A stretch of 64,000 bases of DNA from a virus, in IMG/VR virus record IMGVR_UViG_3300033153_009458, positions 39,091 through 103,090 of that record; one strand, given 5' to 3'. This document shows positions 1-64,000 of the stretch, in pieces; the first letter of the stretch is position 1; each line of letters starts with the position of its first letter. The translations under genes and the position numbers were made by a program. The notes under the pieces are model-generated. The model ran no database searches. It was not told where the DNA came from and saw only the letters and a list, made by a program, of their open reading frames with translations.

Positions 1-520
1 GATCTTCAACTTCTCTTTGTCGTTTAAAAATATCAGTAGTTTCTTTACCGGCTTCGTCTTCCATTTCTGGTGTTGTGCATTTAGTGTATTTTGAATGAAT
101 TTCATGTAATGGTTCACCGTCTTCAAACGGTGATTCACCTTTGTATGGTGTATTCCACATTTTCAATTCACCGTACTTTTCTTTGTGCTTTCTGTGCTGT
201 TCAGTCAACCAAAAATCTTGTGTGTCTTCTAAACACTCGATAGTGAATTTGATTTCATTGGCGTATTCAATGTTATGATAACTCCAAGCCTTATTACTTC
301 TGAAAAATTTTTCCATTCTTTTTAGCTTAAAGATCATAATTTCTTCAAGCCATGAATGATCCCATTCGTGATTACCCCAAAGAACAGGAATATAGTCGAT
401 TAAGATTTTTGCGTTAGTAGGAAAACTTTTAATGAAAGAGTAAATTTTCCCTATTTTAGAATACGTCAAATATATACTAAAATCTTCCCACTTATCTTTT
501 ATTTTTGCTTTAATTTTCAT
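1..520 (-). CDS. Hypothetical protein, cut by the window edge
   Basis: The frame is open from an ATG at 520 to the left edge (173 codons seen), so the C terminus lies outside. The N-terminal part is basic (begins MKIKAKIKDKW); the middle is rich in aromatic residues (WGNHEWDHSWLEE at about residues 51-63). The start overlaps the stop of the zinc-ribbon gene upstream by 11 bases, suggesting translational coupling. I do not recognise the family. Confidence 0.75.
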   Translation of the reverse strand, partial: MKIKAKIKDKWEDFSIYLTYSKIGKIYSFIKSFPTNAKILIDYIPVLWGNHEWDHSWLEEIMIFKLKRMEKFFRSNKAWSYHNIEYANEIKFTIECLEDTQDFWLTEQHRKHKEKYGELKMWNTPYKGESPFEDGEPLHEIHSKYTKCTTPEMEDEAGKETTDIFKRQREVED

Positions 521-713
521 AATCAATTTCTAAAGGATTGTTACAATAAGTGCATCTGAATCTTAAAATGTGTTTGCCTATATCAGCACCACGAACTTCC
601 GTTTTGCAGCAAGGACAAACATAATACGATCTTTCAACTTTGATAGTTTCATAATGCACTTTTACTTTTTTGCTGTTTTTGTACTGCTTTGTAGCTACCT
701 TATACTGTTTCAT
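510..713 (-). CDS. Small two-CxxC zinc-ribbon protein
   Basis: 67 residues. The first half is basic; two CxxC pairs (CPCC near residue 33, CTYC near residue 55) about 20 residues apart are typical of a zinc ribbon that binds one Zn ion. It lies in a tightly packed minus-strand operon and overlaps the next gene by 11 bases. No catalytic motif is visible; nucleic-acid or protein binding is only an inference. Confidence 0.7.
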   Translation of the reverse strand: MKQYKVATKQYKNSKKVKVHYETIKVERSYYVCPCCKTEVRGADIGKHILRFRCTYCNNPLEIDYEN

Positions 714-737
714 ATTTCAATCTTATACTGTTAAATA

Positions 738-980
738 TTACTCTGTCAACTTAATTGTTCCTGTATCGATCATTTCTTTTGCTATGTCCGGGTATTTTTC
801 CATGTGCTTTCGTAACTCTCGACACATCGGGCATTCAATATGACCTTCTATTTCCATAGCCGGACCACCACACCAGACACAATCTGGAACATCCATATCA
901 ATTCCAAGTTGTGTACCCAATTCATGATATTCTTCCATGAAAGCATCTATATCAACATCTTCAATTTTTATAGTAGCCAT
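738..980 (-). CDS. Small zinc-ribbon protein
   Basis: 80 residues, acidic N terminus, then CVWC and CPMC pairs about 18 residues apart at residues 35-55, the layout of a zinc ribbon. Its ATG overlaps by one base the stop of the gene upstream. Function unknown. Confidence 0.75.
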   Translation of the reverse strand: MATIKIEDVDIDAFMEEYHELGTQLGIDMDVPDCVWCGGPAMEIEGHIECPMCRELRKHMEKYPDIAKEMIDTGTIKLTE

Positions 981-1303
981 TATAAGTCTCTGTAATAATC
1001 GTAATCTAAATCGTAATTGTCTGATTCAAATTCTTGAATCAGAGATTCATGATAGATAGTCGCAATATGCGCAATTGCGCTTTCGTCATCACTGAAAATA
1101 AATTCTTTTCCATCTTCCTGGCCGCACATGTAGTTCTCGGTTAAATCGCCTAGTTCATCCATCCGATCACAAAAAACTTCTTGCATTCGTTCTTCTTCTT
1201 GTAGGTCCATATCGAAACCGTTTTCATTTGGACCGAAATTACAACCATAAGCAATCAAATTTTCTTTGATTCCCCAATCGATCAATACGCCTTTAACTTT
1301 CAT
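980..1303 (-). CDS. Hypothetical acidic protein
   Basis: 107 residues, strongly acidic at the C terminus (many D/E/Y). A good ribosome site (GGAG) precedes the ATG inside the 3' end of the upstream gene. No family recognised; such acidic small proteins are common among early T4-like genes. Confidence 0.7.
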   Translation of the reverse strand: MKVKGVLIDWGIKENLIAYGCNFGPNENGFDMDLQEEERMQEVFCDRMDELGDLTENYMCGQEDGKEFIFSDDESAIAHIATIYHESLIQEFESDNYDLDYDYYRDL

Positions 1304-1304
1304 T

Positions 1305-1469
1305 TTATTCTCCTTTTTCCTTGGTCATTGCTTGGTGAAATCGATATTCGGCAGTTGGAATATAAACAACACAAACACCGCCTTGAAATTTCCAACCGGT
1401 TTGTATTCTAAAATGTATTTGCTGAAGAAATTCATCGTAAGAATCAGATTGTACAACCAAATATTCCAT
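1305..1469 (-). CDS. DUF1737-like small protein
   Basis: 54 residues, preceded by GGAGATAAA and ATG. The pattern EYLVV...EFLQQ...GW-KFQGGVCV...YRFHQAM follows the DUF1737 family (short beta-alpha-beta proteins with a GWxxQGG motif and a C-terminal QAM). The family has no known biochemical role. Two bases separate it from the next start. Call rests on motif memory only. Confidence 0.65.
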   Translation of the reverse strand: MEYLVVQSDSYDEFLQQIHFRIQTGWKFQGGVCVVYIPTAEYRFHQAMTKEKGE

Positions 1470-1483
1470 TTTATCTCCTTTTA

Positions 1484-2605
1484 TTAAAATAATGTATCAT
1501 AAGCAAAATCGTATTTTTTTGGTTCAATTGTGCAAACCAATCTCATATCGTCATCTGTTTCATAAACATACTGATTTCCTGTTTCATAAACAATATCTTT
1601 TTTAGAAAACCAATACCGATGAACCCGTGATCCATCTTGTTGTGTTTCACTAAACAGAGCCTCTTCTGAATTGGGATCGGGGAGATTTTTCTGTACACAA
1701 AAAGAAAGTCTGAACTGTTCTAAATCAGAAACCGTTTGTATCGCTTTGATCGGTTCGTACTTTGCTTTCGAGTTTAAATTCGTGCATTCATTAATAAAAA
1801 TATTGTATTCCGATCTGTTGTTTGAAATATTTAAATGTTTGATAATTTTACCAATCGGTTCAGCGTATCGAACGTACTCTTCGATAATTGCTGTTAGCAC
1901 ATCAAAACTAAACTCATCAGCTGTTTTAGAATACGTGATAATATCTTCGGTCATTTTTTCATCAATTTCTCTGTATTCACAATATTCTTTGATCGAATCT
2001 TGATCCAATTTTGAATATTCAAAATGATAAAATATTCGGCCCGGTCTGTTCAACAAATGATCATCAATTCTGTACAGTTCGTTTTCAGTAAACAGAACTA
2101 ATCGTTTTCTGTTTGTCATACCATCAAAAAGCGTAAGTAAATCTTTTTGAACTGAAACATCTTCATCATTTCCACGTACGCTGTAAACTTTGGCAAATTC
2201 GTCAAAAATCACAACACAATCACCGATCAAAGATAAAAACTTCTCAAATGCAGAACCCGAATGCGGTTCATTAATTAATATCACTGGCAACCCACTATCA
2301 ATAAGTTTGTTCGCAATTACTTTTGTCAAAAGCGATTTACCAGAACCTTTAGAACCAGTTAACAATACACCTGTTGATTGATCCCGTTGCTTGTACGTAT
2401 CGATAATTCGATCAGCTCGGTTTTCAACATTCCCAAATAAACGGCCATTATCAAATTTTTTGTCAAATACAGTTAAATAATACCCTCTCATTTGATGAAA
2501 AGAAACCTGATAAATTTGATTTTTCAGTGTATCACTTGAAGTATTTTCGTTTAGTTCAAAAACACTAATGGTATTACCATCAGCAATAAATTTTACGTCA
2601 CTCAT
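1484..2605 (-). CDS. AAA-family ATPase
   Basis: 373 residues. A Walker A motif (GSKGSGKSLL) lies near residue 85 and a Walker B (VVIFDEF) near residue 133, followed by a sensor-1-like stretch (LVLFTEN) and an arginine-rich NRPGRIFYHF segment, the layout of an AAA+ ATPase. The N-terminal ~75 and C-terminal ~110 residues have no recognisable domain, so the substrate is unknown. Its start overlaps the stop of the zinc-ribbon gene upstream by four bases (ATGA), so the two are probably translated together. Confidence 0.85.
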   Translation of the reverse strand: MSDVKFIADGNTISVFELNENTSSDTLKNQIYQVSFHQMRGYYLTVFDKKFDNGRLFGNVENRADRIIDTYKQRDQSTGVLLTGSKGSGKSLLTKVIANKLIDSGLPVILINEPHSGSAFEKFLSLIGDCVVIFDEFAKVYSVRGNDEDVSVQKDLLTLFDGMTNRKRLVLFTENELYRIDDHLLNRPGRIFYHFEYSKLDQDSIKEYCEYREIDEKMTEDIITYSKTADEFSFDVLTAIIEEYVRYAEPIGKIIKHLNISNNRSEYNIFINECTNLNSKAKYEPIKAIQTVSDLEQFRLSFCVQKNLPDPNSEEALFSETQQDGSRVHRYWFSKKDIVYETGNQYVYETDDDMRLVCTIEPKKYDFAYDTLF

Positions 2606-2862
2606 AAGTTCTCCTTTTTTTGTTCGTTATATTCTTTTACAATCATTTGCGCCCGACTCAATTCAAGCATTACTTCTTCAATAACATCTATAGGTGCAAA
2701 ATCTAACATCATATCATCGGTAAATTCAAGTACAGCCGAACAATATAAACAAACCGTAACATCACCGGATTTTGGTGTTGTTCCTTCTTTCATTTCAGTA
2801 AATCCGTCGAGTTTATTATCACAACGTGGACAATATGTTTCTTTTTTTAATTTATTCGTCAT
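2602..2862 (-). CDS. Zinc-ribbon protein
   Basis: 86 residues from an ATG at 2862; a longer frame to 2898 would run into tRNA-Phe and is rejected. CPRC near residue 12 and CLYC near residue 39 form a zinc ribbon; the rest is acidic and helical. Overlaps the AAA ATPase gene by four bases, so a role as partner or adaptor of that ATPase is plausible but unproven. Confidence 0.7.
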   Translation of the reverse strand: MTNKLKKETYCPRCDNKLDGFTEMKEGTTPKSGDVTVCLYCSAVLEFTDDMMLDFAPIDVIEEVMLELSRAQMIVKEYNEQKKENL

Positions 2863-2874
2863 GTTCTTTTTTGT

Positions 2875-2950
2875 TGGTGGGAGCACCAAGGATCGCACTT
2901 GAATAAAAAGATTTTCAGTCTCTCGCCTTGACTACGTTGGCAATACTCCC
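2875..2950 (-). tRNA. tRNA-Phe(GAA)
   Basis: Cloverleaf with encoded CCA: acceptor GGGAGTA/TGCTCCC, D stem GCC/GGC, anticodon stem AGAGA/TCTTT around loop CTGAAAA (anticodon GAA), T stem TCAAG/CTTGG. The T loop reads TGCGATC rather than the usual TTCGATC, so standard scanners may score it low. Confidence 0.85.
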
Positions 2951-2954
2951 TTTT

Positions 2955-3158
2955 TTAATAATCACCATTTTCGTAATGGATGACCCGTTCACTTTGTTTA
3001 ATTTTTTCGATGCTTTCAATTTCTTTGTCTTTTTCTGTTAAACCGGCTTGAAGCTTATCTAAAATTTCTAAAGCTTCAGATTCATCCTTAGCTTTAATTA
3101 TAGCTTTGCCGCCCATATATAGCCCGTTAAAACGAATTGCAAATAGTTTAAGTCTCAT
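2955..3158 (-). CDS. Hypothetical protein
   Basis: 67 residues from the ATG at 3158, which has a GAGA ribosome-site remnant. The frame continues upstream to a TTG at 3254 (99 residues) that overlaps the preceding stop but lacks a ribosome site; the extra segment looks protein-like, so the longer form is possible. The body (RLKLFAIRF...GGKAIIKAKDESEAL) suggests a small alpha/beta fold. Function unknown. Confidence 0.6.
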   Translation of the reverse strand: MRLKLFAIRFNGLYMGGKAIIKAKDESEALEILDKLQAGLTEKDKEIESIEKIKQSERVIHYENGDY

Positions 3159-3246
3159 AGTATTCTCTTTCTTTTTAATGAAATACCGGTCATCAACCGG
3201 ACTATAGAATAGGATTTCATTTATATTATATTCTGGTAGTTTCTGT

Positions 3247-3447
3247 TTAGTCAAGTCTTTTTATTAAATCTTGGATATAAGTTTGTTTTGTATTTAAATC
3301 GTTTTCGTACAAGACAAAAATACTATTTTGATCACTTCGTAATTGATCTTCAGCAACAATTCCTTTTTCAACTTCTAGATGATTTATTCCTTTTATGTGA
3401 TTTGGAATATAATAAACCTTATCACCTTTTTTAAAATTACTCTTCAT
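3247..3447 (-). CDS. Hypothetical protein, SH3-like start
   Basis: 66 residues. The beginning, FKKGDKVYYIPNH, resembles the first strand of small SH3-like beta-barrels, and the rest alternates as short strands. It overlaps the upstream gene by 11 bases. No function assigned. Confidence 0.65.
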   Translation of the reverse strand: MKSNFKKGDKVYYIPNHIKGINHLEVEKGIVAEDQLRSDQNSIFVLYENDLNTKQTYIQDLIKRLD

Positions 3448-3640
3448 CTTTTACTGGATCGTACGGCTCTTCAGTATCTTCTACGAATACCAGATTTTCG
3501 TGTGAATGAAACACATCATCAGCGAACATCTCAAAAGTATTTTGAAAAACTTCTTCCGACATATCGGCGTGTACTAAATTATCAAAATCAATGATAATTC
3601 GGGTTTCAAGATTTAGGGTTACTTTGTATGCTTTTTTCAT
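3437..3640 (-). CDS. Hypothetical acidic protein
   Basis: 67 residues beginning MKKAYKVTLNLETRIIIDFD, then an acidic tail (EDTEEPYDPVKDEE). AAAGGAACT precedes the ATG. Not recognised. Confidence 0.65.
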   Translation of the reverse strand: MKKAYKVTLNLETRIIIDFDNLVHADMSEEVFQNTFEMFADDVFHSHENLVFVEDTEEPYDPVKDEE

Positions 3641-3648
3641 GAGTTCCT

Positions 3649-4032
3649 TTAATTGGGTGATACTATTGTTAATTCTAAAGCCGATACATTGATGACTTCA
3701 ATTTGTATAGTTTCAGCGTGTAAAAATGTTTTCGTGCCTACAGGATAAAATAAATTAATAGAATTTCGACCTGATTCAGCTACACAAAACACATTTCTAT
3801 TTGGCATTCCACAATATCGCAAATAATGATGAACTTTGTTCCAGCCTTCACCTTTGGTAACAGCCGCCCTTTCACCAACACGTATTGTGTATTTCCTTTT
3901 TATTTCAGGAACGTTTTCAACTGCTTTAACTGATGGTCTACCTGTTTCAGCAACGTATCTAATACCGTCCATTATAAACCAACCCAATATAAAGGCACAT
4001 ATAAAACAAAATATAACACCTAATTTTTTCAT
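3649..4032 (-). CDS. Membrane-anchored or secreted hypothetical protein
   Basis: 127 residues. The ATG at 4032 follows AAAGGAAAC; the longer frame to 4098 lies inside tRNA-Val and is rejected. The N terminus (MKKLGVIFCFICAFILGWF) is a hydrophobic segment that can be a membrane anchor or uncleaved signal; the remainder would be periplasmic and beta-rich. Gene and tRNA-Val are 13 bases apart. Possible envelope or superinfection-related role is only a guess. Confidence 0.7.
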   Translation of the reverse strand: MKKLGVIFCFICAFILGWFIMDGIRYVAETGRPSVKAVENVPEIKRKYTIRVGERAAVTKGEGWNKVHHYLRYCGMPNRNVFCVAESGRNSINLFYPVGTKTFLHAETIQIEVINVSALELTIVSPN

Positions 4033-4045
4033 TTGTTTCCTTTGT

Positions 4046-4121
4046 TGGTACGTTCGGAAGGACTCGAACCTTCGACTTTCTGCGTGTAAGGCAGACACTC
4101 TCCCAACTGAGTTACGAACGC
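4046..4121 (-). tRNA. tRNA-Val(TAC)
   Basis: Acceptor GCGTTCG/CGAACGT with A73 and encoded CCA; anticodon stem TCTGC/GCAGA with loop CTTACAC (anticodon TAC, reads GUA); T loop TTCGAGT. All arms are standard. Confidence 0.95.
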
Positions 4122-4124
4122 AAT

Positions 4125-4373
4125 TTATAACAACATAAACTCCATTTTTTCTAATAAATCAGGGCAATCTTTTTCGAATTTTTCACGGTGTTCTTGTATA
4201 CATTGTCTTTTTCTTTTACTTGGAATTATATCTGATATTAAATAGCATGAACAATGATGAAAAACATCATCTTCAATTTCATCTATTCTAGACCAGAACC
4301 CGGTATATGTGCCAACAGGTTTTTTGCATACCCAACAAATATAGGGGTTTGCAATTAGCGGTTCATTCTTCAT
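4125..4373 (-). CDS. Zinc-binding protein ending in EFMLL
   Basis: 82 residues. CWVC near residue 13 and an HHCSC segment near 40 could bind Zn. The layout (CxxC, GFWxR, HxxCxxLSD, a basic helix, EHxE) matches the plus-strand gene at 62310, so the two are distant paralogs. The C terminus MEFMLL fits the shared tail described for the arrays at 7.9-11.2 and 29.2-32.4 kb. Lies three bases from tRNA-Val. Confidence 0.7.
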   Translation of the reverse strand: MKNEPLIANPYICWVCKKPVGTYTGFWSRIDEIEDDVFHHCSCYLISDIIPSKRKRQCIQEHREKFEKDCPDLLEKMEFMLL

Positions 4374-4378
4374 TGTAA

Positions 4379-4528
4379 TTATGGACCCATTAACCAGTGA
4401 ACAAATCGAGCGTGTTCACGTTCTTTTAGTGTCATTTTTGCAAATTCTCTTTTCCAGTACCAATCAAGGTACAATTTCAAACATACAAAAAATGCTAAAA
4501 AACTTAAACCTGCTAATATTTCAATCAT
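4379..4528 (-). CDS. One-helix membrane protein
   Basis: 49 residues. Residues 2-20 are hydrophobic (IEILAGLSFLAFFVCL), followed by a W/Y/K-rich stretch and a helix. ATG overlaps the upstream stop as ATGA, which supports the start. Function unknown. Confidence 0.6.
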   Translation of the reverse strand: MIEILAGLSFLAFFVCLKLYLDWYWKREFAKMTLKEREHARFVHWLMGP

Positions 4529-4818
4529 TTTTGAGATTCCTTTATTTTATCAACAAGATCATAAATTGATATAGCTTTCCCAATAACCGCTACAGGTGGT
4601 GTATTAGGTGCTTCGCCGGGTGAGAATACAACAAAAATATCTTCCATGTCTTTGGACTCCATCATTTCATCCCAATAATCATCGAATGATCTTTTTGCTT
4701 TATCAACAAAGTCCGATACGTCCATTACTTCTTGCGGACCTTTATCAAAATAGGTGTACTCACCAAACATTATTAAAGCTTCTTGGATCGCTTCTTTTGC
4801 TTCATCAGCTGTGAACAT
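4525..4818 (-). CDS. Hypothetical protein
   Basis: 97 residues, acidic, with a perfect ribosome site (AAAGGAGAATAAATG). Begins MFTADEAKEAIQEALIMFGE, an amphipathic helix; the middle contains WDEMMESKDMEDIFVVF. Overlaps genes on both sides by 0-4 bases. Not recognised. Confidence 0.75.
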   Translation of the reverse strand: MFTADEAKEAIQEALIMFGEYTYFDKGPQEVMDVSDFVDKAKRSFDDYWDEMMESKDMEDIFVVFSPGEAPNTPPVAVIGKAISIYDLVDKIKESQK

Positions 4819-4968
4819 TTATTCTCCTTTTTCAATTTTTCCATTTTCGATTAGATCCTTAACAGCTGCGAGTGCTTCTCGCTGTGCCTTCGTTGGTGTA
4901 AAAGCTATTGTGAAAATCGATACCAAACCGATAATAGTTAAATATACTAAAAAATACAAAAATTCCAT
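4819..4968 (-). CDS. One-helix membrane protein
   Basis: 49 residues; residues 3-23 form a transmembrane segment (FLYFLVYLTIIGLVSIFTIAF) cut here for length, followed by a charged cytoplasmic-type helix. The ATG overlaps the upstream stop (TAATG). Its own 3' end carries the GGAG of the next gene. Confidence 0.6.
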   Translation of the reverse strand: MEFLYFLVYLTIIGLVSIFTIAFTPTKAQREALAAVKDLIENGKIEKGE

Positions 4969-5177
4969 TAAGTTTCTCGTTTGTGTTTAGCATCAATCAA
5001 TGAACTGGCTGTACTAAACATCGGTTTACTTCGGATTTCGGCAACGAGTCTTTCACGTTTTTTGCGTGAGTACAGTTCAATTACGTAATACCGAAACATG
5101 TATTTACCCTTTAGATAGTAATACCGGGCAATAAGATTACGATTTTTAAAATAAAATTTTAATTTTTTTAGATTCAT
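4968..5177 (-). CDS. Basic hypothetical protein
   Basis: 69 residues, very basic and rich in Y/R/K in the first 50 residues (MNLKKLKFYFKNRNL). TAGGAG lies six bases before the ATG. May bind nucleic acid, but no motif is visible. Confidence 0.7.
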   Translation of the reverse strand: MNLKKLKFYFKNRNLIARYYYLKGKYMFRYYVIELYSRKKRERLVAEIRSKPMFSTASSLIDAKHKRET

Positions 5178-5199
5178 TTATTCTCCTATTCATTAAAAA

Positions 5200-5340
5200 T
5201 TATTTGTGTTTAATCTTTCTGATTTCTCTGTACTTTGAGTAAACATAAACCGGTTTCAGCTTATTAGTTTTGATAGTACAATAAGCTAAACAACCTAATT
5301 CGATAGTAATGATTACTGTAAACAAAATAACTAAATCCAT
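5200..5340 (-). CDS. One-helix membrane protein
   Basis: 46 residues from the ATG at 5340 behind AAAGGAGACATA. Residues 2-22 are hydrophobic; the tail is basic (KYREIRKIKHK). The ATG overlaps the upstream stop by one base. Function unknown. Confidence 0.6.
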   Translation of the reverse strand: MDLVILFTVIITIELGCLAYCTIKTNKLKPVYVYSKYREIRKIKHK

Positions 5341-5546
5341 TATGTCTCCTTTTTTTCCATTTTTGTTATTTCGATTTTGACCCAATCAAAAATTTCAATG
5401 TCTGCTTTTCCGTTGTTTTTAAAATAATCGTATAATAAAACAGCGAGTATACCTGATAAGATATATACAGAAATCGGAGTAGTTAAAATACCTAAAAAAA
5501 CGAAAAAACCAAAGATAGCAAAAAATAAAGATTTCGGTATGCTCAT
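5340..5546 (-). CDS. Two-helix membrane protein
   Basis: 68 residues; ATG at 5546 behind TGGAG. Two hydrophobic stretches (residues 6-22 and 25-43) joined by a short turn, then a charged C-terminal region. Longer frames overlap the gene upstream and are rejected. Confidence 0.6.
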   Translation of the reverse strand: MSIPKSLFFAIFGFFVFLGILTTPISVYILSGILAVLLYDYFKNNGKADIEIFDWVKIEITKMEKKET

Positions 5547-5562
5547 AGTTACAGCTCCATTG

Positions 5563-5685
5563 TTAGAATTTACAACTTTCCTTTGATGCTTTACGGCGCA
5601 ATTTCTTAGATACTTTTTTTGCGACCGTTTTTGGACCCCAATAAGCACCACGACCTTTTTTTGCGCCTGTATGTTCAGTTTTCAT
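5563..5685 (-). CDS. Very basic 40-residue protein
   Basis: Begins MKTEHTGAKKGRGAYWG; 15 of 40 residues are K or R. TGGAGACAAAATG is a strong start site. Likely nucleic-acid binding by charge alone; no family recognised. Confidence 0.6.
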   Translation of the reverse strand: MKTEHTGAKKGRGAYWGPKTVAKKVSKKLRRKASKESCKF

Positions 5686-5700
5686 TTTGTCTCCATGAGT

Positions 5701-6009
5701 TTACGGACCAGCCGGACCATTTCGGTATCCTTCAGACCAAATACTATACTCGTCTGATTCTATAAAACCGATTTTAGGATTAGTTGCTGTGAAATATTCA
5801 ATCGCTCGAATGGTTACTGGTAAGTCATCGGCTGTTACACGAATCGGACCAATCGGATTTCGCCAATCTTTTGGATCAGCTACTTTATCGAATGCTTCTT
5901 TCAAAATTTCTCTTTCGACATCGATGAATTCATCTTTGTTAAGTTTAATGTCAACAACTTTCCAACCTTTTTCTTTGGCAATTTTTTCAATGATTTCAGT
6001 CTTAGTCAT
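5701..6009 (-). CDS. Hypothetical protein
   Basis: 102 residues, helical and charged N-terminal half (MTKTEIIEKIAKEKGWKVVD), then a P/G-rich segment. ATGA overlap with the upstream gene marks the start and implies coupled translation. Not recognised. Confidence 0.75.
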   Translation of the reverse strand: MTKTEIIEKIAKEKGWKVVDIKLNKDEFIDVEREILKEAFDKVADPKDWRNPIGPIRVTADDLPVTIRAIEYFTATNPKIGFIESDEYSIWSEGYRNGPAGP

Positions 6010-6497
6010 TTTGTTTCCTTATCAGAAGTTTTAGGGAAATGAGGCAGTTCATCCCAACTGCAAGAGGCACAAACATGAAATTTCTCTTCTTCAACATCGT
6101 AGACAACATCACCGACCATCATCGAAGTATGACCAGTTTCGGTTCGAATCTTCGCAGTTTCGTATTCATCTGGTGTCCAATGATTCATGATGTAAAAAAC
6201 ATCTTCAAGATCTTTCGCTACGATTCTCTTCATCGTGACATGGGTTTTTACCAGATCCATAATCACTTTCGGGTACAGTTCCATGCACCGTGATTCTCTG
6301 TATTCTGGTTTTCCTAATGCCATGTAATAGACTTCATAAGTTTTGTAACCAGACGTTTCTTCTTTTTCTTCTTCAAATCGTTTGAAATTATCTTCCAGTT
6401 CTTTGTGTAATTCTTCTTTTCTATCAGGATCAGTCTCTTCACACCATTCTTCAAAAAGTTCGTTGTGTTTTTCTCGGAATTCGTAGGAACCGGCCAT
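6006..6497 (-). CDS. Acidic early protein, first gene of its operon
   Basis: 163 residues. The ATG at 6497 has TGGAGACAAA upstream; the longer frame would start inside the leader. Strongly acidic first 60 residues, then mixed alpha/beta with a C-terminal CxxC-like VCASC. It is the first gene behind the sigma70-like promoter at 6551-6579 and its conserved leader, so it is probably expressed early. Confidence 0.75.
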   Translation of the reverse strand: MAGSYEFREKHNELFEEWCEETDPDRKEELHKELEDNFKRFEEEKEETSGYKTYEVYYMALGKPEYRESRCMELYPKVIMDLVKTHVTMKRIVAKDLEDVFYIMNHWTPDEYETAKIRTETGHTSMMVGDVVYDVEEEKFHVCASCSWDELPHFPKTSDKETK

Positions 6498-6550
6498 TTT
6501 GTCTCCATCAAAGAGGTTTTTGAAGGGTTTTATCAACTGAGTACACCTTT

Positions 6551-6579
6551 AATATGGACTTCTAAAACCACTCTGTCAA
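6551..6579 (-). promoter_or_regulatory. Early-type sigma70 promoter
   Basis: TTGACA, 17-base spacer, CATATT, followed by the leader AAAGGTGTACTCAGTTGATA. Nearly the same promoter and leader occur at 61089 and 61921. Confidence 0.85.
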
Positions 6580-6597
6580 GAAAAAAACACAATTATT

Positions 6598-6792
6598 TTA
6601 TTTTTCTTTGTGTACTTTTTCTTCTAAATTAATGACTTGGCTTTGTTCTTTTAATTGATTCTCAAGATGCAATGCGTAAAAAGTTGTTTCCCAATCTGGC
6701 CATGTTTTTGTACTATTTGTTATTATACCAGCACACCGCCAATCAATAAACGCAAGCGATAAATATTTTTTCTCTTTTTTCTTTTTTGTCAT
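6598..6792 (-). CDS. Hypothetical basic protein
   Basis: 64 residues from the ATG at 6792, which overlaps the stop of the glycosyltransferase-like gene (ATGA). Starts with a lysine run (MTKKKKEKKY) and contains FIDWRCAGIITNSTKTWPDWE. Function unknown. Confidence 0.6.
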   Translation of the reverse strand: MTKKKKEKKYLSLAFIDWRCAGIITNSTKTWPDWETTFYALHLENQLKEQSQVINLEEKVHKEK

Positions 6793-7562
6793 TCTATACC
6801 TTGTTTTAAGTGATCCCACGCCTCACCGTTTTTAATTTCGTTAACTTCCCATTGAGCAAAACCTAAATCATAACACCATTGTAAACGATCAGGATACTCT
6901 AATTTTTCAAATTGCAAATAATGTTGCGTCACCGGATAAGCCATTGACCCTTCATCAAGTGTTATTGTCGGTATACCGTACAATACTGCATCAACCGCTG
7001 AATTACTGTTTATTGTAACAGCACATCTAGCTGTCTGTAAATCTTTATATAAATCTTGTTTATATTTCTTGAATCTTTTATATTGTGGATGTGGTCTATA
7101 TCGATACGGAAATCCATCATTAGCTGCTTGCATAAAAACATTTCTTAATTCTTTGAACATGTCTATACCGGGATAAACTAAACTCTGGTCAAACGGCATT
7201 TGGCCTAATACCAGTACATGTCCTTTATCGTTTCGCATCCAAGGTTTTTTTAAATGCTGATGTTTTACCCATCTATCTGAAGGTGATTTTTTATTACAAA
7301 AATCAGCTCGACCATTTAATCCATCATAACCAATAGAATAATTTTTTCTTCTATCTCCTATATATCCAAGCTCCATAATTAATGTTCTACCATTGTGTTT
7401 TTCTTGAACTTCCATTACATCTTTCTTTAAACCCCACGTTACAGCTAGATCACACGGTTCATATGGTGGTTTTAATTGATCTATTTGATACGAAACATTG
7501 TGTTTTTTAAATCCTTCCATTATATGATTTACCAAAGACGATGGATAGCAAATAATTTTCAT
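6789..7562 (-). CDS. Glycosyltransferase-like (GT-B fold) protein
   Basis: 257 residues. The N-terminal half has Rossmann-like strands (MKIICYPSSLVNH, CDLAVTWG); the C-terminal half has VLVLGQMPFDQ, RPHP, and CAVTINSNSAVDAVLYGIPTI, the pattern of capsule-type (KpsS/LipB-like) and other GT-B enzymes where the conserved S/A-rich loop binds the donor nucleotide-sugar. The substrate cannot be told: modified phage DNA, host surface sugar or virion glycan are all possible. Overlaps both neighbours by four bases. Confidence 0.65.
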   Translation of the reverse strand: MKIICYPSSLVNHIMEGFKKHNVSYQIDQLKPPYEPCDLAVTWGLKKDVMEVQEKHNGRTLIMELGYIGDRRKNYSIGYDGLNGRADFCNKKSPSDRWVKHQHLKKPWMRNDKGHVLVLGQMPFDQSLVYPGIDMFKELRNVFMQAANDGFPYRYRPHPQYKRFKKYKQDLYKDLQTARCAVTINSNSAVDAVLYGIPTITLDEGSMAYPVTQHYLQFEKLEYPDRLQWCYDLGFAQWEVNEIKNGEAWDHLKQGIE

Positions 7563-7843
7563 TTTTTATTTTTCTGTTCTCGGTCTAATTCCCATTTATA
7601 TTCTTTTTGTTTATATGTTTCTTTTTCTTTTCTGATTGCTCTTAGAGATTTGAGATATTCATGCATTATAATGATTGCAACACTCACTGGTGTATGTTGA
7701 CTATTGATTTCAGGATGCCAATTAATTCCTATTTCTTGTTGATTTTCAAGAATCCATTCTTTGAGTTTTTCAATTTCTTGAGTATTAATTTGTTCTGAAA
7801 GTTCCCATTCTTCGAATAAAGTTATTATATCTTGTTTTTTCAT
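7559..7843 (-). CDS. Hypothetical helical protein
   Basis: 94 residues, nearly all helix, with long charged C-terminal helix (EKETYKQKEYKWELDREQ). ATGA overlap with the glycosyltransferase-like gene downstream suggests coupling with it. Not recognised. Confidence 0.7.
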   Translation of the reverse strand: MKKQDIITLFEEWELSEQINTQEIEKLKEWILENQQEIGINWHPEINSQHTPVSVAIIIMHEYLKSLRAIRKEKETYKQKEYKWELDREQKNKK

Positions 7844-7850
7844 TGTATCC

Positions 7851-8111
7851 TTAGAATAACATGAATTCTTGTTTTTGAGCAGATTTTCGATCCCTGAATG
7901 CGTATCCGTTTTTTATCATCCAACGAAATGTCCAGTGTTCAATCCTTTTACGCCAAGTAGCTTCAAAAGAACCGGTTTCTGTATTCCATTTCATTAATAT
8001 AGGAATATAATTCTTTATATTATTTGAAGGAAATGAAATCATAATTTCATTAAATACTAACTGAATATCAACTAAAAAATATTTATCGTAATTGTGTTGT
8101 CTGGTAATCAT
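7851..8111 (-). CDS. Array-1 paralog (GYAF...EFMLF tail)
   Basis: 86 residues. Starts MITRQHNYDKYFLVDI and ends WMIKNGYAF...QEFMLF. Both ends match the gene at 8975 (MITKQHQGIKYYF ... LLEHGYIF), showing common descent. In family terms: an N-terminal strand, a middle beta region, a W-K-R-I segment, a helix ending in GYAF and a short C-terminal helix with the shared tail. No known family recognised. Confidence 0.75.
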   Translation of the reverse strand: MITRQHNYDKYFLVDIQLVFNEIMISFPSNNIKNYIPILMKWNTETGSFEATWRKRIEHWTFRWMIKNGYAFRDRKSAQKQEFMLF

Positions 8112-8506
8112 AATTCCATAAATTCTCTAACAGCTGCATCTTTATAATGCCGGTAAGCAATTTCATTATCGATTAATTTTTGTAATACTTTTTGTGATAT
8201 ATAAGGGTTCCAGTAAACAGAATAATTATCTATCCATTCCAACGGAAAATCCTTTGAAAATTTATTAAATATTTCTTCAACTTTATAGCAAGTATCGTAT
8301 CTAGCAGGATTCAGTAAATAATAAGATTTTCCACCGAACATTTGATTAATAAATTTTGGAAGTGTATTATCAAATTTGTTTATTAGTGGTGAATTAATCC
8401 CGCCGCCAGTCATTATTGGTATAAACGGTGCATAAATTGTTCCACTATTAAAATTCGCTTTGCCTTGATATCCCACTGTTGTTGTATTATTGTATGAATA
8501 TGCCAT
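8108..8506 (-). CDS. Array-1 paralog (REFMEL tail)
   Basis: 132 residues from ATG 8506 (MAYSYNNTTTVGY). A TTG start at 8548 would give 146 residues but lies in a hairpin. An eight-codon open frame with GGAG (starting near 8544) ends nine bases before this ATG and may couple translation. The last 45 residues (QKVLQKLIDNEIAYRHYKDA...REFMEL) match the array-1 C-terminal block. Overlaps the next gene by ATGA. Confidence 0.65.
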   Translation of the reverse strand: MAYSYNNTTTVGYQGKANFNSGTIYAPFIPIMTGGGINSPLINKFDNTLPKFINQMFGGKSYYLLNPARYDTCYKVEEIFNKFSKDFPLEWIDNYSVYWNPYISQKVLQKLIDNEIAYRHYKDAAVREFMEL

Positions 8507-8521
8507 ATTATTCGTTAAAAA

Positions 8522-8578
8522 GGTGTGAAGCGGTACATCATTCTCCAAAAATTAAAATTAAGTAAAAGCCTTCACACC
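8522..8578 (-). terminator. Hairpin with T run between array genes
   Basis: GGTGTGAAG (8522-8530) and CTTCACACC (8570-8578) are perfect complements; read on the minus strand the hairpin is followed by TTTTT. The ~39-base loop holds a GGAG ribosome site, so it may regulate rather than only terminate. Confidence 0.5.
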
Positions 8579-8587
8579 CTTGATTTA

Positions 8588-8824
8588 TCATCCCATCACG
8601 CTATCAACACGATACTTAACACTTTCGTTCAGATTAAAAGGCTTATAAAGCGGAAATTTTTTCATTTGCTTTATGATATTACGTGCCTTGTTTTTAACCC
8701 AACGAGCTTCGTTAGTATAGCGTTGATGAGATGGACTTTTGAAACAGCGACCGTGTTTTTGGTTTTTTTTACCTTTTTTACGTCCGGCCCCTTTCGCCCT
8801 TTTCAGGGTAATTTCTTCAGCCAT
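8588..8824 (-). CDS. Basic hypothetical protein
   Basis: 78 residues, lysine/arginine-rich (residues 8-25 AKGAGRKKGKKNQKHGR), with a clear TAGGAGAGAGAC ribosome site. Charge suggests nucleic-acid binding. The 135-base leader upstream carries a tiny ORF and two hairpins, which points to post-transcriptional control. Confidence 0.7.
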   Translation of the reverse strand: MAEEITLKRAKGAGRKKGKKNQKHGRCFKSPSHQRYTNEARWVKNKARNIIKQMKKFPLYKPFNLNESVKYRVDSVMG

Positions 8825-8856
8825 GTCTCTCTCCTATAAAAAGAGTTGTTTTAAAT

Positions 8857-8891
8857 TAAGAGACATTAGGCTAATTCACCTAACTCTCTTA
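8857..8891 (-). promoter_or_regulatory. Attenuator-like hairpin after a leader ORF
   Basis: TAAGAGA (8857-8863) with TCTCTTA (8885-8891) and TTAGG with CCTAA form a 12-pair hairpin. The leader ORF stop codon sits in its 5' arm on the minus strand. A CTCT/AGAG pairing can also hide the ribosome site of the gene at 8824. Confidence 0.5.
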
Positions 8892-8954
8892 GATAACACC
8901 CGTGAAATAAACACGGTATATCCTCAATTGTGCTAGGTATTGTTCAGTTTTCAT
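8889..8954 (-). CDS. 21-residue leader ORF
   Basis: ATG at 8954 has TGGAGAATACT upstream. The frame spells MKTEQYLAQLRIYRVYFTGVI then stop. A CCGTG/CACGG hairpin (8900-8916) lies in its 3' half and the stop opens the next hairpin, as in translation-coupled attenuators. It may equally be a decayed gene. Confidence 0.4.
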   Translation of the reverse strand: MKTEQYLAQLRIYRVYFTGVI

Positions 8955-8974
8955 AGTATTCTCCATTTTAGTTG

Positions 8975-9274
8975 TTATAGTGTTCCAAGTTCTTTAGATA
9001 TACATTCGCTTTTTGTTTTGAATATATATCCGTGTTCTAAAAGTTTTCTAAACCATTGTTGTGGAATTGATCGTTTCCATGAAACTTTAGTATTCAATTC
9101 TCCGTTTTGCACCCATCTGTGAATTCTAAAAGGTATGTATGTTTTCTTTTTATTCCAATACCCTGAACGACGAACTATATGTACTCCAATTTTGCTTGTT
9201 AACCACATTCTTCGTATTTCAATAGTCGGCTCAATAAAATAATATTTTATTCCTTGATGTTGTTTAGTAATCAT
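8975..9274 (-). CDS. Array-1 paralog (GYIF...KELGTL tail)
   Basis: 99 residues. Begins MITKQHQGIKYYFIEP, like the gene at 7851, and has WKRSIPQQWFRKLLEHGYIF before the tail SKELGTL. The insert in the middle (RRSGYWNKKKTYIPFRIHRW) is basic and aromatic. Function unknown. Confidence 0.75.
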   Translation of the reverse strand: MITKQHQGIKYYFIEPTIEIRRMWLTSKIGVHIVRRSGYWNKKKTYIPFRIHRWVQNGELNTKVSWKRSIPQQWFRKLLEHGYIFKTKSECISKELGTL

Positions 9275-9280
9275 AATTCG

Positions 9281-9604
9281 TTATAATGTAAGTAGTTCGT
9301 ACGATAATTTTATTGATTCTGGTGTTATTTTTTTAAATCGAACACCGGTTATTTTGGTGCAATGTTCTGGGTCTACTTTTTTTATTGTAAAAATTGTTTC
9401 TATTGTAGCTTGACCACCATTAGAATACGAACCACTATTCGAAATTACATAAAAAATATATTTCAAATCATAATATTTATATGTTGCGATAATATGTCTC
9501 AATTTGTTTTTCTTTTCGTACATATAATTAGCAGCTTTATAAAAATCATCGTATTCGTAGTATTCTGAAAATTGAGATATTTTTTTAAAAAGATCGGTGT
9601 TCAT
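9281..9604 (-). CDS. Array-1 member (YELLTL tail)
   Basis: 107 residues. Helical N terminus (MNTDLFKKISQFSEYYEYDD), then beta-rich middle (IATYKYYDLKYIFYVISN) and an alpha-helical end with ITPESIKLSYELLTL. Less similar to its neighbours in sequence but of the same layout and end. Ends 26 bases from the next start. Confidence 0.7.
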   Translation of the reverse strand: MNTDLFKKISQFSEYYEYDDFYKAANYMYEKKNKLRHIIATYKYYDLKYIFYVISNSGSYSNGGQATIETIFTIKKVDPEHCTKITGVRFKKITPESIKLSYELLTL

Positions 9605-9625
9605 AACGTTAAGAATTTAATTTTA

Positions 9626-9952
9626 TCATAAAGTATTCATTAGGATTGCTGCTTGTGTCGATTTTGATATTTCTGGTTTAAAAAAATAACCCCAAATGTG
9701 TATTTTATGAGTATTACTACTAGAACTTCTATAATAAGAAACGTTTTGTGGATACCCACGTAATGTATAATCAAATTCGTACTGAAATTCACCATCACAA
9801 TAAAATCTAAAAAATATATATTCTAGGTTTGGATCATTCTTATGAATATCAATCATAATCGGACAAAGTATACCAAAATTAAATTTTTTTACGTTTTCAC
9901 TATACACTAACGCTGAATGAAAATATTTCTTAGTATTTTGCGTAAATATCAT
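9626..9952 (-). CDS. Array-1 member (ILMNTL tail)
   Basis: 108 residues; beta-rich, with HIWGYFFKPEISKSTQAAILMNTL at the end. ATGA overlap with the upstream gene. The block x-G-Y-F-F corresponds to the GYAF block of the paralogs. Confidence 0.7.
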   Translation of the reverse strand: MIFTQNTKKYFHSALVYSENVKKFNFGILCPIMIDIHKNDPNLEYIFFRFYCDGEFQYEFDYTLRGYPQNVSYYRSSSSNTHKIHIWGYFFKPEISKSTQAAILMNTL

Positions 9953-10269
9953 AGCAATAAAAGCCTGTATGCTGCTTTTGTAGCCTCTGGTGCGCGATCA
10001 TTAAAATAACGACCCTTGAGAACAAAGGTTTTCATATGTCTTAACCAAGCCCCACCAAACGCTATATCAAGCATATATGAGTCAATATTATTCAAAGAAA
10101 ACAGTATTTCAATCTTTCCTTCTATTTCTGTGTACATATCATAATACACATAATCTTGGTTACTGTCAACGTACTTTTCAATAATATTTTTAACATTTTC
10201 AAATCCATCAAAATAAGGATTACCTTGATAAAGTATTTTTTCATTCAGGTATATTAATTCAATATTCAT
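9949..10269 (-). CDS. Array-1 member (AYRLLLL tail)
   Basis: 106 residues beginning MNIELIYLNEKILYQGNPY; last part LKGRYFNDRAPEATKAAYRLLLL aligns with the gene at 9626 (GYFFKPEISKSTQAAILMNTL). ATGA overlaps on both sides suggest strict co-translation. Confidence 0.7.
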   Translation of the reverse strand: MNIELIYLNEKILYQGNPYFDGFENVKNIIEKYVDSNQDYVYYDMYTEIEGKIEILFSLNNIDSYMLDIAFGGAWLRHMKTFVLKGRYFNDRAPEATKAAYRLLLL

Positions 10270-10604
10270 ATTTTCATTATTAAGCGTTTTTCAATTTCTA
10301 TTTTTTTCTTGAATGCGTATCCATTTTCTTTCATCCACTTAAAAACTCTCCAAGGAATCGGAGTACACCAAATAAGTTCTTTTTTAGATACGTATCGAGT
10401 GACAATTCTACCGGTAGTTGATCCTTTGGTTGTTTCCCAATTGTGTGTTTTTTTAATTCGCATCGGGTTGTCGAATCGGTAAATATCGGCTTTTGGATGA
10501 ATAACATCAAAACCAGCAAACATCAGTTTAGGATATAATTCATTAACGATGTCTTCTGTATCAAAAAGCCAGTAATAACTAAGCATGTATTTTTTCTTTT
10601 TCAT
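10266..10604 (-). CDS. Array-1 paralog (GYAF...LIMKI tail)
   Basis: 112 residues from ATG 10604, which overlaps the upstream stop as ATGA; a GTG at 10622 would run into the neighbour. Has W-C-T-P-IPWRVFKWMKENGYAFKKK, the clearest copy of the array-1 block, and a divergent end (KRLIMKI). Confidence 0.7.
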   Translation of the reverse strand: MKKKKYMLSYYWLFDTEDIVNELYPKLMFAGFDVIHPKADIYRFDNPMRIKKTHNWETTKGSTTGRIVTRYVSKKELIWCTPIPWRVFKWMKENGYAFKKKIEIEKRLIMKI

Positions 10605-10891
10605 AATCGCATAAATTCCCACGCCGTTAAGTTATTTTCTGATGATCGAGCATAACCATATTTTATTAAAAACTTTTTACCTGATTTTTTTAATACATGT
10701 CTCCATTTTAAATCTCCATGCCAAACACGCATTTGATCATTACGAATATACATTGAATTAGATCTAAATAAATTGCCAAATAAACTTATAGTCAATCCAT
10801 CTATATTCCAAATATCATAAATTTCTTGTGCAATCTTTGGTGTTAAATCAGTTAAATAATATTTTTTGTCTTTAAATCTAAATGTTCTCAT
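10601..10891 (-). CDS. Array-1 paralog (WEFMRL tail)
   Basis: 96 residues; MRTFRFKDKKYYLTDLTPKI at the start, W-R-H-V-L...FLIKYGYARSS and AWEFMRL at the end. The N-terminal KKYYLTDL matches DKYFLVDI of 7851. ATGA overlaps on both sides. Confidence 0.75.
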   Translation of the reverse strand: MRTFRFKDKKYYLTDLTPKIAQEIYDIWNIDGLTISLFGNLFRSNSMYIRNDQMRVWHGDLKWRHVLKKSGKKFLIKYGYARSSENNLTAWEFMRL

Positions 10892-11163
10892 AAATTCATA
10901 AACTCGTATTTGAGTGCTTCTTTCTCAGAATAAAATGCAAATCTCATATCAATTAAAGCTTTGAGCATTTCATCATTAATTTTTTTTGTCCATTCAATTT
11001 TTTTTAACATTCCACTTTTATCATTTTTATATGTAATATCAAATAAATCATACGTACTAAAATTTTCTTCAACTGATAAAATATGTGCAAGGCTCATGCC
11101 TTGTTCAACCGAAATCGATGGAAGATGCAATATAACTTCTCTTAAATATATTCTTATTTGCAT
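10888..11163 (-). CDS. Array-1 paralog (YEFMNL tail), first gene
   Basis: 91 residues; WTKKINDEMLKALIDMRFAF followed by EALKYEFMNL. First gene of the array; a TTGACA box lies at 11193-11198 but its -10 is poor. The ATG is nine bases after a weak purine stretch. Confidence 0.75.
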   Translation of the reverse strand: MQIRIYLREVILHLPSISVEQGMSLAHILSVEENFSTYDLFDITYKNDKSGMLKKIEWTKKINDEMLKALIDMRFAFYSEKEALKYEFMNL

Positions 11164-11206
11164 ATTCCTAACTTGTCACACTGGAACATCTCTGTCAAGA
11201 AAAATA

Positions 11207-11290
11207 TGGTACTCCTAGTCGGAATCGAACCGACGACCAATTAAGGACCGGGCCTAAACCGGCTGACTTCTCCAGCTTGTCAATAGGAGC
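11207..11290 (-). tRNA. tRNA-Leu(TAG)
   Basis: Class II. Acceptor GCTCCTA/TAGGAGT, A73, encoded CCA; anticodon stem GCCGG/CCGGT with loop TTTAGGC (anticodon TAG, reads CUA); T stem GTCGG/CCGAC. Confidence 0.92.
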
Positions 11291-11295
11291 ACTTT

Positions 11296-11327
11296 CTGAC
11301 ACAAATACAGGTATCTTTTTGTGTCAG
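11296..11327 (-). repeat. Inverted repeat between gene and tRNA-Leu
   Basis: CTGACACAAA (11296-11305) and TTTGTGTCAG (11318-11327) are exact complements with a 12-base loop, overlapping the stop of the gene at 11324. Likely an RNA hairpin that stops or processes transcripts next to the tRNA; no T run on the minus strand. Confidence 0.6.
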
Positions 11328-11530
11328 GATATTCTTTCTATTTTCAGGCTTTCGAGTTTTTTGATATCAGGAATTGTTTTTGCTGTATAAGCAAGTCTCC
11401 AAGTACCGTCTGATAATTTGTCTAAATAAATGAATTCTTTTTCACTTAATTTAATTTCAGATACTTTAGATAATTCCAGTTTATCATCTAAACCTTCAAG
11501 AATAATATTTTTTTTAGTTTTATTTTTCAT
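11324..11530 (-). CDS. Hypothetical protein
   Basis: 68 residues from ATG 11530; the longer frame runs through tRNA-Leu(TAA). Begins MKNKTKKNIILEGLDD; ends KLESLKIERIS. Basic-acidic mix, no family recognised. Lies between two Leu tRNAs. Confidence 0.55.
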   Translation of the reverse strand: MKNKTKKNIILEGLDDKLELSKVSEIKLSEKEFIYLDKLSDGTWRLAYTAKTIPDIKKLESLKIERIS

Positions 11531-11548
11531 GTTTATATTAATATTGTT

Positions 11549-11634
11549 TGGTGCGTCGAGAGGGATTTGAACCCTCAATCCCTTACGGGCGGGAAATTTT
11601 AAGTCTCCTGTGTATCCCATTCCACCACCGGCGC
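11549..11634 (-). tRNA. tRNA-Leu(TAA)
   Basis: Class II with encoded CCA. Acceptor GCGCCGG/TCGACGC has one C-A mismatch; anticodon stem GGAGA/TTTCC, loop CTTAAAA (anticodon TAA, reads UUA); T stem GAGGG/CCCTC. Confidence 0.9.
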
Positions 11635-11639
11635 ACATT

Positions 11640-11715
11640 TGGAAGGAGAGGTGAGATTCAAACTCACATAAACCGGATCAAAACCGGTTGCCGTAGTCAA
11701 CTTGGCTACTCTCCT
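11640..11715 (-). tRNA. tRNA-Gln(TTG)
   Basis: Acceptor AGGAGAG/CTCTCCT, T73, encoded CCA; anticodon stem ACCGG/CCGGT, loop TTTTGAT (anticodon TTG, reads CAA); T loop TTTGAAT. The HNH gene upstream ends inside its first ten bases. Confidence 0.9.
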
Positions 11716-12410
11716 ATATCTTTAATTATTCTTTTCAATCTTTCATGTGCCTTTCCTGTACCACAAAAACCAGCTATTCTAAGAGATTTATATATACTAA
11801 CACCATTTTTACAATTTTTTACCATTTCTTTTAATTTTTCATTAAACATATCCATTTGATTATTTGGACGTTCTTTCAACTTTATACTTTTACAATTTTT
11901 CGAACAATATTTACTGTCATTATAATAAAATAATTTATTACATTGAGGACATTTTATTTTATCAGGCCATTTTATTACTCTTTTTTTAACCCACCCTGCT
12001 TCCAAATAAATTGGTAATTCATGTTTTTTAATGGACTTGCATTTTTTATCTTCAAAGTTTGAAATCCAACAATTACCAAAATTTGGATTATTTTCACCAC
12101 GTTGTATAATTCTCATTGATTCTGAATGTTTGCGTCTTAACCAACCGTATAATTTATTGTTCCTTTCTTGATTAGAACTTTTACAAGCCATCATTATAGC
12201 TGCAAATATCAATCCGGGTTTATCGGGATATATTTTTAACAATAATTGATGTGCTATATAATGTTCTTCCGGCGTTAACGAAACAATATTTTCTTTATCG
12301 TTTGACCCATCAAGACAATTGGGCAATATGTGGTGTTTTTCCACATAACATCCAAGTTGTCTGTTCTTTGCTCTTTCTATTAAAAGAGTATAATGTTTTA
12401 TATAATTCAT
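11706..12410 (-). CDS. HNH homing-type endonuclease in the tRNA region
   Basis: 234 residues from ATG 12410 (an earlier ATG at 12458 is possible). The HNH core is VEKHHILPNCLDGSNDKENIV at about residues 23-43, followed by EEHYIAHQLL. A C-terminal CPQC...CSKNC zinc finger and a helix-turn-helix-like segment probably recognise DNA. The stop codon (11706-11708) lies inside tRNA-Gln. T4 also carries a homing endonuclease gene in its tRNA cluster (segB, a GIY-YIG type), so the location is familiar while the overlap is not. Confidence 0.85.
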   Translation of the reverse strand: MNYIKHYTLLIERAKNRQLGCYVEKHHILPNCLDGSNDKENIVSLTPEEHYIAHQLLLKIYPDKPGLIFAAIMMACKSSNQERNNKLYGWLRRKHSESMRIIQRGENNPNFGNCWISNFEDKKCKSIKKHELPIYLEAGWVKKRVIKWPDKIKCPQCNKLFYYNDSKYCSKNCKSIKLKERPNNQMDMFNEKLKEMVKNCKNGVSIYKSLRIAGFCGTGKAHERLKRIIKDIGE

Positions 12411-12498
12411 GACTCTATTTAGTAAAGTAATTTTTTTTACTTTACAATTAAGAGTCAAAACATCTTAAGAACTACAATATATTAATTTTGATTGTTAA

Positions 12499-12639
12499 TT
12501 AAGCGATTGATTTTATGACTTGCGATTGGAGAAATAAGTCTGAAATCGCAAGGACCACTATACTTAAACTAATCGATAGCAAAGACTGCTTCGATAACAA
12601 GTTTTGCAAGTATTGTAATCTTTGTAACAACGATTTCAT
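12499..12639 (-). CDS. 46-residue hydrophobic peptide
   Basis: ATG 12639 follows AGAGGTAAAT. Begins MKSLLQRLQYLQNLLSKQSL, with a membrane-like core (LSISLSIVVLAISDLFL). The DNA also forms a hairpin CTTGCGATT/AATCGCAAG (12520-12553 region), so the region may act as RNA instead. Moderate support only. Confidence 0.4.
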   Translation of the reverse strand: MKSLLQRLQYLQNLLSKQSLLSISLSIVVLAISDLFLQSQVIKSIA

Positions 12640-12662
12640 ATTTACCTCTTTTTGATGTGTTT

Positions 12663-12974
12663 TTAAAGTGTTTTATACGTGATGTTATTTATAGTACCGA
12701 CAGCTTTTCCTAAATCGTAATCTCGAACAGCTATCCAAAATCTACTAGTCCCGGAATCTTGCATAACCATCATTTGATAAACGGATTTTGATACTTCCAT
12801 GATTCCTTTGCATATTTCAAGAGCTTCTTCCATTGTATCGTAATCTAACCTAGTGCTTTTGGTCAGAGCTGTCAAAGTAGTACCACCTATTCTTATAACA
12901 GGTTGTAATTCATCGTCTTTTCGTTTTATAATAGCGTGATTATCAGATAAATATTTTATTATTAGTTCTCTCAT
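12663..12974 (-). CDS. Hypothetical protein
   Basis: 103 residues, alpha/beta; contains HAIIKRKDDE and VIRIGGTTLTAL. ATGA overlap with the gene upstream, so it belongs to a three-gene operon behind tRNA-Gly. Not recognised. Confidence 0.7.
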   Translation of the reverse strand: MRELIIKYLSDNHAIIKRKDDELQPVIRIGGTTLTALTKSTRLDYDTMEEALEICKGIMEVSKSVYQMMVMQDSGTSRFWIAVRDYDLGKAVGTINNITYKTL

Positions 12975-13171
12975 TTAATCCACTTATCGTGTAACCAACC
13001 GGGCATTGGGATAGGCATTCCATTACCAGGACCAAAACTTAGATATTCACCATATCTTTCTTGCCATGTGGCTTTTTCTAACCAGCGTGTTTCATGATTT
13101 ATGCATCTAGGTAAAAATAAAAAACCACTTTTAATTCTGGTGTCTCCTAATTTTGGATGGTGTATTTTCAT
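12971..13171 (-). CDS. Hypothetical protein
   Basis: 66 residues; MKIHHPKLGDTRIKSGFLFLPR, W/P/G-rich (ATWQERYGEYLSFGPGNGMP). ATGA overlap at both ends. Not recognised. Confidence 0.7.
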   Translation of the reverse strand: MKIHHPKLGDTRIKSGFLFLPRCINHETRWLEKATWQERYGEYLSFGPGNGMPIPMPGWLHDKWIK

Positions 13172-13356
13172 AGATTATTTATTTTTTCTGGTTGAATAAA
13201 ATCTATCGGTACTTCATCCATAATGACCGATAATTGAACCAATAAATCGGCAAAATTTGTACACGCTTGCCGTTTACTTTTTGATCCGATTTCATAGTTA
13301 ATTATAAATCCGCCACTATCTTCGAAAATTTCAATTGTTAATTTGTTGTTAGACAT
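13168..13356 (-). CDS. Hypothetical protein
   Basis: 62 residues, alpha/beta, with AAAGGAATGAA before the ATG. First gene of the small operon after tRNA-Gly. Not recognised. Confidence 0.7.
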   Translation of the reverse strand: MSNNKLTIEIFEDSGGFIINYEIGSKSKRQACTNFADLLVQLSVIMDEVPIDFIQPEKINNL

Positions 13357-13375
13357 TTCATTCCTTTTTCATTTG

Positions 13376-13454
13376 TGGAACCCCTACTCGGATTCGAACC
13401 GAGGGAACTACCGTGGAAGGGTAGCATGTTAATGACCGCTAACATCACAGGGGC
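13376..13454 (-). tRNA. tRNA-Gly(TCC)
   Basis: Acceptor GCCCCTG/TAGGGGT, T73, encoded CCA; anticodon stem CTACC/GGTAG, loop CTTCCAC (anticodon TCC, reads GGA); T stem CTCGG/CCGAG. Confidence 0.92.
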
Positions 13455-13532
13455 ATTATGTCAAAGAGCCGAATCCAACAAGGAAAGGAGACAAAAAGGA
13501 ACCTCACTGAATTCAGCTCTAATTCCTATTTA

Positions 13533-13747
13533 TTATGGGTGAAGGTTTCAATCAGCCAAGCAATGAGCATTGAGCAAGACAAGATCCCAAACCTTGTATT
13601 AAGCAATAAGCATTACAGCCTTCCTTCCATCAAATAAGCAATCGGAGCAAAAACCCTTTTATATGTTTTTTGCGAAAGGGTTAGACTGTCGGCTCAATTA
13701 GAGTCCCTGTAAGGAACAGGTTAGCCAACATCCACAATCACCCATAA
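13533..13747 (-). ncRNA. Nested structured RNA, unknown family
   Basis: No gene fits this 300-base gap. Perfect nested complements are seen: TTATGGGTGA (13533-13542) with TCACCCATAA (13738-13747); ATTGAGC (13569-13575) with GCTCAAT (13692-13698); AACCCTTT (13652-13659) with AAAGGGTT (13675-13682); and a separate CCTGT/ACAGG hairpin (13706-13720). It lies between a gene and tRNA-Gly on the minus transcript; strand is inferred from the neighbours. Confidence 0.6.
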
Positions 13748-13754
13748 CACGAGA

Positions 13755-14342
13755 TCACACCATCAACTCAAACTGTAGAGTTGAAAGTGATCCTTCGCCA
13801 ATCTCAATTTTTGTTGTATAATTCAATTCCAGCAATTGATCTTTCGTTTCTTGAATCGACCGGCTAAGACCGAGCAATTCAGTTTTTCTCAAATCGATAG
13901 TTTCTTTTGAAAAAACACTTGTATTAACTTCACTATCCATGCGTTTTTCAACTTCAGGATTTTCGATTTGTGCAAGCTTCTTTTTGATAATGAGTGTATC
14001 AACTTGCGGCTTTACACTCTTGAAAAAATGTAAGTGATCGTAACTTCTTTGGTAGAAGTTCAAATCAGCTAACAATTTGGTGACGCCACATTCGGCGTTT
14101 GTTCTTCCGGTTGCGTCTCGAAGTTCACGCAACACTTCTTCCAAATCCTGAATTCTTTCAAGATTTGTGTTTATTTCATTACCTCTTTCGGCAATAATTT
14201 CATTCGGATCTTCGAAAGCTGATATTGTAACATCACCAGCTGAAAGTTCCAAATATCCGCCTCTTCCACGGGGCTTCAGCTCAAGAATTCTTTTCAGAAT
14301 TTCTTGTTGCAGTCCAGCGGATTTTTTAAGACTTATATTCAT
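13755..14342 (-). CDS. DIP1984-like coiled protein
   Basis: 195 residues with a strong ribosome site (AAAGGAGAATAA). A heptad-rich N-terminal half, the core RTNAECGVTKLLADLNFY near residue 90, and a second coil ending in LNYTTKIEI match the general layout of the DIP1984/septicolysin-like family (helix, R-T-N-A, helix, W/Y-T-T). That family has no agreed function. The structured RNA begins just behind its stop. Confidence 0.55.
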   Translation of the reverse strand: MNISLKKSAGLQQEILKRILELKPRGRGGYLELSAGDVTISAFEDPNEIIAERGNEINTNLERIQDLEEVLRELRDATGRTNAECGVTKLLADLNFYQRSYDHLHFFKSVKPQVDTLIIKKKLAQIENPEVEKRMDSEVNTSVFSKETIDLRKTELLGLSRSIQETKDQLLELNYTTKIEIGEGSLSTLQFELMV

Positions 14343-14357
14343 TTATTCTCCTTTTTA

Positions 14358-14540
14358 TTATTTTAAAATTTTCTGTAAGCAAAATTTTTCATTTTGTATA
14401 TTGCGAATTTCTTCACAAGCTTTAATTTGTTGTGCTGTTGGATCAGTGTAATCAATACCATCAAATTTAGCTTCGAATGTTAAAGCAAACATAATCGCAA
14501 TAACCATAACAGCTAAACTAGGCCAAAACCAATTTGACAT
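14358..14540 (-). CDS. One-helix membrane protein
   Basis: 60 residues from ATG 14540 behind AAAGGAGATAAA. Residues 4-22 (WFWPSLAVMVIAIMFALTF) span a membrane; the rest has two cysteines and may be periplasmic. The AAAGGAGAT is also the end of the gene upstream. Confidence 0.65.
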   Translation of the reverse strand: MSNWFWPSLAVMVIAIMFALTFEAKFDGIDYTDPTAQQIKACEEIRNIQNEKFCLQKILK

Positions 14541-14541
14541 T

Positions 14542-14721
14542 TTATCTCCTTTGAAAATATTCGTCTGGATCTTCAAATTCAGTGTGACAATCAATGCACT
14601 GTTTACTTGTTACGTGGTAATCAGATGATTTTCCGTCTTTTGCGTATTCCCTAAATTCTCTGTAAGATCCGGTGTGACCGCAATGCGGGCATTTACCATC
14701 AAATTCTATTATCATCCACAT
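14542..14721 (-). CDS. Small zinc-ribbon protein
   Basis: 59 residues: CPHCGHTGSY at residues 11-20 and CIDCHTEFE near 42-50. ATG 14721; sits directly behind the promoter at 14736-14765. Function unknown. Confidence 0.6.
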   Translation of the reverse strand: MWMIIEFDGKCPHCGHTGSYREFREYAKDGKSSDYHVTSKQCIDCHTEFEDPDEYFQRR

Positions 14722-14735
14722 TTTCTTTACCTTTA

Positions 14736-14765
14736 ATTATACATGTAATTAGCAAGGATTGTCAA
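14736..14765 (-). promoter_or_regulatory. Sigma70-type promoter
   Basis: TTGACA and TATAAT with an 18-base spacer, 15 bases before the zinc-ribbon gene at 14721. Confidence 0.75.
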
Positions 14766-14905
14766 TATTATTAAATAAAACAATAAAGCCCACCTAGTAG
14801 ACCGCCCGGTAAGAGTGCTTATACCCTATATTTACGGTACTCTGCTTCTCGTGTCTGTATCCAGAACTCGGTGAATTATTTTAACGAGTTGGCAACCCTT
14901 GCATT
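14766..14905 (-). other. Non-coding gap with hairpins behind tRNA-Met
   Basis: No ORF with a start signal. AACTCG/CGAGTT (14865-14890) and AGAGT/ACTCT (14812-14843) can pair. May be a trailer of the tRNA transcript or a small RNA; nothing more can be said. Confidence 0.4.
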
Positions 14906-14982
14906 TGGTTGCGGGAGAGGGATTTGAACCCCCGGCCTACAGCTTATGAGGCTGCCGAGCTACCAGACTGCTCCACCCCGCA
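14906..14982 (-). tRNA. tRNA-Met(CAT), initiator-like body
   Basis: Loop CTCATAA gives anticodon CAT. The acceptor and D arm (TGCGGGGTGGAGCAG, GGTAGCTCG) closely follow bacterial initiator tRNA, and CCA is encoded. However position 1-72 is a weak T-A pair and the anticodon stem (GCAGC/GCTGT) lacks the three G-C pairs typical of initiators. Initiator, elongator or Ile-lysidine type cannot be settled from sequence alone. Confidence 0.88.
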
Positions 14983-14983
14983 A

Positions 14984-15373
14984 TTAGTCTTTCGGAATCC
15001 GCATAAAACTTTTTTCTTTTCCGGTCAGATCTTCGTAACCTTGACCAATGAATTCCGATTTATATACTCTTTCATCTGGGTTAAAATATTTAACATTGGT
15101 GATTGATTTTTTGTCAGTACCTTTTCGGTACGCTCGAATCGCTCTTTTGATTGAGTAATATTTAGCTTCAATCACTGAAAAAACATCTTCATCAACATTC
15201 CAAAAAGATATTCCACGGGCAACATTACCGTCTTCGTCTTTGATTAAACAAACGGCTGTTCGTCTTTCACCTTTTGGATCACGAACCCAATAAATTCGTT
15301 GTAACAGGTTTAAATTCTTGATTTGTTCTCGGATAAAACCCATCTTCTCACCTGTCGTTTTTTTGCGTTTCAT
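14984..15373 (-). CDS. Hypothetical protein
   Basis: 129 residues, basic, AAAGGAGAACAA before ATG. Strand-rich (RIYWVRDPKGERRTAVCLIKDEDGN) and a long helix in the centre. The stop is two bases from the tRNA-Met gene. Not recognised. Confidence 0.7.
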   Translation of the reverse strand: MKRKKTTGEKMGFIREQIKNLNLLQRIYWVRDPKGERRTAVCLIKDEDGNVARGISFWNVDEDVFSVIEAKYYSIKRAIRAYRKGTDKKSITNVKYFNPDERVYKSEFIGQGYEDLTGKEKSFMRIPKD

Positions 15374-15425
15374 TTGTTCTCCTTTATATTTCTATAAAAA
15401 ATAATCTGGTAAAATGCCCAGATTT

Positions 15426-15713
15426 TCATGTACTATCATCAATAGGGGCTAATATATCATCTGTTTTGAAAATTTCGAAACGTGCTCTATCTAATTTTTC
15501 TTTCGGTGTTCCGAACTCTTCTGGCAGTTCACGTTTCATTGCTTGTAAATCGGCTTCAACCGGCATACTCGGATATAAAGCTAAATTCAATAATTCGTCT
15601 TCTTCATCAATGATAACTGCTATCCCGTATTTGACATTGAATGCATTTATTCCAGGCTTATCGTGTGTATCCATAAGTATAGCTCGGATTTTCTTTTGCA
15701 TTTTTGTATTCAT
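15426..15713 (-). CDS. Hypothetical protein
   Basis: 95 residues, acidic alpha/beta (VKYGIAVIIDEEDELLNLALYP). Directly behind the promoter at 15721-15749. Function unknown. Confidence 0.7.
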   Translation of the reverse strand: MNTKMQKKIRAILMDTHDKPGINAFNVKYGIAVIIDEEDELLNLALYPSMPVEADLQAMKRELPEEFGTPKEKLDRARFEIFKTDDILAPIDDST

Positions 15714-15720
15714 GTCTTTA

Positions 15721-15749
15721 ATTATACGTAGTCTTTTTTAGTCTGTCAA
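15721..15749 (-). promoter_or_regulatory. Sigma70-type promoter
   Basis: TTGACA, 17-base spacer, TATAAT: a full consensus match, ending eight bases before the ATG at 15713, so the leader is very short or transcription starts within it. Confidence 0.8.
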
Positions 15750-15770
15750 GGTTTAAATTTTCTATATATA

Positions 15771-15935
15771 TTATTGTTTGGCAATTGCTTCTGATAGAAT
15801 TTTTACTGCTTCACCATTACCTGTTCGAAAATTTTTTTTTGCTATTTCCTTAATTTTAGAAAATAATGGATCACCTTTTTTCGTGCGAAGATATAAAGTT
15901 TCATACTCATATTTTTTGGTTTGTTTATTTTTCAT
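15771..15935 (-). CDS. Small basic protein
   Basis: 54 residues from ATG 15935 behind AAAGGATAT; the longer frame runs into tRNA-Asn. Begins MKNKQTKKYEYETLYLRTKKG, then a helix. No family recognised. Confidence 0.55.
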   Translation of the reverse strand: MKNKQTKKYEYETLYLRTKKGDPLFSKIKEIAKKNFRTGNGEAVKILSEAIAKQ

Positions 15936-15970
15936 ATATCCTTTTTGATTTATCAATATTTTAATTTTGA

Positions 15971-16043
15971 CTCCAGCGGCAAGGATCGAACTTGCGACAT
16001 TCCGGTTAACAGCCGGACGCTCTACCATCTGAGCTACACTGGA
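15971..16043 (-). tRNA. tRNA-Asn(GTT)
   Basis: Acceptor TCCAGTG/CGCTGGA, G73; anticodon stem TCCGG/CCGGA, loop CTGTTAA (anticodon GTT). Unlike most tRNAs here, CCA is not encoded (TCA follows), so the 3' end must be added by enzyme. Confidence 0.92.
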
Positions 16044-16167
16044 ATTTTAGGGGAGCTTGTTCTAGCTTCGCTTTTGTACTAAGCCCCGGTAAGCTCTTTA
16101 CACAACCCGTTTGTTCTCCACTTATCAATCCCCCTATTATGGTTGATGATAGCCCGAAGAATCTTCT
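16044..16167 (-). other. Non-coding gap with alternative hairpins
   Basis: TAGGGGAGCTT (16048-16058) can pair with AAGCCCC (16081-16087), with AAGCTC (16091-16096) or with CCCCTA (16131-16136); the pairings exclude each other. No ORF. May be a processing or switch element on the transcript into tRNA-Asn. Confidence 0.4.
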
Positions 16168-16749
16168 TTACATCTTCTTTTTTCCAACTTGAAATTTGAC
16201 CTTAGACTTTCCTGCCTTTCTAGCTATTGCTACACCGTTTTTCATAATCTTCACCTTAATCGGGTACGGGTAAACAGCTACTTTTTCTTCAACGTATATT
16301 GGATCAAGAGTACCACCCGGACCCGTACATATTACCCACGTTGCATTCGTATTTTTAGAGAGAAAAATTCCATTTGGTTCTTGTTGTTCAACAACCGGCG
16401 CATCACGCCAATTAGTAGTTGTCGGTTTCAACGGATTCGTCAAACTGGTATCGTACGGAATACCGTAACCCATACTCGGACAATCACCACCATAAACACC
16501 CGTGTCAGATCTCCAAATAGAGTGTGTTGATACTCGTTGGTTTCTCAGATTGTACAGCTGAATAACCAATTCACGTTCTAACGACCAACCATATGCCGGG
16601 ACCGGTTGACGCTTGGCGTAAGTCGAAGATTGCCGATTTGCAGCTTTTTGATCTCTTTCATCTTGTGAATCTTCACAAGAACTCGCCATTAAAAACAAAC
16701 AACTAACTACCAAAACCAAAATTCCTATCGTTCGTTTAAAACCTTTCAT
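16168..16749 (-). CDS. Probable phage lipoprotein
   Basis: 193 residues. A positively charged start (MKGFKRT), a hydrophobic stretch and a lipobox-like LMASSC (Cys near residue 24) indicate export and lipidation at the membrane. The mature part has GGDCPSMGYG and WVICTGPGG. Such phage lipoproteins are often involved in superinfection exclusion, but nothing here proves this. Its start overlaps the stop of the membrane protein upstream by one base. Confidence 0.65.
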   Translation of the reverse strand: MKGFKRTIGILVLVVSCLFLMASSCEDSQDERDQKAANRQSSTYAKRQPVPAYGWSLERELVIQLYNLRNQRVSTHSIWRSDTGVYGGDCPSMGYGIPYDTSLTNPLKPTTTNWRDAPVVEQQEPNGIFLSKNTNATWVICTGPGGTLDPIYVEEKVAVYPYPIKVKIMKNGVAIARKAGKSKVKFQVGKKKM

Positions 16750-17078
16750 TAATTTCTCCTTTCAGCGGCTCTTTGCAGTACGGCAATTGATGCACGTTTA
16801 GCTCTTAAGCCTTGTTTCGTTTCTTCATCCATATTAGATGAAGTTAATTGAACATCAATTTCAGCCAATTGTGCTTCGTAAGTTGTCATTTCGATCTCAC
16901 GAGCTTCTTGATATTGATGACTTGCTTTGAATACCTTGTGTTCAATGAAGGTATTCGTGAAAATGGCTAAATAGCCAAGAAAAGTAAAAATAAGAATAGT
17001 AGCAACGACTAAAGCCATAACAATACCCCACGATTTTGTTATTTCATCGGCACCGCTATCATATTCGGGATCAAACAT
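16749..17078 (-). CDS. One-helix membrane protein with coiled tail
   Basis: 109 residues. A transmembrane segment lies at about residues 18-42 (IVMALVVATILIFTFLGYL), followed by a coiled coil (EAREIEMTTYEAQLAEIDVQ). AAAGGAGTCAAT precedes ATG. Probably forms an operon with the lipoprotein and may act with it at the envelope. Confidence 0.7.
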   Translation of the reverse strand: MFDPEYDSGADEITKSWGIVMALVVATILIFTFLGYLAIFTNTFIEHKVFKASHQYQEAREIEMTTYEAQLAEIDVQLTSSNMDEETKQGLRAKRASIAVLQRAAERRN

Positions 17079-17126
17079 ATTGACTCCTTTTTGTTCATTT
17101 AAAGGAATTTCAAATAGGCATCCTTT

Positions 17127-17327
17127 TTAGCCTTTTTTATCGTATCTACTATCTAATGTATCTAAATCTTTAACAACCCATTCACAAAATTCTCGTAAAA
17201 TCAAATCGTGTGGCATTTTAAATGTTTTTTCTATTAGTGTTACAATATAGTTTAACGGTGTAAAAAACACCAAAAGTATTATAAATCCACCTATGATTAA
17301 TTTTGTTGTTAGTAAAAATCTTTTCAT
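17127..17327 (-). CDS. Membrane protein
   Basis: 66 residues, hydrophobic first half (LIIGGFIILLVFFTPLNYIV) and an acidic/basic tail. Start site is weak. Lies 17 bases from tRNA-Pro. Confidence 0.55.
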   Translation of the reverse strand: MKRFLLTTKLIIGGFIILLVFFTPLNYIVTLIEKTFKMPHDLILREFCEWVVKDLDTLDSRYDKKG

Positions 17328-17343
17328 TTTATTTTATTTGAGC

Positions 17344-17420
17344 TGGTCGGAGTGAATGGATTTGAACCACCGTTTTCTCGCTCCCAAAGCGAGCGACTTA
17401 CCAGACTAGCCTACACTCCG
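17344..17420 (-). tRNA. tRNA-Pro(TGG)
   Basis: Acceptor CGGAGTG/CACTCCG, A73, encoded CCA; anticodon stem CTCGC/GCGAG, loop TTTGGGA (anticodon TGG). Confidence 0.92.
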
Positions 17421-17422
17421 AT

Positions 17423-17680
17423 TTAATTTTCTTCTTCTTTACAATGTATCCAAAATTTTGAGCCGTGTTCAACATCGGCATTAGGATCATTCAAGGCGTT
17501 GATCATATCTTCGTCTTCAAAATCTGTAATTTTTATTTCTTCTTTACTACGACTAACAACGTATTTTTTATCTTCAAACTCAACACAAATACCTTCATCT
17601 ACGTCTAACAGCATTGAAGTAGCCATTGCGAATATAGAAGCTGCCTTTTCATCCGTCATATCATTCATTCTTTTCCCCAA
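17423..17680 (-). CDS. Hypothetical acidic protein
   Basis: 85 residues, acidic (CVEFEDKKYVVSRSKEEIKI, then EDEDM). Overlaps the upstream gene by 16 bases. Not recognised. Confidence 0.7.
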   Translation of the reverse strand: MGKRMNDMTDEKAASIFAMATSMLLDVDEGICVEFEDKKYVVSRSKEEIKITDFEDEDMINALNDPNADVEHGSKFWIHCKEEEN

Positions 17681-17904
17681 TATCCTTGTAATTTAAGTAA
17701 AAATTCTGATGCGTGATATCTGGTTTTAAATCCGTCAACTGGACACAAATAATTCGGTTGATCTGATACAGCTGACCAATATCTTCTCATTTTAAATATT
17801 TTTCCTATCAATATATCTCCAATATAAAACGCATGGCATTTTGATCCCTTCAATTTTTTATAGTGAAAATCTAAAACTTGACCGTTCAAGGTTACACTGT
17901 ACAT
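17665..17904 (-). CDS. Hypothetical protein
   Basis: 79 residues, basic and aromatic (LKGSKCHAFYIGDILIGKIF). It starts 60 bases from the divergent gene at 17964; no ribosome site is clear. Not recognised. Confidence 0.6.
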   Translation of the reverse strand: MYSVTLNGQVLDFHYKKLKGSKCHAFYIGDILIGKIFKMRRYWSAVSDQPNYLCPVDGFKTRYHASEFLLKLQGYWGKE

Positions 17905-17924
17905 GATATTAATTATATATGTTT

Positions 17925-17932
17925 TATAAATA
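17925..17932 (+). promoter_or_regulatory. Late promoter TATAAATA
   Basis: TTTATAAATATATTAAAC, identical over 18 bases to the late promoter at 43079, 32 bases before the RelA/SpoT-like gene. Confidence 0.8.
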
Positions 17933-17963
17933 TATTAAACCGAACAATTAACCAAAGATTACT

Positions 17964-18716
17964 ATGAGATCGTTTTCAGCTTTTATTGCCGATTTAAATG
18001 AAGCAGTCAAACAAACTGCGTTGCTTAAACATCCTACTGTTATGAGATTCTTAGCTTACGAAAAATCTAAGAAAATGTTACCTTCTGGTGTCTCGAAAGA
18101 CAAATTATTAGGTGACGTTTACCAAGAATTACAACCCCTTTTAACAAATACGCACGAAAAATTCAAAAAACTGCTCAATAAAATGGTCGGTGGTAAAAAA
18201 AGAGGTAATACCAAAATTTTAACTGATATTAAATCTCTTAAATCTCTCAAATCGAAAGTCATAGCCCGGAAAAAACCTTTACAAGGTATCGGTGATTTAG
18301 TCCGTGGTGCTCTTCTCTTTGAATTCAAAGAAGAAGCTGATAAATTTGTTAAAGACTTTCGACGTAAACACGCTAATTTAATTATCAAGTACGACGAAAA
18401 ACAAAAAGAAAATAAAAATTCTTTTGGTTATTACGGTTCACATCATTTCAAACTAGCTCTAAATGGTATACTTGTTGAGCTTCAAGTCATGACTAACAAA
18501 CTTTGGTCTTATAAAGAAGCTGGCCATGAATATTACAATAAATATCGTGATGCCGGTACTGATGCTAAAGTTAGTCGATCAGATATAGCAGCATCACAAG
18601 GTACATTCTTTAAAGGTAATCGACCTAAATTCAAACGTGAATCAGTAGAAGACGTGTTCAATGAGTTTCCTGATCTCGATTCACTGTTAAGAGAAATGTT
18701 CTTGCCCAAAGATTAA
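17964..18716 (+). CDS. RelA/SpoT-like protein with capsid-targeting-like N terminus
   Basis: 250 residues, sole plus-strand gene in a minus-strand region, behind a late promoter. Residues 1-14 (MRSFSAFIADLNEA) resemble T4 capsid-targeting sequences (MKTYQEFIAEA), with a possible prohead-protease site after LNE. Residues ~105-205 carry the RelA/SpoT nucleotidyltransferase layout: GIGDLVRGALLF, a basic strand, FGYYGSHHFKL (compare GYRSLH), VELQVMTNKLWSYKEAGHEYY (compare VEIQIRT...W...EH..Y). The usual R of the Q-x-R-T motif is replaced by M. Possible activities are (p)ppGpp synthesis or pyrophosphorylation of tRNA, as in toxSAS proteins. Expression late and packaging into the head are inferences. 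Confidence 0.75.
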   Translation: MRSFSAFIADLNEAVKQTALLKHPTVMRFLAYEKSKKMLPSGVSKDKLLGDVYQELQPLLTNTHEKFKKLLNKMVGGKKRGNTKILTDIKSLKSLKSKVIARKKPLQGIGDLVRGALLFEFKEEADKFVKDFRRKHANLIIKYDEKQKENKNSFGYYGSHHFKLALNGILVELQVMTNKLWSYKEAGHEYYNKYRDAGTDAKVSRSDIAASQGTFFKGNRPKFKRESVEDVFNEFPDLDSLLREMFLPKD

Positions 18717-19102
18717 GTTTTTTTCAGATAGAATGAGAAATGCCCATTTTCGTGTTCATAGAAATGATATAATTTCTCTATTTCTTTTAAACTTCTATTA
18801 ATATATCTTCTGTATACAGCCGCTTTTCGTTTTGTTGACGCTTCGAAGTATATCATTTTTGGTTTGGATTCATACATCCAAGAAATGACTGCATCTTTAA
18901 CTTTATTAAGTACACCAAACGGATTCGCAGTCAAATCAACATCTCCAATTTCGTCTTCATCGTTGTACCAAAAAAAATGATTTCGTTTTTTGCCTTTTTT
19001 TGTGGCACCGCTACGTAGTTCGAAAGCAACTGAACCTGTCGTATCATTCATGTAAATACGATAATTTAGGCCGCATATTGAAAAGTCCACTGTTTTTTCC
19101 AT
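18713..19102 (-). CDS. Hypothetical protein
   Basis: 129 residues, basic, strand-rich start (MEKTVDFSICGLNYRIYM) and helix-rich end. Its stop overlaps the stop of the RelA/SpoT-like gene by four bases on the other strand. Transcribed from the promoter at 19133-19162. Confidence 0.7.
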   Translation of the reverse strand: MEKTVDFSICGLNYRIYMNDTTGSVAFELRSGATKKGKKRNHFFWYNDEDEIGDVDLTANPFGVLNKVKDAVISWMYESKPKMIYFEASTKRKAAVYRRYINRSLKEIEKLYHFYEHENGHFSFYLKKT

Positions 19103-19132
19103 AGTCTATTACCATTTTCTAAGTTCACTTTA

Positions 19133-19162
19133 AATATACGGTACACAAACTATTTCTGTCAA
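19133..19162 (-). promoter_or_regulatory. Sigma70-type promoter
   Basis: TTGACA, 18-base spacer, TATATT, 31 bases before the ATG at 19102. Confidence 0.7.
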
Positions 19163-19173
19163 GTGTTTTTTTA

Positions 19174-19256
19174 TGGAGCCAAGGGTGAGATTCGAACTCA
19201 CGATGTGGTATAATACCTTACAAAAGTATCCCTTTCGACCACTCAGGCACCTTGGC
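19174..19256 (-). tRNA. tRNA with Thr anticodon (TGT), class-II-like body
   Basis: 83 bases with encoded CCA. Acceptor GCCAAGG/CCTTGGC, T73; anticodon stem ATACT/GGTAT, loop TTTGTAA (anticodon TGT, Thr ACA). The D arm (CCTGAGTGGTCGAAAGG) and the 11-base variable region look like Ser/Leu tRNAs, so identity by body and by anticodon disagree. Confidence 0.8.
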
Positions 19257-19264
19257 CTTTTTAA

Positions 19265-19471
19265 TTATTCTTCAGTTGAAGCACAAGTTGTCAATACATT
19301 ATCTTCGTACACCGATTGAAAAACCATATTTTTGGTGATTTTTCTCGGAATTTTCAGTTGTTTGATGGTTTTCTCGGCTTTCTCGAATGTTCCAGCAATG
19401 ACATTAAACATATACTCGTTACCATCATCATCAGTTGAAGTAAAATTCCATTGAAATTTTCTTGTACTCAT
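19265..19471 (-). CDS. Hypothetical protein
   Basis: 68 residues; MSTRKFQWNFTSTDDDGNEY, then a lysine-rich helix. AAGGAGAACCA precedes ATG. Lies between tRNA-Thr and tRNA-Glu. Not recognised. Confidence 0.65.
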   Translation of the reverse strand: MSTRKFQWNFTSTDDDGNEYMFNVIAGTFEKAEKTIKQLKIPRKITKNMVFQSVYEDNVLTTCASTEE

Positions 19472-19504
19472 TGGTTCTCCTTAAATTTATTAGTTTACTT
19501 ATTT

Positions 19505-19579
19505 TGGTATCCCGACTGAGAATCGAACTCAGGTTGCTGGCTTGAAAAGCCAGTGTCCTAACCACTAAACGACCGGGAC
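19505..19579 (-). tRNA. tRNA-Glu(TTC)
   Basis: Acceptor GTCCCGG/TCGGGAT, A73, encoded CCA; anticodon stem CTGGC/GCCAG, loop TTTTCAA (anticodon TTC). Confidence 0.93.
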
Positions 19580-19582
19580 TTT

Positions 19583-19939
19583 TTACAATTTATCAGCGTA
19601 GCTTGTGTGGCTAATTGTTAGTGTATTGTTTGATGTATTAGTATCATCAAGTTGAACAGTTCCACTTGTTGTCGTATTTTTTAGATCAATATCAACACCA
19701 CTCATATCAGTTGTACCTGTAAGTGGTTGTGCTACGGTCCAAGCTGGTGCTGTATAAGTTGTTTGATCTGAAGTAAGAGGTGCATTCCAAACTTCATGAC
19801 CTAAATTCAATTGTTCAGGAAAATTCTCGTTCAAAATATCCCTTAATTCTTTAATTTCTTCTAGAGTTAATAACGTTCTAATCTTCCCTATTTGTAACTC
19901 TACTTTGTTGAATTGTATTTTTCTTTTTCCCTTTGGCAT
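19583..19939 (-). CDS. Hypothetical protein, basic head and T/S-rich tail
   Basis: 118 residues. First 40 residues basic and helical (MPKGKRKIQFNKVELQIGKI); last 60 rich in T, S, N and D (NTTTSGTVQLDDTNTSNNTL), as in some virion or fiber proteins. It has a weak start and shares 62 bases with the small frame upstream. Function unknown. Confidence 0.55.
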   Translation of the reverse strand: MPKGKRKIQFNKVELQIGKIRTLLTLEEIKELRDILNENFPEQLNLGHEVWNAPLTSDQTTYTAPAWTVAQPLTGTTDMSGVDIDLKNTTTSGTVQLDDTNTSNNTLTISHTSYADKL

Positions 19940-20057
19940 TATATTTCTCGAATAACTCGGTTAATTTACGATTTGGTAATACTGGACCTTTTTTAGCTTC
20001 TCGTAAAGCTTCAAAATCCTCTTTTGATATACCTATTTTTTGATATTTTCTATGCAT
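19878..20057 (-). CDS. Small basic protein (overlapping)
   Basis: 59 residues: MHRKYQKIGISKEDFEALRE, then K-rich. Start overlaps the upstream stop by eight bases. The long overlap with the next gene makes one of the two starts doubtful. Confidence 0.4.
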   Translation of the reverse strand: MHRKYQKIGISKEDFEALREAKKGPVLPNRKLTELFEKYNAKGKKKNTIQQSRVTNRED

Positions 20058-20235
20058 ATTTTGCGTAAGGTCCGCTTACTTCATAATCGTATTGATATTG
20101 GTGTTCGTGGTCACATCGTTGACATAATAAAGTTCCAAATTTTGATCTACCGTTGTCGTGCTCGACCATTTTAATGTACTTATGGCCAGCAAATTTACAC
20201 ATGTATTCTTGAATTTGTTTAATTATTTTTGTCAT
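20050..20235 (-). CDS. Small protein with CQRCDH zinc site
   Basis: 61 residues. CKFAGH near residue 13 and CQRC near 40 plus several His could bind Zn. The ATG uses the A of the encoded CCA of the Arg tRNA upstream, and the AAGGGG of the tRNA acceptor may act as ribosome site: tRNA and mRNA therefore compete for the same bases. Confidence 0.55.
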   Translation of the reverse strand: MTKIIKQIQEYMCKFAGHKYIKMVEHDNGRSKFGTLLCQRCDHEHQYQYDYEVSGPYAKYA

Positions 20236-20322
20236 GGAACCCCTTGGTGGAGTCGAACCACACGCTATCCGTTAAGCTAGTTTTACTAGATCGATTTAGA
20301 AGACCGATGCCTTACAAGGGGC
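20235..20322 (-). tRNA. tRNA-Arg(TCT)-like gene with rearranged arms
   Basis: Acceptor GCCCCTT/AAGGGGT, T73 and encoded CCA, T loop TTCGACT. A perfect anticodon arm TCGGT-CTTCTAA-ATCGA (anticodon TCT) follows only eight bases after the acceptor. A D-arm-like AGCTTAACGGATAGCG lies downstream, in the variable region, behind a CTAG/CTAG hairpin. Either a rearranged pseudo-tRNA or an unusual functional one. Confidence 0.6.
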
Positions 20323-20330
20323 TATTATAG

Positions 20331-20399
20331 AACCCCTATACAGGATCGAACTGTACCTATCGGCTTCGAAGGCCAATGTCCTTATCCAAAGGTAGGGGC
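20331..20399 (-). tRNA. tRNA-Arg(TCG)
   Basis: Compact, 69 bases, no encoded CCA (CTA follows T73). Acceptor GCCCCTA/TAGGGGT; short D arm CCTTTGGATAAGG; anticodon stem TTGGC/GCCGA with loop CTTCGAA (anticodon TCG); T stem TACAG/CTGTA. Confidence 0.85.
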
Positions 20400-20418
20400 G
20401 TTTGTACGATCCCTACGT

Positions 20419-20646
20419 CTATATTTTTGTTTTATTTTCATAATAATTTTCACAAGTTTTTTTTAGGCATCCTAGTGATTCGCCTTCCCATGTATTAATA
20501 ATTGTGCTACCGCATATTTCACAATACGGTCTTTGTATGTCGTTTACTAAATCTTTATTGTTAGATTTAAGTTCATCTTCTATTAATTTTACGGTTGAAT
20601 ACGCAACCCACGCAATAAAAATAACAAATAAAATATTTAGTATCAT
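20419..20646 (-). CDS. Membrane protein with zinc-type cysteines
   Basis: 75 residues. Residues 2-20 hydrophobic (ILNILFVIFIAWVAYSTV); CEIC near residue 42 and CLKKTC near 59 may bind Zn. Short 12-base gap to tRNA-Asp. Function unknown. Confidence 0.6.
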   Translation of the reverse strand: MILNILFVIFIAWVAYSTVKLIEDELKSNNKDLVNDIQRPYCEICGSTIINTWEGESLGCLKKTCENYYENKTKI

Positions 20647-20660
20647 TTTTCTCTTTGTTT

Positions 20661-20739
20661 TGGCACCCCTGATCGGATTTGAACCGACGATTTCCGCCTT
20701 GACAGGGCAGTGTCATAGACCAGACTAGACCACAGGGGT
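20661..20739 (-). tRNA. tRNA-Asp(GTC)
   Basis: Acceptor ACCCCTG/CAGGGGT, G73, encoded CCA; anticodon stem CTGCC/GGCGG, loop CTGTCAA (anticodon GTC); T stem GTCGG/CCGAT. Confidence 0.9.
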
Positions 20740-20760
20740 ATATTTTTTACTTAGTTTTTT

Positions 20761-20828
20761 CCCTTTTAAAAGGGAATAGTATTTAAAGGGATTCTTAATT
20801 CTAAGAATTTAATTAGGTTACTATTCCC
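20761..20828 (-). ncRNA. Switch-like structured non-coding element
   Basis: CCCTTTTAAAAGGG (20761-20774) is a perfect palindrome. Its GGG also opens GGGAATAGTA (20772-20781), which pairs exactly with TACTATTCCC (20819-20828) around an inner ATTCTTA/TAAGAAT hairpin. The two folds exclude each other. The 190-base gap has no ORF. Confidence 0.5.
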
Positions 20829-20933
20829 AAAAACCTTACACGTTCTTCTTTTTACACGCTCATAATCTTACACTTTTCTATTATATAGTTACACTCATTT
20901 TATCTCTTATATTATATTCTAATGTATTATGTA

Positions 20934-21551
20934 TTATAAATTCAAGATATTGCCAAGTTTAACTGGTAGAAAATCTGTATTTTCTACTGATAAGTTTATG
21001 CATCTTGAATCAGGTTGTTGATAACTATGCGAATGCCCGTGTACACTTACACTACATTCATTAATTTCAAAAACCTGAGCTAATTGTTCGTAACATTTTT
21101 GGTATCTATCATTTTGTACTGATGATAAATCCCTTATTGGCAAATGACAAATTAGCATTTTTTGACCATTTAACTCGTATATTATATAAGGAAAATGGTC
21201 ATTGATAAGAGGTTCTTTAATAACAATCCAGCCTAGATCTTCATAGATCTCAGCTGGTGCTCTGTCATGATTACCCCTCATCAAGATTTTACGACCATTC
21301 AACAACCCCGAAAATTTTCGTATATTATTATACGTTTTGTCATCGTCGAACTTGTTAATCGTAAAGTCTCCCATATGCAGAATAGTGTCTTCATCTTTAA
21401 TTTTACTATTCCACTGATCTATTTGAAAATCATCAAAATACTTATAACCATGTTTCAATGCTGTTTCAATTCGAATTGGTTCATATATTTCAGTAAGTTT
21501 ATCGTGATCTAAATGTGTATCTGATATCAACCACGTATTTTCATCAATCAT
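20934..21551 (-). CDS. Calcineurin-like metallophosphoesterase
   Basis: 205 residues. The five metal-binding blocks are in order: SDTHLDHD (near residue 10), GDF (near 61), GNHD (near 92), CHLP (near 135) and VHGHSH (near 170). This is the YfcE/CPPED-type fold that hydrolyses phosphoesters with two metals. Unlike gp47 it has no DNA-nuclease C-terminal domain, so a small-molecule or RNA substrate is more likely. Co-operonic with the gene at 21548 (four-base overlap). Confidence 0.9.
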   Translation of the reverse strand: MIDENTWLISDTHLDHDKLTEIYEPIRIETALKHGYKYFDDFQIDQWNSKIKDEDTILHMGDFTINKFDDDKTYNNIRKFSGLLNGRKILMRGNHDRAPAEIYEDLGWIVIKEPLINDHFPYIIYELNGQKMLICHLPIRDLSSVQNDRYQKCYEQLAQVFEINECSVSVHGHSHSYQQPDSRCINLSVENTDFLPVKLGNILNL

Positions 21552-21802
21552 TTTGTTGAAATTTTTTGTATCCTTTCAGTGATCCATTCATACGGATCAC
21601 CAGTTCGGGCTTTTGCAATACCATAAGGCATACCATCTGAACCTTCGTACTCCAAAAACCATTCATAAATATTTTTGAGAGTATCATTTGACAAACCATT
21701 AACACCGTAGAATTCTCTTGTAGCGTCAACAGCGTCTTTGTACGCAAAACCAAAACTGTAAATTACGTCTACAACTTTTTCAAATTCTGTTTCAGTCGGC
21801 AT
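21548..21802 (-). CDS. Hypothetical protein
   Basis: 84 residues, helical and acidic (EFEKVVDVIYSFGFAYKDAV). TAGGAGAGATT precedes ATG. Behind the promoter at 21823-21851 and coupled to the phosphoesterase. Not recognised. Confidence 0.75.
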   Translation of the reverse strand: MPTETEFEKVVDVIYSFGFAYKDAVDATREFYGVNGLSNDTLKNIYEWFLEYEGSDGMPYGIAKARTGDPYEWITERIQKISTK

Positions 21803-21822
21803 AATCTCTCCTATTTAACTAT

Positions 21823-21851
21823 ATATTAAATACAAAAAAGTTCTCTGTCAA
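21823..21851 (-). promoter_or_regulatory. Sigma70-type promoter
   Basis: TTGACA, 17-base spacer, TAATAT, 20 bases before the ATG at 21802. Confidence 0.8.
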
Positions 21852-21859
21852 GATATTTT

Positions 21860-22663
21860 TTACATAGTCATAAATTTTAGTTTATCAGATGGTTTCATAA
21901 TTTCGTGTATCGCTTGTGGATTTTGTCTTACAGCGATTTCTTGAAGTATCTCACTTGGATTATGAACAAATCCTATCATCAAACCATCTTGTTCAACAGC
22001 TGCTTTTACAACTCTTTCTGAAAAACAATATTGTTGTACGTACTTTAAAGCTTTTGGTTCTTTTTTTGTAATAGAAAAAGCTAATGCTTCGTCAATTTTT
22101 GATGACAAAATTTTAACCAGATTTATATCTTTTTCAATAACGTATTCAATTACTTTTCGTGTTGGTGATGGAATAAGCATAACATTACTCTCATCGTCTT
22201 CAACGGCAAGCATTTGAACATATTCACTTGCATTATGGACAAATCGAATAAACGCACCACTTTGGGAAACGGCGGAAATACACATTTCTTCAGTTTGCTG
22301 TTTAATAACTGAGATAACAAAACCATTTCGATCAACAGCTCGTTTTAGAGTTGATGAGGTAATATGTTCACTTTTTGCCACCGCCAATGGATTTCGTTCG
22401 AGTGATATATCAATAGCTTTTTCACAAGGATGCTCAATGAATTCAAACACGCTCGCTTTTGTAATAACAGCATTTATTTGCATTTCTTCACTCGGTTTAT
22501 CAAAAAACCTGATCGCTTCGGGTATCATTTTAATAGCTTTAAGACCAAGATCAGCATCATTTCCAGCTATTTCCGCTAATTCTCGGCCTACGTATTCGTT
22601 ATTGTGTCTTGTATTTTTGGTCTTAAGATCATTCATTTCTTGAAAATTTTTGTTGTTTTCCAT
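21860..22663 (-). CDS. Helical-repeat protein (DUF4116-like)
   Basis: 267 residues from ATG 22663 behind TTTAGGAGACA; a longer frame begins in the dut 3' end. Repeats of about 24 residues (for example TEEMCISAVSQSGAFIRFV, SEILQEIAVRQNPQAI) run through the chain, like DUF4116-type helical repeats found in proteins that bind other proteins. The end DKLKFMTM is close to the shared C-terminal tail. Probably a binding protein; target unknown. Confidence 0.65.
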   Translation of the reverse strand: MENNKNFQEMNDLKTKNTRHNNEYVGRELAEIAGNDADLGLKAIKMIPEAIRFFDKPSEEMQINAVITKASVFEFIEHPCEKAIDISLERNPLAVAKSEHITSSTLKRAVDRNGFVISVIKQQTEEMCISAVSQSGAFIRFVHNASEYVQMLAVEDDESNVMLIPSPTRKVIEYVIEKDINLVKILSSKIDEALAFSITKKEPKALKYVQQYCFSERVVKAAVEQDGLMIGFVHNPSEILQEIAVRQNPQAIHEIMKPSDKLKFMTM

Positions 22664-22697
22664 ATTGTCTCCTAAAATTATTGGACCAGAAGTATAC

Positions 22698-23144
22698 TTA
22701 TTTTTTATCAGTTGAACCAAACCCGCCTTTGCCCCTTTCACTATTACTTAATTCATTGACAAATGTAATTTCGTGTCCGTTTTCATTGCGTTTTAAAATT
22801 GCTTGTGCTACTCGTTTCCCTAAAAATAATCTACTTACTTTTTCTGTATACCATTTTTCAGGATACATATTTATTGGTCTGATTTGCATGTACCATGTAC
22901 CCCGATATCCTTCATCAATGATACCAATCGAATTCGCCATAACAAAACCGGATTTTGGAAAACTCGATCTCGGTACAAGTTCAAAATAGTGCCCTTCTGG
23001 TGGTTGAGTTTGTATTCCTAGATCCAACCAATACAAATCTTCGTCTTTTTTAATTACATCTATGCACGTAAGATCATAACCGGCATCAGTTGGATGTGCT
23101 TTGAAAAATGTAGCATCTTCGTGTAACTTTATTATTTTAATCAT
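22698..23144 (-). CDS. dut: dUTPase
   Basis: 148 residues, the usual length for trimeric dUTPase, which turns dUTP into dUMP and keeps uracil out of phage DNA. Motifs: AGYDL (near residue 22), RSSF (near 65), GIIDEGYRG (near 80), RVAQAIL (near 110) and the C-terminal GKGGFGSTD. All five are present, so the enzyme should be active. Behind the promoter at 23155-23184. Confidence 0.95.
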   Translation of the reverse strand: MIKIIKLHEDATFFKAHPTDAGYDLTCIDVIKKDEDLYWLDLGIQTQPPEGHYFELVPRSSFPKSGFVMANSIGIIDEGYRGTWYMQIRPINMYPEKWYTEKVSRLFLGKRVAQAILKRNENGHEITFVNELSNSERGKGGFGSTDKK

Positions 23145-23154
23145 TGATTACCTT

Positions 23155-23184
23155 ATATTAACCTGTTTAAATTTACTTTGTCAA
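23155..23184 (-). promoter_or_regulatory. Sigma70-type promoter
   Basis: TTGACA, 18-base spacer, TAATAT, 10 bases before dut. Confidence 0.75.
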
Positions 23185-23191
23185 GATATTT

Positions 23192-23482
23192 TTACATTTC
23201 CATAAAAGTTTCGTATAAATTTCTTCGATCTTCTTGTTTTAAGTGTCTTTTAAAATACTCATAACTCATACCACATTGAACAACTACAGTATGCATCATT
23301 TCAAACGAGCTATAATAAACTACGAAATTTTCAAAATAATATTCATTGTCTTTGTAATGAGAGTACGATTTCATTCCGTCTATTTCATCAACGGCTCGAT
23401 TAAAATTACCTAGAACTATTTTGACCCTTTTTCTAATTATTCGATTTCGATCAGCCGATCTTAAACTACTAAAGGCTTTCAT
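23192..23482 (-). CDS. Small basic protein ending in TFMEM
   Basis: 96 residues, basic (RSADRNRIIRKRVKIVLGN), aromatic middle. The end RRNLYETFMEM fits the C-terminal tail shared by the two arrays. ATGA overlap with the gene upstream. Confidence 0.7.
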   Translation of the reverse strand: MKAFSSLRSADRNRIIRKRVKIVLGNFNRAVDEIDGMKSYSHYKDNEYYFENFVVYYSSFEMMHTVVVQCGMSYEYFKRHLKQEDRRNLYETFMEM

Positions 23483-23679
23483 GCTGTTTCTTTCGGAAAT
23501 GCTTCGCCTGAATTGTATATTTCCATTAACTCAGGTCCAATCCAATCCTTTTTAACTTTTTCAATTGTCCAATTTAAACCCTTTTTTTCAACAAGGTGTG
23601 GAAAATGAGCACGAATAATCTGTAAAATAGAATGACCATCTTTCAGTTGCTTGTGAATCTGTTTTTTTCTAGTAAGCAT
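23479..23679 (-). CDS. Small helix-turn-helix-like protein
   Basis: 66 residues. KQIHKQLKDGHSILQIIRAH has the spacing of a helix-turn-helix, but the family is not recognised. Its start is 60 bases from the divergent virion-type genes. Confidence 0.6.
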   Translation of the reverse strand: MLTRKKQIHKQLKDGHSILQIIRAHFPHLVEKKGLNWTIEKVKKDWIGPELMEIYNSGEAFPKETA

Positions 23680-23699
23680 AATTTTATTTTATTTGAGTT

Positions 23700-23707
23700 G
23701 ATAAATA
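23700..23707 (+). promoter_or_regulatory. Probable late promoter (GATAAATA)
   Basis: One mismatch from TATAAATA, 32 bases upstream of the gene at 23739; same distance as at 17925. Confidence 0.5.
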
Positions 23708-23738
23708 CTATTATACTATAATAAACACGAAAACACAA

Positions 23739-23954
23739 ATGACCGATACAATAATTGAAGTAGATGCGAATCAGATTACAATTTCAGTTCCAAGACCATC
23801 AATAGTTGGTGATGCTTTAATCGTAGCGACAGCAAATTCAGTAACTTTTACTGTACCGTCTCCAACGATCATAACACAATTTAACGTTAGTCCTTACGTC
23901 ACGAAACTGAAAGTCGATAAACCAAAATTAACAGAATTTCGAGTCATAAAATAA
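23739..23954 (+). CDS. Small beta-rich virion-type protein
   Basis: 71 residues, almost only short strands. The segment TFTVPSPTIITQ recurs as TFTVPAPTIITT at the end of the next gene, showing a shared repeat. Probably a surface or tail accessory protein; late promoter upstream. Confidence 0.6.
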   Translation: MTDTIIEVDANQITISVPRPSIVGDALIVATANSVTFTVPSPTIITQFNVSPYVTKLKVDKPKLTEFRVIK

Positions 23955-23972
23955 ATATACAAAAGGATTTTC

Positions 23973-24455
23973 ATGGCAATAATTGATATTTTTAAAGGTG
24001 ACGATGTTCAATTTGTGTGCAAAGTCAACACCGATCTAACAGATTGTGAACTACGGGCTGAACTTTGGGATGATTTCTCAAATTACGTCCGCAAAGCTAC
24101 TGGTAATGTTCCAGGTGGTAGTCAAATAGTTATCACTAATGCGGTTGAAGGTAGATTCACAATTTACATTGAACGTGGAGATACAACCGATTTTAATCGT
24201 GAAACAAAAATGCAAATAAAATTAACGACTTCTGATTACAAAGAGCACACTATTTCAGAACACGCTTTGACACTTCAAGATAAAAAGATCGATTGGACAA
24301 ATCTTTCAAGTATCATTATAGCAACTTTACCAGCTAAAGTTACTGTGACTATACCAGCTATACAAGGTGTTGTTGAAGGAACTGGTGTAACAATAACGCC
24401 AACACCAGCTACTATGACTTTTACTGTACCGGCACCGACCATTATAACAACTTAG
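23973..24455 (+). CDS. Virion-type beta protein
   Basis: 160 residues. The N-terminal ~110 residues (MAIIDIFKGDDVQFVCKVN) look like an Ig-like or BppU-type strand domain seen in phage baseplates and fibers; the C terminus carries the VTVTIPA / TFTVPAPTIITT repeat. AAAAGGATTTTC lies before ATG. Assigned as structural from composition and context. Confidence 0.6.
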   Translation: MAIIDIFKGDDVQFVCKVNTDLTDCELRAELWDDFSNYVRKATGNVPGGSQIVITNAVEGRFTIYIERGDTTDFNRETKMQIKLTTSDYKEHTISEHALTLQDKKIDWTNLSSIIIATLPAKVTVTIPAIQGVVEGTGVTITPTPATMTFTVPAPTIITT

Positions 24456-24463
24456 GAGAATAA

Positions 24464-24907
24464 ATGGCAAATTTAACTTACAACATATACAAAAAAAATG
24501 TAGGAGATGCTGAAATGGATTTTTCATCAGATTCATCTCAAGAATTTAGAATTATTTTAACAACTGATTCATATACACCTGATGCTGATCATACGTCTGT
24601 TGCTGATATTACAAATGAATTGGCTACCGGTACTGGATACAGTGCTTTTGCAGATGATAATAAAATTTTAGCAAATATTTTATCTTCTGTTGATAATGCG
24701 GCTGATCAAGCTCAATTTGATGCTGATGATACTACTTGGACAAGCTCAACAATTACAGCTAGATACGCTATCATATACAAATACGTAGATACAACACCCG
24801 CTAATTGTCCATTAGTATGCTTAGTTGATTTCGGATCAGATAAAAGTTCGTCTGATGGTGATTTCACTATTCAGTGGAGTACAGATGGTTTCTTAACGCA
24901 CGACTAA
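24464..24907 (+). CDS. Virion-type protein
   Basis: 147 residues, S/T/D-rich. The run TDSYTPDADHTSVADITNEL and the end DFTIQWSTDGFLTHD are typical of a small structural protein found beside tail or head genes in many phages. TAGGAGAATAA precedes ATG. Ends against the converging gene at 24904. Confidence 0.65.
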   Translation: MANLTYNIYKKNVGDAEMDFSSDSSQEFRIILTTDSYTPDADHTSVADITNELATGTGYSAFADDNKILANILSSVDNAADQAQFDADDTTWTSSTITARYAIIYKYVDTTPANCPLVCLVDFGSDKSSSDGDFTIQWSTDGFLTHD

Positions 24908-25269
24908 AGATTTGCTAACTCCCAACTCGCCATAATATGTTTTGGGAGTTTATTTTTTAATTCTTTATTACAAACAAAAAATGTGTGATGACCGGGTACT
25001 GTTGTAACAACTTCAATAATAAAATATGGATTATTATCTTCATTATCCAAATCGAATTTTATAAATCTTGGATTAATTTGAATATCGTCCAAAATAAATG
25101 TAAAATCTTCTGGTCTTTCGTTATTAATTAATGGTATGTGAAAATTTGAAATCATTTTACCTTGATTTTTAGTGTGATGAATATTCCATGCTGACCATCC
25201 ACTTTTTTCAAAATATCTTTCAAAACCACTAAAACCCTGATCAACTATTTTTATTTTAGTACCACTCAT
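24904..25269 (-). CDS. Hypothetical protein ending in SWELANL
   Basis: 121 residues, beta-rich; final helix NKLPKHIMASWELANL matches the C-terminal tail of the arrays. Overlaps the polymerase 3' end by 14 bases. Function unknown. Confidence 0.7.
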   Translation of the reverse strand: MSGTKIKIVDQGFSGFERYFEKSGWSAWNIHHTKNQGKMISNFHIPLINNERPEDFTFILDDIQINPRFIKFDLDNEDNNPYFIIEVVTTVPGHHTFFVCNKELKNKLPKHIMASWELANL

Positions 25270-27805
25270 CTGTTATTTTGTTTACTCTTTCAGTCTGCCA
25301 TTTAAGTTTTTCAAATATTCCGTCTAATGGTTTTTTCATTGTTTTTTGAAATTGTGTCTGATAATCAATTTCAATAGCATCTAAAATTTCTTTTGGCATT
25401 CTATCAATACACGCGATCACATTCGACTTAAAAATATTTGGTTCTTTGATATAAGCGTACAGAATTTTGTCACCTTCGTTAATTTGAGCTTCATCCTCAA
25501 TTTTAAAATGTTTCAATGCTTTGTTGAAAATCTTACTTGCTCTGACATTGATAGGAACAGATTTTTGACCTAATTGGTATTTTGTCATTCCATTTACACC
25601 TGTTGGTCGGGCTACTTGTTCAAACGGCATTTCAAAAAATTCTTTTTTATATTTTTCGATGAAGTCTAAACTCGCATCATTATCATCAGTATCTAGAATA
25701 ACATTAATTGCTTCCTTAAGTTTATCCCGTACTGTTTTTGGAGTATTTGATCGTACAACTTCTATACCTCTAATCTTCAATGGTAATTTATCAAGATCCT
25801 GATCAACACCATCTTTGTGAATCAATCGCATAATATATCGTTTTTTTGATGCAAATATACTCCGATCTGCAACCGCTTCAAATTCCATAACGTACGTATT
25901 TCGACGTAAATTAAATGCATTCGCCAAGTCCGCAAAATATGACTTAATTACTGGTTCGACGTTACTCGCCATGTATTCTTTAATAAATTTCAGGATTTCT
26001 TTTCTATCGTCTGAATCACCAAACTTATCACGAATAGTTTTATCCATGTACAAAAAGATCGAATCAGTATCACCGTAAATATTTTTAATATCTGGAAAAG
26101 CATCTGTAATCGTTTTTTTAGCACCTTTACTACATTGTTGACCAGTGGTTGTGATAGCTGATGCAATTTTAATATTGTAGTATCTTGAACCAACATTAGC
26201 TAGAGCACCATAACCACTGTTCAGAAAAATTTTAAGTGCCATTTGTTCAACATGTAAAGTTGATTTTTTACTCTGTAATTTTTCAAGCTCATCTTCTGTA
26301 AGTGTATTTTTATTTGCATCGATGTATTGCCCGACCTTTTTCTTGTTGCTTTTTTTCTTTCTTCTTAAATCAAAATCGTGTTTGAACACAACCGGTAAAA
26401 TACCTTCGATGTCTGTTCTAAAAAACTCACCATTCGCCATAACACAAACTTTTTCTTGTTGCATAAGCTGTTTGTATTTTTTTAATTCTTCAATTTCAAT
26501 AAAAGCAAATTCAGCATTTTCCGGCATCCAGTTAATTTTTCTAATTTTATCTTGTAATTCTTTAAGACCGCTCGGTAACTGACTGCTTGGAACTATAGTT
26601 TCGGGTGATACATTACCACTGATTAATTGATTTGGATAACTCGATACAATATCCCAAACAGAAACATATCTGTACAACCCCGGTATAGGACGTTGTGTAT
26701 ACCCACCCGGAAATGCTTCTTTTTGAATATTTTTCGGTCTAGGTGGAATAGCGATATCACGTTTTTTTAATTCGTTGTACAAGCGCACATCCCACGGCTT
26801 TACAGTTGCAAAACTGTCTTCATAAAGACTTTTGTTCATGTAAGTAAGCATCATGAACACTTCGAAAAAGTTTCGTTTTTTATCCATTTCTGGAATCAAC
26901 TCAACATCTTGAATATTATAATCGATGTACGTTTCGAAATCGTTTTCGTACAACTCACTCAAATTTCGGAATGAATCGTGATAATCCAGTTTGCCTTTTC
27001 CTAATTCAGCACTAGCGACTGTTTCAAGCCGGTAATTTTCTTGTGGTGTAAAAGACCAGTTCTTGTAAAGGGCCAAATAGTCGGCCATTGTAACACCAAC
27101 AATATTGAATTCAAATTCATTTTTATATAGACGCTCTTTGACTTCGTTCAATGGTGATAATTTGTGATGCATTCCTTCCGGTAATTGCCGCTTGATCCGA
27201 TTGATTAAATACGGAATATCAAAATCATCAATATACCATCCCGAAATAATATCTGGTCTTTCTTTCCTAAAAAATAAAATAAATTTTTCTAAGAGATCGC
27301 ATTCATCGTTGCATTTAAAATATGTTACGTTGTTTGCTTTCGGTTTGTAATCTTCTTTGAATCCGAAAGTATAAAATTGATTTTTGTAATGATCCTTTAT
27401 AGTGATCGCAGTCACCGGGTACAACGCTTGACTAGCTTTAGGAAAGCCTTCAGTGCTATGACACTCAATATCTAAAATGAATATCTTGACTTTTGTGTAA
27501 TCCGGGATAATATCATATCTGTATCGATCAGATAAAAATTGGTATTTCGGCTCAATGTCATTGTAAATATCGGTGAACGTATCATTATCACGTCTCCATT
27601 TATACATTTCAGAGATGCTATCAAAATCAATCATGCCGATATTTTGGCCGAACATATCTTTGCATTTAGTTTGCTTACCAACTTTGATACCTAATGAAGG
27701 CTTGTACTTAATAGTTTCTCTTTTTCGTTGTCCATGTTGGTCAACATAAAAATGAATAAGCGCATTTCCACGTTGAACAACATTTGTATAAAATGGTCGC
27801 ATCAT
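25256..27805 (-). CDS. 43: DNA polymerase (gp43, family B)
   Basis: 849 residues (T4: 898). The 3'-5' exonuclease is present: IFILDIECHS (Exo I, near residue 108), DIPYLINRI (Exo II, near 192) and Y-x3-D in YNIQDVEL (near 292). Polymerase motifs: A, VWDIVSSYPNQL (near 382); B, KIFLNSGYG (near 525); C, GDTDSI (near 575). It copies the phage genome with the gp45 clamp. The C terminus (RVNKITDEWY) lacks an obvious T4-type clamp-binding peptide, so clamp contact may differ. Next to the gp41-like helicase gene, 12 bases apart. Confidence 0.97.
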   Translation of the reverse strand: MMRPFYTNVVQRGNALIHFYVDQHGQRKRETIKYKPSLGIKVGKQTKCKDMFGQNIGMIDFDSISEMYKWRRDNDTFTDIYNDIEPKYQFLSDRYRYDIIPDYTKVKIFILDIECHSTEGFPKASQALYPVTAITIKDHYKNQFYTFGFKEDYKPKANNVTYFKCNDECDLLEKFILFFRKERPDIISGWYIDDFDIPYLINRIKRQLPEGMHHKLSPLNEVKERLYKNEFEFNIVGVTMADYLALYKNWSFTPQENYRLETVASAELGKGKLDYHDSFRNLSELYENDFETYIDYNIQDVELIPEMDKKRNFFEVFMMLTYMNKSLYEDSFATVKPWDVRLYNELKKRDIAIPPRPKNIQKEAFPGGYTQRPIPGLYRYVSVWDIVSSYPNQLISGNVSPETIVPSSQLPSGLKELQDKIRKINWMPENAEFAFIEIEELKKYKQLMQQEKVCVMANGEFFRTDIEGILPVVFKHDFDLRRKKKSNKKKVGQYIDANKNTLTEDELEKLQSKKSTLHVEQMALKIFLNSGYGALANVGSRYYNIKIASAITTTGQQCSKGAKKTITDAFPDIKNIYGDTDSIFLYMDKTIRDKFGDSDDRKEILKFIKEYMASNVEPVIKSYFADLANAFNLRRNTYVMEFEAVADRSIFASKKRYIMRLIHKDGVDQDLDKLPLKIRGIEVVRSNTPKTVRDKLKEAINVILDTDDNDASLDFIEKYKKEFFEMPFEQVARPTGVNGMTKYQLGQKSVPINVRASKIFNKALKHFKIEDEAQINEGDKILYAYIKEPNIFKSNVIACIDRMPKEILDAIEIDYQTQFQKTMKKPLDGIFEKLKWQTERVNKITDEWY

Positions 27806-27817
27806 ATATTATACCTT

Positions 27818-29230
27818 TTACGCCAGATCATCGTCAAATAAAATATCTTTCTCATCACCGTCTTCATCAAATTCATTAATTGCGCCTTTTTTTTGTTGAT
27901 TTTGATAATCAAGTCTATCTTTAACAGCCACCGGTATTACTTGCTCAGATTCTTCTAAATCGTATAATGTCATTTTGTGTTTATTAACTCCAACTGTATA
28001 GTATTGATCTACGTTTGCACCGAACCGAGTTTTTAAAACTTTAAAAACATATTTGTTTTGTTCAGCCATTTCATCATTTTGAAGAATCGACATCATACAA
28101 TCAAGAGTCATCGGAATACCGAATGAATCCGAAGTATCAGTCATTGAACTATCTTTGACTGTTTTCTCTGAACCGGCTCTATTTGTTTGAGTAGCCGTAA
28201 GCACTGCTACATTTTCTTCAACTGCAAGTGCTCTAAATTCTTCTGTGATTGCTTTAATATATCGATATGAGTCTGAACCCTGTGAAGCTGGTAATCTACA
28301 AGAACTAAAAATATTCAGATAATCAATGATAATAACATCTGGTTTAAAATCGTTCTTTTTTAATTTAAGTTCTCGTAAAAAATTCTGAATGTGTAATTTG
28401 TTTGCTGTACCGGTTGGGTATTCTTTAATCAACAACCTACCCATTTTTTTCGTTGTTAGAATCGACTTGATTCGTTCTTTATAACTTTTTTTACTTAAGT
28501 TTATATCGAATTGATGCATATCCATATTCAGAATATTTGAGTCAATTCTTTGGTACAACATTTGTTCAGACATTTCACCCGACACGTAAAGAACATTATA
28601 TCCTTGACGTGTAAAATCAGCGGCCATATGACAAAGAACAAGAGTCTTACCTATATTTGATCTACCTATGAAAGCCGATATAGTCTTTCTTGGCAAGCCG
28701 CCACAAAAAGCGTTATTAATAGCCTCAACACTTGTTTCGAATTTCTCTTCATCCGATATATAGAAATCATACTGGCTACCATAATCAAACATATATTCCA
28801 TTCCTAAAGAATGTTTAAAATCAATTGATATGGCTTCTTTTACTTTATCGTATATTTGAGTTTGTGATCCTTTTTCATCAATAATTTGAACTGATTCCAA
28901 AATAGCTTGTTTCAAAGATTCTTCTTGAACCCACTTTTCAGTTTCATCAATTACGAATTCTAGATTTTCTTTAATTGGAATTTTCTTTAATCTGTTTAAT
29001 TCCTTAATTGTTTGAGCTGTTGAATCTAAATCAATATTTTGATCTCTCTCTAGTAATAATTTTACTTCGTCGTAATCTGGACGCTTCGAATATTTGTCAG
29101 TATAAATTTTTATTTTATCAAGTATGAATCGATACTCTTTATCATCTATTATTTTTTTATCTATGTACGGATATACTATTGAAAAAAATCTATCGTTACT
29201 GAGCAAATAACTAAAAATAGTTTTTAGCAT
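27818..29230 (-). CDS. 41: Replicative DNA helicase (gp41, DnaB-like)
   Basis: 470 residues (T4: 475). The RecA-like C-terminal domain has Walker A GRSNIGKTLV near residue 190, Walker B VIIIDYLN near 300 and TATQTN motif near 345. The N-terminal ~150 residues form the helical DnaB N domain. It unwinds the fork as a hexamer with primase. The acidic end (EDGDEKDILFDDDLA) may dock partners. Directly upstream of the polymerase in the same operon. Confidence 0.93.
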   Translation of the reverse strand: MLKTIFSYLLSNDRFFSIVYPYIDKKIIDDKEYRFILDKIKIYTDKYSKRPDYDEVKLLLERDQNIDLDSTAQTIKELNRLKKIPIKENLEFVIDETEKWVQEESLKQAILESVQIIDEKGSQTQIYDKVKEAISIDFKHSLGMEYMFDYGSQYDFYISDEEKFETSVEAINNAFCGGLPRKTISAFIGRSNIGKTLVLCHMAADFTRQGYNVLYVSGEMSEQMLYQRIDSNILNMDMHQFDINLSKKSYKERIKSILTTKKMGRLLIKEYPTGTANKLHIQNFLRELKLKKNDFKPDVIIIDYLNIFSSCRLPASQGSDSYRYIKAITEEFRALAVEENVAVLTATQTNRAGSEKTVKDSSMTDTSDSFGIPMTLDCMMSILQNDEMAEQNKYVFKVLKTRFGANVDQYYTVGVNKHKMTLYDLEESEQVIPVAVKDRLDYQNQQKKGAINEFDEDGDEKDILFDDDLA

Positions 29231-29236
29231 TTTCTC

Positions 29237-29524
29237 CTATAATTTTATAAAATCCTTCGTTTGTTTCGTTATTTTTATTCGTCTTACTATGTCTTCACCA
29301 GACATTTTTTCTATATCTTGTGGTTTTAAATCTATACTTACTTCGTATGAATTTGGTTTATTCCGTAATAATTGAATATGCACCACAATTTTTTCAACAT
29401 TATTCCAATCATCATTATTATGATCACCGCTTTTGAAAATAATATCCAACCCATCCGGGCCGTACCCAAACGGATTCAATTTATCATAAATCATCTGTAT
29501 TAAAGGATCGTCAATAAAATTCAT
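29237..29524 (-). CDS. Array-2 paralog (TKDFIKL tail)
   Basis: 95 residues. Layout of the array: N-terminal helix (PLIQMIYDKLNPFG), two or three strands (KIVVHIQLLRN, YEVSIDLKP), helix, then QTKDFIKL. Overlaps the gene upstream by ATGA. Last array gene before the helicase. Confidence 0.75.
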   Translation of the reverse strand: MNFIDDPLIQMIYDKLNPFGYGPDGLDIIFKSGDHNNDDWNNVEKIVVHIQLLRNKPNSYEVSIDLKPQDIEKMSGEDIVRRIKITKQTKDFIKL

Positions 29525-29787
29525 AAATCTAAAAGATCCTTTGCTAATGATGTTGCTTTTACTAAACTTCTCAATTCATCCAACTCGAAATAATCACGGG
29601 CTGTTTGATGAATTATTTTACCTTTTTCGAATATTTCTATTCTTATCTGATCAAGATCATCTATTGTTTCAATCAATCCTGTATAAGTGTTAATTACAAA
29701 TGACTGAACACCTTTATTATACAGAGTTTCCTTTAAAATATCAATAGCTACATCATCAGGTATAACTTGTTTATCTATTTCTCCCAT
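29521..29787 (-). CDS. Array-2 paralog (AKDLLDL tail)
   Basis: 88 residues: helix (VAIDILKETLYNKG), strands (SFVINTYTG, IRIEIFEKGK), helix, then ATSLAKDLLDL. Function unknown. Confidence 0.75.
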   Translation of the reverse strand: MGEIDKQVIPDDVAIDILKETLYNKGVQSFVINTYTGLIETIDDLDQIRIEIFEKGKIIHQTARDYFELDELRSLVKATSLAKDLLDL

Positions 29788-29937
29788 TTAATATCCTGTA
29801 TATGAATTTTTTCTTGCCGTTTGTGATCGTTTAAGATCTTGTTTATGATGATATTCAGATAATTTGTATCCAAATGTTATTGCTAAAAAATTTGAAATTA
29901 TATAAATTCCTATTAAAAGAAGCCATAACCACCACAT
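29788..29937 (-). CDS. One-helix membrane protein inside array 2
   Basis: 49 residues; W-rich transmembrane start (MWWLWLLLIGIYIISNFLAI), basic tail. TAGGAGAATATT before ATG. It does not share the array tail. Confidence 0.6.
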   Translation of the reverse strand: MWWLWLLLIGIYIISNFLAITFGYKLSEYHHKQDLKRSQTARKNSYTGY

Positions 29938-29946
29938 AATATTCTC

Positions 29947-30195
29947 CTATAAATTGATGAAATCGTACGCACTGCCTTCAATTCTATTGAATCTAAATAT
30001 TTTTACGTAATCATCTTTTGTGTACACTGAATTAAGAATTATTGTTTCGTAACCATCGGTTCTTTTATCGTAATAATGAACAAGTAAAAGTTGATGAACT
30101 TCATTCGGGAATAATGTTTCCATTTTAACAATAATACAATCACCGAATTCTGTTAAAGCTTCATCAAAAATTGCAATTAACTGTTCTCCTTTCAT
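29947..30195 (-). CDS. Array-2 paralog (AYDFINL tail)
   Basis: 82 residues: MKGEQLIAIFDEALTEFGDC helix and strand, LLVHYYDKRTDGYETI strands, then EGSAYDFINL. Start overlaps the upstream stop (TAATG). Confidence 0.75.
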   Translation of the reverse strand: MKGEQLIAIFDEALTEFGDCIIVKMETLFPNEVHQLLLVHYYDKRTDGYETIILNSVYTKDDYVKIFRFNRIEGSAYDFINL

Positions 30196-30497
30196 TATAA
30201 CTCCATAAAATCGTGTGCGGCCATATGAATCTTAAATTTGGCATCAAGTAAACCCGCCATATCTTGTATGCATCCACCGTTCCAAATTTTCATTTCTTTT
30301 CGACTAACCGGTATTTTAATTTCTACTTTTGGTTTACTTGGAAAATGTAAATAAAAAATTAAATGATTATCCAGTACATCCCTAGCGTACGTAATACCAC
30401 TCGGAAATAATTTGTACTGTCGATTCGCAAAAAAATATGACATTATTTCTCTGTAAATCGGCATTCCTTTCTGAACTGTTATTTCTTTCCAAATCAT
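30195..30497 (-). CDS. Array-2 paralog (AHDFMEL tail)
   Basis: 100 residues. Helix (MPIYREIMSYFFANR), strands (LIFYLHFPSKPKVEI), helix (DMAGLLDAKFKI), then HMAAHDFMEL. ATGA overlap with the upstream gene. Confidence 0.75.
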   Translation of the reverse strand: MIWKEITVQKGMPIYREIMSYFFANRQYKLFPSGITYARDVLDNHLIFYLHFPSKPKVEIKIPVSRKEMKIWNGGCIQDMAGLLDAKFKIHMAAHDFMEL

Positions 30498-30772
30498 AAT
30501 TCAATAAGATCCTTCGCTGTATAGAATATTGCTGCTTTTCTAAGTTCTTCTATTATTTTATCTAATAAATCAACATCATCGAATTCAACTTTATAAATTT
30601 TGAGCGAATGAGATATACCATTTATTTCATCACGATAAATCATATTTAAATAAGCCGAATCCTTGTATATTTTATTAGACCATTCACAATATCTATAACT
30701 GAATCTTGGATACTTTAATAAAGCATCATGACAACAAGCCCACACTTCATAAAGATTTCGATCTTCAATCAT
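30494..30772 (-). CDS. Array-2 paralog (AKDLIEL tail)
   Basis: 92 residues; helix (LYEVWACCHDALLKYP), strands (YLNMIYRDE, HSLKIYKVEF), helix (LLDKIIEELRKA), then FYTAKDLIEL. ATGA overlaps. Confidence 0.75.
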   Translation of the reverse strand: MIEDRNLYEVWACCHDALLKYPRFSYRYCEWSNKIYKDSAYLNMIYRDEINGISHSLKIYKVEFDDVDLLDKIIEELRKAAIFYTAKDLIEL

Positions 30773-31023
30773 AGTTCCATGAAATCTGAAGATGTTTGAT
30801 AGACTCTTTTTTTTCGAATTTCATTTTCGAACATTTCAGCTGTAATCGAATCAGTATTATCAAAATATAAATGATTAATACTATTATTAAGCTCATCCAT
30901 ATAAATTAGCAAATACAACCCGTGTGTTGAAAGCTCTGAATCATCTATTTTTCCAAATTGTAAAAAACGAATTCCTTTGCATTTATTCATTGCTTCATAA
31001 AAAAGATCAGATATATCTTTCAT
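30769..31023 (-). CDS. Array-2 paralog (SSDFMEL tail)
   Basis: 84 residues; helix (ISDLFYEAMNKCKG), strands (RFLQFGK, GLYLLIYMDELN), helix (AEMFENEIRKKR), then VYQTSSDFMEL. Confidence 0.75.
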   Translation of the reverse strand: MKDISDLFYEAMNKCKGIRFLQFGKIDDSELSTHGLYLLIYMDELNNSINHLYFDNTDSITAEMFENEIRKKRVYQTSSDFMEL

Positions 31024-31277
31024 AACGACATTAATTCATTGGCTATTGTGTATCTACGTCTATCTATAATTAATTGTTCAAAATATTCAACCGTTGGTTC
31101 ACTATCTGATTGTACTCTTACAATTTCTAATTCTGTATAATCCGGCCTATAAAGAAAAGTAAGCATTGTGTCTAAATTGTCTATTTCGCTTAAATTTATT
31201 GGTACTAATACTTCGCACTCGAACGACATATTTTCAATAGCTTTCCAAAAATTATTTTGAATTTGAGTCGCTGTCAT
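31020..31277 (-). CDS. Array-2 paralog (ANELMSL tail)
   Basis: 85 residues; helix (IQNNFWKAIENM), strands (CEVLVPINL, LTFLYRPDYTELEIV), helix (VEYFEQLIIDRRR), then YTIANELMSL. Near-textbook copy of the family layout. Confidence 0.75.
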   Translation of the reverse strand: MTATQIQNNFWKAIENMSFECEVLVPINLSEIDNLDTMLTFLYRPDYTELEIVRVQSDSEPTVEYFEQLIIDRRRYTIANELMSL

Positions 31278-31537
31278 AAATTTGCGAAATCCATCGCATC
31301 CATACCAATATCAATCCGCCTTGCTGTTTCACCTTTATCGGCTACTAATATTTTGCTTAATTGAATATTTTTATGCACCACAAGAAATTTGCAAGGTAAA
31401 TCTAATTCTCTAAATTTTTTTGCTAAATTTTTCATGTATTGTTCAGCTTTACTAGACATCATTCGTCCAGTGTCAACTTCAACAATTAATAAAGTTCCTT
31501 CTTCAATTTCATCAAGTATTTTTGTTTTAATATTCAT
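31274..31537 (-). CDS. Array-2 member (AMDFANL tail)
   Basis: 87 residues; strand-rich start (ILDEIEEGTLLIVEVDTGR), helix (MKNLAKKFRELDLP), then a strand and GMDAMDFANL. Body differs from its neighbours but the tail is kept. Confidence 0.7.
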   Translation of the reverse strand: MNIKTKILDEIEEGTLLIVEVDTGRMMSSKAEQYMKNLAKKFRELDLPCKFLVVHKNIQLSKILVADKGETARRIDIGMDAMDFANL

Positions 31538-31540
31538 TAT

Positions 31541-31861
31541 TTACTCTTCCATTAAATCTTGAGCTACCTGTAATAAATCCACTCTCGGTTTGAAAAAATT
31601 CTTTTTAGCTTCTTCTAATGCTTTTTCAATTTTTTCTTTGAATATTTTTGGATCTCTCTCATCTTCATCAACTACAATTAATTCTTGAAATTCTGTACCG
31701 TCTGAATCACTATAACTAAAAAAACATTGGACAGTATCATTGTACCCGTTCATCAACATCAACGGTGTTAAAAAATAAAATTCTTTACAAGCATTCTCTA
31801 ATAATTCCCATGTATCCATATTCATAAACGGATCGACAGTCATTTTATCGTGTTCATTCAT
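31541..31861 (-). CDS. Array-2 paralog (AQDLMEE tail)
   Basis: 106 residues; helix (WELLENACKEFYFLTP), strands (VQCFFSYSDSDG, ELIVVDEDE), helix, then LLQVAQDLMEE. A TAATG start overlap links it to the gene upstream. Confidence 0.7.
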   Translation of the reverse strand: MNEHDKMTVDPFMNMDTWELLENACKEFYFLTPLMLMNGYNDTVQCFFSYSDSDGTEFQELIVVDEDERDPKIFKEKIEKALEEAKKNFFKPRVDLLQVAQDLMEE

Positions 31862-32130
31862 TACATCTCCATAAATGCTTTACCTAATTGTTCAGCTACC
31901 TTTTTTCGAACTTTCCGAATAATCAATTCTATTGTTACTTTTCGATCAGCTTCGATTGTTATAAAATCACACATACCGTTACCAAAGCCACTTTCATACA
32001 TATAAAAATAACAACAATAACCTTTACTTGGACTATATGTCCTGTATAAAGGAGTAAAATTTTTTAATACTTTTCCAACTTGTTCAAAAACATCAAAATT
32101 GTGTAATTGCAAACTTGTATATTTTTTCAT
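31861..32130 (-). CDS. Array-2 paralog (GKAFMEM tail)
   Basis: 89 residues; helix (FDVFEQVGKVLKNF), strands (CCYFYMYESG, CDFITIEADRK), helix (LIIRKVRKKV), then AEQLGKAFMEM. Confidence 0.75.
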   Translation of the reverse strand: MKKYTSLQLHNFDVFEQVGKVLKNFTPLYRTYSPSKGYCCYFYMYESGFGNGMCDFITIEADRKVTIELIIRKVRKKVAEQLGKAFMEM

Positions 32131-32420
32131 AACTCAATAAACTCATCAGCAATAGCCAAAAGTAAAGATTTTTTAGCCATTTTGATTATTTCTTTTTCTT
32201 TGTATAATCTTTTAACAGATAATTTCATTTGCATTTCGACTTGGTTTTCATTATGAACAAAATAAATATAATCACCATCAAGAAGTCTAGGACCAATCCC
32301 ACCTTTAGCAAGCACTGGATGCATGTTTAATTTTGGTAAACATTCGTACACCAGTGCTCTATTTTTCTTTACAATTTTTCTGTATTTCTGATGAGACTGC
32401 CTACGACTTGCTTGTTTCAT
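32127..32420 (-). CDS. Array-2 paralog (ADEFIEL tail)
   Basis: 97 residues from ATG 32420, two bases after the uvsX stop (a longer frame begins inside uvsX). Basic helix (MKQASRRQSHQKYRKIVKKN), strands (YIYFVHNENQVEMQMKL), helix, then LLLAIADEFIEL. First array gene behind uvsX. Confidence 0.75.
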   Translation of the reverse strand: MKQASRRQSHQKYRKIVKKNRALVYECLPKLNMHPVLAKGGIGPRLLDGDYIYFVHNENQVEMQMKLSVKRLYKEKEIIKMAKKSLLLAIADEFIEL

Positions 32421-32421
32421 T

Positions 32422-33591
32422 TCAATCAGAAATTTCGTCTTCTTCTGATTCTTGAATTCGTGCCTGAACGTCATCTTTTATCTCTTTAATATCACTGTCA
32501 TCAAAAATACCATCCGTTGCTGGTTGGTACATAAATAAATTTTTAATATCTTTTTCAAAACCACATTTAAACATTTCATCCCAAATGTGAGGATTAGCGG
32601 AACTAAAATCGGATTCTCTTTTACCTGTGACCCAACCTTTATTTTCTGGTTTTGGTAATTTTTTCTTTTCATCTTCTTTCGAATACGGAACAAATGTTTG
32701 TGCATCTGAAGAATTTTTATACGCTCGCCAACCCTTCTTTGGTGTAATAATATATCCAAGATGCTCACCTAAATCGTACAATCCTGAATATTTACTAAGC
32801 CCGTGAGTGTAATTAATCACTAAACGCACGACCATTTTTTCCTTAGCAAATCTATTTTTATAAGACATACATCTAGCACCAGAACCAATAATGGCTGATG
32901 ATTCTTCTTCTTTAGATTTCGTCATAGTAATAATGATACTTGAATTATACTCTATTCCTTTCCCACCCGCAACAACTTCTTTACTAAAAGTATCTAAAGT
33001 TGAATATGTGTGATTTACCGCAATAACTGGAACATTTGATTTCATCGCTGGCATAATTAGTGTACGGAAAAGAGCTTTAATTTCTTTTGCTCTAGTCATA
33101 TCAGTGATATCTTTTCCTTCTCTAGTATCTGCATATTCTTTACTAGAAACTAAATTTCCGATTGAATCAATCACAATCAAAACTTTATCTTTTTTGGTTA
33201 CTGACTCAAGGAAAACAACAATATCTGTTTTCAGATCGGATACTTTTTCAACTGGAATATGTATGAATAATTCTGGATCGATACCTCTTGTTATTAATGC
33301 ATCAGCGTCACCGGCACCACCTTCTGTATCGTAATAGAATATGGTGTATCCCTTGGCTTGCGCTTGTTTCATACACTCGATTGCAAGATACGTTTTACCA
33401 ACTGAAGGCGGACCAGCAAATTGCATTACTCGACCGGTCGGAAACCCTTTGTTTATATCAGAAGATATAAGGGCGTTAAGAGCTAGATTCCCGGTGGAAA
33501 TCCATTCTCGAATAGGGTATTTGTCTTCTTTTAAGACAAATGCGTATTTGTTTGTTGTTTGTTTTAAATATTTTTTAGCTATATCTGACAT
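32422..33591 (-). CDS. uvsX: UvsX recombinase (RecA/Rad51 family)
   Basis: 389 residues (T4: 391). Walker A GPPSVGKTY near residue 60, Walker B VLIVIDSI near 140, and the L2-region AVNHTYST near 195. It coats single-stranded DNA and drives strand exchange in recombination-dependent replication. TAGGAGAAATA precedes ATG; promoter at 33622-33650. The array-2 genes follow in the same transcript, so they are probably co-expressed with recombination genes. Confidence 0.95.
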   Translation of the reverse strand: MSDIAKKYLKQTTNKYAFVLKEDKYPIREWISTGNLALNALISSDINKGFPTGRVMQFAGPPSVGKTYLAIECMKQAQAKGYTIFYYDTEGGAGDADALITRGIDPELFIHIPVEKVSDLKTDIVVFLESVTKKDKVLIVIDSIGNLVSSKEYADTREGKDITDMTRAKEIKALFRTLIMPAMKSNVPVIAVNHTYSTLDTFSKEVVAGGKGIEYNSSIIITMTKSKEEESSAIIGSGARCMSYKNRFAKEKMVVRLVINYTHGLSKYSGLYDLGEHLGYIITPKKGWRAYKNSSDAQTFVPYSKEDEKKKLPKPENKGWVTGKRESDFSSANPHIWDEMFKCGFEKDIKNLFMYQPATDGIFDDSDIKEIKDDVQARIQESEEDEISD

Positions 33592-33621
33592 TATTTCTCC
33601 TAAATTAATATATTATTATTA

Positions 33622-33650
33622 ATTATACAGAAAAATATGTCTTAAGTCAA
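33622..33650 (-). promoter_or_regulatory. Sigma70-type promoter for uvsX and array 2
   Basis: TTGACT, 17-base spacer, TATAAT, 31 bases before uvsX. Confidence 0.8.
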
Positions 33651-33663
33651 CTAAAAGGAAAGA

Positions 33664-33688
33664 AAGTGGCAAAAGGGGATTGCCACTT
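33664..33688 (-). terminator. Intrinsic terminator
   Basis: AAGTGGCAA/TTGCCACTT, a perfect nine-pair hairpin with loop TCCCCTT read on the minus strand and followed by TCTTTCCTTTT. It ends the structural gene at 33701 just before the uvsX promoter. Confidence 0.8.
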
Positions 33689-33700
33689 CATAAGGTGTGT

Positions 33701-34297
33701 TTAATCCCAAATTTCAGAAATCATTCCAGCCCAAACAATCTCTTGTACATCTATAAAATCAAAGATCCGTTTGTCTTCCATTCCTCTTGGCGGATCGTGT
33801 ACAAGAATTTGTTTACCTGTAATTCTCCACCAATCTGAATTTCCATCTATCAATGTAACACCTAATCCTACAGTATCAATTGTAATTGTAAATCCTGTAT
33901 TTATATCTATAGCATCAGGTGCTCGGCCAGTATTTACTTGTGTTATGACTAAAGTAGGTGGTACAGTGTCTATAGATGTGAATATTCCCGCTAAACCATC
34001 AATAGCTATTTCTAAAGCAGCTGCAACTTCATCATCTGTATCATCTGTTGTTAAAGTAACAGGAACATATGTTACAATTTCTTTTACATCAGGTTGATTT
34101 CCGCCGCCAGCACAATCCATCCAAACACAATATAAAGTATCTGCATTTTCTCGCCATAGGTAAAAATAAGTTCCATCAAGACTACTAGATACGTTTGCAA
34201 CACACACAACATCAGTAATTTGTGCGGCTGGTGTAGCAATGAATTTGGTTATTGTTTCAACTAAAATGGTTTTATATCCTTGTATTTTAACGTACAT
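33701..34297 (-). CDS. Virion-type repeat-domain protein, copy B
   Basis: 198 residues. Starts MYVKIQGYKTILVETITKF and ends WWRITGKQ...PPRGMEDKRIFDF...MISEIWD; both ends match the neighbour at 34321, so they are tandem duplicates. The middle has the phage repeat domain (SLDGTYFYLWRENADTLYCVW, TLVITQVNTGRAPDAID) also seen three times in the gene at 44244. Probably a decoration or fiber protein. Confidence 0.65.
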   Translation of the reverse strand: MYVKIQGYKTILVETITKFIATPAAQITDVVCVANVSSSLDGTYFYLWRENADTLYCVWMDCAGGGNQPDVKEIVTYVPVTLTTDDTDDEVAAALEIAIDGLAGIFTSIDTVPPTLVITQVNTGRAPDAIDINTGFTITIDTVGLGVTLIDGNSDWWRITGKQILVHDPPRGMEDKRIFDFIDVQEIVWAGMISEIWD

Positions 34298-34320
34298 TGT
34301 TATCCTTTAAAATTATCTTA

Positions 34321-34929
34321 TTAATCCCACATTTCAGAAATCATTCCGGTCCAAACGATTTCTTCTACATCTACAAAGTCGAAAAGTCGTTTATCTTCCA
34401 TTCCTCTTGGTGGATTATGATCAACAATCATTTTACCTGTAATTCTCCACCACACTGAATCAGTACCCGATAAAGTAGCACCAACACCTTCTGTAGTAGT
34501 TACCATTGTAAATCCAGTATTAAAATCAATAGGACTGCTACCCCTTCCATTTGCTTGATATGTTACTGTTACAGGTACGACACCACCACCACTATTAGCC
34601 GCCGAATAAGGTGTACCAGCAATACCATTTAAAGTTGTAACAATAGCATCTGATACATCTTGAGCTGCATCACCACTCGAAATATCAATAGATTCATAAG
34701 ATGTGAACAATTCATTTAGAACAGGTTGATTTCCGCCAACATCTACATTGACCCAAAGACAATAGAATTCTTTATTATTTTCAGACCACATATAGAAATA
34801 TTTACCATCTAAATTTCCACCAACATCTGCAATAGGTGTTATAGTGTCAACCTGTGCACCGGGTGTTGCATCAAATTTAGTCATCGTATCAACTAAAATC
34901 GTTTTGTATCCTTGAATTTTTACGTACAT
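34321..34929 (-). CDS. Virion-type repeat-domain protein, copy A
   Basis: 202 residues; tandem paralog of the gene at 33701 (same ends). NLDGKYFYMWSENNKEFYCLWVN is one copy of the G-x-Y-F...Y-x-V-W domain. Behind a CATAAATA late-type promoter (34963-34970). It is a structural-type gene between uvsX and 46, an unusual place. Confidence 0.65.
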   Translation of the reverse strand: MYVKIQGYKTILVDTMTKFDATPGAQVDTITPIADVGGNLDGKYFYMWSENNKEFYCLWVNVDVGGNQPVLNELFTSYESIDISSGDAAQDVSDAIVTTLNGIAGTPYSAANSGGGVVPVTVTYQANGRGSSPIDFNTGFTMVTTTEGVGATLSGTDSVWWRITGKMIVDHNPPRGMEDKRLFDFVDVEEIVWTGMISEMWD

Positions 34930-34962
34930 AATTTTACCTAATTATTTTAAAAGTCTTTCAGT

Positions 34963-34970
34963 TATTTATG
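34963..34970 (-). promoter_or_regulatory. Late-type promoter (CATAAATA)
   Basis: One mismatch from TATAAATA, 33 bases before the gene at 34929, inside the end of gene 46. Confidence 0.55.
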
Positions 34971-34971
34971 T

Positions 34972-36684
34972 TTATTCTTTAATTTCGTTTAATTGAGAAA
35001 ATCCACGTTCAATAGATGCTTCAAACACCCGATCTATTTTATCTGGATCGATTGCTGTACTATGTGAAATGGTAATAACCTCAATATTACTGTTTTCAGC
35101 TAAATCTTTAAGGATTTCGTACAGGACGTTTTCACCATCGGGATCTAAACCAGACGCAAATTCGTCAATAACCAGAACATTTGTTTTTGCTTTTGAATGT
35201 TTGATTTTACAAAAATCCAGAAACGTGAACAGCAAAGCTGTATCAATCCGTTTCTTTTCACCTTCTGAAAAATTAAAATAAGAAAATTTTTCTTTAAATT
35301 TTGTATTAATCTTAATATCGAAATCTGATGTCAACTCAAGTTCTAAATTAATTGCAAATTTCTGAAGGTACGTATTCAAGATTTTGTTGATCAAAGGCAG
35401 ATACTTTTTAATAATATGCGCTCGGATTCCTTCATCTTTTAATAACATTCCGATAGCCTGTGAATATTTTAAAGTCTCTAAATTTTCACCTTTTTTATCT
35501 CTAACAGCTGTCAATTTTTGTTGATGTAGTTTGTAATTACTCTCATCAATTTTAATATCAATTTGTTTCTTGGCGTTGGTCACTTCTTTTCTTAAAATAT
35601 TTATCGAATTTTTACTAACATTGAGCTTGGTTAATATCCCTTCACGATTTGATATTAATTGTGATAAACGATCCATCTCTTTTTGTACAAGGTGTTGATC
35701 GTCTTTCAATTCTCCAAGTGATTTAACGAAATTATTAATTTGTTCTTTTGTGTTGAGTATTCCCGGATCGTCGATTAACTCAATTACTTTCGGGCATCCT
35801 TCACATTTATCTTCCATAAAAGCAATTTTACTTTCAAATACAACGACATCCTTTTCTAGATCTGAAAGTATAGATCGCATCCCATCGATCTCTGATTGCT
35901 TTAATTTCATTGAATTTTTTTGTTCGCTTAGATCTTTATCACACTGGCTTAACATGCCTAAACCAGTCTTGAATTTTTGAACTTTATCTTTGTGCTTTGT
36001 TATTTGATCTTCTTTCTCTTGAATTTCGGTCTTTGATTTTGTTTCTAATTCTTCTTTAATTCGTTTTAATTTATCGAGATTTTCTTCTTCTTGCTTAATA
36101 AGCATTTGAAATTTTTTCTCTTCACTATCTAACAAGCTCAAATCAGTGTCCAACTCACGGATTTTTTCTTTATTCAGATCACGCAACACGGATAACTGAC
36201 TCAACTCAAATAAATTTTCAATTAGTTCTCGCTTACTGGCTTTCGGTAAACTCACAAATGATGAATGTCGAGTCAATGACTTAACACTTATTTGTTGAAA
36301 AATATCTTCGTTGAATCCCATGATATCTTCCAGCATTGATTGATAATCGTAAAAAGTTGAAGACTGATTAATCAGCGTACCGTCACGATAAATTTCAAAA
36401 TTCTTTGGTGATATGCTTCTGATTACTTTAAAATTGGTCCGGCCAATGGAAAAGGTTAGTGAAACCTCTAGATCACTTTTGTTAATATTATTAACGAGTG
36501 TATCCAATTTGGCTTTACGGTAGGGTTTGCCGAATAAACAGAAGTAAAGGGCATCCAATACTGTTGATTTACCTTTTCCATTTGGACCGGTTATGCGTGT
36601 GATATTTCCTGGACTAAAAATATATTCGTGTGGCGAATTTCCGTAACTCAGAAAATTTCTCCACGTTAATTTTTTAAATACAAT
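34972..36684 (-). CDS. 46: Recombination nuclease ATPase subunit (gp46, SbcC/Rad50-like)
   Basis: 570 residues (T4: 560). Walker A GPNGKGKST near residue 32, a long coiled coil with a zinc-hook CEGC, and a C-terminal ABC signature NFSEGEKKR with Walker B VLVIDEFASGLD. With gp47 it resects DNA ends. No ATG exists for the complete protein: the first in-frame ATG (36558) is behind Walker A. The frame opens after the HNH stop with AAGGAG and then ATA ATT GTA TTT AAA, so ATT (36684) or ATA (36687) must start it. See finding. Confidence 0.9.
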   Translation of the reverse strand: MVFKKLTWRNFLSYGNSPHEYIFSPGNITRITGPNGKGKSTVLDALYFCLFGKPYRKAKLDTLVNNINKSDLEVSLTFSIGRTNFKVIRSISPKNFEIYRDGTLINQSSTFYDYQSMLEDIMGFNEDIFQQISVKSLTRHSSFVSLPKASKRELIENLFELSQLSVLRDLNKEKIRELDTDLSLLDSEEKKFQMLIKQEEENLDKLKRIKEELETKSKTEIQEKEDQITKHKDKVQKFKTGLGMLSQCDKDLSEQKNSMKLKQSEIDGMRSILSDLEKDVVVFESKIAFMEDKCEGCPKVIELIDDPGILNTKEQINNFVKSLGELKDDQHLVQKEMDRLSQLISNREGILTKLNVSKNSINILRKEVTNAKKQIDIKIDESNYKLHQQKLTAVRDKKGENLETLKYSQAIGMLLKDEGIRAHIIKKYLPLINKILNTYLQKFAINLELELTSDFDIKINTKFKEKFSYFNFSEGEKKRIDTALLFTFLDFCKIKHSKAKTNVLVIDEFASGLDPDGENVLYEILKDLAENSNIEVITISHSTAIDPDKIDRVFEASIERGFSQLNEIKE

Positions 36685-36688
36685 TATT

Positions 36689-37483
36689 TTATTTCTCCTT
36701 GCAATTTAAATTATGATATCTTTCAAAATTGTTTATTCCTATTGCTTTTTTACAATAAGGGCATTGTTTTTTAATATATTTTAATCCTAATTTTGCTTTG
36801 GACACACTTTCAGAAATTTTTTGTTTATGTGCATCTGTCAATTTAATACCTTTTTTGCTTTTGCTAATATTTTTTTTATGTTCAGGACTTTTTACTTTAC
36901 CTTTAGCCGATTTGCTCATTTTTATTTTTGTTTCTTCAGAATGTTTTTTACCTAACATATTTTTGTTACCTAATTTCGATAAACTGACATTTTTATTCCA
37001 TTTTTCTGTATGAAAAATATTTTTGTGTGCATTACCAATTTTATCTTTAGTTTCTTTAGAAAAAATTCTTCCTAATGCTTTTTTCTTTATTTTATCTTTT
37101 GTTTCATTTGAATGAACATAACCACTTCTAGTTATTACCGCTTTTTTAATTATATCAGGATGTCTTAAATAAGTCAAATCACGTTGTTTTGCTATATTAG
37201 ACATTTTTATTTTTGTTTCTTCAGAATGTTTTTTACCTAACATAGAAGGTGTTTTATATGTCCTATTTTTTATAATTTGTTTTAATATTTCTTCTTTACC
37301 TATTTGACCAGATAGTGCTTTCCAAGCAAGTTTATCTTGCCAGCGATCATATTCTTCGTACAAATATAAATGCACAGCTGCGTGTCCTGATATTGTTAAA
37401 TAAACAAGATTTGATGGATCGTCGGTACCACCTAAATGCTTAGGAATAATATGGTGTTTGTGTTTATAGATAACATTTATCAT
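36689..37483 (-). CDS. HNH homing-type endonuclease with NUMOD3 repeats
   Basis: 264 residues. HNH core HKHHIIPKHLGGTDDPSNLV at residues 8-27; two NUMOD3-type DNA-binding repeats (MLGKKHSEETKIKMS) and related K-rich repeats, then a CPYC finger. Own late promoter (37510-37517) and GGAG. Lies between gp47 and gp46; it seems to have taken over the start codon of 46. The gene at 59629 is a shorter relative. Confidence 0.88.
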   Translation of the reverse strand: MINVIYKHKHHIIPKHLGGTDDPSNLVYLTISGHAAVHLYLYEEYDRWQDKLAWKALSGQIGKEEILKQIIKNRTYKTPSMLGKKHSEETKIKMSNIAKQRDLTYLRHPDIIKKAVITRSGYVHSNETKDKIKKKALGRIFSKETKDKIGNAHKNIFHTEKWNKNVSLSKLGNKNMLGKKHSEETKIKMSKSAKGKVKSPEHKKNISKSKKGIKLTDAHKQKISESVSKAKLGLKYIKKQCPYCKKAIGINNFERYHNLNCKEK

Positions 37484-37509
37484 TAATGTTTCTCCAATAA
37501 TTATAATAG

Positions 37510-37517
37510 TATTTATA
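37510..37517 (-). promoter_or_regulatory. Late promoter TATAAATA for the HNH gene
   Basis: Exact match, 27 bases before the HNH start. The sequence is partly palindromic, so a plus-strand match also exists at 37514-37521, but no late gene follows there. Confidence 0.7.
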
Positions 37518-37535
37518 AATATTGAATTTTCTTAC

Positions 37536-38645
37536 TTATGGGATTCCTTTTTCCTTACTGCTTTTAATTAATTCTTCCATCATTGACTTAATAATCACTG
37601 GATCAATACCATCTTGAAAAGTAGCCGTAGTTAAAAAATTTATTATTATATCTGATAATTCTAATCCTTTTTGAATGTCTTGCTCTAATTGATCTTCGTC
37701 AATCTCTTCAATAAATCCACTTTCATCAAGAATATCAACCCTGTCGTACGAATTTTCAGTGATTGTCTCAAATGTATGGCTTAATAATCCTTGATCTTTA
37801 CTCTTTAATACTATAAATTTTACATAGTTTGACTCACATATGTCAATAGCTTCTGGTAATGAAATATTTTGCGTCTTCGAATTGAAGCCAGAACACGATA
37901 ATTTTAGTTGCCCATTTTCTTCATAAAATAATTTAATATGTTTTGGACTCGTTTTGTTTTTAATGTACTTCATTTCGAGATTATCATCTAATAACCAGAA
38001 CCCTTTGCCTTGTGAAAAATCACCCCAATTATTTTGATAAGGTGCTCCGAGATACGTAAAATTGTGTCTCGATGACATAGCGTGATAGTGTCCAGAAACC
38101 ACCTTTTTATAGTCCTTAAAAAGCTCATAAGGGCTACCAGATTTCGATAACGTCTTTCCCTGCATCAAGGCACCAACAATCTCGAAATGGCCAGCTAGTA
38201 GGTCTACATCAACAGGTCGGGGTAGTTTCATCGCATCTAAATCTGTTACCCACGGAACGAACCCAATTTTGTGTGGACCTATCCTTAAAATCTTATTTTC
38301 AGCGATTGGATGGATGTATTTGTAATTTCCCATACTACTAGTCTGAAAATTACACTCGATAGTATTTTTGTAAAATGAATCGTGATTCCCTACAAGACTG
38401 TATAAATTCACTTCGTTGTCATCGAACCATTGAAAGAATTCAGTTTTTAATGTATGTAACAAGTATAAGTCTATACTGTTTCTATTGTGCACCATATCAC
38501 CGAGATGTATAACATCTTTGATCTTGTGTTTTAAAATATACGGAAAAAAATCTTTTTTAAAATAATCCATTTGCATATTAAAAACCGGTTTTGAAAAGGA
38601 CCGGCTACCAAAATGTGTATCACTGATCAGCACTATTTTATTCAT
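37536..38645 (-). CDS. 47: Recombination nuclease (gp47, SbcD/Mre11-like)
   Basis: 369 residues (T4: 339). Metallophosphoesterase motifs: SDTHFGSRS (near residue 8), GDMVHNR (near 48), VGNHD (near 83), AGHFE (near 153) and VSGHYH (near 182). It is the nuclease partner of gp46. The C-terminal ~130 residues form the partner-binding part. Confidence 0.95.
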   Translation of the reverse strand: MNKIVLISDTHFGSRSFSKPVFNMQMDYFKKDFFPYILKHKIKDVIHLGDMVHNRNSIDLYLLHTLKTEFFQWFDDNEVNLYSLVGNHDSFYKNTIECNFQTSSMGNYKYIHPIAENKILRIGPHKIGFVPWVTDLDAMKLPRPVDVDLLAGHFEIVGALMQGKTLSKSGSPYELFKDYKKVVSGHYHAMSSRHNFTYLGAPYQNNWGDFSQGKGFWLLDDNLEMKYIKNKTSPKHIKLFYEENGQLKLSCSGFNSKTQNISLPEAIDICESNYVKFIVLKSKDQGLLSHTFETITENSYDRVDILDESGFIEEIDEDQLEQDIQKGLELSDIIINFLTTATFQDGIDPVIIKSMMEELIKSSKEKGIP

Positions 38646-38657
38646 TTTATTTATTTT

Positions 38658-39122
38658 TTAATATATTAAATAATTTATAACTTTTTCAAGTATTTCTAAA
38701 GTTTCAGTGGATTTTTCTTTTTCAAAATGGGCTATCGATGTATTACATCTCATACATAACAATCCACGTATAACTATTTTGTCTTTAATATAATGATCAT
38801 GATCGACAGCAAAATCATTACCACTGCTACATTTATTTGTTCCACATATAACACATTTATAATCTTGTTTTTTTAATAAAAAATTATAATCTTCTATTGT
38901 CATGTCATATTGTTTCAAGTTTCTGATTTTATCTACTTTTTTTACTCTTTCTGCATTTTCTTTTTTCCATTTTTTAATTCGTTTAGGATGGCAAATTATA
39001 CAATTAGAACCCTTTGTAGTTTTTTCTGTTTGTCCACACCATTTACATGGTTTTCCATGATATGTTTTTAATCCTTTTTCAATAGCTTCTTGTTTATTTT
39101 TATTAAATTTTTCATTTCTCAT
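38658..39122 (-). CDS. Endonuclease-VII-type HNH homing nuclease
   Basis: 154 residues. N-terminal zinc finger CKWCGQ...CIICHP, then an Endonuclease_7 core: KCVICG near residue 85, VDHDHYIKDKIVIRGLLCMRCN near 102-123. Distinct from gp49 at 55923. Its ATG overlaps the stop of gene 55 (ATGA), so it relies on 55 for translation. Likely selfish DNA. Confidence 0.85.
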   Translation of the reverse strand: MRNEKFNKNKQEAIEKGLKTYHGKPCKWCGQTEKTTKGSNCIICHPKRIKKWKKENAERVKKVDKIRNLKQYDMTIEDYNFLLKKQDYKCVICGTNKCSSGNDFAVDHDHYIKDKIVIRGLLCMRCNTSIAHFEKEKSTETLEILEKVINYLIY

Positions 39123-39712
39123 ATTTTAATTTGATCGGTGTTAGAAGTATGGTCTATATATTCACCGTCTTTGTCACGGTTGCTTTTAACAATATTATTC
39201 CAATTTAATTTTTCAGCGTTAGTCATACTTTCTTTGACTTGCTCAAATTTGTAATCGGCGTATTTTTTCTCTTTATTCAGGAATTGTTTAAAAGCATTGA
39301 AGACAACTTGTGAAAAGTAAGCAAACGCATTATTCGATTTCGTAGGATCGAAATTGTGTGCGTACTTCACACACAAGAACAATGCATCACCTTTCATATC
39401 TTCTAGATAGGTATAGCCCATGAAATTGGGTCTTGAGCCGATATGGTTCACTAATTTCATAAAGCTTTCGGCTACATCATTAGGCATATTAGCAACAGCT
39501 TGTTTATATGCTTCATCCCGGCGAGCTTCTAATTTCTTAATGAACATAGGATCTATTTTCAATAATTCTGCTTTTCTTCCTTTATCTTGTTTTATATTGA
39601 AAATTTCTTTCGAAATAATTTTCATACCCCGAATATCATCTGTCTGTACCCATCGAACTATTTTCTTCGTGAAATCAGCGTTATTGATGTAATGTGGCCT
39701 ACGTTTTGCCAT
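39119..39712 (-). CDS. 55: Late-transcription sigma factor (gp55)
   Basis: 197 residues (T4: 185). The sigma2-like core FMGYTYLEDMKGDALFLCVKYAHNFDPTKSNNAFAYFSQVVFNAF matches gp55, shown here as FMGYTYLEDMKGDALFLC and HNFDPTKSNNAFAYFSQ. It directs host RNA polymerase to TATAAATA promoters. T4 gp55 ends in a clamp-binding peptide (SLDFLYE-type); here the end is TSNTDQIKI and no such peptide is seen. Promoter at 39741-39769. Confidence 0.9.
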   Translation of the reverse strand: MAKRRPHYINNADFTKKIVRWVQTDDIRGMKIISKEIFNIKQDKGRKAELLKIDPMFIKKLEARRDEAYKQAVANMPNDVAESFMKLVNHIGSRPNFMGYTYLEDMKGDALFLCVKYAHNFDPTKSNNAFAYFSQVVFNAFKQFLNKEKKYADYKFEQVKESMTNAEKLNWNNIVKSNRDKDGEYIDHTSNTDQIKI

Positions 39713-39740
39713 AGTTCTCCAAAAGTGTTGTCATACAATT

Positions 39741-39769
39741 ATTATACCAACAAATAGCACACAAGTCAA
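39741..39769 (-). promoter_or_regulatory. Sigma70-type promoter for gene 55
   Basis: TTGACT, 17-base spacer, TATAAT, 28 bases before the ATG at 39712. Confidence 0.8.
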
Positions 39770-39771
39770 CT

Positions 39772-40707
39772 TTATAATATTAAAGGAACAGTTGTTTGAG
39801 TTATGTCATCGTAACCTTCTTCTTTGTAAAATTTCTTACGCTCTTTGTAGTGTTTTAATCCATAATTTAGGTATTTTTTAACTCTTGTATTCTCTATATA
39901 AGAGTATTCAAGATCATCAATAAGATCATAAACAGTCACTTGATCTTTCGAATCATTTATTCTAAGACCACGGCCAATGCTTTGTATGACTTTGATTTTT
40001 GATTTGTAATTAGCGGCCAGAACAATATTATGGATATTTTTAATACTAACACCTTGTGAAAAAGTACCGTACGACACAACAGAAACAATATTGTCGTTGT
40101 TTTCCATCGTGACCCTGACTTGCTCTCTGTCATCCTTGTGTACATCACCGTCTACGTACAGCACCTTTTTATTGCCTGTTAGTTTCAAAGCTTTTTCGAT
40201 ATTTTTTCCTTGCACAATCCGAGTGAATAACACAATTGTATTTCCTTTGAGTTTCCCAACAAGCATAGAAATAAACTTATCCCGGTGTTCCATATCGTTG
40301 ATGTATTCGATCTCTTGCATAAAGTTTTTTGAATTTTTTTCAAAATTATCCCTTGCAATTGCCAATGGATGTTTTAGGAATACGTCTTTAATTTTTAAAC
40401 CAGCAACTCGTTTCTTTTCTCTTAGCTCTTTATAATTTGTGTATCTCTTTGTTGGACCCATTGCACCAACAATTGAAAACCAATCTAGCGAACGCTCATC
40501 AGGGTACGTTGCACTCAATCCAATTCTATAAAAAGCATTACTACATTTTTTTGATATTGTTTGAATCTCTTTAGCAGTGGCACCGTGGCACTCATCAATC
40601 ATCAAAGCGTTGAATTGTTTGAAATAGTCTGGAGTCATTTTTTGCATAGACTGCCACGTAGAAATATAAATTTTTTGTTTTCTTTTAATTAATTTTTTAA
40701 TTTTCAT
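39772..40707 (-). CDS. uvsW: UvsW helicase, C-terminal part of a broken gene
   Basis: 311 residues: motif II DECHGAT (near residue 38), motif III SATYP (near 61), motif V-VI region VVSYGTFSQGVS (near 215) and QSIGRGLR (near 245). It lacks motif I, which is in the separate ORF at 41472. ATG 40707 has AAAGGATAT inside the HNH 3' end, so it is translated separately. The two parts together cover T4 UvsW, a recombination-linked RNA/DNA helicase that remodels forks. Confidence 0.9.
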   Translation of the reverse strand: MKIKKLIKRKQKIYISTWQSMQKMTPDYFKQFNALMIDECHGATAKEIQTISKKCSNAFYRIGLSATYPDERSLDWFSIVGAMGPTKRYTNYKELREKKRVAGLKIKDVFLKHPLAIARDNFEKNSKNFMQEIEYINDMEHRDKFISMLVGKLKGNTIVLFTRIVQGKNIEKALKLTGNKKVLYVDGDVHKDDREQVRVTMENNDNIVSVVSYGTFSQGVSIKNIHNIVLAANYKSKIKVIQSIGRGLRINDSKDQVTVYDLIDDLEYSYIENTRVKKYLNYGLKHYKERKKFYKEEGYDDITQTTVPLIL

Positions 40708-41503
40708 ATATCCTTTCTATATAACAACCTTTATAATTACCTTTTGGGATCGCTATATTTTTCTTTAAAATAGTGTAAAAATAACTACTTGAAATACCTA
40801 AAAATTCATATACTTTAAACATTCCATCTGATATATCTAACCGAATTCTATCATCTTTAGTTTTAAGAAAATATGAAAGTTTTTTTCTAGTATAATGATT
40901 GTTGCCAGATGTTTTAGCGACTTTTTTTGCTATTGATTCATTATTATGCATAGGATTATTAAATTCAAATACATTTGTTCCCCTTTCTTTTCTTGTATTC
41001 ATAGTTTTTTTATGAATTTCTTTATTTTTAAATGGGCTATGTTTTTTGAGATGATTACTATGGGCTATTTTTCTTTCTTCAGTCCAAGAATCTTTAATTT
41101 TAATACTGTGTAATTTTCTATTTTTTTCGTAAGAGAAAAATTCTTTCATTTTAACCGAGACTATTTTTGCTCTCTTTTTCTTTAAGTTTTCATATATAAC
41201 AGAATTTATTTTATGATATCTTTCATAAGTTGATTTAGATTTCATTGACATTGCTGTAAAAGCACAAAGCATTTTATAGTAAAACGGTGATTTCACAGCC
41301 TTTACAAGCAAAAGATGTGCAATATAATGTTCTCTTGCTGATAATACAATTATATTATCTTTATCATTTGACCCCCCACAAGATTTAGGGATAATATGAT
41401 GATGTTCTACATAAGTTGATATTAATTTTCTTTCTTTGGATACTAATTCAACATACCATTTTGAATATTTGTTATTTTTTAAAATATTGTGTAATCCATT
41501 CAT
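40697..41503 (-). CDS. HNH homing-type endonuclease splitting uvsW
   Basis: 268 residues. HNH core VEHHHIIPKSCGGSNDKDNI near residue 33, followed by AREHYIAHLLL and a basic C-terminal DNA-binding half. It overlaps the uvsW N part by 32 bases and the C part by 11. A late promoter (41561-41568) lies within the N-part reading frame. Confidence 0.88.
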   Translation of the reverse strand: MNGLHNILKNNKYSKWYVELVSKERKLISTYVEHHHIIPKSCGGSNDKDNIIVLSAREHYIAHLLLVKAVKSPFYYKMLCAFTAMSMKSKSTYERYHKINSVIYENLKKKRAKIVSVKMKEFFSYEKNRKLHSIKIKDSWTEERKIAHSNHLKKHSPFKNKEIHKKTMNTRKERGTNVFEFNNPMHNNESIAKKVAKTSGNNHYTRKKLSYFLKTKDDRIRLDISDGMFKVYEFLGISSSYFYTILKKNIAIPKGNYKGCYIERIYEN

Positions 41504-42224
41504 CTTCTATTTCATCTGTTTCTGATAAGTTTTTTGCATATATTATTTTTTTTTCAGTGTTATTTATAACAGTAAGAGAATCATTGCCATGTAATGAAAT
41601 AGTTTTATTATTTTCTAATATAATTTCAATATCTTTTGTTTTATTAAACTTATCTTGTCCACCATAAATCCGGTGACAATTATCATATGGATTAACTAGC
41701 CCATATTCCATGAAGTCCTGAAACAGCTGATCTACCAAATGAATCGTCGGGACAATGATTAAAATTTTGTGATCGCTAAACGCAATAAAACATGCTATAA
41801 TATATTGTATAAGACTTTTTCCACCGGATGTTGGAACAGTAATGCATAATTTTGTTTTTGATACTGCTTCATAAGCTGCTTGTTCTTGGAATTCGTATAG
41901 ATCAAATGGTAATTTAAGATCTTTTATATATTCGTTGAACTCATCTCGATCTACATCCTGTTTATCGTTAAAATCAATATAGATGGAATAATCACCACCA
42001 ATGGCAAATTTCTGTAATTCTTTTAATAGACCAATTGGTAAAATATTTTTATGTAAGGCAGACATTTTTCCACTCCATCCCTTTTTGAATGCTGGCATGA
42101 ATTGGTAATTGTCTACATAAGCACTAAAGTTTTCTTTAATTTCATTTAGTATTCTAGGATCTGTTTTTATGAGTACACTTGCTTCATCTCGTTTATGCAC
42201 AGTTATATCAGATATTTTCTGCAT
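41472..42224 (-). CDS. uvsW: UvsW helicase, N-terminal part of a broken gene
   Basis: 250 residues. The UvsW N-terminal domain, then helicase motif Q/I region (LYEFQEQAAYEAVSKTKLCIT, TSGGKSL near residue 137) and motif Ia (I-VPTIHLVDQ). UvsW similarity stops near RIYGGQDKFNKT. The last ~50 residues (IEIILENNKTISL, YAKNLSETDEIEDEW) resemble the beta-hairpin block of Hint/intein domains, but no catalytic N-terminal Cys or C-terminal HN pair is present. Confidence 0.88.
   Translation of the reverse strand: MQKISDITVHKRDEASVLIKTDPRILNEIKENFSAYVDNYQFMPAFKKGWSGKMSALHKNILPIGLLKELQKFAIGGDYSIYIDFNDKQDVDRDEFNEYIKDLKLPFDLYEFQEQAAYEAVSKTKLCITVPTSGGKSLIQYIIACFIAFSDHKILIIVPTIHLVDQLFQDFMEYGLVNPYDNCHRIYGGQDKFNKTKDIEIILENNKTISLHGNDSLTVINNTEKKIIYAKNLSETDEIEDEWITQYFKK
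41561..41568 (-). promoter_or_regulatory. Late promoter TATAAATA for the HNH gene in uvsW
   Basis: Exact match within the non-UvsW tail of the N part, 57 bases before the HNH ATG. Confidence 0.65.
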
Positions 42225-42292
42225 TGTTTGACATACATCATTAAATATGATATTATTATTATTATGTTCTTAAATATAAAATATTATTTATG

Positions 42293-42472
42293 TTATTGAA
42301 AATTCATTCTTTTCTTTATGTACTCTCTGTGGTGTTTTTGTAATTCTATTTTAATTCTTTCTTTTTTGTATGGCTTTATTGTATTTTGAATCAATAATTT
42401 TAATTCATCAAGGGTTTTTATATTTTTTAATCTATAATTTATTTTTTGTTTTGTTCGTTTTCTTTTTTTCAT
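42293..42472 (-). CDS. Small basic protein (doubtful)
   Basis: 59 residues, very basic and helical (MKKRKRTKQKINYRLKNIKT). No ribosome site seen. It fills the gap between uvsW and the late gene at 42528; may be an unused frame. Confidence 0.4.
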   Translation of the reverse strand: MKKRKRTKQKINYRLKNIKTLDELKLLIQNTIKPYKKERIKIELQKHHREYIKKRMNFQ

Positions 42473-42527
42473 TATTTTTTAAACTTGTAAATTTATAAGT
42501 TTATTTAAATCTCGAAGTTGTGCCTTT

Positions 42528-43019
42528 TTATCGGCCTTCTCTCCAATCTCTTTCTTTTTGGTATCTCTGAATTTCCCATTGTTTCTGATTCAAATTATTC
42601 ACTGCATTTTCGCAGTACACCATCATAGCTTTCATTTGTTTGTGTAATGTAGATATATATTCATATCTCGGATCAGATTCAATGAACATGTTCATTTCGT
42701 CTTTATTGTCTATTTTGATGTCGTAGTCTTTTTTGTAAAATTCGAAGAGATCCCGACGAATCTTTTGCATATTCTGGTATACGTGGTTTCTTTTAGTCTC
42801 GAAGTCTGTCAATTTGTTAATCCATTTCCCTTTTAGTGATCCTAAATTAGATAAGACTTCACCCATATTAGTTTCATCAAAAGGTGCACAATCCTTTATA
42901 TATTGCTCTTTTAGGCTTTCTATTTTCTGGTCTAATGTTTCGACAGATTTTTTTGATTGGTTAGATACTGATTGATACTTGGTATCAAGCTCATTTTCTT
43001 TATCTTGAAGTGTTTTCAT
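42528..43019 (-). CDS. Late coiled-coil protein
   Basis: 163 residues, nearly all coiled coil (KENELDTKYQSVSNQSKKSV; NLGSLKGKWINKLTDFETKR). Behind a minus-strand late promoter (43052-43059), divergent from the capsid-type operon. A virion or assembly role is likely from timing; family not recognised. Confidence 0.65.
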   Translation of the reverse strand: MKTLQDKENELDTKYQSVSNQSKKSVETLDQKIESLKEQYIKDCAPFDETNMGEVLSNLGSLKGKWINKLTDFETKRNHVYQNMQKIRRDLFEFYKKDYDIKIDNKDEMNMFIESDPRYEYISTLHKQMKAMMVYCENAVNNLNQKQWEIQRYQKERDWREGR

Positions 43020-43051
43020 TAGTTTTACCTGTTTATGTGTTTCGTTATTTT

Positions 43052-43059
43052 TATTTATA
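43052..43059 (-). promoter_or_regulatory. Late promoter TATAAATA
   Basis: Exact match on the minus strand, 33 bases before the gene at 43019; forms a divergent pair with the next entry. Confidence 0.75.
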
Positions 43060-43078
43060 ACAGCAAATCGTCTGCTTT

Positions 43079-43086
43079 TATAAATA
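43079..43086 (+). promoter_or_regulatory. Late promoter TATAAATA
   Basis: TTTATAAATATATTAAACA; 26 bases before the gene at 43112 and likely driver of the tagged-protein operon. Confidence 0.8.
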
Positions 43087-43111
43087 TATTAAACACTACT
43101 TTATATAAACT

Positions 43112-43486
43112 ATGGATTACGAAATGATATCTTTTGAAGAAATGCTCGAAGAAGCTCACGAGCAAATATTAATAGAAAGGAGAACTGTTCAAAAACTGAA
43201 GAAAGTTCTTGCTTGGTCTAAAAAAATCACTAAATTAGGTGCTAGAAGGAATAGAGCAGCTTTTAAGAGAACACACGGCACATCAGGACAGAAAATTAAG
43301 ACCAGATCGAAATCAACTATTCGTAAAATGGCTAGAAATCTTAAGAAAATTTCACGTCGAACAAAACAAAAAAGAAAAACTTCAGTAAGAGTAGGCAAAA
43401 ATGTTGGACGGACTATCCGAAATTTGATCGGTAAAGAACGTCAAAAGCAAAGAAACAGAGGCGTTAAGAACATTGAACATCGGTAA
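43112..43486 (+). CDS. Very basic late protein with tag-like N terminus
   Basis: 124 residues. The N terminus (MDYEMISFEEMLEEAHEQI) contains the S-F-E-E-x-L-E-E pattern of the tagged array; the rest is strongly basic (RRTKQKRKTSVRVGKN). A DNA-binding internal head protein, cut by the prohead protease after MLEE, would fit, but is inference. Confidence 0.65.
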   Translation: MDYEMISFEEMLEEAHEQILIERRTVQKLKKVLAWSKKITKLGARRNRAAFKRTHGTSGQKIKTRSKSTIRKMARNLKKISRRTKQKRKTSVRVGKNVGRTIRNLIGKERQKQRNRGVKNIEHR

Positions 43487-43489
43487 CTA

Positions 43490-44206
43490 ATGACTTTACC
43501 AGTTAGTGAAGCAAAAAAAATATTTCAAAATCCAAATTTTTTAGATTATAGAGAAAAATCAGCTTATCTATATTTTGCGGGTGATGGTAAAAAACTCAAA
43601 GTAGGCGATATAGTGGCTGATCAGTATAACATACTAGGGTACGTGAAATTTATGTCTGAAGAAAAAGGGGCGTTTGTGCAATTCATTGATGGAATTGAAG
43701 GGTACACCAAAGAATTAAATTTAAAATTTAATCGGGTGCCGGGTGCAAATATCAATCAATTTTCACAACACGTAACTAAATTTGGTGAACTCGCCAAGGT
43801 GGGTCGAATTATGGTGGAGTCCTTGAAAAAGACATTCCCACACGCTCATATGTTTAATAACGGTGAACAGATATTTGTAAGGGCATCAACAAATAAAAGA
43901 ATAGTCACACAATTTACTAAAGTGCAATTAGCGCACTCACATTCATTTTTTTCAGCTGTATTGATACCGAGATTTAAGGTTGTGATTGATTCTTTTATTG
44001 TTAAGTACGCTGATCAAAAAAGCCGGTTCTCTTACACAACTTTAAAAAATTTATTTCAAGATTTAGATCAAGGATTAGACAACAGATCAAGATTCAAATG
44101 GCATATAGAAATAGGACACGATGACAGCTATAATTTATTCGTTTGGCGGGTAATTCACAAAACTTTTTCAAAATTTCAATTCAAAGATATAGAACACAAA
44201 AACTAA
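43490..44206 (+). CDS. Hypothetical late protein
   Basis: 238 residues, alpha/beta; KLKVGDIVADQYNILGYVKF looks like a small beta barrel at residues 35-55. Three bases after the previous stop. Likely virion or assembly by context. Not recognised. Confidence 0.65.
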   Translation: MTLPVSEAKKIFQNPNFLDYREKSAYLYFAGDGKKLKVGDIVADQYNILGYVKFMSEEKGAFVQFIDGIEGYTKELNLKFNRVPGANINQFSQHVTKFGELAKVGRIMVESLKKTFPHAHMFNNGEQIFVRASTNKRIVTQFTKVQLAHSHSFFSAVLIPRFKVVIDSFIVKYADQKSRFSYTTLKNLFQDLDQGLDNRSRFKWHIEIGHDDSYNLFVWRVIHKTFSKFQFKDIEHKN

Positions 44207-44243
44207 CTCAATAAATGAAAACATATAATTTCTGGAGAAAAAC

Positions 44244-45593
44244 ATGTTAAAACTTACTATAAGAGGGCAAACAATATGGGTGAAAGAATGGGCTGCGTAT
44301 CATCCAACAGCTGATGCTCATGAACAAGATATTACAATTCCTGTGACTACAGGTGCCGCAATTGATGGTCAATATATCACATTGACTGATGCTGGAGATG
44401 AAACAAAATACGTTGTATGGTTTAATGTACCAACAGCCGCCGAAGTATCAACAGTTCAAGCAATTGACGATGTTGGTGGTGCACTAGGTGGAAAATATTT
44501 TACTTTAAATTCACTGACTACCAAATATTATGTTTGGATGTCAATTGGTGAAAAACAACAAAATACTTATACAGCTAGAGCCGATTCGGGTGGTGATTTA
44601 GATAACAAATATTTTACTTTTTATACATTAGATGCAAACAACGGAACAAACGTTAAGTGGGGTGTTTGGTATGATGTAGATGACGCTGGTGGTGCACCTG
44701 TTATGTCAGGCGTATTAACAGCAAATGAAATCGAAGTAGATATTGCAACAGGTGAATTAATTGGTGCTGTATCCAGTTTAACTAAAGCCGCAATTGAAAC
44801 CGCTCTGGGTTCACTCGCAACAGTTACATTATCAACTAATGATACAATTATCACGAATACTTATTTTGGTACAGTGACAGCACCTATCACGGATGGTGAT
44901 GTAGGCGGTGGAGCCGTTTTTGATGATACAAACGCTGGTGTAGCTGATAGTACAGATCCGGCAATTGGTGGTTTAACAGGGCTTAAGGTTAATTTTGATG
45001 AAGATGCCGTTGCTAATACAACGATTGCTGATGCAATTGAAGTCATTGTACACGCACAAGCTGATTTTTCAGCTTCAGCCACTACTCATACCGTTACAAT
45101 TACACATGCTGCAACTGGTAATCCAGTTGATTTACATGCTGCTAATAGTGGGTTTACAGTAGCCGTTACAACTGGTGGGTATACCGATCTTCTAACAACA
45201 AAAGATCCTCAATTAGCTTATACAACGAGTGTACCAGTTTCTTTAGTAGGTGATGACACAAACACTGAAATTGCTGCTAAACTTGCAACCGCATTAGATG
45301 CATTAGCAAATTTTGGAGCAAGTGAATCTAGTAATGTTGTATCAATTGTAAATGCTGCTAATGGTGAATGCACAACAGCTGTAAAAGGAACAACTTCTGG
45401 ATGGACATTTGCAAATACTACAGTTGGATCAGCTGGATATTTGCCGGGTACGTCTTCTGGTGATTGGATTAAAATTACTGGAAAAATACAAGGTACTGAT
45501 ACAAGTGGAACTCCTATTGAAGGTAAATGGGATGCTATCACAAAATGGGTACCAGCGGTTACGCTTACTGAAATTGAAGAAACAAATATGTAA
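44244..45593 (+). CDS. Virion protein with three repeat domains
   Basis: 449 residues. The motif G-x-Y/F-T-L...Y-V-W occurs at DGQYITLTDAGDETKYVVWF (near residue 37), GGKYFTLNSLTTKYYVWM (near 80) and DNKYFTFYTLDANNG...VWYDV (near 120), each with a domain of strands and T/A-rich loops. The same motif is in the genes at 33701 and 34321. Ends GDWIKITGKIQGTDTSG. Likely tail-fiber, decoration or head-fiber protein. CTGGAGAAAAAC precedes ATG. Confidence 0.7.
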   Translation: MLKLTIRGQTIWVKEWAAYHPTADAHEQDITIPVTTGAAIDGQYITLTDAGDETKYVVWFNVPTAAEVSTVQAIDDVGGALGGKYFTLNSLTTKYYVWMSIGEKQQNTYTARADSGGDLDNKYFTFYTLDANNGTNVKWGVWYDVDDAGGAPVMSGVLTANEIEVDIATGELIGAVSSLTKAAIETALGSLATVTLSTNDTIITNTYFGTVTAPITDGDVGGGAVFDDTNAGVADSTDPAIGGLTGLKVNFDEDAVANTTIADAIEVIVHAQADFSASATTHTVTITHAATGNPVDLHAANSGFTVAVTTGGYTDLLTTKDPQLAYTTSVPVSLVGDDTNTEIAAKLATALDALANFGASESSNVVSIVNAANGECTTAVKGTTSGWTFANTTVGSAGYLPGTSSGDWIKITGKIQGTDTSGTPIEGKWDAITKWVPAVTLTEIEETNM

Positions 45594-45610
45594 TTTCCTA
45601 TAAGGTTTAA

Positions 45611-46234
45611 ATGGAAAGCTTTAAAAAATATATAGAAAAGCAAAATCTGAATGAATTTATTGAAGCAGATTTTGCTTTTATCAACAGTCTTGTTACATCA
45701 GGTATTCTTAGCCGGGGTTTAGACATCATTAGGTTGATGGGATCAGATAAAAAATTTAAAAAAATTATGTCTATTTTACAAAATAGCATTCCAAATATCG
45801 GTGTGTTCAGTATACAAAAAGCATTAGATTTAATAAAAAAAGCCTTGACAACAAAAGATTTTAAGTATATTCTTGGCCTACAAGAGAGTTATTCAACAGA
45901 AGAAGAACTTCTAGAGAGTGCTATGGCCGTAGATATAATGATCATTTTGATGTCAAGCTTAGGTCTATTTACACTCGGTGCTGGCCAATTTAAAGGTTGG
46001 TGGAAGCATTTTTCTAAAGATAGAAAAGCCAGTAAAATTGTAAAAGACCTTTTAAAAGATCCAGAAATTCAATCTATCGCTCAATCTAATACAAGTTTTA
46101 AAAGAGAAGACAAAATTGCTCAAAGAGTCAAAGAAAGACTCGGCATCACTGATGAGATGTTCTTGCGTCAAGTAGGGCGTGAAGCAAGTTTTGCATTCCA
46201 AGGAAAAAACATCAGAAAAGTTATAAAGAGATAA
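45611..46234 (+). CDS. Tagged internal-protein candidate with membrane-like segment
   Basis: 207 residues. N terminus MESFKKYIEKQNLNEF has the tag pattern, with a possible cleavage after LNE. A hydrophobic stretch (VDIMIILMSSLGLFTLGAG, near residue 100) could insert in a membrane, which would suit an injected protein. Basic C-terminal half. Confidence 0.65.
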   Translation: MESFKKYIEKQNLNEFIEADFAFINSLVTSGILSRGLDIIRLMGSDKKFKKIMSILQNSIPNIGVFSIQKALDLIKKALTTKDFKYILGLQESYSTEEELLESAMAVDIMIILMSSLGLFTLGAGQFKGWWKHFSKDRKASKIVKDLLKDPEIQSIAQSNTSFKREDKIAQRVKERLGITDEMFLRQVGREASFAFQGKNIRKVIKR

Positions 46235-46275
46235 AATAGACAATTTTAAATCAGACGTTGAACCATAAGGAAAAT

Positions 46276-46596
46276 ATGACAAACAATTTTGAAAGAGTAG
46301 CTGAAATTCTAAATGAAGAATATACACCAGAATTTTATATGATGGAGTATACCGGATCATCTATGTCCGGCTCAGAAAAAATATGGTACGTACTTGCGTA
46401 CGATATGTTAAAAAACGGTAAGAAAAAAGGTTTAATTTACAATGCCGCAAATTTGAAAGTTACGATTGGTCCTGTAGCTTTTAATGGATTCACGAGAAAA
46501 CCAGCAAAATTTAATTCTATTCCACCAAAGATTCGGGCTAAGTTTGAGAAAAAAATTAGTCAGAAAAATTTGAATATTGATACAAGTCAATTATAA
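46276..46596 (+). CDS. Tagged internal-protein candidate
   Basis: 106 residues from ATG 46276 behind AAGGAAAAT. Tag MTNNFERVAEILNEEY (cleavage candidate ILNE). The body is basic and beta-rich (AKFNSIPPKIRAKFEKK). Function unknown. Confidence 0.7.
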   Translation: MTNNFERVAEILNEEYTPEFYMMEYTGSSMSGSEKIWYVLAYDMLKNGKKKGLIYNAANLKVTIGPVAFNGFTRKPAKFNSIPPKIRAKFEKKISQKNLNIDTSQL

Positions 46597-46599
46597 AAA

Positions 46600-47004
46600 A
46601 TGAACAACTTTGAAAGACTATCAGAAGAGCTTGCGTTAGAACCAGTGCATTTAAAAGGTAATACAGCACCAGATTTTTTAAAGAAAGCACTTAAAGCAAA
46701 TAAGATCAAAGGAAATACCGAATTAATGGTAACAAGAAATCCGTACTTCAATGCTTTTGGTGGTAAAGGAACAAGCAATACGATTGTTATTGAATTCAAA
46801 AAACAAAAAGCTGTTCGAAATGTAGTTATCAACCGAGTGTCTGATGATTCTAATGGTAAAAATAATAAAGATATTTCAATAACACTAAAAAATAAAGATC
46901 ATATGGTACTAGAATTGACAACAGCGTTTTTTAGAAACAAAGAAATCAATACCGCTGAATTATACGTTCATCCCGATCTTGATACAACACAATGGTTTAA
47001 ATAA
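46600..47004 (+). CDS. Tagged internal-protein candidate
   Basis: 134 residues. Tag MNNFERLSEELALEP; the body has alternating strands and basic patches (TIVIEFKKQKAVRNVVIN). Starts three bases after the previous stop with no ribosome site, so it is probably translated by re-initiation. Confidence 0.7.
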   Translation: MNNFERLSEELALEPVHLKGNTAPDFLKKALKANKIKGNTELMVTRNPYFNAFGGKGTSNTIVIEFKKQKAVRNVVINRVSDDSNGKNNKDISITLKNKDHMVLELTTAFFRNKEINTAELYVHPDLDTTQWFK

Positions 47005-47010
47005 GGAAAT

Positions 47011-47319
47011 ATGAATAATTTTGAAAGATTGTTGGAAAAAATGAAAAGACCGGCTTCTTTAAAATTTAAAAAAGATCCAAGTAGAGATGATGGTTCTTCT
47101 AGAGTATATTATATTGGACACATTAATGGTAAAGACGTAGTATATGAAGCTAACCAAGATGTTCCGGGGCGTTGGAAAGGAAAAGTTACTATTGATCATC
47201 AAGGTATACAAGGTGTATTTAAATATTTTACATCAGCAAACAAAAGAGAATTATCTAGAATGATGCTAATTTTTATAAATCAGAATTACTATGATGCATT
47301 AGACGCAATACAGAAATAA
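47011..47319 (+). CDS. Tagged internal-protein candidate
   Basis: 102 residues. Tag MNNFERLLEKMKRP; body with SRVYYIGHINGKDVVYEANQ and a helical end. AAGGAAAT before ATG. No LxE follows the tag here; LEK may not be cleaved. Confidence 0.68.
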   Translation: MNNFERLLEKMKRPASLKFKKDPSRDDGSSRVYYIGHINGKDVVYEANQDVPGRWKGKVTIDHQGIQGVFKYFTSANKRELSRMMLIFINQNYYDALDAIQK

Positions 47320-47329
47320 TAAGGTAAAT

Positions 47330-47710
47330 ATGAATAATTTTGAAAAGGCTTTAAATATGTTAACCGAAGAAACAGTACCAAAATTTAAAGGTTACGCACT
47401 TGAACACACATCAAATGATTATCCGTTTGGTCGCTTACGGACAACAGCTACGTGGAAGGTTGAAAACCGTGGTAGTAAATATAGAATATCCAGAACAACT
47501 GTTGATCCGAAAACTGGAAGAATTTCTAAACCTAAATCAACGGTATACGGAATAAGAGCAAAAATTGGAATTGCACAAGATGGAAAAGCGTACCCAATTA
47601 TTTTACATTCTCCAACACAAATGTCCATCATGAGTGGAAATATGAAACACCAAATTGCTGCGTTGTTTGCTGGTAAAGGTGATTTCGAAGAAATAGTAAT
47701 AAATTTATAA
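47330..47710 (+). CDS. Tagged internal-protein candidate
   Basis: 126 residues. Tag MNNFEKALNMLTEETV, cleavage candidate MLTE. Basic beta-rich body (ATWKVENRGSKYRISRTTVD). AAGGTAAAT before ATG. Confidence 0.7.
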   Translation: MNNFEKALNMLTEETVPKFKGYALEHTSNDYPFGRLRTTATWKVENRGSKYRISRTTVDPKTGRISKPKSTVYGIRAKIGIAQDGKAYPIILHSPTQMSIMSGNMKHQIAALFAGKGDFEEIVINL

Positions 47711-47717
47711 GGTTATT

Positions 47718-48080
47718 ATGATTATATTTGCAGACATTTTATATCGTTTATTGTACGAGCAAGACGATGAAGAAAAAAACGGTAAGCCGAAGAAAATCGA
47801 TAAAAACGGTAAAAAGAACGGTGAAAAAAAAGCTGAAGAACCAGAAAAAGAACCCGGAAATTCTGTACACGAACCCGGATCGATATTCGCACTAAAACTA
47901 AAAGATCCACCAATGCCCGTTGATCCAGAAGCATCAGCTGAACGTGATGCTGTGCGGGATGACGAAAAAGCCGCCAAGGATGAAGATAGAGAAGCTGAGA
48001 AAGCCGCCAAGGATGATGAAAAAGCCAAGGAAAAAGAAGAAAAAGATAAAGATAAAGACAAGGAAAAAGATGAAAAATAA
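47718..48080 (+). CDS. Highly charged low-complexity protein
   Basis: 120 residues. Starts MIIFADILYRLLYEQDDEE, then K/E/D-rich low complexity to the end (EKEEKDKDKDKEKDEK). The composition recalls acidic or charged prohead core proteins (T4 gp67-like in style only). Overlaps the next gene by 11 bases. Confidence 0.6.
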   Translation: MIIFADILYRLLYEQDDEEKNGKPKKIDKNGKKNGEKKAEEPEKEPGNSVHEPGSIFALKLKDPPMPVDPEASAERDAVRDDEKAAKDEDREAEKAAKDDEKAKEKEEKDKDKDKEKDEK

Positions 48081-48375
48081 TTTTGAAAAAGTATTAAGCG
48101 AATTGACCGAAGGCAAAAAGGATTACGAAATTCATCACAAAGCATACTACAAAGCGGTTGATGAAATTTTAGCTTTCATCAAGAAAAATGGATACGAAGT
48201 TTCAGACGATGAAGTATTCAACCAAATTTCCACTGGTGGAAAGCCCGGACGTGAAAAAACAAAACGAATACGACTCGAATTAACCAAAAACGATAAGGTC
48301 CAGCGGAAAGCGATGAATGCACAAGTTTATCAGTTACCACACGGAACTTTTGAACTCAACATGTACATACAATAA
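48070..48375 (+). CDS. Tagged internal-protein candidate
   Basis: 101 residues from ATG 48070 (the longer frame at 47920 is a shadow). Tag MKNNFEKVLSELTEGK, cleavage candidate ELTE. Body YYKAVDEILAFIKKNGYEVS and a basic strand region, a compact alpha/beta domain. Function unknown. Confidence 0.7.
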   Translation: MKNNFEKVLSELTEGKKDYEIHHKAYYKAVDEILAFIKKNGYEVSDDEVFNQISTGGKPGREKTKRIRLELTKNDKVQRKAMNAQVYQLPHGTFELNMYIQ

Positions 48376-48382
48376 GGATAAT

Positions 48383-48673
48383 ATGAAACAAACAGAAGAA
48401 GAAATTTTAGCATTACTTGAAGATAAAGACATCCTGAATGAAGGTGAAGATGTTATCCAGAAAGTAGCCGATATTGCAAAAGGAAAAACCCTTATGAATT
48501 TAAGGACACCACTTCAATCAATATTCAAGAAAAAAGATATCGATTTTGTAATGAATCCAATTGCACATTTTAGGATTAAAGTCGGTGGAAAAACGCTCGT
48601 AATTGTAAACAAAAAATACGCTGATGGTGCTGAACAGGTAGTCGGTGACATAGCAATAGGATATGACAGGTAA
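48383..48673 (+). CDS. Tagged internal-protein candidate (divergent tag)
   Basis: 96 residues from ATG 48383 behind AAGGATAAT. N terminus MKQTEEEILALLEDKDILNE is a looser form of the tag; candidate cleavage ILNE. Basic body with VGGKTLVIVNKKY. Confidence 0.65.
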   Translation: MKQTEEEILALLEDKDILNEGEDVIQKVADIAKGKTLMNLRTPLQSIFKKKDIDFVMNPIAHFRIKVGGKTLVIVNKKYADGAEQVVGDIAIGYDR

Positions 48674-48676
48674 AAT

Positions 48677-48931
48677 ATGAAAACATTTAAAGAACAACTA
48701 GAAAAAAATCTTGAAGAAATATCAATGGGTGATAGTCTTAGTGTTTTTAATGAAAATGGAAAAGAATTAGGTGATATACTTTTAAAAGCCATTAGATTTA
48801 CTAAAAGTGGGGGTAATTTTGAAAATCAAGCTAGAGATGTCACTGGTTCAACTTCTCAAATAAAAAATATCAATAAAAAATTGATTGAATGTTCAAGTGA
48901 ATTAAAAAAAATAATTAAAAAAGCTAAATAA
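48677..48931 (+). CDS. Tagged internal-protein candidate
   Basis: 84 residues. Tag MKTFKEQLEKNLEEIS, close to T4 MKTYQEFIAE; candidate cleavage NLEE. Basic helical end (KLIECSSELKKIIKKAK). Confidence 0.7.
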   Translation: MKTFKEQLEKNLEEISMGDSLSVFNENGKELGDILLKAIRFTKSGGNFENQARDVTGSTSQIKNINKKLIECSSELKKIIKKAK

Positions 48932-49171
48932 ATGTCCTTTAAACAATTTTTAGCGGGTGGTTACAAACAAGGAATTTTAACCCGTGATATGACTTTTTTT
49001 AGTGGTGGTGTTGGGAAGCTAAAAGTCGAAACAAACTCTATTGTCAATTTCAAAATTACAGACAACCGAGAAGTCAAAGGTTATAATTTGTACATGGAAT
49101 TCCGGGATCACAATTTACAAATAAATCTGAAAAGAGAAGAAGATTACAAAAAATACATAACAGAGATATAA
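48932..49171 (+). CDS. Small late protein in tagged operon
   Basis: 79 residues; MSFKQFLAGGYKQGILT is a partial tag without LxE. Beta-rich body. Starts directly at the previous stop (TAAATG). Confidence 0.65.
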   Translation: MSFKQFLAGGYKQGILTRDMTFFSGGVGKLKVETNSIVNFKITDNREVKGYNLYMEFRDHNLQINLKREEDYKKYITEI

Positions 49172-49172
49172 T

Positions 49173-49472
49173 ATGGAAATATTCGAAAAAATATTAAAAA
49201 ACCAGTTAACCGAAGCTGGTATGTTGCAAAATTCTTTACCAGATTTACAAAAAATCGTTGCAAAAAGATTTATGTTAAATTTCAATGATTCTTTAGATAT
49301 AGCAAATGCTCTTGTGAATATTCATAGAATTTCAAAACAAAAATCACTTAAAATTGCCGCTATACCCAATTGGATAAGTAAACAAAAAATGGATACTAGT
49401 TCTTCACCACAATTAAAAGGAGCACCGGCAAACATGCAAGTCTATGACACAAAAAATGGAAAAAGGAGATAA
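49173..49472 (+). CDS. Tagged internal-protein candidate
   Basis: 99 residues. Tag MEIFEKILKNQLTEAGM, cleavage candidate QLTE followed by A, as in T4 IAE-A. Body helical and basic. Confidence 0.7.
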   Translation: MEIFEKILKNQLTEAGMLQNSLPDLQKIVAKRFMLNFNDSLDIANALVNIHRISKQKSLKIAAIPNWISKQKMDTSSSPQLKGAPANMQVYDTKNGKRR

Positions 49473-49473
49473 T

Positions 49474-49728
49474 ATGAAAACATTTGAAGAATTAGTAAAT
49501 AAGAATTTGAATGAAGTGTTTGATGATAAAACATACAAAATGTTAATACAAACTCTGTCTATTCAATTCAAAAAAAACGGGTATGATTGGTTATCACAAA
49601 AGGCCGAATATATATCCAAAAATCACAAAGATGCTATAAAATATTTGAAAAAATTTAGAAAAGAAACTGAATCAATAGCATATAAAATTATTCAAGACGT
49701 AAAACACGGTATCAATAACCAACATTAA
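49474..49728 (+). CDS. Tagged internal-protein candidate
   Basis: 84 residues from ATG 49474 behind AAAGGAGATA. Tag MKTFEELVNKNLNEVF, cleavage candidate NLNE. Basic helical body (KNHKDAIKYLKKFRKET). Confidence 0.7.
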   Translation: MKTFEELVNKNLNEVFDDKTYKMLIQTLSIQFKKNGYDWLSQKAEYISKNHKDAIKYLKKFRKETESIAYKIIQDVKHGINNQH

Positions 49729-49738
49729 AAGGAAAAAT

Positions 49739-49960
49739 ATGAACAACTTTGAAAGATTACACGAAGAATTAACAGAAAAAAGCTTATCAGATGGAGAAGT
49801 TACGAACATGCTGAATCAATTAGTATCAAAAACCAAAGACGCTAAAAGCGGATCGGGTGTTGATATTAACAAAATGGCAAAGTCTATGTTGTCTAAAGAT
49901 GGAGATCTTTCACCTGATCAGGTGAAATGGGCTATGCAAACATCAAAATCATTATCGTAA
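49739..49960 (+). CDS. Tagged internal-protein candidate
   Basis: 73 residues. Tag MNNFERLHEELTEKS; the first 13 residues are identical to the next gene, which shows recent tag sharing. Body short, helical, S/K-rich. AAGGAAAAAT before ATG. Confidence 0.72.
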   Translation: MNNFERLHEELTEKSLSDGEVTNMLNQLVSKTKDAKSGSGVDINKMAKSMLSKDGDLSPDQVKWAMQTSKSLS

Positions 49961-49969
49961 AAGGGTATC

Positions 49970-50194
49970 ATGAATAACTTTGAAAGACTTCATGAAGAAT
50001 TGACAGAAAATGCACGAGAAGATAAAGCCAAGGCTAAAAAACTTGCTAAATGGTATTACGATGAATACAAAGGCAATTATAAAAAGGCGCACAAAGCTAT
50101 TTTAAGTAATGTTGTGAATAGTGGCAATCCGAATAATTCTAATCAATTTGTCGCATTTCTTTGGGATGAAGTCAAGAAACTTTGGCCCTCTTAA
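49970..50194 (+). CDS. Tagged internal-protein candidate
   Basis: 74 residues. Tag MNNFERLHEELTENA identical at the start to the gene at 49739, with unrelated body (KAKKLAKWYYDEYKGNYKKA). Last member of the run. Confidence 0.72.
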   Translation: MNNFERLHEELTENAREDKAKAKKLAKWYYDEYKGNYKKAHKAILSNVVNSGNPNNSNQFVAFLWDEVKKLWPS

Positions 50195-50224
50195 TGTAAT
50201 TGCAAAAAGTAGGCCATAAAGCTC

Positions 50225-50232
50225 TATAAATA
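50225..50232 (+). promoter_or_regulatory. Late promoter TATAAATA
   Basis: Exact match (CTCTATAAATAGTC), 28-35 bases before the genes at 50254/50260. Confidence 0.75.
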
Positions 50233-50259
50233 GTCATTGTACTTTTCAAAGGAATGATT

Positions 50260-50565
50260 ATGCAAGAGCTAATAGAGCTATTTTTTAAGAAAGCAAGGAG
50301 ATTTCGAACAACCGAGTCGATCATCCTTGATATTAAAGCAATTAAGAAAGTGAATAATTTAATCACTAAATTTTTGCGATCAGACAACGAAAGAAAATAT
50401 TACGAAGAAGTTATAAATACCTTTATATCGATGAATAACTCTTATAAATTGATGGATGTAATAAATCAGATAAAAGAATTATACATCGACGAAGAAAATA
50501 AACAATTTTTCGATGAACTCATAGATGAATATAAAAGAAGAAGGGACCGGAACAACGACAGGTGA
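50260..50565 (+). CDS. Helical late protein
   Basis: 101 residues from the second ATG of ATGATTATG, which is better spaced from AAAGGA. Charged helices throughout (KKVNNLITKFLRSDNERKYY), basic end RRRDRNNDR. Late promoter upstream; unknown role. Confidence 0.65.
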   Translation: MQELIELFFKKARRFRTTESIILDIKAIKKVNNLITKFLRSDNERKYYEEVINTFISMNNSYKLMDVINQIKELYIDEENKQFFDELIDEYKRRRDRNNDR

Positions 50566-50905
50566 TGTCGCTATTCCAACAGATGCATCAAAACTAGGGA
50601 AACCCAAAAAACGGAAAAAAGATAAGGAAAATGACATGGAAAAAGTAACAAAAGAGAAATACGAAGTTTACCAGCAAGGTGACTACACAGTATTCGAAAT
50701 TAAAGAACAATACGATTTTGATCATTACATGGCTGGTTTGAAAAAAAATAACCTGAGATATTGGCGTCAAAACGAAACTGTATCTACTATGCTAGAATAT
50801 TTTCAGCAACACAAACATGCTGGTTTCGTTGTAAAATTTCAAGACCAAGTTTCAGCTCCACAAAAGTATTTCAGAGAATACGATTCTGGATACTCAAAGA
50901 TATAA
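50525..50905 (+). CDS. Hypothetical late protein
   Basis: 126 residues from ATG 50525, or 89 from ATG 50636, which has AAGGA. The N-terminal segment (GTGTTTGDVAIPTDASKLGK) resembles extended arms of some capsid-associated proteins, then a K/R patch and an alpha/beta domain. Not recognised. Confidence 0.6.
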   Translation: MNIKEEGTGTTTGDVAIPTDASKLGKPKKRKKDKENDMEKVTKEKYEVYQQGDYTVFEIKEQYDFDHYMAGLKKNNLRYWRQNETVSTMLEYFQQHKHAGFVVKFQDQVSAPQKYFREYDSGYSKI

Positions 50906-50933
50906 CCACTAAATTTGTCAGGGGATTTTTCCC

Positions 50934-50963
50934 TTGACAACATTTCAAACGTTCTGATAATAT
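50934..50963 (+). promoter_or_regulatory. Sigma70-type promoter for tRNA-Trp
   Basis: TTGACA, 18-base spacer, TAATAT. The -35 overlaps a small hairpin (AGGGGATTTTTCCCTT) that may terminate the late transcript upstream. Confidence 0.7.
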
Positions 50964-50993
50964 AATAATGTAGTGCCATACTATGTCCAAAAC

Positions 50994-51068
50994 AGGGGTG
51001 TAGCTCAGTGGTAGAGCATCTGATTCCAAACCAGAGTGTCGAGCGTCCGATTCGTTCCATCCCTGCCA
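50994..51068 (+). tRNA. tRNA-Trp(CCA)
   Basis: The only plus-strand tRNA. Acceptor AGGGGTG/CATCCCT, G73, encoded CCA; D arm GCTCAGTGGTAGAGC; anticodon stem TCTGA/CCAGA with one mismatch, loop TTCCAAA (anticodon CCA). T loop is TCCGATT, a deviation from TTCGATT. Confidence 0.88.
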
Positions 51069-51088
51069 ACCTAAAAATTCCTTTTTAC

Positions 51089-51117
51089 TTGCAATTATCA
51101 TCATTTTATTGTATAAT
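51089..51117 (+). promoter_or_regulatory. Sigma70-type promoter
   Basis: TTGCAA, 17-base spacer, TATAAT, 36 bases before the restriction-type gene. Confidence 0.75.
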
Positions 51118-51153
51118 ATACGTAATATGGCTAACTTTATTATATAATATATT

Positions 51154-52116
51154 ATGAGCGAAATGACAGAAAACCAAAAACATATTGATAGAAGATTAAA
51201 CCAAGCAAAATTCATCCTTAAAAAATTAGGATTAGCACCAGCACAATGTAATAATCGTTCCGGTTATGTATTTTTAGCTCTTGCAAATGTAACACCAGAC
51301 AATATATGGAATAAAGCTGAATCACGTTTATTACCTATACATCTTATAAATAAATTTCTAAAAAATTATTATAAAAAAGAATATGATCGAGAAAGTATAA
51401 GAAAAGACACGTTACATCAATTTGAACAAGTACAAATAGTACAACGAAACCGAGACGATCCATTAAGATCTACAAGCAGCGCAAAAAATAATTATTCACT
51501 AAATCAGATTATTATTGATATTTTACATCAATATCCGGGTGGTAATTGGCAAACAAAACTTGAGAAATATCATATATTAGCCCCGGTACTTGACGCTAAG
51601 TACGAAAAAGACGTGGATAGTAAAAGAATACCAATAAAATTTCCAGATGATACAGAAATATTTTTATCACCCGGTATGCACAATCAACTTCACGCTGATA
51701 TTATTCATGAATTTTGTACTAGATTTATTGAAGAGGGTGGACATATTTTGTATATTGGTGATACAGCAAGCAGTAGAAATGAAGGTGGGAGATCTCTAAT
51801 TTTAAAAACTGAATACTTAAAAAAATTGGGAATTGTTTTGTCATCTCATAGTAAACTTCCAGATGTTGTTATTCACGATGAATTAAAAAACCGGTTATTT
51901 ATTATAGAAGCTGTAACTAGTTCTGGACCAGTATCACAAAAAAGACTTTTTGAATTAAAAAAATTATTTTCAAATTGTACAACAAAAATTGAATATATAA
52001 CAGCATTTCCAGATTATAAAGAATTCAAAAAGCATATCGCTGATATTGCGTGGGAAACAAAAGTTTGGTTAGCTAGTCAACCTAATCACATAATTCATTT
52101 CAAAAATTCCCTTTAG
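51154..52116 (+). CDS. BsuBI/PstI-family restriction endonuclease
   Basis: 320 residues, the usual length. N-terminal helical domain (SGYVFLALANVTPDNIW); the C-terminal nuclease shows ILYIGDTASS (near residue 198), KLPDVVIHDELKNRLFIIEAVTSSGPVS (near 233-260, the D...E-A-V active site and G-P-V block), ITAFPD and ADIAWETKVW, all typical of PstI-like enzymes that cut CTGCAG in known members. No methyltransferase is in the window, so host-DNA destruction, defence against rival phages or a modified own genome are options. It has its own promoter. Confidence 0.85.
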   Translation: MSEMTENQKHIDRRLNQAKFILKKLGLAPAQCNNRSGYVFLALANVTPDNIWNKAESRLLPIHLINKFLKNYYKKEYDRESIRKDTLHQFEQVQIVQRNRDDPLRSTSSAKNNYSLNQIIIDILHQYPGGNWQTKLEKYHILAPVLDAKYEKDVDSKRIPIKFPDDTEIFLSPGMHNQLHADIIHEFCTRFIEEGGHILYIGDTASSRNEGGRSLILKTEYLKKLGIVLSSHSKLPDVVIHDELKNRLFIIEAVTSSGPVSQKRLFELKKLFSNCTTKIEYITAFPDYKEFKKHIADIAWETKVWLASQPNHIIHFKNSL

Positions 52117-52145
52117 TTGCAATTTTCATAAAAACTTGGTACAAT
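52117..52145 (+). promoter_or_regulatory. Sigma70-type promoter for gene 45
   Basis: TTGCAA, 17-base spacer, TACAAT, 25 bases before the clamp gene; same TTGCAA box as at 51089. Confidence 0.75.
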
Positions 52146-52169
52146 AAGATATAACTTAAAGGAGTTTTT

Positions 52170-52907
52170 ATGACAGAGATCAATAGATTTTCATTTAGTA
52201 GTCAAGAGATTGATATCTTGACCAATTTTCAAGTAATTAATCCGTCTTTAGTATTCAAAGGAACAAAACTAGAAACTGAAAATGAATCAGGATCAGTAAG
52301 TGGTTTTTACAATTTTGATAAAGATAAAGAATTTGGTGAGTTTGGAATATACTTACTTCAACAGTTCATTACGATTTTAAAAGAAATGAACGATCACGCT
52401 TTAGAAGTAAAACCAAGCGAACGAGAAGTAATTATTCACGATCAACTTAATAAATCAAAAACATCTTACAGAACAACACCGGTTGCTGATAGTGGAATGT
52501 TCAAAGATATCAAATATCCAAAAAGCTTCAGTTCACAGCCAGAAGTAATCGATATTATTTTCCGGGCTGATAAGATCGCTCAGTTAAGAAAAATTGGTGA
52601 TATTATTGGATTTGATTGTGTGTACATCAATACAGAAATAAACGATATTGTTAGGTTCATCGGGGCTGATGAAGACCGACAGAACACCGAGAATGCGTAC
52701 GAAGTAGAGATCAACGAGATTGATGTCAAAACAAACGCACTCGATGAAACTCTTGTTATTAAACGACCAGAGTTTAACATGTTGCTTCCGGGGTACGATT
52801 ACAGACTGATAGTTGCGAAGTCCGCTAAGGGTAATTACATGACCAATTGGAGTAACGTAGGAATAAATTCTTTAGAATATTTTATAGGTATAGGAAAAGA
52901 AGACTAA
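52170..52907 (+). CDS. 45: Sliding clamp (gp45)
   Basis: 245 residues (T4: 228). Begins INRFSFSSQEIDILTNFQVINPSLVF, here in part, and has the repeated clamp fold with the end NMLLPGYDYRLIVAKSAKGN. It forms a ring that tethers the polymerase and also activates late promoters with gp55. Stop overlaps the start of 44 by one base. AAAGGAG precedes ATG. Confidence 0.9.
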   Translation: MTEINRFSFSSQEIDILTNFQVINPSLVFKGTKLETENESGSVSGFYNFDKDKEFGEFGIYLLQQFITILKEMNDHALEVKPSEREVIIHDQLNKSKTSYRTTPVADSGMFKDIKYPKSFSSQPEVIDIIFRADKIAQLRKIGDIIGFDCVYINTEINDIVRFIGADEDRQNTENAYEVEINEIDVKTNALDETLVIKRPEFNMLLPGYDYRLIVAKSAKGNYMTNWSNVGINSLEYFIGIGKED

Positions 52908-53848
52908 TGAAAGAATTCTCAATTTGGACGGAAAAATACAGACCACAAAGAATAGAGGATTTGATAGCTTCGGATGCGTTAACGAGTTTTTTACAACAAT
53001 TAAAAATAGATCAAAATTTGCCAAATTTATTATTTAGTGGATCGGCTGGTACAGGTAAAACAACAACAGCCAAGGTCATTATTAATGAACTGAATTTGAC
53101 AAGAGCGTTTCGATTTTTAAATTGTTCAATGGACACATCAATTAATGATATCAGAAATAAAGTTAAAGGATTCGCTTCAACGTATTCTTTAGATGACAGT
53201 AACATTAAAGTATGTGTCCTTGATGAAGTTGACAGACTATCTCCACAGGCTATGGACTCTCTAAAGGGTTTTATTGAGGATACTTACAAGATATGTAGAT
53301 TCATTTTTATCACAAATCATCTATCCAAAATAATACCACCGTTGCTATCGAGATTGCAACATTTTTCTTTTGGTGATTCTATCGAAGACGCCCAAAAAAT
53401 AAAAAAGAAAATGCTTGCTCGATCATTTGATATACTGAAAGAAGAAGAAATAGAATTTGATTTAGAAGTAACATGGGATATTGTACAAGAACTTTATCCA
53501 GATTACAGAGCTGTTATTAACTCTTTACAAAAAGCATCAAAGGCTTTTGGTGAGATTGATGAACGTGCTATAAATATACTCGACAGCTCGAAAATAAATG
53601 AAGTAATAAAAGTTTTAAAAGATAGAAAATATTCTCATATGCGTGACCTTGCATCTCGACTAGATCCGAGTGGATTTTACGGTGCATTTTATGAACACAT
53701 GGAATCGATTTTACAAGATTCATGTAAACCTGATATAATATATATACTAGCTAAAGGTTCTACGGATATGGGTGTAGCTGTCTATAAGGAAGTTGTACTA
53801 TTCGAATCTTTATTAAGTTTAGCTAAAGCGGCAACATGGAAAACATAG
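52907..53848 (+). CDS. 44: Clamp loader large subunit (gp44)
   Basis: 313 residues (T4: 319). AAA+ ATPase: WTEKYRPQRIEDL at the start, Walker A GSAGTGKTT near residue 46, Walker B VCVLDEVDR near 105, SRLQHFSF arginine-finger region near 148. Loads gp45 with the small subunit. Overlaps the next gene by 13 bases. Confidence 0.95.
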   Translation: MKEFSIWTEKYRPQRIEDLIASDALTSFLQQLKIDQNLPNLLFSGSAGTGKTTTAKVIINELNLTRAFRFLNCSMDTSINDIRNKVKGFASTYSLDDSNIKVCVLDEVDRLSPQAMDSLKGFIEDTYKICRFIFITNHLSKIIPPLLSRLQHFSFGDSIEDAQKIKKKMLARSFDILKEEEIEFDLEVTWDIVQELYPDYRAVINSLQKASKAFGEIDERAINILDSSKINEVIKVLKDRKYSHMRDLASRLDPSGFYGAFYEHMESILQDSCKPDIIYILAKGSTDMGVAVYKEVVLFESLLSLAKAATWKT

Positions 53849-54198
53849 AAGAAGATGCAAGGGATTTAACGCTTGTTGATGATATAACAGTTTGTACAGG
53901 TGAAAGAACAGATAAGCAATACTGCAATAAAAGCGGGTTGTTACTATCGATTTACAACAAAAAAATATTCGTGATGAAATTAGGTGATAATAAAATATCT
54001 ATTTCTTTTTCGGTTTTGTTGAATCATCAAGAATGCTCAAAAATATTATTAAATTTAGTTAAAAAATATGACATAGAACCCGAAGAAGATTTTATGTATC
54101 ACAATGAAGCGGGTCATGTTTTTGGATTAGAAAATATTATGTCTTACGCAAGAACGGTCAATAAAATGCATACATTAAAAAAATATGACATCAATTAA
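53836..54198 (+). CDS. Hypothetical protein between 44 and 62
   Basis: 120 residues, alpha/beta (VDDITVCTGERTDKQYCNKS; KISISFSVLLNHQECSKI). T4 has no gene at this place (44 is followed directly by 62). Overlaps both neighbours by 13-14 bases, so it is co-translated with the clamp loader and may bind it. Confidence 0.7.
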   Translation: MENIEEDARDLTLVDDITVCTGERTDKQYCNKSGLLLSIYNKKIFVMKLGDNKISISFSVLLNHQECSKILLNLVKKYDIEPEEDFMYHNEAGHVFGLENIMSYARTVNKMHTLKKYDIN

Positions 54199-54571
54199 AA
54201 AGTCACCGTTTGATTTTGTTAAGTCGATCAATAATAAAGAATACATCGAAGATATAAAAGGTTTTTCCCCTTATATTGTGACTAATGCTTTGAGTGCTAA
54301 TAAATTGAATGTCTTAGCAATCAACGCAATTAACAACATTGGTGCTGGTAAACTATCAGATCGGGCTATCTATGATTATTATTATCATTTAGTCCGTCAA
54401 ACAGATAAGTATTACCCGTATCCGAAATCTGTAAAAGATTCAAAAAATTTAGAATACATAATGAAGTATTTTCAACTGAACGAGCAAACCGCAAAGAGTT
54501 ATCTAGAACTACTGGAGACAGAAGAAATTGAAGAAATTCGATCTTTTTATGAAGACCACGGCGTAAAATGA
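54185..54571 (+). CDS. 62: Clamp loader small subunit (gp62-like)
   Basis: 128 residues (T4: 187, so shorter). The stretch SPYIVTNALSANKL...AINAINNIGAGKLSD...YDYYYHLVR lines up with T4 FMVENALSQFPEC...AMNLIGSGLSDEAHFNYLM. Position behind 44 supports the call. The C-terminal third of T4 gp62 is missing. Confidence 0.75.
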   Translation: MTSIKKSPFDFVKSINNKEYIEDIKGFSPYIVTNALSANKLNVLAINAINNIGAGKLSDRAIYDYYYHLVRQTDKYYPYPKSVKDSKNLEYIMKYFQLNEQTAKSYLELLETEEIEEIRSFYEDHGVK

Positions 54572-54756
54572 AAAGACTAAGAACAAAGAAAATGCACAAA
54601 AATACAAACAAGAATGAATACAGAGGTACAATTCTCAAAGCACTTTTTAAAAAACATAATACAGAATTTGATATGAAAAATAATCCTTTGTATTTTAGTG
54701 AATATTCAAAACCACTCGGTGTTATCCGGGTACAGCCGCTCGAAGATCGGGCATGA
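54568..54756 (+). CDS. Small basic protein
   Basis: 62 residues; MKRLRTKKMHKNTNKNEYRG, then NNPLYFSEYSKPLGVIRVQP. ATGA overlaps on both sides. T4 regA occupies this region, but this protein does not resemble it. Confidence 0.65.
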   Translation: MKRLRTKKMHKNTNKNEYRGTILKALFKKHNTEFDMKNNPLYFSEYSKPLGVIRVQPLEDRA

Positions 54757-54974
54757 ACAAATACAAAAGAACTAAAAAATTAGTTAAAAAATTATCAAAA
54801 ACAATTAAACCAGATTGGATGAAGGAAATGATAGAGATGAGTAACAGAAATTGGAAATTGCATCGTGATGGTATAAAAGAAACAGTCGATGAAATGCTCA
54901 AAGATAACGAGTTTTTTTTTAATTCTGAAGATGATAATAAATTAAAGGAAAAAAATGAAACTAGCAACGATTAG
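54753..54974 (+). CDS. Small charged protein
   Basis: 73 residues, basic start (MNKYKRTKKLVKKLSKTIKP) and acidic end. Overlaps both neighbours. Not recognised. Confidence 0.65.
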   Translation: MNKYKRTKKLVKKLSKTIKPDWMKEMIEMSNRNWKLHRDGIKETVDEMLKDNEFFFNSEDDNKLKEKNETSND

Positions 54975-55335
54975 AGTACAATGGGATAATAATGATCTTG
55001 GACCATATTGGTTCAATGAAGATACTTTAAAAACGTGTTTATTCAGTACAACATATACTGATCCAGATTTATTACATATCGTCGAATACAAAGAAGAAGA
55101 AAGTGAAATAAACGAATTTGAAGGAATCAAAACAGGTGAAAAATATATTCTTGGAATTTCTCAAACAGGATTAAGATTTCAACAAATTGATTTATTGTAC
55201 CGGTTGAAGGAATACAATGGAGAAATAGGTTATGTAGTAGAATACTCAGGTAAACAATGGTTATCTTTTGGTAATAGTGCTTTTGAATTATCAGAAATAC
55301 CAAGTATTTGGTTATTCGCAACGGATTTAAAATAA
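54955..55335 (+). CDS. Hypothetical protein
   Basis: 126 residues, acidic, beta-rich; MKLATIRVQWDNNDLGPYWF. AAAGGAAAAAA before ATG. Not recognised. Confidence 0.7.
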   Translation: MKLATIRVQWDNNDLGPYWFNEDTLKTCLFSTTYTDPDLLHIVEYKEEESEINEFEGIKTGEKYILGISQTGLRFQQIDLLYRLKEYNGEIGYVVEYSGKQWLSFGNSAFELSEIPSIWLFATDLK

Positions 55336-55610
55336 TGAAATTCAGAAATTATTTGTTTTTCAAAAATTGGACTATCTTTAAACACGAATGGAACACCGTT
55401 GTTACGGATATTGATATTTACAGTGATGAAGATGGAGAACAAAAAACTTATTCAGCCGAACACGATTATTTTGCTTTGTATTTTCATATGTGGCCAAGGA
55501 TTAATTGGAAAAGATTAAAATATGATGGATGTTATTACAGAATAATTTCTTTTTTATTTTTTAGCATTTCTTTTGGTCAGCAAGGTAGTTGGTACGCAGT
55601 AGAAAATTAA
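55335..55610 (+). CDS. Hypothetical aromatic protein
   Basis: 91 residues from ATG 55335, overlapping the stop before it by one base. F/W/Y-rich (FALYFHMWPRINWKRLKYDG). Its C-terminal part is hydrophobic. Not recognised. Confidence 0.65.
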   Translation: MKFRNYLFFKNWTIFKHEWNTVVTDIDIYSDEDGEQKTYSAEHDYFALYFHMWPRINWKRLKYDGCYYRIISFLFFSISFGQQGSWYAVEN

Positions 55611-55671
55611 TTTCATTCGTTCATAAATAAAATAGAATTAAACTAACTATTAATATGAACCAAGGAATTAT

Positions 55672-55926
55672 ATGAAATCAGTATGGACTGAATTTTTACA
55701 ACAAAAGAAGGATTCTGGAGAACGTTGTAAAATTTACTTAAATGAAAAGTCTACAATCTTCCAATACGACAATTCTGGAAACGTAGAACAAGTGAAATTA
55801 AACAATATTATGCTATCAGGTGTAATAGACAATTTCGACGAAAGTACGGTTCGACTCAAGAACCGAGAATGCCTTATTGAAAGACCAAACATCATGACAA
55901 TAAAAAGTGACAATGGTGGTGGATGA
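55672..55926 (+). CDS. Hfq-like Sm-fold protein
   Basis: 84 residues. An N-terminal helix (VWTEFLQQKKDSGERCKIYL) is followed by LSGVIDNFDESTVRLKN and ERPNIMTIKS, the order and spacing of Hfq (helix, V-x-I-Y-L, L-x-G-x-I-x-x-F-D-x-x-x-V-x-L-x-N, final Sm2 strand before T-I/V). An extra ~12 residues lie between strands 1 and 2, and the Y/F-K-H of the Sm2 motif is E-R-P, so uridine binding may differ. It may bind phage or host RNA. Coupled to gene 49 (four-base overlap). Confidence 0.7.
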   Translation: MKSVWTEFLQQKKDSGERCKIYLNEKSTIFQYDNSGNVEQVKLNNIMLSGVIDNFDESTVRLKNRECLIERPNIMTIKSDNGGG

Positions 55927-56420
55927 AAGAGTTAAGGCAGATCGAAAGCAAAGAACTCACCAAAATTCGTGGAGCAATTTTAGACGCACAGGGCTATAAA
56001 TGTGCTATTTGCGGTCGTCCATTAAATATAGAAATTGCTAACGTTGATCATCAACACAAAACAAAAGCTGAAAAATTAGGTGTCAATGGTGCCGGGTTAA
56101 TACGCGGTGTTTTGTGCCGAGCTTGTAATGTTTTCGAAGGGAAAATTTGGAATAATTCAAAGAGGTACAGCGCATACGATAATTTGGTTCAGTGGTTACA
56201 CGCACTTGCTAATTATCTAAATGATGAGCCGTACCCGTGGATTCATCCAAATGAAAAACCAAGACCGCCGGACGTTTCAAAGAGAAATTACAATAAATTA
56301 GCTAAACTTTACGCTGAAACTAAAAGAAGAAAAAAGTTTCCCGGATACCCGAAGTACAAAAAACTGACTAAGGATCTCGAAAAACTTTTTTATGAATTTG
56401 AAATTGAACCGTATAATTAA
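55923..56420 (+). CDS. 49: Recombination endonuclease VII (gp49)
   Basis: 165 residues (T4: 157). CAICGRPL near residue 24, VDHQHKT near 40, RGVLCRACNVFEGKI near 62, a zinc-bound HNH (beta-beta-alpha-Me) site, then LVQWLHALANYL. It resolves branched DNA before packaging. T4 gp49 carries this same set; the position near the replisome genes supports it. Confidence 0.9.
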   Translation: MKELRQIESKELTKIRGAILDAQGYKCAICGRPLNIEIANVDHQHKTKAEKLGVNGAGLIRGVLCRACNVFEGKIWNNSKRYSAYDNLVQWLHALANYLNDEPYPWIHPNEKPRPPDVSKRNYNKLAKLYAETKRRKKFPGYPKYKKLTKDLEKLFYEFEIEPYN

Positions 56421-56432
56421 TGAATTTTGTTG

Positions 56433-56726
56433 TTATGGTCGTTCTTCACCGATTGCTTCATATAAATCGTCTAGCACCATTTCATAGGTTTCGGCCATAG
56501 CCATATAATGACCGGCTATATTATTTACAGCATTTTTAGCCGATTCATTCGCCCATGCAAGTTCTTTTTCCCATTTTTCAATGAGTTCTATGATTTTAGC
56601 TTCCATGTTGTTTCCTCTTTTAGCCAGTTTTACTTTTTCAGCCGAATCGTCATTAAACACTGGATCATCATTGAGCATTTCTGAAACTTTTGCCCAATCT
56701 TTTGGCGTTTTGTATGTATCGGTCAT
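56433..56726 (-). CDS. Hypothetical acidic protein
   Basis: 97 residues; AAAAGGAGACTAA before ATG. A second ATG (residue 41) also has GAGGAAAC, so a shorter product is possible. Long helix in the C-terminal half (IELIEKWEKELAWANESA). Confidence 0.7.
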   Translation of the reverse strand: MTDTYKTPKDWAKVSEMLNDDPVFNDDSAEKVKLAKRGNNMEAKIIELIEKWEKELAWANESAKNAVNNIAGHYMAMAETYEMVLDDLYEAIGEERP

Positions 56727-56978
56727 TTAGTCTCCTTTTGGATCACAGATTGCTTTAACAAAATCGGCTTTTTCACCATTGATGTAAAAAAACGTGTCTA
56801 CGTACGGCCAGCAATTCGGATTATCGTCAAGTGCTTTTTTGAAAACACCAGAGATGCCTTTGCGAGTGTTTGTACCTTCAATCGTTTTACCTTTCAAAAC
56901 AATTTTGTATTTGCACAAACCGGTGGGGCGTGGAGTTTCAACATTCGGGCAAAAACTGAATTTTCCGAGAGTAGCCAT
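56727..56978 (-). CDS. Hypothetical protein
   Basis: 83 residues; KFSFCPNVETPRPTGLCKYK, then basic strand-helix. AAGGAGACAA before ATG; 0 bases to the next gene. Not recognised. Confidence 0.7.
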   Translation of the reverse strand: MATLGKFSFCPNVETPRPTGLCKYKIVLKGKTIEGTNTRKGISGVFKKALDDNPNCWPYVDTFFYINGEKADFVKAICDPKGD

Positions 56979-56986
56979 TTGTCTCC

Positions 56987-57190
56987 TTATGTAGTTGTGA
57001 AAAAATGCAAGTAATAACCTTCTGTCACACTACACAAATGAAATGTCATTCTATCAACAAACTCTTCAAAGTCCACATCACGTGGAATCAAAATTTCAGA
57101 AATGAAATGACCACTTTTGCAAGGTTTTAAATACACATCAGAACCTTCTTCAAAAAGTCTTTTTGCCTTTCTTTTGTTAATTTTTAGCAT
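56987..57190 (-). CDS. Small hypothetical protein, first in operon
   Basis: 67 residues; basic start (MLKINKRKAKRLFEEGSDVY), strand-rich end. AAAGGACACGAA before ATG, behind the early promoter at 57232-57260. Confidence 0.7.
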   Translation of the reverse strand: MLKINKRKAKRLFEEGSDVYLKPCKSGHFISEILIPRDVDFEEFVDRMTFHLCSVTEGYYLHFFTTT

Positions 57191-57231
57191 TTCGTGTCCT
57201 TTGAAGGAGTTTTTTAACTCATTACAATTAT

Positions 57232-57260
57232 AATATGCTCCTTCAAAACAACTATGTCAA
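57232..57260 (-). promoter_or_regulatory. Early-type promoter with conserved leader
   Basis: TTGACATAGTTGTTTTGAAG then CATATT (17-base spacer). The leader has a GAGTT/AACTC hairpin followed by CTTCAAAGGA. Confidence 0.85.
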
Positions 57261-57273
57261 GGAAAAAACGTAA

Positions 57274-57600
57274 TTATTTTTCACTTGTCCATCTTTTTTC
57301 ATTTTCGGCGTATTCTTCAAACAGCCGGGTTACATCGTAGAAAGTTTGTTTTTCAACGACTAATAGAATTTGACCTTTTTCCAGTCCATCTAATTCTACA
57401 TCAGGTTCAAAATGATGCGTATTTTTGAAGTCCAGCCAAGCATCATAATCGAATGTATATGGTATCGCTTCGGACCAAGGTAAGTCTTGAAGATCATCTT
57501 CGGCAATCAATTTATCAGTTTCAGAAATTTGTACGTACACAACATCTTCAGAACATTCAAAACCAGTGTCATCAACTGTAATTAAATAAGCTTTTGCCAT
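57274..57600 (-). CDS. Acidic hypothetical protein
   Basis: 108 residues, strongly acidic; LITVDDTGFECSEDVVYVQI at the start. TAGGAAACAAA before ATG. Could mimic DNA by charge, but nothing else shows it. Confidence 0.7.
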   Translation of the reverse strand: MAKAYLITVDDTGFECSEDVVYVQISETDKLIAEDDLQDLPWSEAIPYTFDYDAWLDFKNTHHFEPDVELDGLEKGQILLVVEKQTFYDVTRLFEEYAENEKRWTSEK

Positions 57601-57608
57601 TTTGTTTC

Positions 57609-58007
57609 CTACGTGTAATAACCAGTTAACAAATTTCTGAATGTAAACATGTTATCATTCAGTTCACGAACAACGTCTGAAAGTTCATCTTCAACAGATT
57701 CATAGCCGTTTGTTTTACCGAGTTTTAGTTGAACTAATAAACTATTAGCCAATTTTTCCATCATATCGGCACGTAAAATAACGTCCGGGTGTCCGTTCAG
57801 TTCAGAAACTCTTTTTCCTTTTTCTTCCGGGGTTACTAAACAACCATGCATTCGCATCAATGATTTTAACTCATCAACGATTTCCTGTTCAGTTACATCG
57901 TCTTTAAGGTCATCATAATTACTGCAAAAACTAGCATCGAATATATCACAAATTGTTCCAAACGACAGTGCATCAAGTTCTTCTTCTGTGTATAAATCTA
58001 CTGGCAT
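57609..58007 (-). CDS. Acidic helical protein
   Basis: 132 residues from ATG 58007 behind AAAGGAGACAAA. Acidic helices (YTEEELDALSFGTICDIF). Overlaps the gene upstream by 10 bases. Not recognised. Confidence 0.7.
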   Translation of the reverse strand: MPVDLYTEEELDALSFGTICDIFDASFCSNYDDLKDDVTEQEIVDELKSLMRMHGCLVTPEEKGKRVSELNGHPDVILRADMMEKLANSLLVQLKLGKTNGYESVEDELSDVVRELNDNMFTFRNLLTGYYT

Positions 58008-58288
58008 TTTGTCTCCTTTGGGGACCATAGACCTTCGTTAAAACGTTTACGTGATGGTACAAACACCGGGAACCAAACAGGCCCGGTCTTACTGTAATGA
58101 ACTTCGCATTTATTCCAATGGGTTTCGAACGTTCCATCTTCGTGAATTGTATACGCCATTTTAAATTCGTAGTACGTGTCGTGATTCAATGCGATGTGCT
58201 GTGCTAACCGAGTTTCACCGGGATGTGGATTCATGATATACAAATTATGTTCTTTTTTCATAAATCGAATGAACTTACCGGGTGTCAT
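57998..58288 (-). CDS. Hypothetical protein
   Basis: 96 residues, H/K/W-rich (HPGETRLAQHIALNHDTYYE). TAAGAGGATAA lies before ATG, within the zinc-ribbon gene upstream. Not recognised. Confidence 0.65.
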   Translation of the reverse strand: MTPGKFIRFMKKEHNLYIMNPHPGETRLAQHIALNHDTYYEFKMAYTIHEDGTFETHWNKCEVHYSKTGPVWFPVFVPSRKRFNEGLWSPKETKCQ

Positions 58289-58438
58289 TTATCCTCTTAA
58301 CTCGTGTTTGCATTTAGGACAAAAAATGTATTTTCCAAGTCTACTATCATAATATTCTATTGGTGTGTTTATAGCTGTCAATTCAATATGATCACCGGGT
58401 TTTTCATCTACTTCTTTTCCGCATTTGTCACAGGTCAT
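58289..58438 (-). CDS. Small zinc-ribbon protein
   Basis: 49 residues. CDKCGKEV at residues 3-10 and CPKCKHEL near 40-47, with a short middle strand region. Weak ribosome site (GGAAAAAA). Confidence 0.6.
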   Translation of the reverse strand: MTCDKCGKEVDEKPGDHIELTAINTPIEYYDSRLGKYIFCPKCKHELRG

Positions 58439-58446
58439 TTTTTTCC

Positions 58447-58713
58447 TTAATGAGAGATTCCGGCAACGTAATCACCGTCATTGTGATATTTCATGTGATT
58501 CACATAGCCTTTCGAGTTTTTTCCTTTGATAAGAACATCAGGATTTTTACGACCAATTAACTTCTTAATGCGTTTACCTCTAGCTAAGAATTCTTTTGTT
58601 GCTTTTTCGATGTCTATTTCATCTACTGTGGCCATTCTTGTTCTAAGAACTTCTGGAAGTTCTTTTACACCAGCACCGTCTTCCGGTTTATTTTCAGAGA
58701 AAAGTTTAGTCAT
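58447..58713 (-). CDS. Hypothetical basic protein, first in operon
   Basis: 88 residues; RTRMATVDEIDIEKATKEFL, then KRIKKLIGRKNPD. AAGGAGACACA before ATG, behind the promoter at 58762-58790. Not recognised. Confidence 0.7.
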   Translation of the reverse strand: MTKLFSENKPEDGAGVKELPEVLRTRMATVDEIDIEKATKEFLARGKRIKKLIGRKNPDVLIKGKNSKGYVNHMKYHNDGDYVAGISH

Positions 58714-58761
58714 TGTGTCTCCTTAAAGGGTTTGAAGAAATTTCTGACTCATTACAATTTA

Positions 58762-58790
58762 ATACTACGGGTATAAAATCACTCTGTCAA
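58762..58790 (-). promoter_or_regulatory. Early-type promoter with conserved leader
   Basis: TTGACAGAGTGATTTTATAC...TAGTAT, 17-base spacer; leader contains TAATGAGTCAGAAATTTC like the copy at 57232. Confidence 0.8.
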
Positions 58791-58810
58791 GAAGAATCTT
58801 TTTAGTCTCT

Positions 58811-59056
58811 TTAAATTTTTGAATATATTTTGATTTTATCATTTGGTAGCATCCAATGAAAAACACTTTCATTGTGTGTTACACCCCACAATTTTGCATC
58901 TTTACAATGTTCAGTAATATCACTTTTGTCTTTTGTGATGATCAGCCACCAATCACGACCGTCATCAAAACAATCTTTGTATTCTATGACATCCAGAGCT
59001 TTGACAATTTTTGTGTATTCTATTTCAACGTAACAATCAAAAATGTTTTTACTCAT
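58811..59056 (-). CDS. Hypothetical protein
   Basis: 81 residues, alpha/beta, acidic; KNIFDCYVEIEYTKIVKALD. TAGGAGACTCA before ATG. Not recognised. Confidence 0.7.
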   Translation of the reverse strand: MSKNIFDCYVEIEYTKIVKALDVIEYKDCFDDGRDWWLIITKDKSDITEHCKDAKLWGVTHNESVFHWMLPNDKIKIYSKI

Positions 59057-59064
59057 TGAGTCTC

Positions 59065-59253
59065 CTAGAGTTTAGCCGCTTTACTCATTAATCGGTAAAG
59101 CCCGATTGAAGTAAGATCAGGATCAGGATCATACAATAGTTCTTCAATGACATTCAACAAACCAGCTTCTACACATTCACTATGCCTAGAACCGTGTTTG
59201 ATTAAATGTTTTATCGCTTCGAGAAGTTCTTTTTCTTTACGAGATCTGGACAT
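59065..59253 (-). CDS. Small helical protein
   Basis: 62 residues; MSRSRKEKELLEAIKHLIKH, acidic end. TAGGAGACACAAA before ATG. Not recognised. Confidence 0.65.
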   Translation of the reverse strand: MSRSRKEKELLEAIKHLIKHGSRHSECVEAGLLNVIEELLYDPDPDLTSIGLYRLMSKAAKL

Positions 59254-59263
59254 TTTGTGTCTC

Positions 59264-59536
59264 CTAGTTCAAATTTGAAAGAGTGCTGTGCTCAACCAGT
59301 TCGTTAATTCTGTCACTTTCTATCATATGTCTTATGTGCCGCCTAGCATCAGCGGACCAAGCGAAGTTTGAAGTATCGTAATCGTAATACTTACCACCCC
59401 ACTTAAATGAAAAATTTCCGTGGCATTTAACACCACAATCATAAAAAGAACCATAATATCTGACAAACTCGATTTCACCGATTTCAACTTCATTCAGAAA
59501 AACTTTTTTGCCTTTTATCTTTACTTTGTTTTCCAT
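59264..59536 (-). CDS. Hypothetical protein, first in operon
   Basis: 90 residues from ATG 59536 behind AAAGGAAACAA (a longer frame enters the leader). YYGSFYDCGVKCHGNFSFKW suggests a beta sheet with two Cys and one His. Behind the promoter at 59580-59608. Confidence 0.7.
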   Translation of the reverse strand: MENKVKIKGKKVFLNEVEIGEIEFVRYYGSFYDCGVKCHGNFSFKWGGKYYDYDTSNFAWSADARRHIRHMIESDRINELVEHSTLSNLN

Positions 59537-59579
59537 TTGTTTCCTTTCGAAGGGGTTTTTTCTTATCAATTACACTTTT

Positions 59580-59608
59580 AATATGCGCCTTCAAAACAAC
59601 TATGTCAA
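59580..59608 (-). promoter_or_regulatory. Early-type promoter with conserved leader
   Basis: TTGACATAGTTGTTTTGAAG, 17-base spacer, CATATT; nearly the same 29 bases as at 62832 on the other strand. Confidence 0.85.
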
Positions 59609-59628
59609 GAAAAAAACGTAATTATTTT

Positions 59629-60000
59629 TTAATCTAAATATGCTGGATTTTTAATTGTTTGCCATTTAGGTTTCTTTTTAAAGTATCGGTGTTGTTTTAT
59701 TTTATTTTTTGATTTAGTTTTGATGTAAACAGGATACTTACGTGTTTTGGGATATGGATTACCAAGCAATACAAAATTTTTAGAATTACTAATTAAAATA
59801 AAATCAGTGCAAATTGTTCTACATAATCCTTCTAAACTTTTCCAAGCTGAGTAATCAAATTTTTGATTATATTTTTCAAATAATAATTTATGAGCATTAG
59901 CGTGATCTTTGATTGATAAAAATTTTAGGTTTGACTTATCATCAGTTCCACCCATATGTTTAGGGACTATATGATGTACGTGATAAGTAGTGTTATGCAT
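59629..60000 (-). CDS. Short HNH endonuclease
   Basis: 123 residues. HNH core YHVHHIVPKHMGGTDDKSNL at residues 6-25 and DHANAHKLLFEKY match the HNH gene at 36689, but the NUMOD3 repeats are absent, so it is a short or eroded relative. Late promoter at 60065-60072. Confidence 0.8.
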   Translation of the reverse strand: MHNTTYHVHHIVPKHMGGTDDKSNLKFLSIKDHANAHKLLFEKYNQKFDYSAWKSLEGLCRTICTDFILISNSKNFVLLGNPYPKTRKYPVYIKTKSKNKIKQHRYFKKKPKWQTIKNPAYLD

Positions 60001-60064
60001 GACTGTTCTCCTTAATAGAATAGTTGTGTTCGAAGACAGCGTTTTACATGAACGTTGTCTTTTT

Positions 60065-60072
60065 TATTTATA
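60065..60072 (-). promoter_or_regulatory. Late promoter TATAAATA for the HNH gene
   Basis: Exact match on the minus strand, 65 bases before the HNH ATG. The gap 60001-60253 otherwise holds the Hsp20 leader. Confidence 0.6.
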
Positions 60073-60164
60073 GTTTTGGTATAAAAATTGAATGTATTAA
60101 TATAAACAGCTTTGAATAATGAAAAATGCTGTTTTATGGTACATGTTTGGCCTATTTTGGTTAT

Positions 60165-60253
60165 AAAAATTGATTTAAATTAATTCAGTGTGCCATATTT
60201 GCACTCGCCTAATTTAGGGAGTGAACTAATCTTGCTTAATATAAGGAGAAGCA
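60165..60253 (+). promoter_or_regulatory. Hsp20 leader with promoter-like boxes and hairpin
   Basis: A weak TTGATT/CCATAT pair near 60171-60199 precedes CACTC-CCTA/TAGG-GAGTG, a nine-pair hairpin with one bulge (about 60203-60225), then ATAAGGAGAAGCA and ATG. The hairpin might control the gene; no ROSE or fourU thermometer motif is clear. Confidence 0.4.
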
Positions 60254-60676
60254 ATGAAACGTAATATTTTATACCCGTACGTAATCGACAACGCTTTGAG
60301 TAGATTTTTCAAAGAGTTTGAACCTTTCATTAATACAGTTGACAGGATGACAAAATACCCACCGTACAACATCGTGCGAGTAGATGACGATAATTATACT
60401 CTTGAAATGGCTGTAGCCGGATTCGAGAAGGATGAAATTGACATCACTTGGAAGAAAGATACCCACGAACTTTGGGTTGAAGGTAAGAAGAAAGACGATG
60501 AAAAAGAACCTGAGTATATACACCGTGGGATCGCTGGAAGGGGGTTTAAAACGAAACTTCCAATCGCTAAAGACATCGAGCCTAGAGAAACCAAATTCGA
60601 AAATGGGATGCTTACAATGCGTTTTAAGCGTGTAATTCCAGAAGATAAACAGTCCGTAAAGATCAAAATTGACTAA
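60254..60676 (+). CDS. Small heat-shock protein (Hsp20 family)
   Basis: 140 residues. Alpha-crystallin domain: YNIVRVDDDNYTLEMAVAGF, ITWKKDTHELWVEGKK, RGIAGRGFKTKLPIAKDIEP, then FENGMLTMRFKRVIPE. These follow IbpA-type proteins, which hold unfolding proteins; Hsp20 genes are common in cyanophage-like T4 relatives. Ends with a strong terminator. Confidence 0.93.
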   Translation: MKRNILYPYVIDNALSRFFKEFEPFINTVDRMTKYPPYNIVRVDDDNYTLEMAVAGFEKDEIDITWKKDTHELWVEGKKKDDEKEPEYIHRGIAGRGFKTKLPIAKDIEPRETKFENGMLTMRFKRVIPEDKQSVKIKID

Positions 60677-60685
60677 CCATTTTGA

Positions 60686-60742
60686 CCTGTGTATAAAGCA
60701 CGAATACGTCAAATGGCTTATACACAGGCCAAACGATTTTTT
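60686..60742 (+). terminator. Intrinsic terminator of Hsp20
   Basis: CCTGTGTATAA (60686-60696) and TTATACACAGG (60718-60728) pair fully, followed by a T6 run. The next promoter begins directly behind. Confidence 0.85.
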
Positions 60743-60743
60743 C

Positions 60744-60772
60744 TTGACAGAGTTATTCAATAAGTTCATATT
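60744..60772 (+). promoter_or_regulatory. Early-type promoter
   Basis: TTGACA, 17-base spacer, CATATT, seven bases before the ATG at 60779, so the leader would be very short. Confidence 0.75.
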
Positions 60773-60778
60773 GTAAAT

Positions 60779-61072
60779 ATGGAAAAATATTATTATTTTT
60801 TTTATGGAATTGATTCTGGTCCGAGTGCTGGTGTATGGATGAATAAATTTGAAAACACTGATAAAGGATCTTCATACTACCTTTGGCAAAAACCCGCTGA
60901 AGATTGTTCTGATGATGATTTAATTGATTGTTTTAGGTATATTAAAAATCAAAGTAATTATAATGCCCAATGGAAACAAATACACGGAAAAACTCATTTC
61001 GAACACTGCAAAGAAATCCTACCTGAAAGTAAAAAATACATTATACATATTCTTGAATTTATAGACTTATAA
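60779..61072 (+). CDS. Hypothetical protein ending in LEFIDL
   Basis: 97 residues, aromatic; MEKYYYFFYGIDSGPSAGVW, end KKYIIHILEFIDL, which resembles the shared C-terminal tail. No ribosome site; start lies at the promoter, so leaderless translation is possible. Confidence 0.65.
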   Translation: MEKYYYFFYGIDSGPSAGVWMNKFENTDKGSSYYLWQKPAEDCSDDDLIDCFRYIKNQSNYNAQWKQIHGKTHFEHCKEILPESKKYIIHILEFIDL

Positions 61073-61088
61073 TAATTACATTTTTTCC

Positions 61089-61117
61089 TTGACAGAGTGA
61101 TTTTAAAGGCACATATT
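61089..61117 (+). promoter_or_regulatory. Early-type promoter with conserved leader
   Basis: TTGACAGAGTGATTTTAAAG, 17-base spacer, CATATT; leader AAAGGTGTACTCAGTTGATA as at 6551. Confidence 0.85.
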
Positions 61118-61159
61118 AAAGGTGTACTCAGTTGATAAAACCTTTCAAAAGGAAACAAA

Positions 61160-61381
61160 ATGATCAAATACAAAGGATATGGCATTTACCGGAATTCAAA
61201 AACAGTGTGGAAACACAATAAAATATCCGGGCATAGTTGGCCTGAAAGTATTCCTTTGAAATCTTTTTATATTTCTGGATCTGGTGCCAGTGTAAATGAT
61301 AGATTCATGAAAGTCGAAAAAGCCAAAGAGCACATTGATTATATTATTAAATTTAAACTTTTTAATAAGGAATCAGTATGA
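61160..61381 (+). CDS. Hypothetical basic protein, first in operon
   Basis: 73 residues; MIKYKGYGIYRNSKTVWKHN, helix at the end. AAAGGAAACAAA before ATG. Not recognised. Confidence 0.7.
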   Translation: MIKYKGYGIYRNSKTVWKHNKISGHSWPESIPLKSFYISGSGASVNDRFMKVEKAKEHIDYIIKFKLFNKESV

Positions 61382-61611
61382 ACAACATGACAACTAAAAA
61401 CGGATACATCGTACGAAAAAATCACCTAGAAGGTGATGCAATTTGTCTGAATTGTAAATCCTGTTATGTTGTCAATGGCCTTTTTCTTTGTGGTCGAAAC
61501 TCTGGTTCAGTGTCATTAATTGGATGTTGTAGTAAATTTGAACCTATTGACGTAAGCACAATGATTGATCGTATCAATAGTCTTGATGGAAAATGGAACG
61601 AAGATAACTAA
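61378..61611 (+). CDS. Cysteine-rich protein
   Basis: 77 residues. CLNCKSC near residue 23, C near 37 and GCCSKFEP near 49: five or six Cys that could bind Zn or a cluster. ATGA overlap with the gene before. Not recognised. Confidence 0.65.
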   Translation: MNNMTTKNGYIVRKNHLEGDAICLNCKSCYVVNGLFLCGRNSGSVSLIGCCSKFEPIDVSTMIDRINSLDGKWNEDN

Positions 61612-61621
61612 AAGGATAAAA

Positions 61622-61897
61622 ATGGCAACAGATATAGTTACGATGCAGATGTGTTCTGATTTAGAACATTACAAAAATTTCGAAATCAACGGTCATTCAA
61701 TTTTTTACGATGGTCATGAAAATCACTTCAAATGTGATTGTACAGGATTTAAATTCAGAAAACATTGTAAACATATAATCGAAGTTATGAATACTATGTG
61801 TTCTTGGCACGAGCAGTATTCAGATGCGCCGATTGTAACAGACGGTGTTTGTCCGAAATGCGGTAAAGAAACTATTTATGTCCGAGTTGCTGTTTAA
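61622..61897 (+). CDS. SWIM-type zinc-finger protein
   Basis: 91 residues from ATG 61622 behind AAAGGATAA. FKCDCTGFKFRKHCKHI is a C-x-C-x(n)-C-x-H SWIM finger, followed near residue 78 by a CPKCGKE knuckle. SWIM fingers bind DNA or proteins. Target unknown. Confidence 0.7.
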   Translation: MATDIVTMQMCSDLEHYKNFEINGHSIFYDGHENHFKCDCTGFKFRKHCKHIIEVMNTMCSWHEQYSDAPIVTDGVCPKCGKETIYVRVAV

Positions 61898-61920
61898 CCA
61901 AAAGGGGCTGGCTTTTTTTC

Positions 61921-61949
61921 TTGACAGAATGATCTTAAAGGAACATATT
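61921..61949 (+). promoter_or_regulatory. Early-type promoter with conserved leader
   Basis: TTGACAGAATGATCTTAAAG, 17-base spacer, CATATT; leader AAAGGTGTAGTCAATTGATA. Confidence 0.85.
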
Positions 61950-61992
61950 AAAGGTGTAGTCAATTGATAAAACCCTTCCAACTGGAGACAAA

Positions 61993-62301
61993 ATGGTAAA
62001 TTTTTTATATTTGTTTAGAGAAGAACACACTTATTCTGATGATGATCCGAGATATTATGTTCGATCAGAAAAAAGATTTCGTGAAATTACACCAGAAATT
62101 TATGATGGTTTTTTAGATCGAATTTCTGAAAATGAATCTAAAATGGTTATCAGAGACGATGATGCTGGTTATAATACAGTAACAACGTTTTTTGAAGATT
62201 TTCATTTTTTACCATTAGAGTGTTTAATTGACATCATGAAAATATATCATGAAGATTACCATAATTCTTTTTCTCTTATTAAAAAAACCTTATTTAAATA
62301 A
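61993..62301 (+). CDS. Hypothetical acidic protein, first in operon
   Basis: 102 residues; MVNFLYLFREEHTYSDDDPR. TGGAGACAAA before ATG. Not recognised. Confidence 0.7.
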   Translation: MVNFLYLFREEHTYSDDDPRYYVRSEKRFREITPEIYDGFLDRISENESKMVIRDDDAGYNTVTTFFEDFHFLPLECLIDIMKIYHEDYHNSFSLIKKTLFK

Positions 62302-62309
62302 AAGGAAAA

Positions 62310-62546
62310 ATGTGGATTAAAATCTGTGATCATTGTCAGAAACCATTCATTGATGGTGGATGGTTTCTGAATCTCAATAATGACAAAAAAAATCCGCTTA
62401 AATACGACATGCATTTTCACAATGATTGTTTTTTGCTTTCTGATAAGGTGCCGAACGATCAGAAAATTGCAGCTGTTAAAGAGCATCCAGAAAGATACAC
62501 AAATTTAAATAAACTCACAGCCCCGTACGAATTAATGGATTTATAG
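62310..62546 (+). CDS. Zinc-binding protein ending in YELMDL, paralog of 4125
   Basis: 78 residues. CDHCQKPF at residues 6-13 and HFHNDCFLLSDKVP near 35-48, then a basic helix with EHPERY. The same order occurs in the minus-strand gene at 4125. End APYELMDL fits the shared tail. AAAGGAAAA before ATG. Confidence 0.7.
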   Translation: MWIKICDHCQKPFIDGGWFLNLNNDKKNPLKYDMHFHNDCFLLSDKVPNDQKIAAVKEHPERYTNLNKLTAPYELMDL

Positions 62547-62555
62547 GAGAAAAAA

Positions 62556-62813
62556 ATGCCATCTAACAACGAAATAGATTATACAGATAAACACGCTTTT
62601 ATGGATATTTTGGATTATGAATTTAATAGTTTTTTAGAAAGATATAAAAATTATGGTGGCGAATTTATATCCAAAGAAGAAATGAGAGGTATTTGTCATG
62701 GTTTATATTTAGCAAAAAAAGATTTCAAGAGTTTCTTTTATGAAATCAAAGATAAAAAACCGTACAAGAAAAGGCATCCGAGATCCTTTCATATCCCGTG
62801 GATAAAAAATTAA
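62556..62813 (+). CDS. Hypothetical protein
   Basis: 85 residues, acidic first half, basic end (KKPYKKRHPRSFHIPWIKN). TAGGAGAAAAAA before ATG. Not recognised. Confidence 0.7.
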   Translation: MPSNNEIDYTDKHAFMDILDYEFNSFLERYKNYGGEFISKEEMRGICHGLYLAKKDFKSFFYEIKDKKPYKKRHPRSFHIPWIKN

Positions 62814-62831
62814 AATAATTTCATTTTTTTG

Positions 62832-62860
62832 TTGACATAGTTGTTTTGAAGGCGCATATT
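62832..62860 (+). promoter_or_regulatory. Early-type promoter with conserved leader
   Basis: TTGACATAGTTGTTTTGAAG, 17-base spacer, CATATT; leader holds GAGT/ACTC before CTTTCAAAA. Confidence 0.85.
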
Positions 62861-62913
62861 ATAGGTGTATTGAGTGAGAAAACTCTTTCAAAAACCCTTG
62901 ATTAGGAGACATC

Positions 62914-63441
62914 ATGGATGACATGTATAAAAGATACTACGGCGACAAATACGACACTTCATTAGGAATCAAAGATATTGCCAAATTGGTTCGTGCTGAC
63001 ATCAAAACCGCTGTTAAAGAAAAGCGGATCGTCGATGGTAAATACTCTGTCAGGATTGAGCGGTATTCTGGTGGTTGCGCCTTACATGTGTATCTCAAAA
63101 ATTGTAAAGTCAACATGCTGAATGTTTGGGCTGTAAAATTCAGCGAAGAAAGTCCTTATGTGAATTCAGGTCGAATGCCGAAAGAACACCCGGCTTACGG
63201 ACGTTATACCCCTTTTGTTACTAAGACTTTTGAAGAACTGAAAGACATCTGTGATGCGTACAATCACGATGGTAGTAACTCCATGATTGATTATTTCGAC
63301 GTTAACTTTTATGCACACATCGGTATCTGGTGGGAAGACGAATCCGCCGAAAGAGATATGCTGATAGAAAAATCCAAGACTTTAGAATGGCCGAAAGCTT
63401 GGAAAAATTACTTCGAAATTGAAGATTTCAGAAACCTGTAA
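62914..63441 (+). CDS. LPD29-like domain protein
   Basis: 175 residues. The part IKDIAKLVRADIKTAV...GKYSVRIERYSGGCALHVYL (residues ~19-65) matches the LPD29-type domain (A-K-L-I-R-x-x-L-K...K-F-S-V-R-S-x-x-Y-S-G-G-x-S-I), found in phage and plasmid polyvalent proteins; its function is not known. The C-terminal ~100 residues are alpha/beta and unassigned. TAGGAGACATC before ATG. Confidence 0.65.
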   Translation: MDDMYKRYYGDKYDTSLGIKDIAKLVRADIKTAVKEKRIVDGKYSVRIERYSGGCALHVYLKNCKVNMLNVWAVKFSEESPYVNSGRMPKEHPAYGRYTPFVTKTFEELKDICDAYNHDGSNSMIDYFDVNFYAHIGIWWEDESAERDMLIEKSKTLEWPKAWKNYFEIEDFRNL

Positions 63442-63453
63442 TCGGTTAAAACT

Positions 63454-63714
63454 ATGTGGGTTGATATTGATAGTCACAAATCTTTGGCTTCGCTAAAAAA
63501 AGGTGACAAAATTAGATACGCTATGCACAACGATGACGATTTCAGCAAATTTATAATTTCTGAAGTTGAGGATTTAGGAAATAATGCGTATCGACTGTAC
63601 TTGAAAAAAAGCATAATCTCAATAGACGTTGAATATCTCTTGATTAATAAACCAACAGGTTACAGTATACCGAAAGATGGTTCGTACAGATTATTTTTGC
63701 ACAAAAAAATATAA
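63454..63714 (+). CDS. Hypothetical protein
   Basis: 86 residues; SLKKGDKIRYAMHNDDDFSK, beta-rich, SH3-like in style. No Shine-Dalgarno; preceded by CGGTTAAAACT, as is the next gene (CGGTTAAAACC). Confidence 0.65.
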   Translation: MWVDIDSHKSLASLKKGDKIRYAMHNDDDFSKFIISEVEDLGNNAYRLYLKKSIISIDVEYLLINKPTGYSIPKDGSYRLFLHKKI

Positions 63715-63725
63715 CGGTTAAAACC

Positions 63726-64000
63726 ATGACCACTACTTTCATTGGCGAAAATTTCAATCACGAATACGATGCGGTTGAAATAGCCGCAAAAATTCGAAAA
63801 GAGATCTGGAGAAAGGTTGGTATATCGGAATTGCCGGATTACAAATACACCGTCCGCACGAAACGAAAAACGGATATGTACGAAAACGGCTTAAGAAAAG
63901 GTGATGAATATTTTAACTACGAATGGTCGGATCATATCTTTGTTTATATCCGTGATTCCGGCGATCTCGATCTGTACAAATACCGTGATGAAGATGTTGA
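63726..64000 (+). CDS. LPD29-like protein, cut by the window edge
   Basis: 91 residues seen. EIAAKIRKEIWRKVGI...DYKYTVRTKRKTD...DHIFVYIRDSG is a second, more distant copy of the domain in the gene at 62914. No Shine-Dalgarno. The C terminus lies outside the window. Confidence 0.6.
   Translation, partial: MTTTFIGENFNHEYDAVEIAAKIRKEIWRKVGISELPDYKYTVRTKRKTDMYENGLRKGDEYFNYEWSDHIFVYIRDSGDLDLYKYRDEDV

Follow-up and report, generated by a model that had tools for sequence, protein, structure and literature searches.

A putative virion-delivered RelA/SpoT-type enzyme with a T4-like capsid-targeting tag in a T4-superfamily phage

The window, the 64,000-nucleotide stretch of DNA that was analysed, comprises bases 39091-103090 of a virus record (IMGVR_UViG_3300033153_009458) of 151,141 bases; positions below are those of the window, and "genome" coordinates refer to the whole record. 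An ORF at 17964-18716 on the plus strand encodes a 250 amino acid RelA/SpoT-like protein with an RSH synthetase domain, an assignment drawn from the ORF translation, Pfam, a family profile, AlphaFold2, and Foldseek. The translation contains MRSFSAFIADLNEA, GIGDLVRG, GYYGSHH, and VELQVMTNKLW...EAGHEYY. As an earlier note made from the letters of this DNA had observed, the gene stands alone on its strand: it is the only long plus-strand ORF between minus-strand genes at 17665-17904 and 18713-19102. It is also surrounded by minus-strand tRNA genes (tRNA-Pro, 17344-17420, and tRNA-Thr, 19174-19256). Overall, 12 tRNA genes are clustered around it on the minus strand at 2875-20739, and a thirteenth (Trp, 50994-51068) lies on the strand opposite to that of the cluster. 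By eye, the ribosome-binding site of the RSH gene is weak in appearance.

The octamer TATAAATA, the T4 late consensus, is found at 17925-17932 on the plus strand, 31 nt 5' of the ATG, and is a predicted T4-type late promoter element. Counted over the whole window, it is not unusually frequent (14 against 10.8 expected), but no other octamer is as enriched between 12 and 62 nt 5' of ORF starts (9 found, 0.86 expected); the portal gene is among those that it precedes. Upstream of the RSH gene in other phages, described below, either TATAAATA or CATAAATA is present in the tagged relatives L024, L027, L028, and L030, and AATAAATA is present in L025 and phiN3. The placement of the octamer and its enrichment favour the earlier proposal that the gene has a late promoter of its own.

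Pfam detected only RelA_SpoT (PF04607) in the protein, over residues 89-196 and with E 4.1e-5; at 24.3 bits this match falls just below the curated cut-off of 27 bits, and no MuF domain is fused to the synthetase. The same model matches seven of 10 family members, the best at E 7.5e-11 and above the cut-off, and the member from L025 scores 42.8 bits. A family profile finds the solved small alarmone synthetases 2be3 and 3l9d in the PDB at E ~5e-5, and PHROG 37685, whose function is not known, matches the protein at E 2e-37. The single protein sequence gave only a chance match in a phmmer search of the PDB (BBK32, E 0.094), and neither NCBIfam nor PADLOC had a match for it. An AlphaFold2 model built from a 10-sequence alignment had a mean pLDDT of 75.7, reaching ~90 in the core, and the top 50 Foldseek matches of this model in the PDB were RSH enzymes without exception (50/50), with query TM-scores of at most 0.64. 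The best of them was the tRNA pyrophosphokinase CapRel (E 7e-6), which leads the others by a small margin only, 2be3, RelP, and RelQ following closely behind. It is thus practically certain that the ORF product has the RSH fold, and both profile and model identify it as a divergent RelA/SpoT synthetase domain. The structure comparison that the earlier note had proposed, a different fold being the outcome that would tell against its RelA/SpoT assignment, therefore returned the RSH fold, in agreement with Pfam and the family profile.

The protein begins with MRSFSAFIADLNE (17964-18002, plus strand), which by comparison with T4 is a capsid-targeting-like tag with a predicted gp21-type cut after E13, between LNE and the following A. 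The T4 ipII and ipIII products start MKTYQEFIAE, and that of ipI starts MKTFKEF (NC_000866). In T4, head targeting requires no more than the first 10 residues, of which residues 4 and 7 matter for targeting and residues 8 and 10 for processing; it is also described that gp21 cleaves after L/I-x-E and that the propeptides of the internal proteins (IPs) are 10-19 residues long (PMC9026906). In MRSFSAFIADLNE, F4, F7, and I8 match the IPIII residues needed for targeting and processing, D10 takes the place of the T4 E10, and LNE occupies positions 11-13. Asp at position 10 stops processing of the T4 tag, not its targeting (PMC9026906), and cutting of the RSH tag would therefore depend on LNE13. A T4-derived pattern, M..[FY]..[FYI][ILV].[ED], was scored on the first-ATG proteins of the whole phage; it fits seven of 265, against 0.14 expected (the shuffled mean; the largest count in 300 shuffles was two), though a regular expression applied to such short starts may of course pick up non-packaged proteins. 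None of 685 internal Met starts of the phage proteins fits. The phage also encodes an S77 (gp21-type, T4-type) prohead protease (E 1.4e-26), Gp23, a T4-type portal, and a scaffold, and the LTE cut site of its Gp23 aligns with that of T4. The capsid-targeting-like start with an LNE site that was noticed earlier is thus borne out by this excess and by the tagged RSH relatives in other phages, and the predicted tag very probably marks the RSH protein for packaging into the head, as we infer from its likeness to the T4 sequence.

Five other tagged proteins adjoin the capsid genes (genome 109756-119090). One, starting MESFKTYIAE, has 1384 residues and a PARP-type ADP-ribosyltransferase domain (E 1.6e-6; genome 109756-113910, L010:7756-11910, minus strand, outside the window); it is a possible counterpart of T4 Alt from a different catalytic family, and among the eight records searched, it was found in this phage only. 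Another, starting MRTFKQIVKE, is a SpoT/MESH1-type HD_4 hydrolase (E 1.8e-21; genome 113897-114454, L010:11897-12454, minus strand, outside the window), with further matches to the structures of MESH1, SpoT, and Rel (E about 1e-14 to 1e-17); it is a candidate injected alarmone hydrolase. The further tagged starts beside the capsid genes are MKTFKQFLNE, MKTFKEYIME, and MKRFRQYLEE. The small MKTFKEYIME protein (genome 116176-116538, minus strand, outside the window) has PHROG matches to a family named for phosphoheptose isomerase (E 3.8e-10) and, weakly, to polynucleotide kinase (E 3.5e-4); by eye it is HAD-like (AVDLDRTLA) and a candidate injected phosphatase. Weaker tag-like starts are found in small plus-strand ORFs of the window at 43124-43486 (MISFEEMLEE, with TATAAATA upstream at 43079-43086), 49173-49472 (MEIFEKILKNQLTE), and 49474-49728 (MKTFEELVNKNLNE), which may encode further internal proteins.

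Relatives of the protein occur in the Sinorhizobium phages phiM12, phiN3, phiM19, and phiM7, in Variovorax phage V45v66, in Desulfovibrio phage SRB7757, and in eight more distinct IMG/VR contigs; a scan of viral contigs with the single protein had returned none, and the contigs were found by alignment-based scans. The Sinorhizobium proteins are annotated as RelA/SpoT family except in phiM7, whose gene is split. One and the same protein is encoded in L028 and L029, and the L022 record is phiN3; the family has 12 distinct members, the window protein included. A scan of genome contigs found no relative and thus no cellular source. Seven of the 12 are tagged; apart from the window protein, the starts are MKSFKQFLVE (L028/L029), MLSFKQFLVE (L024), MKTSFKKYLLE (L030), MKSFKAFMAE (L027), MKFSQFLTE (L025), and MIEFKQYVLME (SRB7757); the spacing of some is one residue off that of T4. 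The other five (phiN3/phiM12, V45v66, L021, L023, and L026) are untagged, so packaging is not essential to the RSH domain, and since no family of tag-like starts was found in phiN3, the tag seems tied to the type of phage. In a poorly resolved tree, the tagged relatives occupy several separate branches rather than a single clade, and the segment between tag and RSH domain varies among relatives. An S77 protease is encoded in all eight relative-bearing records of at least 100 kb; the five records that lack it are fragments of at most 59 kb. In two different phages, the prohead protease gene seems to be broken in frame by an intein-like insert, located at a similar point of the profile in both (interrupted frames of 583 and 573 residues at SRB7757 L063:3349-5100, minus strand, and G001 about 104625-106154). 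The tagged RSH protein of L025 (L025:5509-6543) has an extra N-terminal segment (DGHHTWLARKE) that is ParB-like by eye and in which Pfam found nothing, and the RSH gene of SRB7757 has just downstream of it another tagged gene, the next one, for a DnaJ-domain protein with the tag-like start MKSFKEYISEA (L006:8866-9939).

The distribution of tags bears on whether the enzyme travels in the virion at all. It could instead be expressed late and act in the producing cell, either against superinfecting phages or by slowing the cell late, its tag-like start being incidental or otherwise used. A late promoter is compatible with such action, as are the untagged relatives of phiN3, V45v66, L021, and L026 and the lack in phiN3 of a family of tag starts. 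We nevertheless judge this reading unlikely, as positions 4, 7, and 8 of the RSH start agree with the T4 tag, and tags recur in seven of 12 relatives when chance is expected to yield 0.14 in the proteome of the window phage; moreover, when the long ORFs of the ~12-kb locus were compared in L024, L028, and L030, no start other than that of the RSH protein combined a plausible MxSFKxFL-type core with a fit to the T4 pattern, whether as such or shifted by one residue. Packaging into the head is the reading that we prefer.

A second tagged enzyme recurs with the first in L027. There, the tagged RSH gene is the first of a run (L027:1324-4363) in which a 112-residue ORF comes next, and then three more tagged genes, for an HD hydrolase (MKNFKDFVAE), a SprT-like protein, and a small protein, all of the tagged products having MK[SN]FK starts; by eye, the last resembles the product of genome 114983-115375 in the window phage. 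HD_4 proteins occur in nine of 13 relative-bearing records, but most are short, untagged, and distant, and SpoT-type hydrolases are fairly common in phages; their co-occurrence alone was accordingly rejected as a sign of pairing, which leaves the tag and the L027 neighbourhood as the evidence for it. A link to the CCA-adding enzyme, whose gene lies near the RSH gene in phiN3, was considered and does not carry over, no such enzyme (PolyA_pol family) being found in the record of the window phage. A packaged synthetase and hydrolase might also be a toxin with its immunity protein, comparable to MuF-Apk2/Aph1, in which the synthetase would harm the host or phage competitors, and the phage's own production would be shielded by the hydrolase. 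Both enzymes are tagged in the window phage, their tagged counterparts are two genes apart in L027, and a hydrolase gene follows Apk2 in prophages (PMC12226406). On the other hand, the two genes are ~56 kb apart in the window phage, several relatives have untagged and more distant HD proteins only, and the shared tag implies joint injection of both proteins, not what one expects of an immunity protein; we regard this explanation as improbable.

What the injected enzyme might do depends on its active site. The conserved RSH core common to the phage relatives, defined by alignment, covers residues 82-220 (18207-18623, plus strand, as are the motifs within it). In DLVRGA (D111-A116, 18294-18311), the invariant Asp aligns with the Mg-binding Asp of 3l9d (QDIAGLR); S159-x-H161 (18438-18446) aligns with the SxH (syn3) motif of RSH enzymes (PMC12226406); and in ELQVMT (E172-T177, 18477-18494), the invariant E172 aligns with the catalytic Glu of EIQIRT. 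Overall, K90, D111, H161, E172, Q174, and T177 are invariant in 10 relatives, residue 159 is Ser or Thr, and by alignment to the alarmone synthetases 2be3 and 3l9d, K90 corresponds to the lysine of RxK, and E172 and Q174 to ExQ. Two arginines that are usual in RSH domains, though not absolute, are replaced: that at D+5 (D..G.R) is A116 in DLVRGA, and that of ExQIR (ExQxR) is M176 in ELQVM. The catalytic residues on which the earlier note had staked its assignment are thus kept as regards Asp, Glu, Gln, SxH, and Lys, and the two usual arginines are not. In guanosine-type RSH enzymes, syn2 is AVR, syn3 is SxH, and syn4 is IR; the ATP-specific Apk2, with RYT, GxN, and YH in that order, is active although it departs at syn2 and syn4 (PMC12226406). 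By this comparison, the phage family mixes a guanosine-type syn3 with an Apk-like syn2 (RGA) and a syn4 of its own (VM). Replacement of the arginines makes pyrophosphokinase activity less than certain, and retention of D111, SxH, E172, and Q174 suggests that catalysis is under selection; there is good reason to predict an active enzyme. The protein might otherwise be a decoy, an RSH fold without activity by which the RSH enzymes of the host or CapRel-type defence enzymes are bound or titrated. The two lost arginines and CapRel as the top structural match would accord with this, but it is very improbable given that D111, H161, E172, and Q174 are invariant across phages and position 159 is always Ser or Thr, as selection for catalysis would suggest.

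Most likely, then, the gene encodes an RSH enzyme that is made late, packaged into the head, and injected. Its tag resembles the T4 head-loading label, and the enzyme is thus probably injected with the DNA. The sequence itself displays the fold, the tag, the promoter element, the protease, and the tagged hydrolase, and from these we infer packaging, cleavage, injection, catalysis, and purpose. We hold the full reading to be probable, by which a T4-superfamily phage injects this protein from inside its head and the RSH-type domain is a pyrophosphokinase. The gene would be transcribed late from its own TATAAATA promoter, and the first residues of the protein would bind the prohead core, as the T4 capsid-targeting sequence does. 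The gp21-type protease would remove the tag after LNE13 as the head matures, and a mature enzyme of 237 residues would enter the next cell together with the DNA. There, ATP would be its pyrophosphate donor, and the 3'-OH of a nucleotide or tRNA the acceptor. It would probably act on the stress-nucleotide or tRNA chemistry of the host as soon as infection begins, and host growth, transcription, or translation would be damped before phage genes are on. The tagged SpoT-type hydrolase would probably limit or reverse the RSH product. A role in taking over the host is only slightly favoured over its absence. More tentatively, some T4-superfamily phages may inject a tagged synthetase and a tagged SpoT-type hydrolase as matched alarmone enzymes, accompanied by a tagged ADP-ribosyltransferase, such that the virion would set host (p)ppGpp or tRNA chemistry in the first minutes.

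The protein shares with T4 IPI, IPII, IPIII, and Alt an N-terminal tag with aromatics at positions 4 and 7, I/L at position 8, and an LxE/IxE cut site, and the T4 ip genes likewise lie near a tRNA cluster, the RSH gene being inside one. It differs from the T4 internal proteins in that the cargo is an RSH domain rather than an anti-restriction protein or an Alt-type ADP-ribosyltransferase, and in the D10 and the predicted propeptide of 13 residues of its tag. Fold and core catalytic positions are those of the small alarmone synthetases and toxSAS (RelP/RelQ, CapRel, and FaRel2), from which it departs by RGA (cf. RYT of Apk2) instead of AVR at syn2, by VM instead of IR at syn4, and by the proposed delivery in the virion. 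The phiM12/phiN3 RelA/SpoT family protein, which also matches PHROG 37685, belongs to the same family (38-43% identity), but its gene lacks the T4-type tag and lies in a long plus-strand run beside a methyltransferase gene. A 2017 proposal holds that host transcription and translation are altered by RelA/SpoT domains of polyvalent proteins that phages inject (PMC5512222), MuF-Apk2 head-protein toxins are active and make (p)ppApp, with a hydrolase gene alongside (PMC12226406), and HD alarmone phosphodiesterases of jumbo phages have been noted as counter-defence (PMC7824862). An RSH domain on a head or injected phage protein thus has precedents (PMC12226406, PMC5512222), and the earlier description of a "new kind of injected effector" was too strong. 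In those systems, however, the domain is fused to MuF or to a large multidomain protein, whereas the present enzyme is stand-alone with a short, predicted cleavable T4-type tag. In the openly accessible papers searched, an RSH protein was nowhere reported from a T4-type virion. What is new is a stand-alone RSH enzyme with a T4-type tag that recurs in T4-superfamily phages, together with a SpoT-type hydrolase tagged in the same way.

If this is true, the stringent-response chemistry of the host would be a direct target of proteins delivered with the phage DNA, ahead of all phage gene expression. The tag would also provide a simple rule by which the set of injected proteins of uncultured T4-type phages could be read from sequence; in the window phage, the proteins that it singles out include the ADP-ribosyltransferase, the SpoT-type hydrolase, and the RSH synthetase. 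The question of what T4-type phages inject would thereby become a list of candidates open to proteomics.
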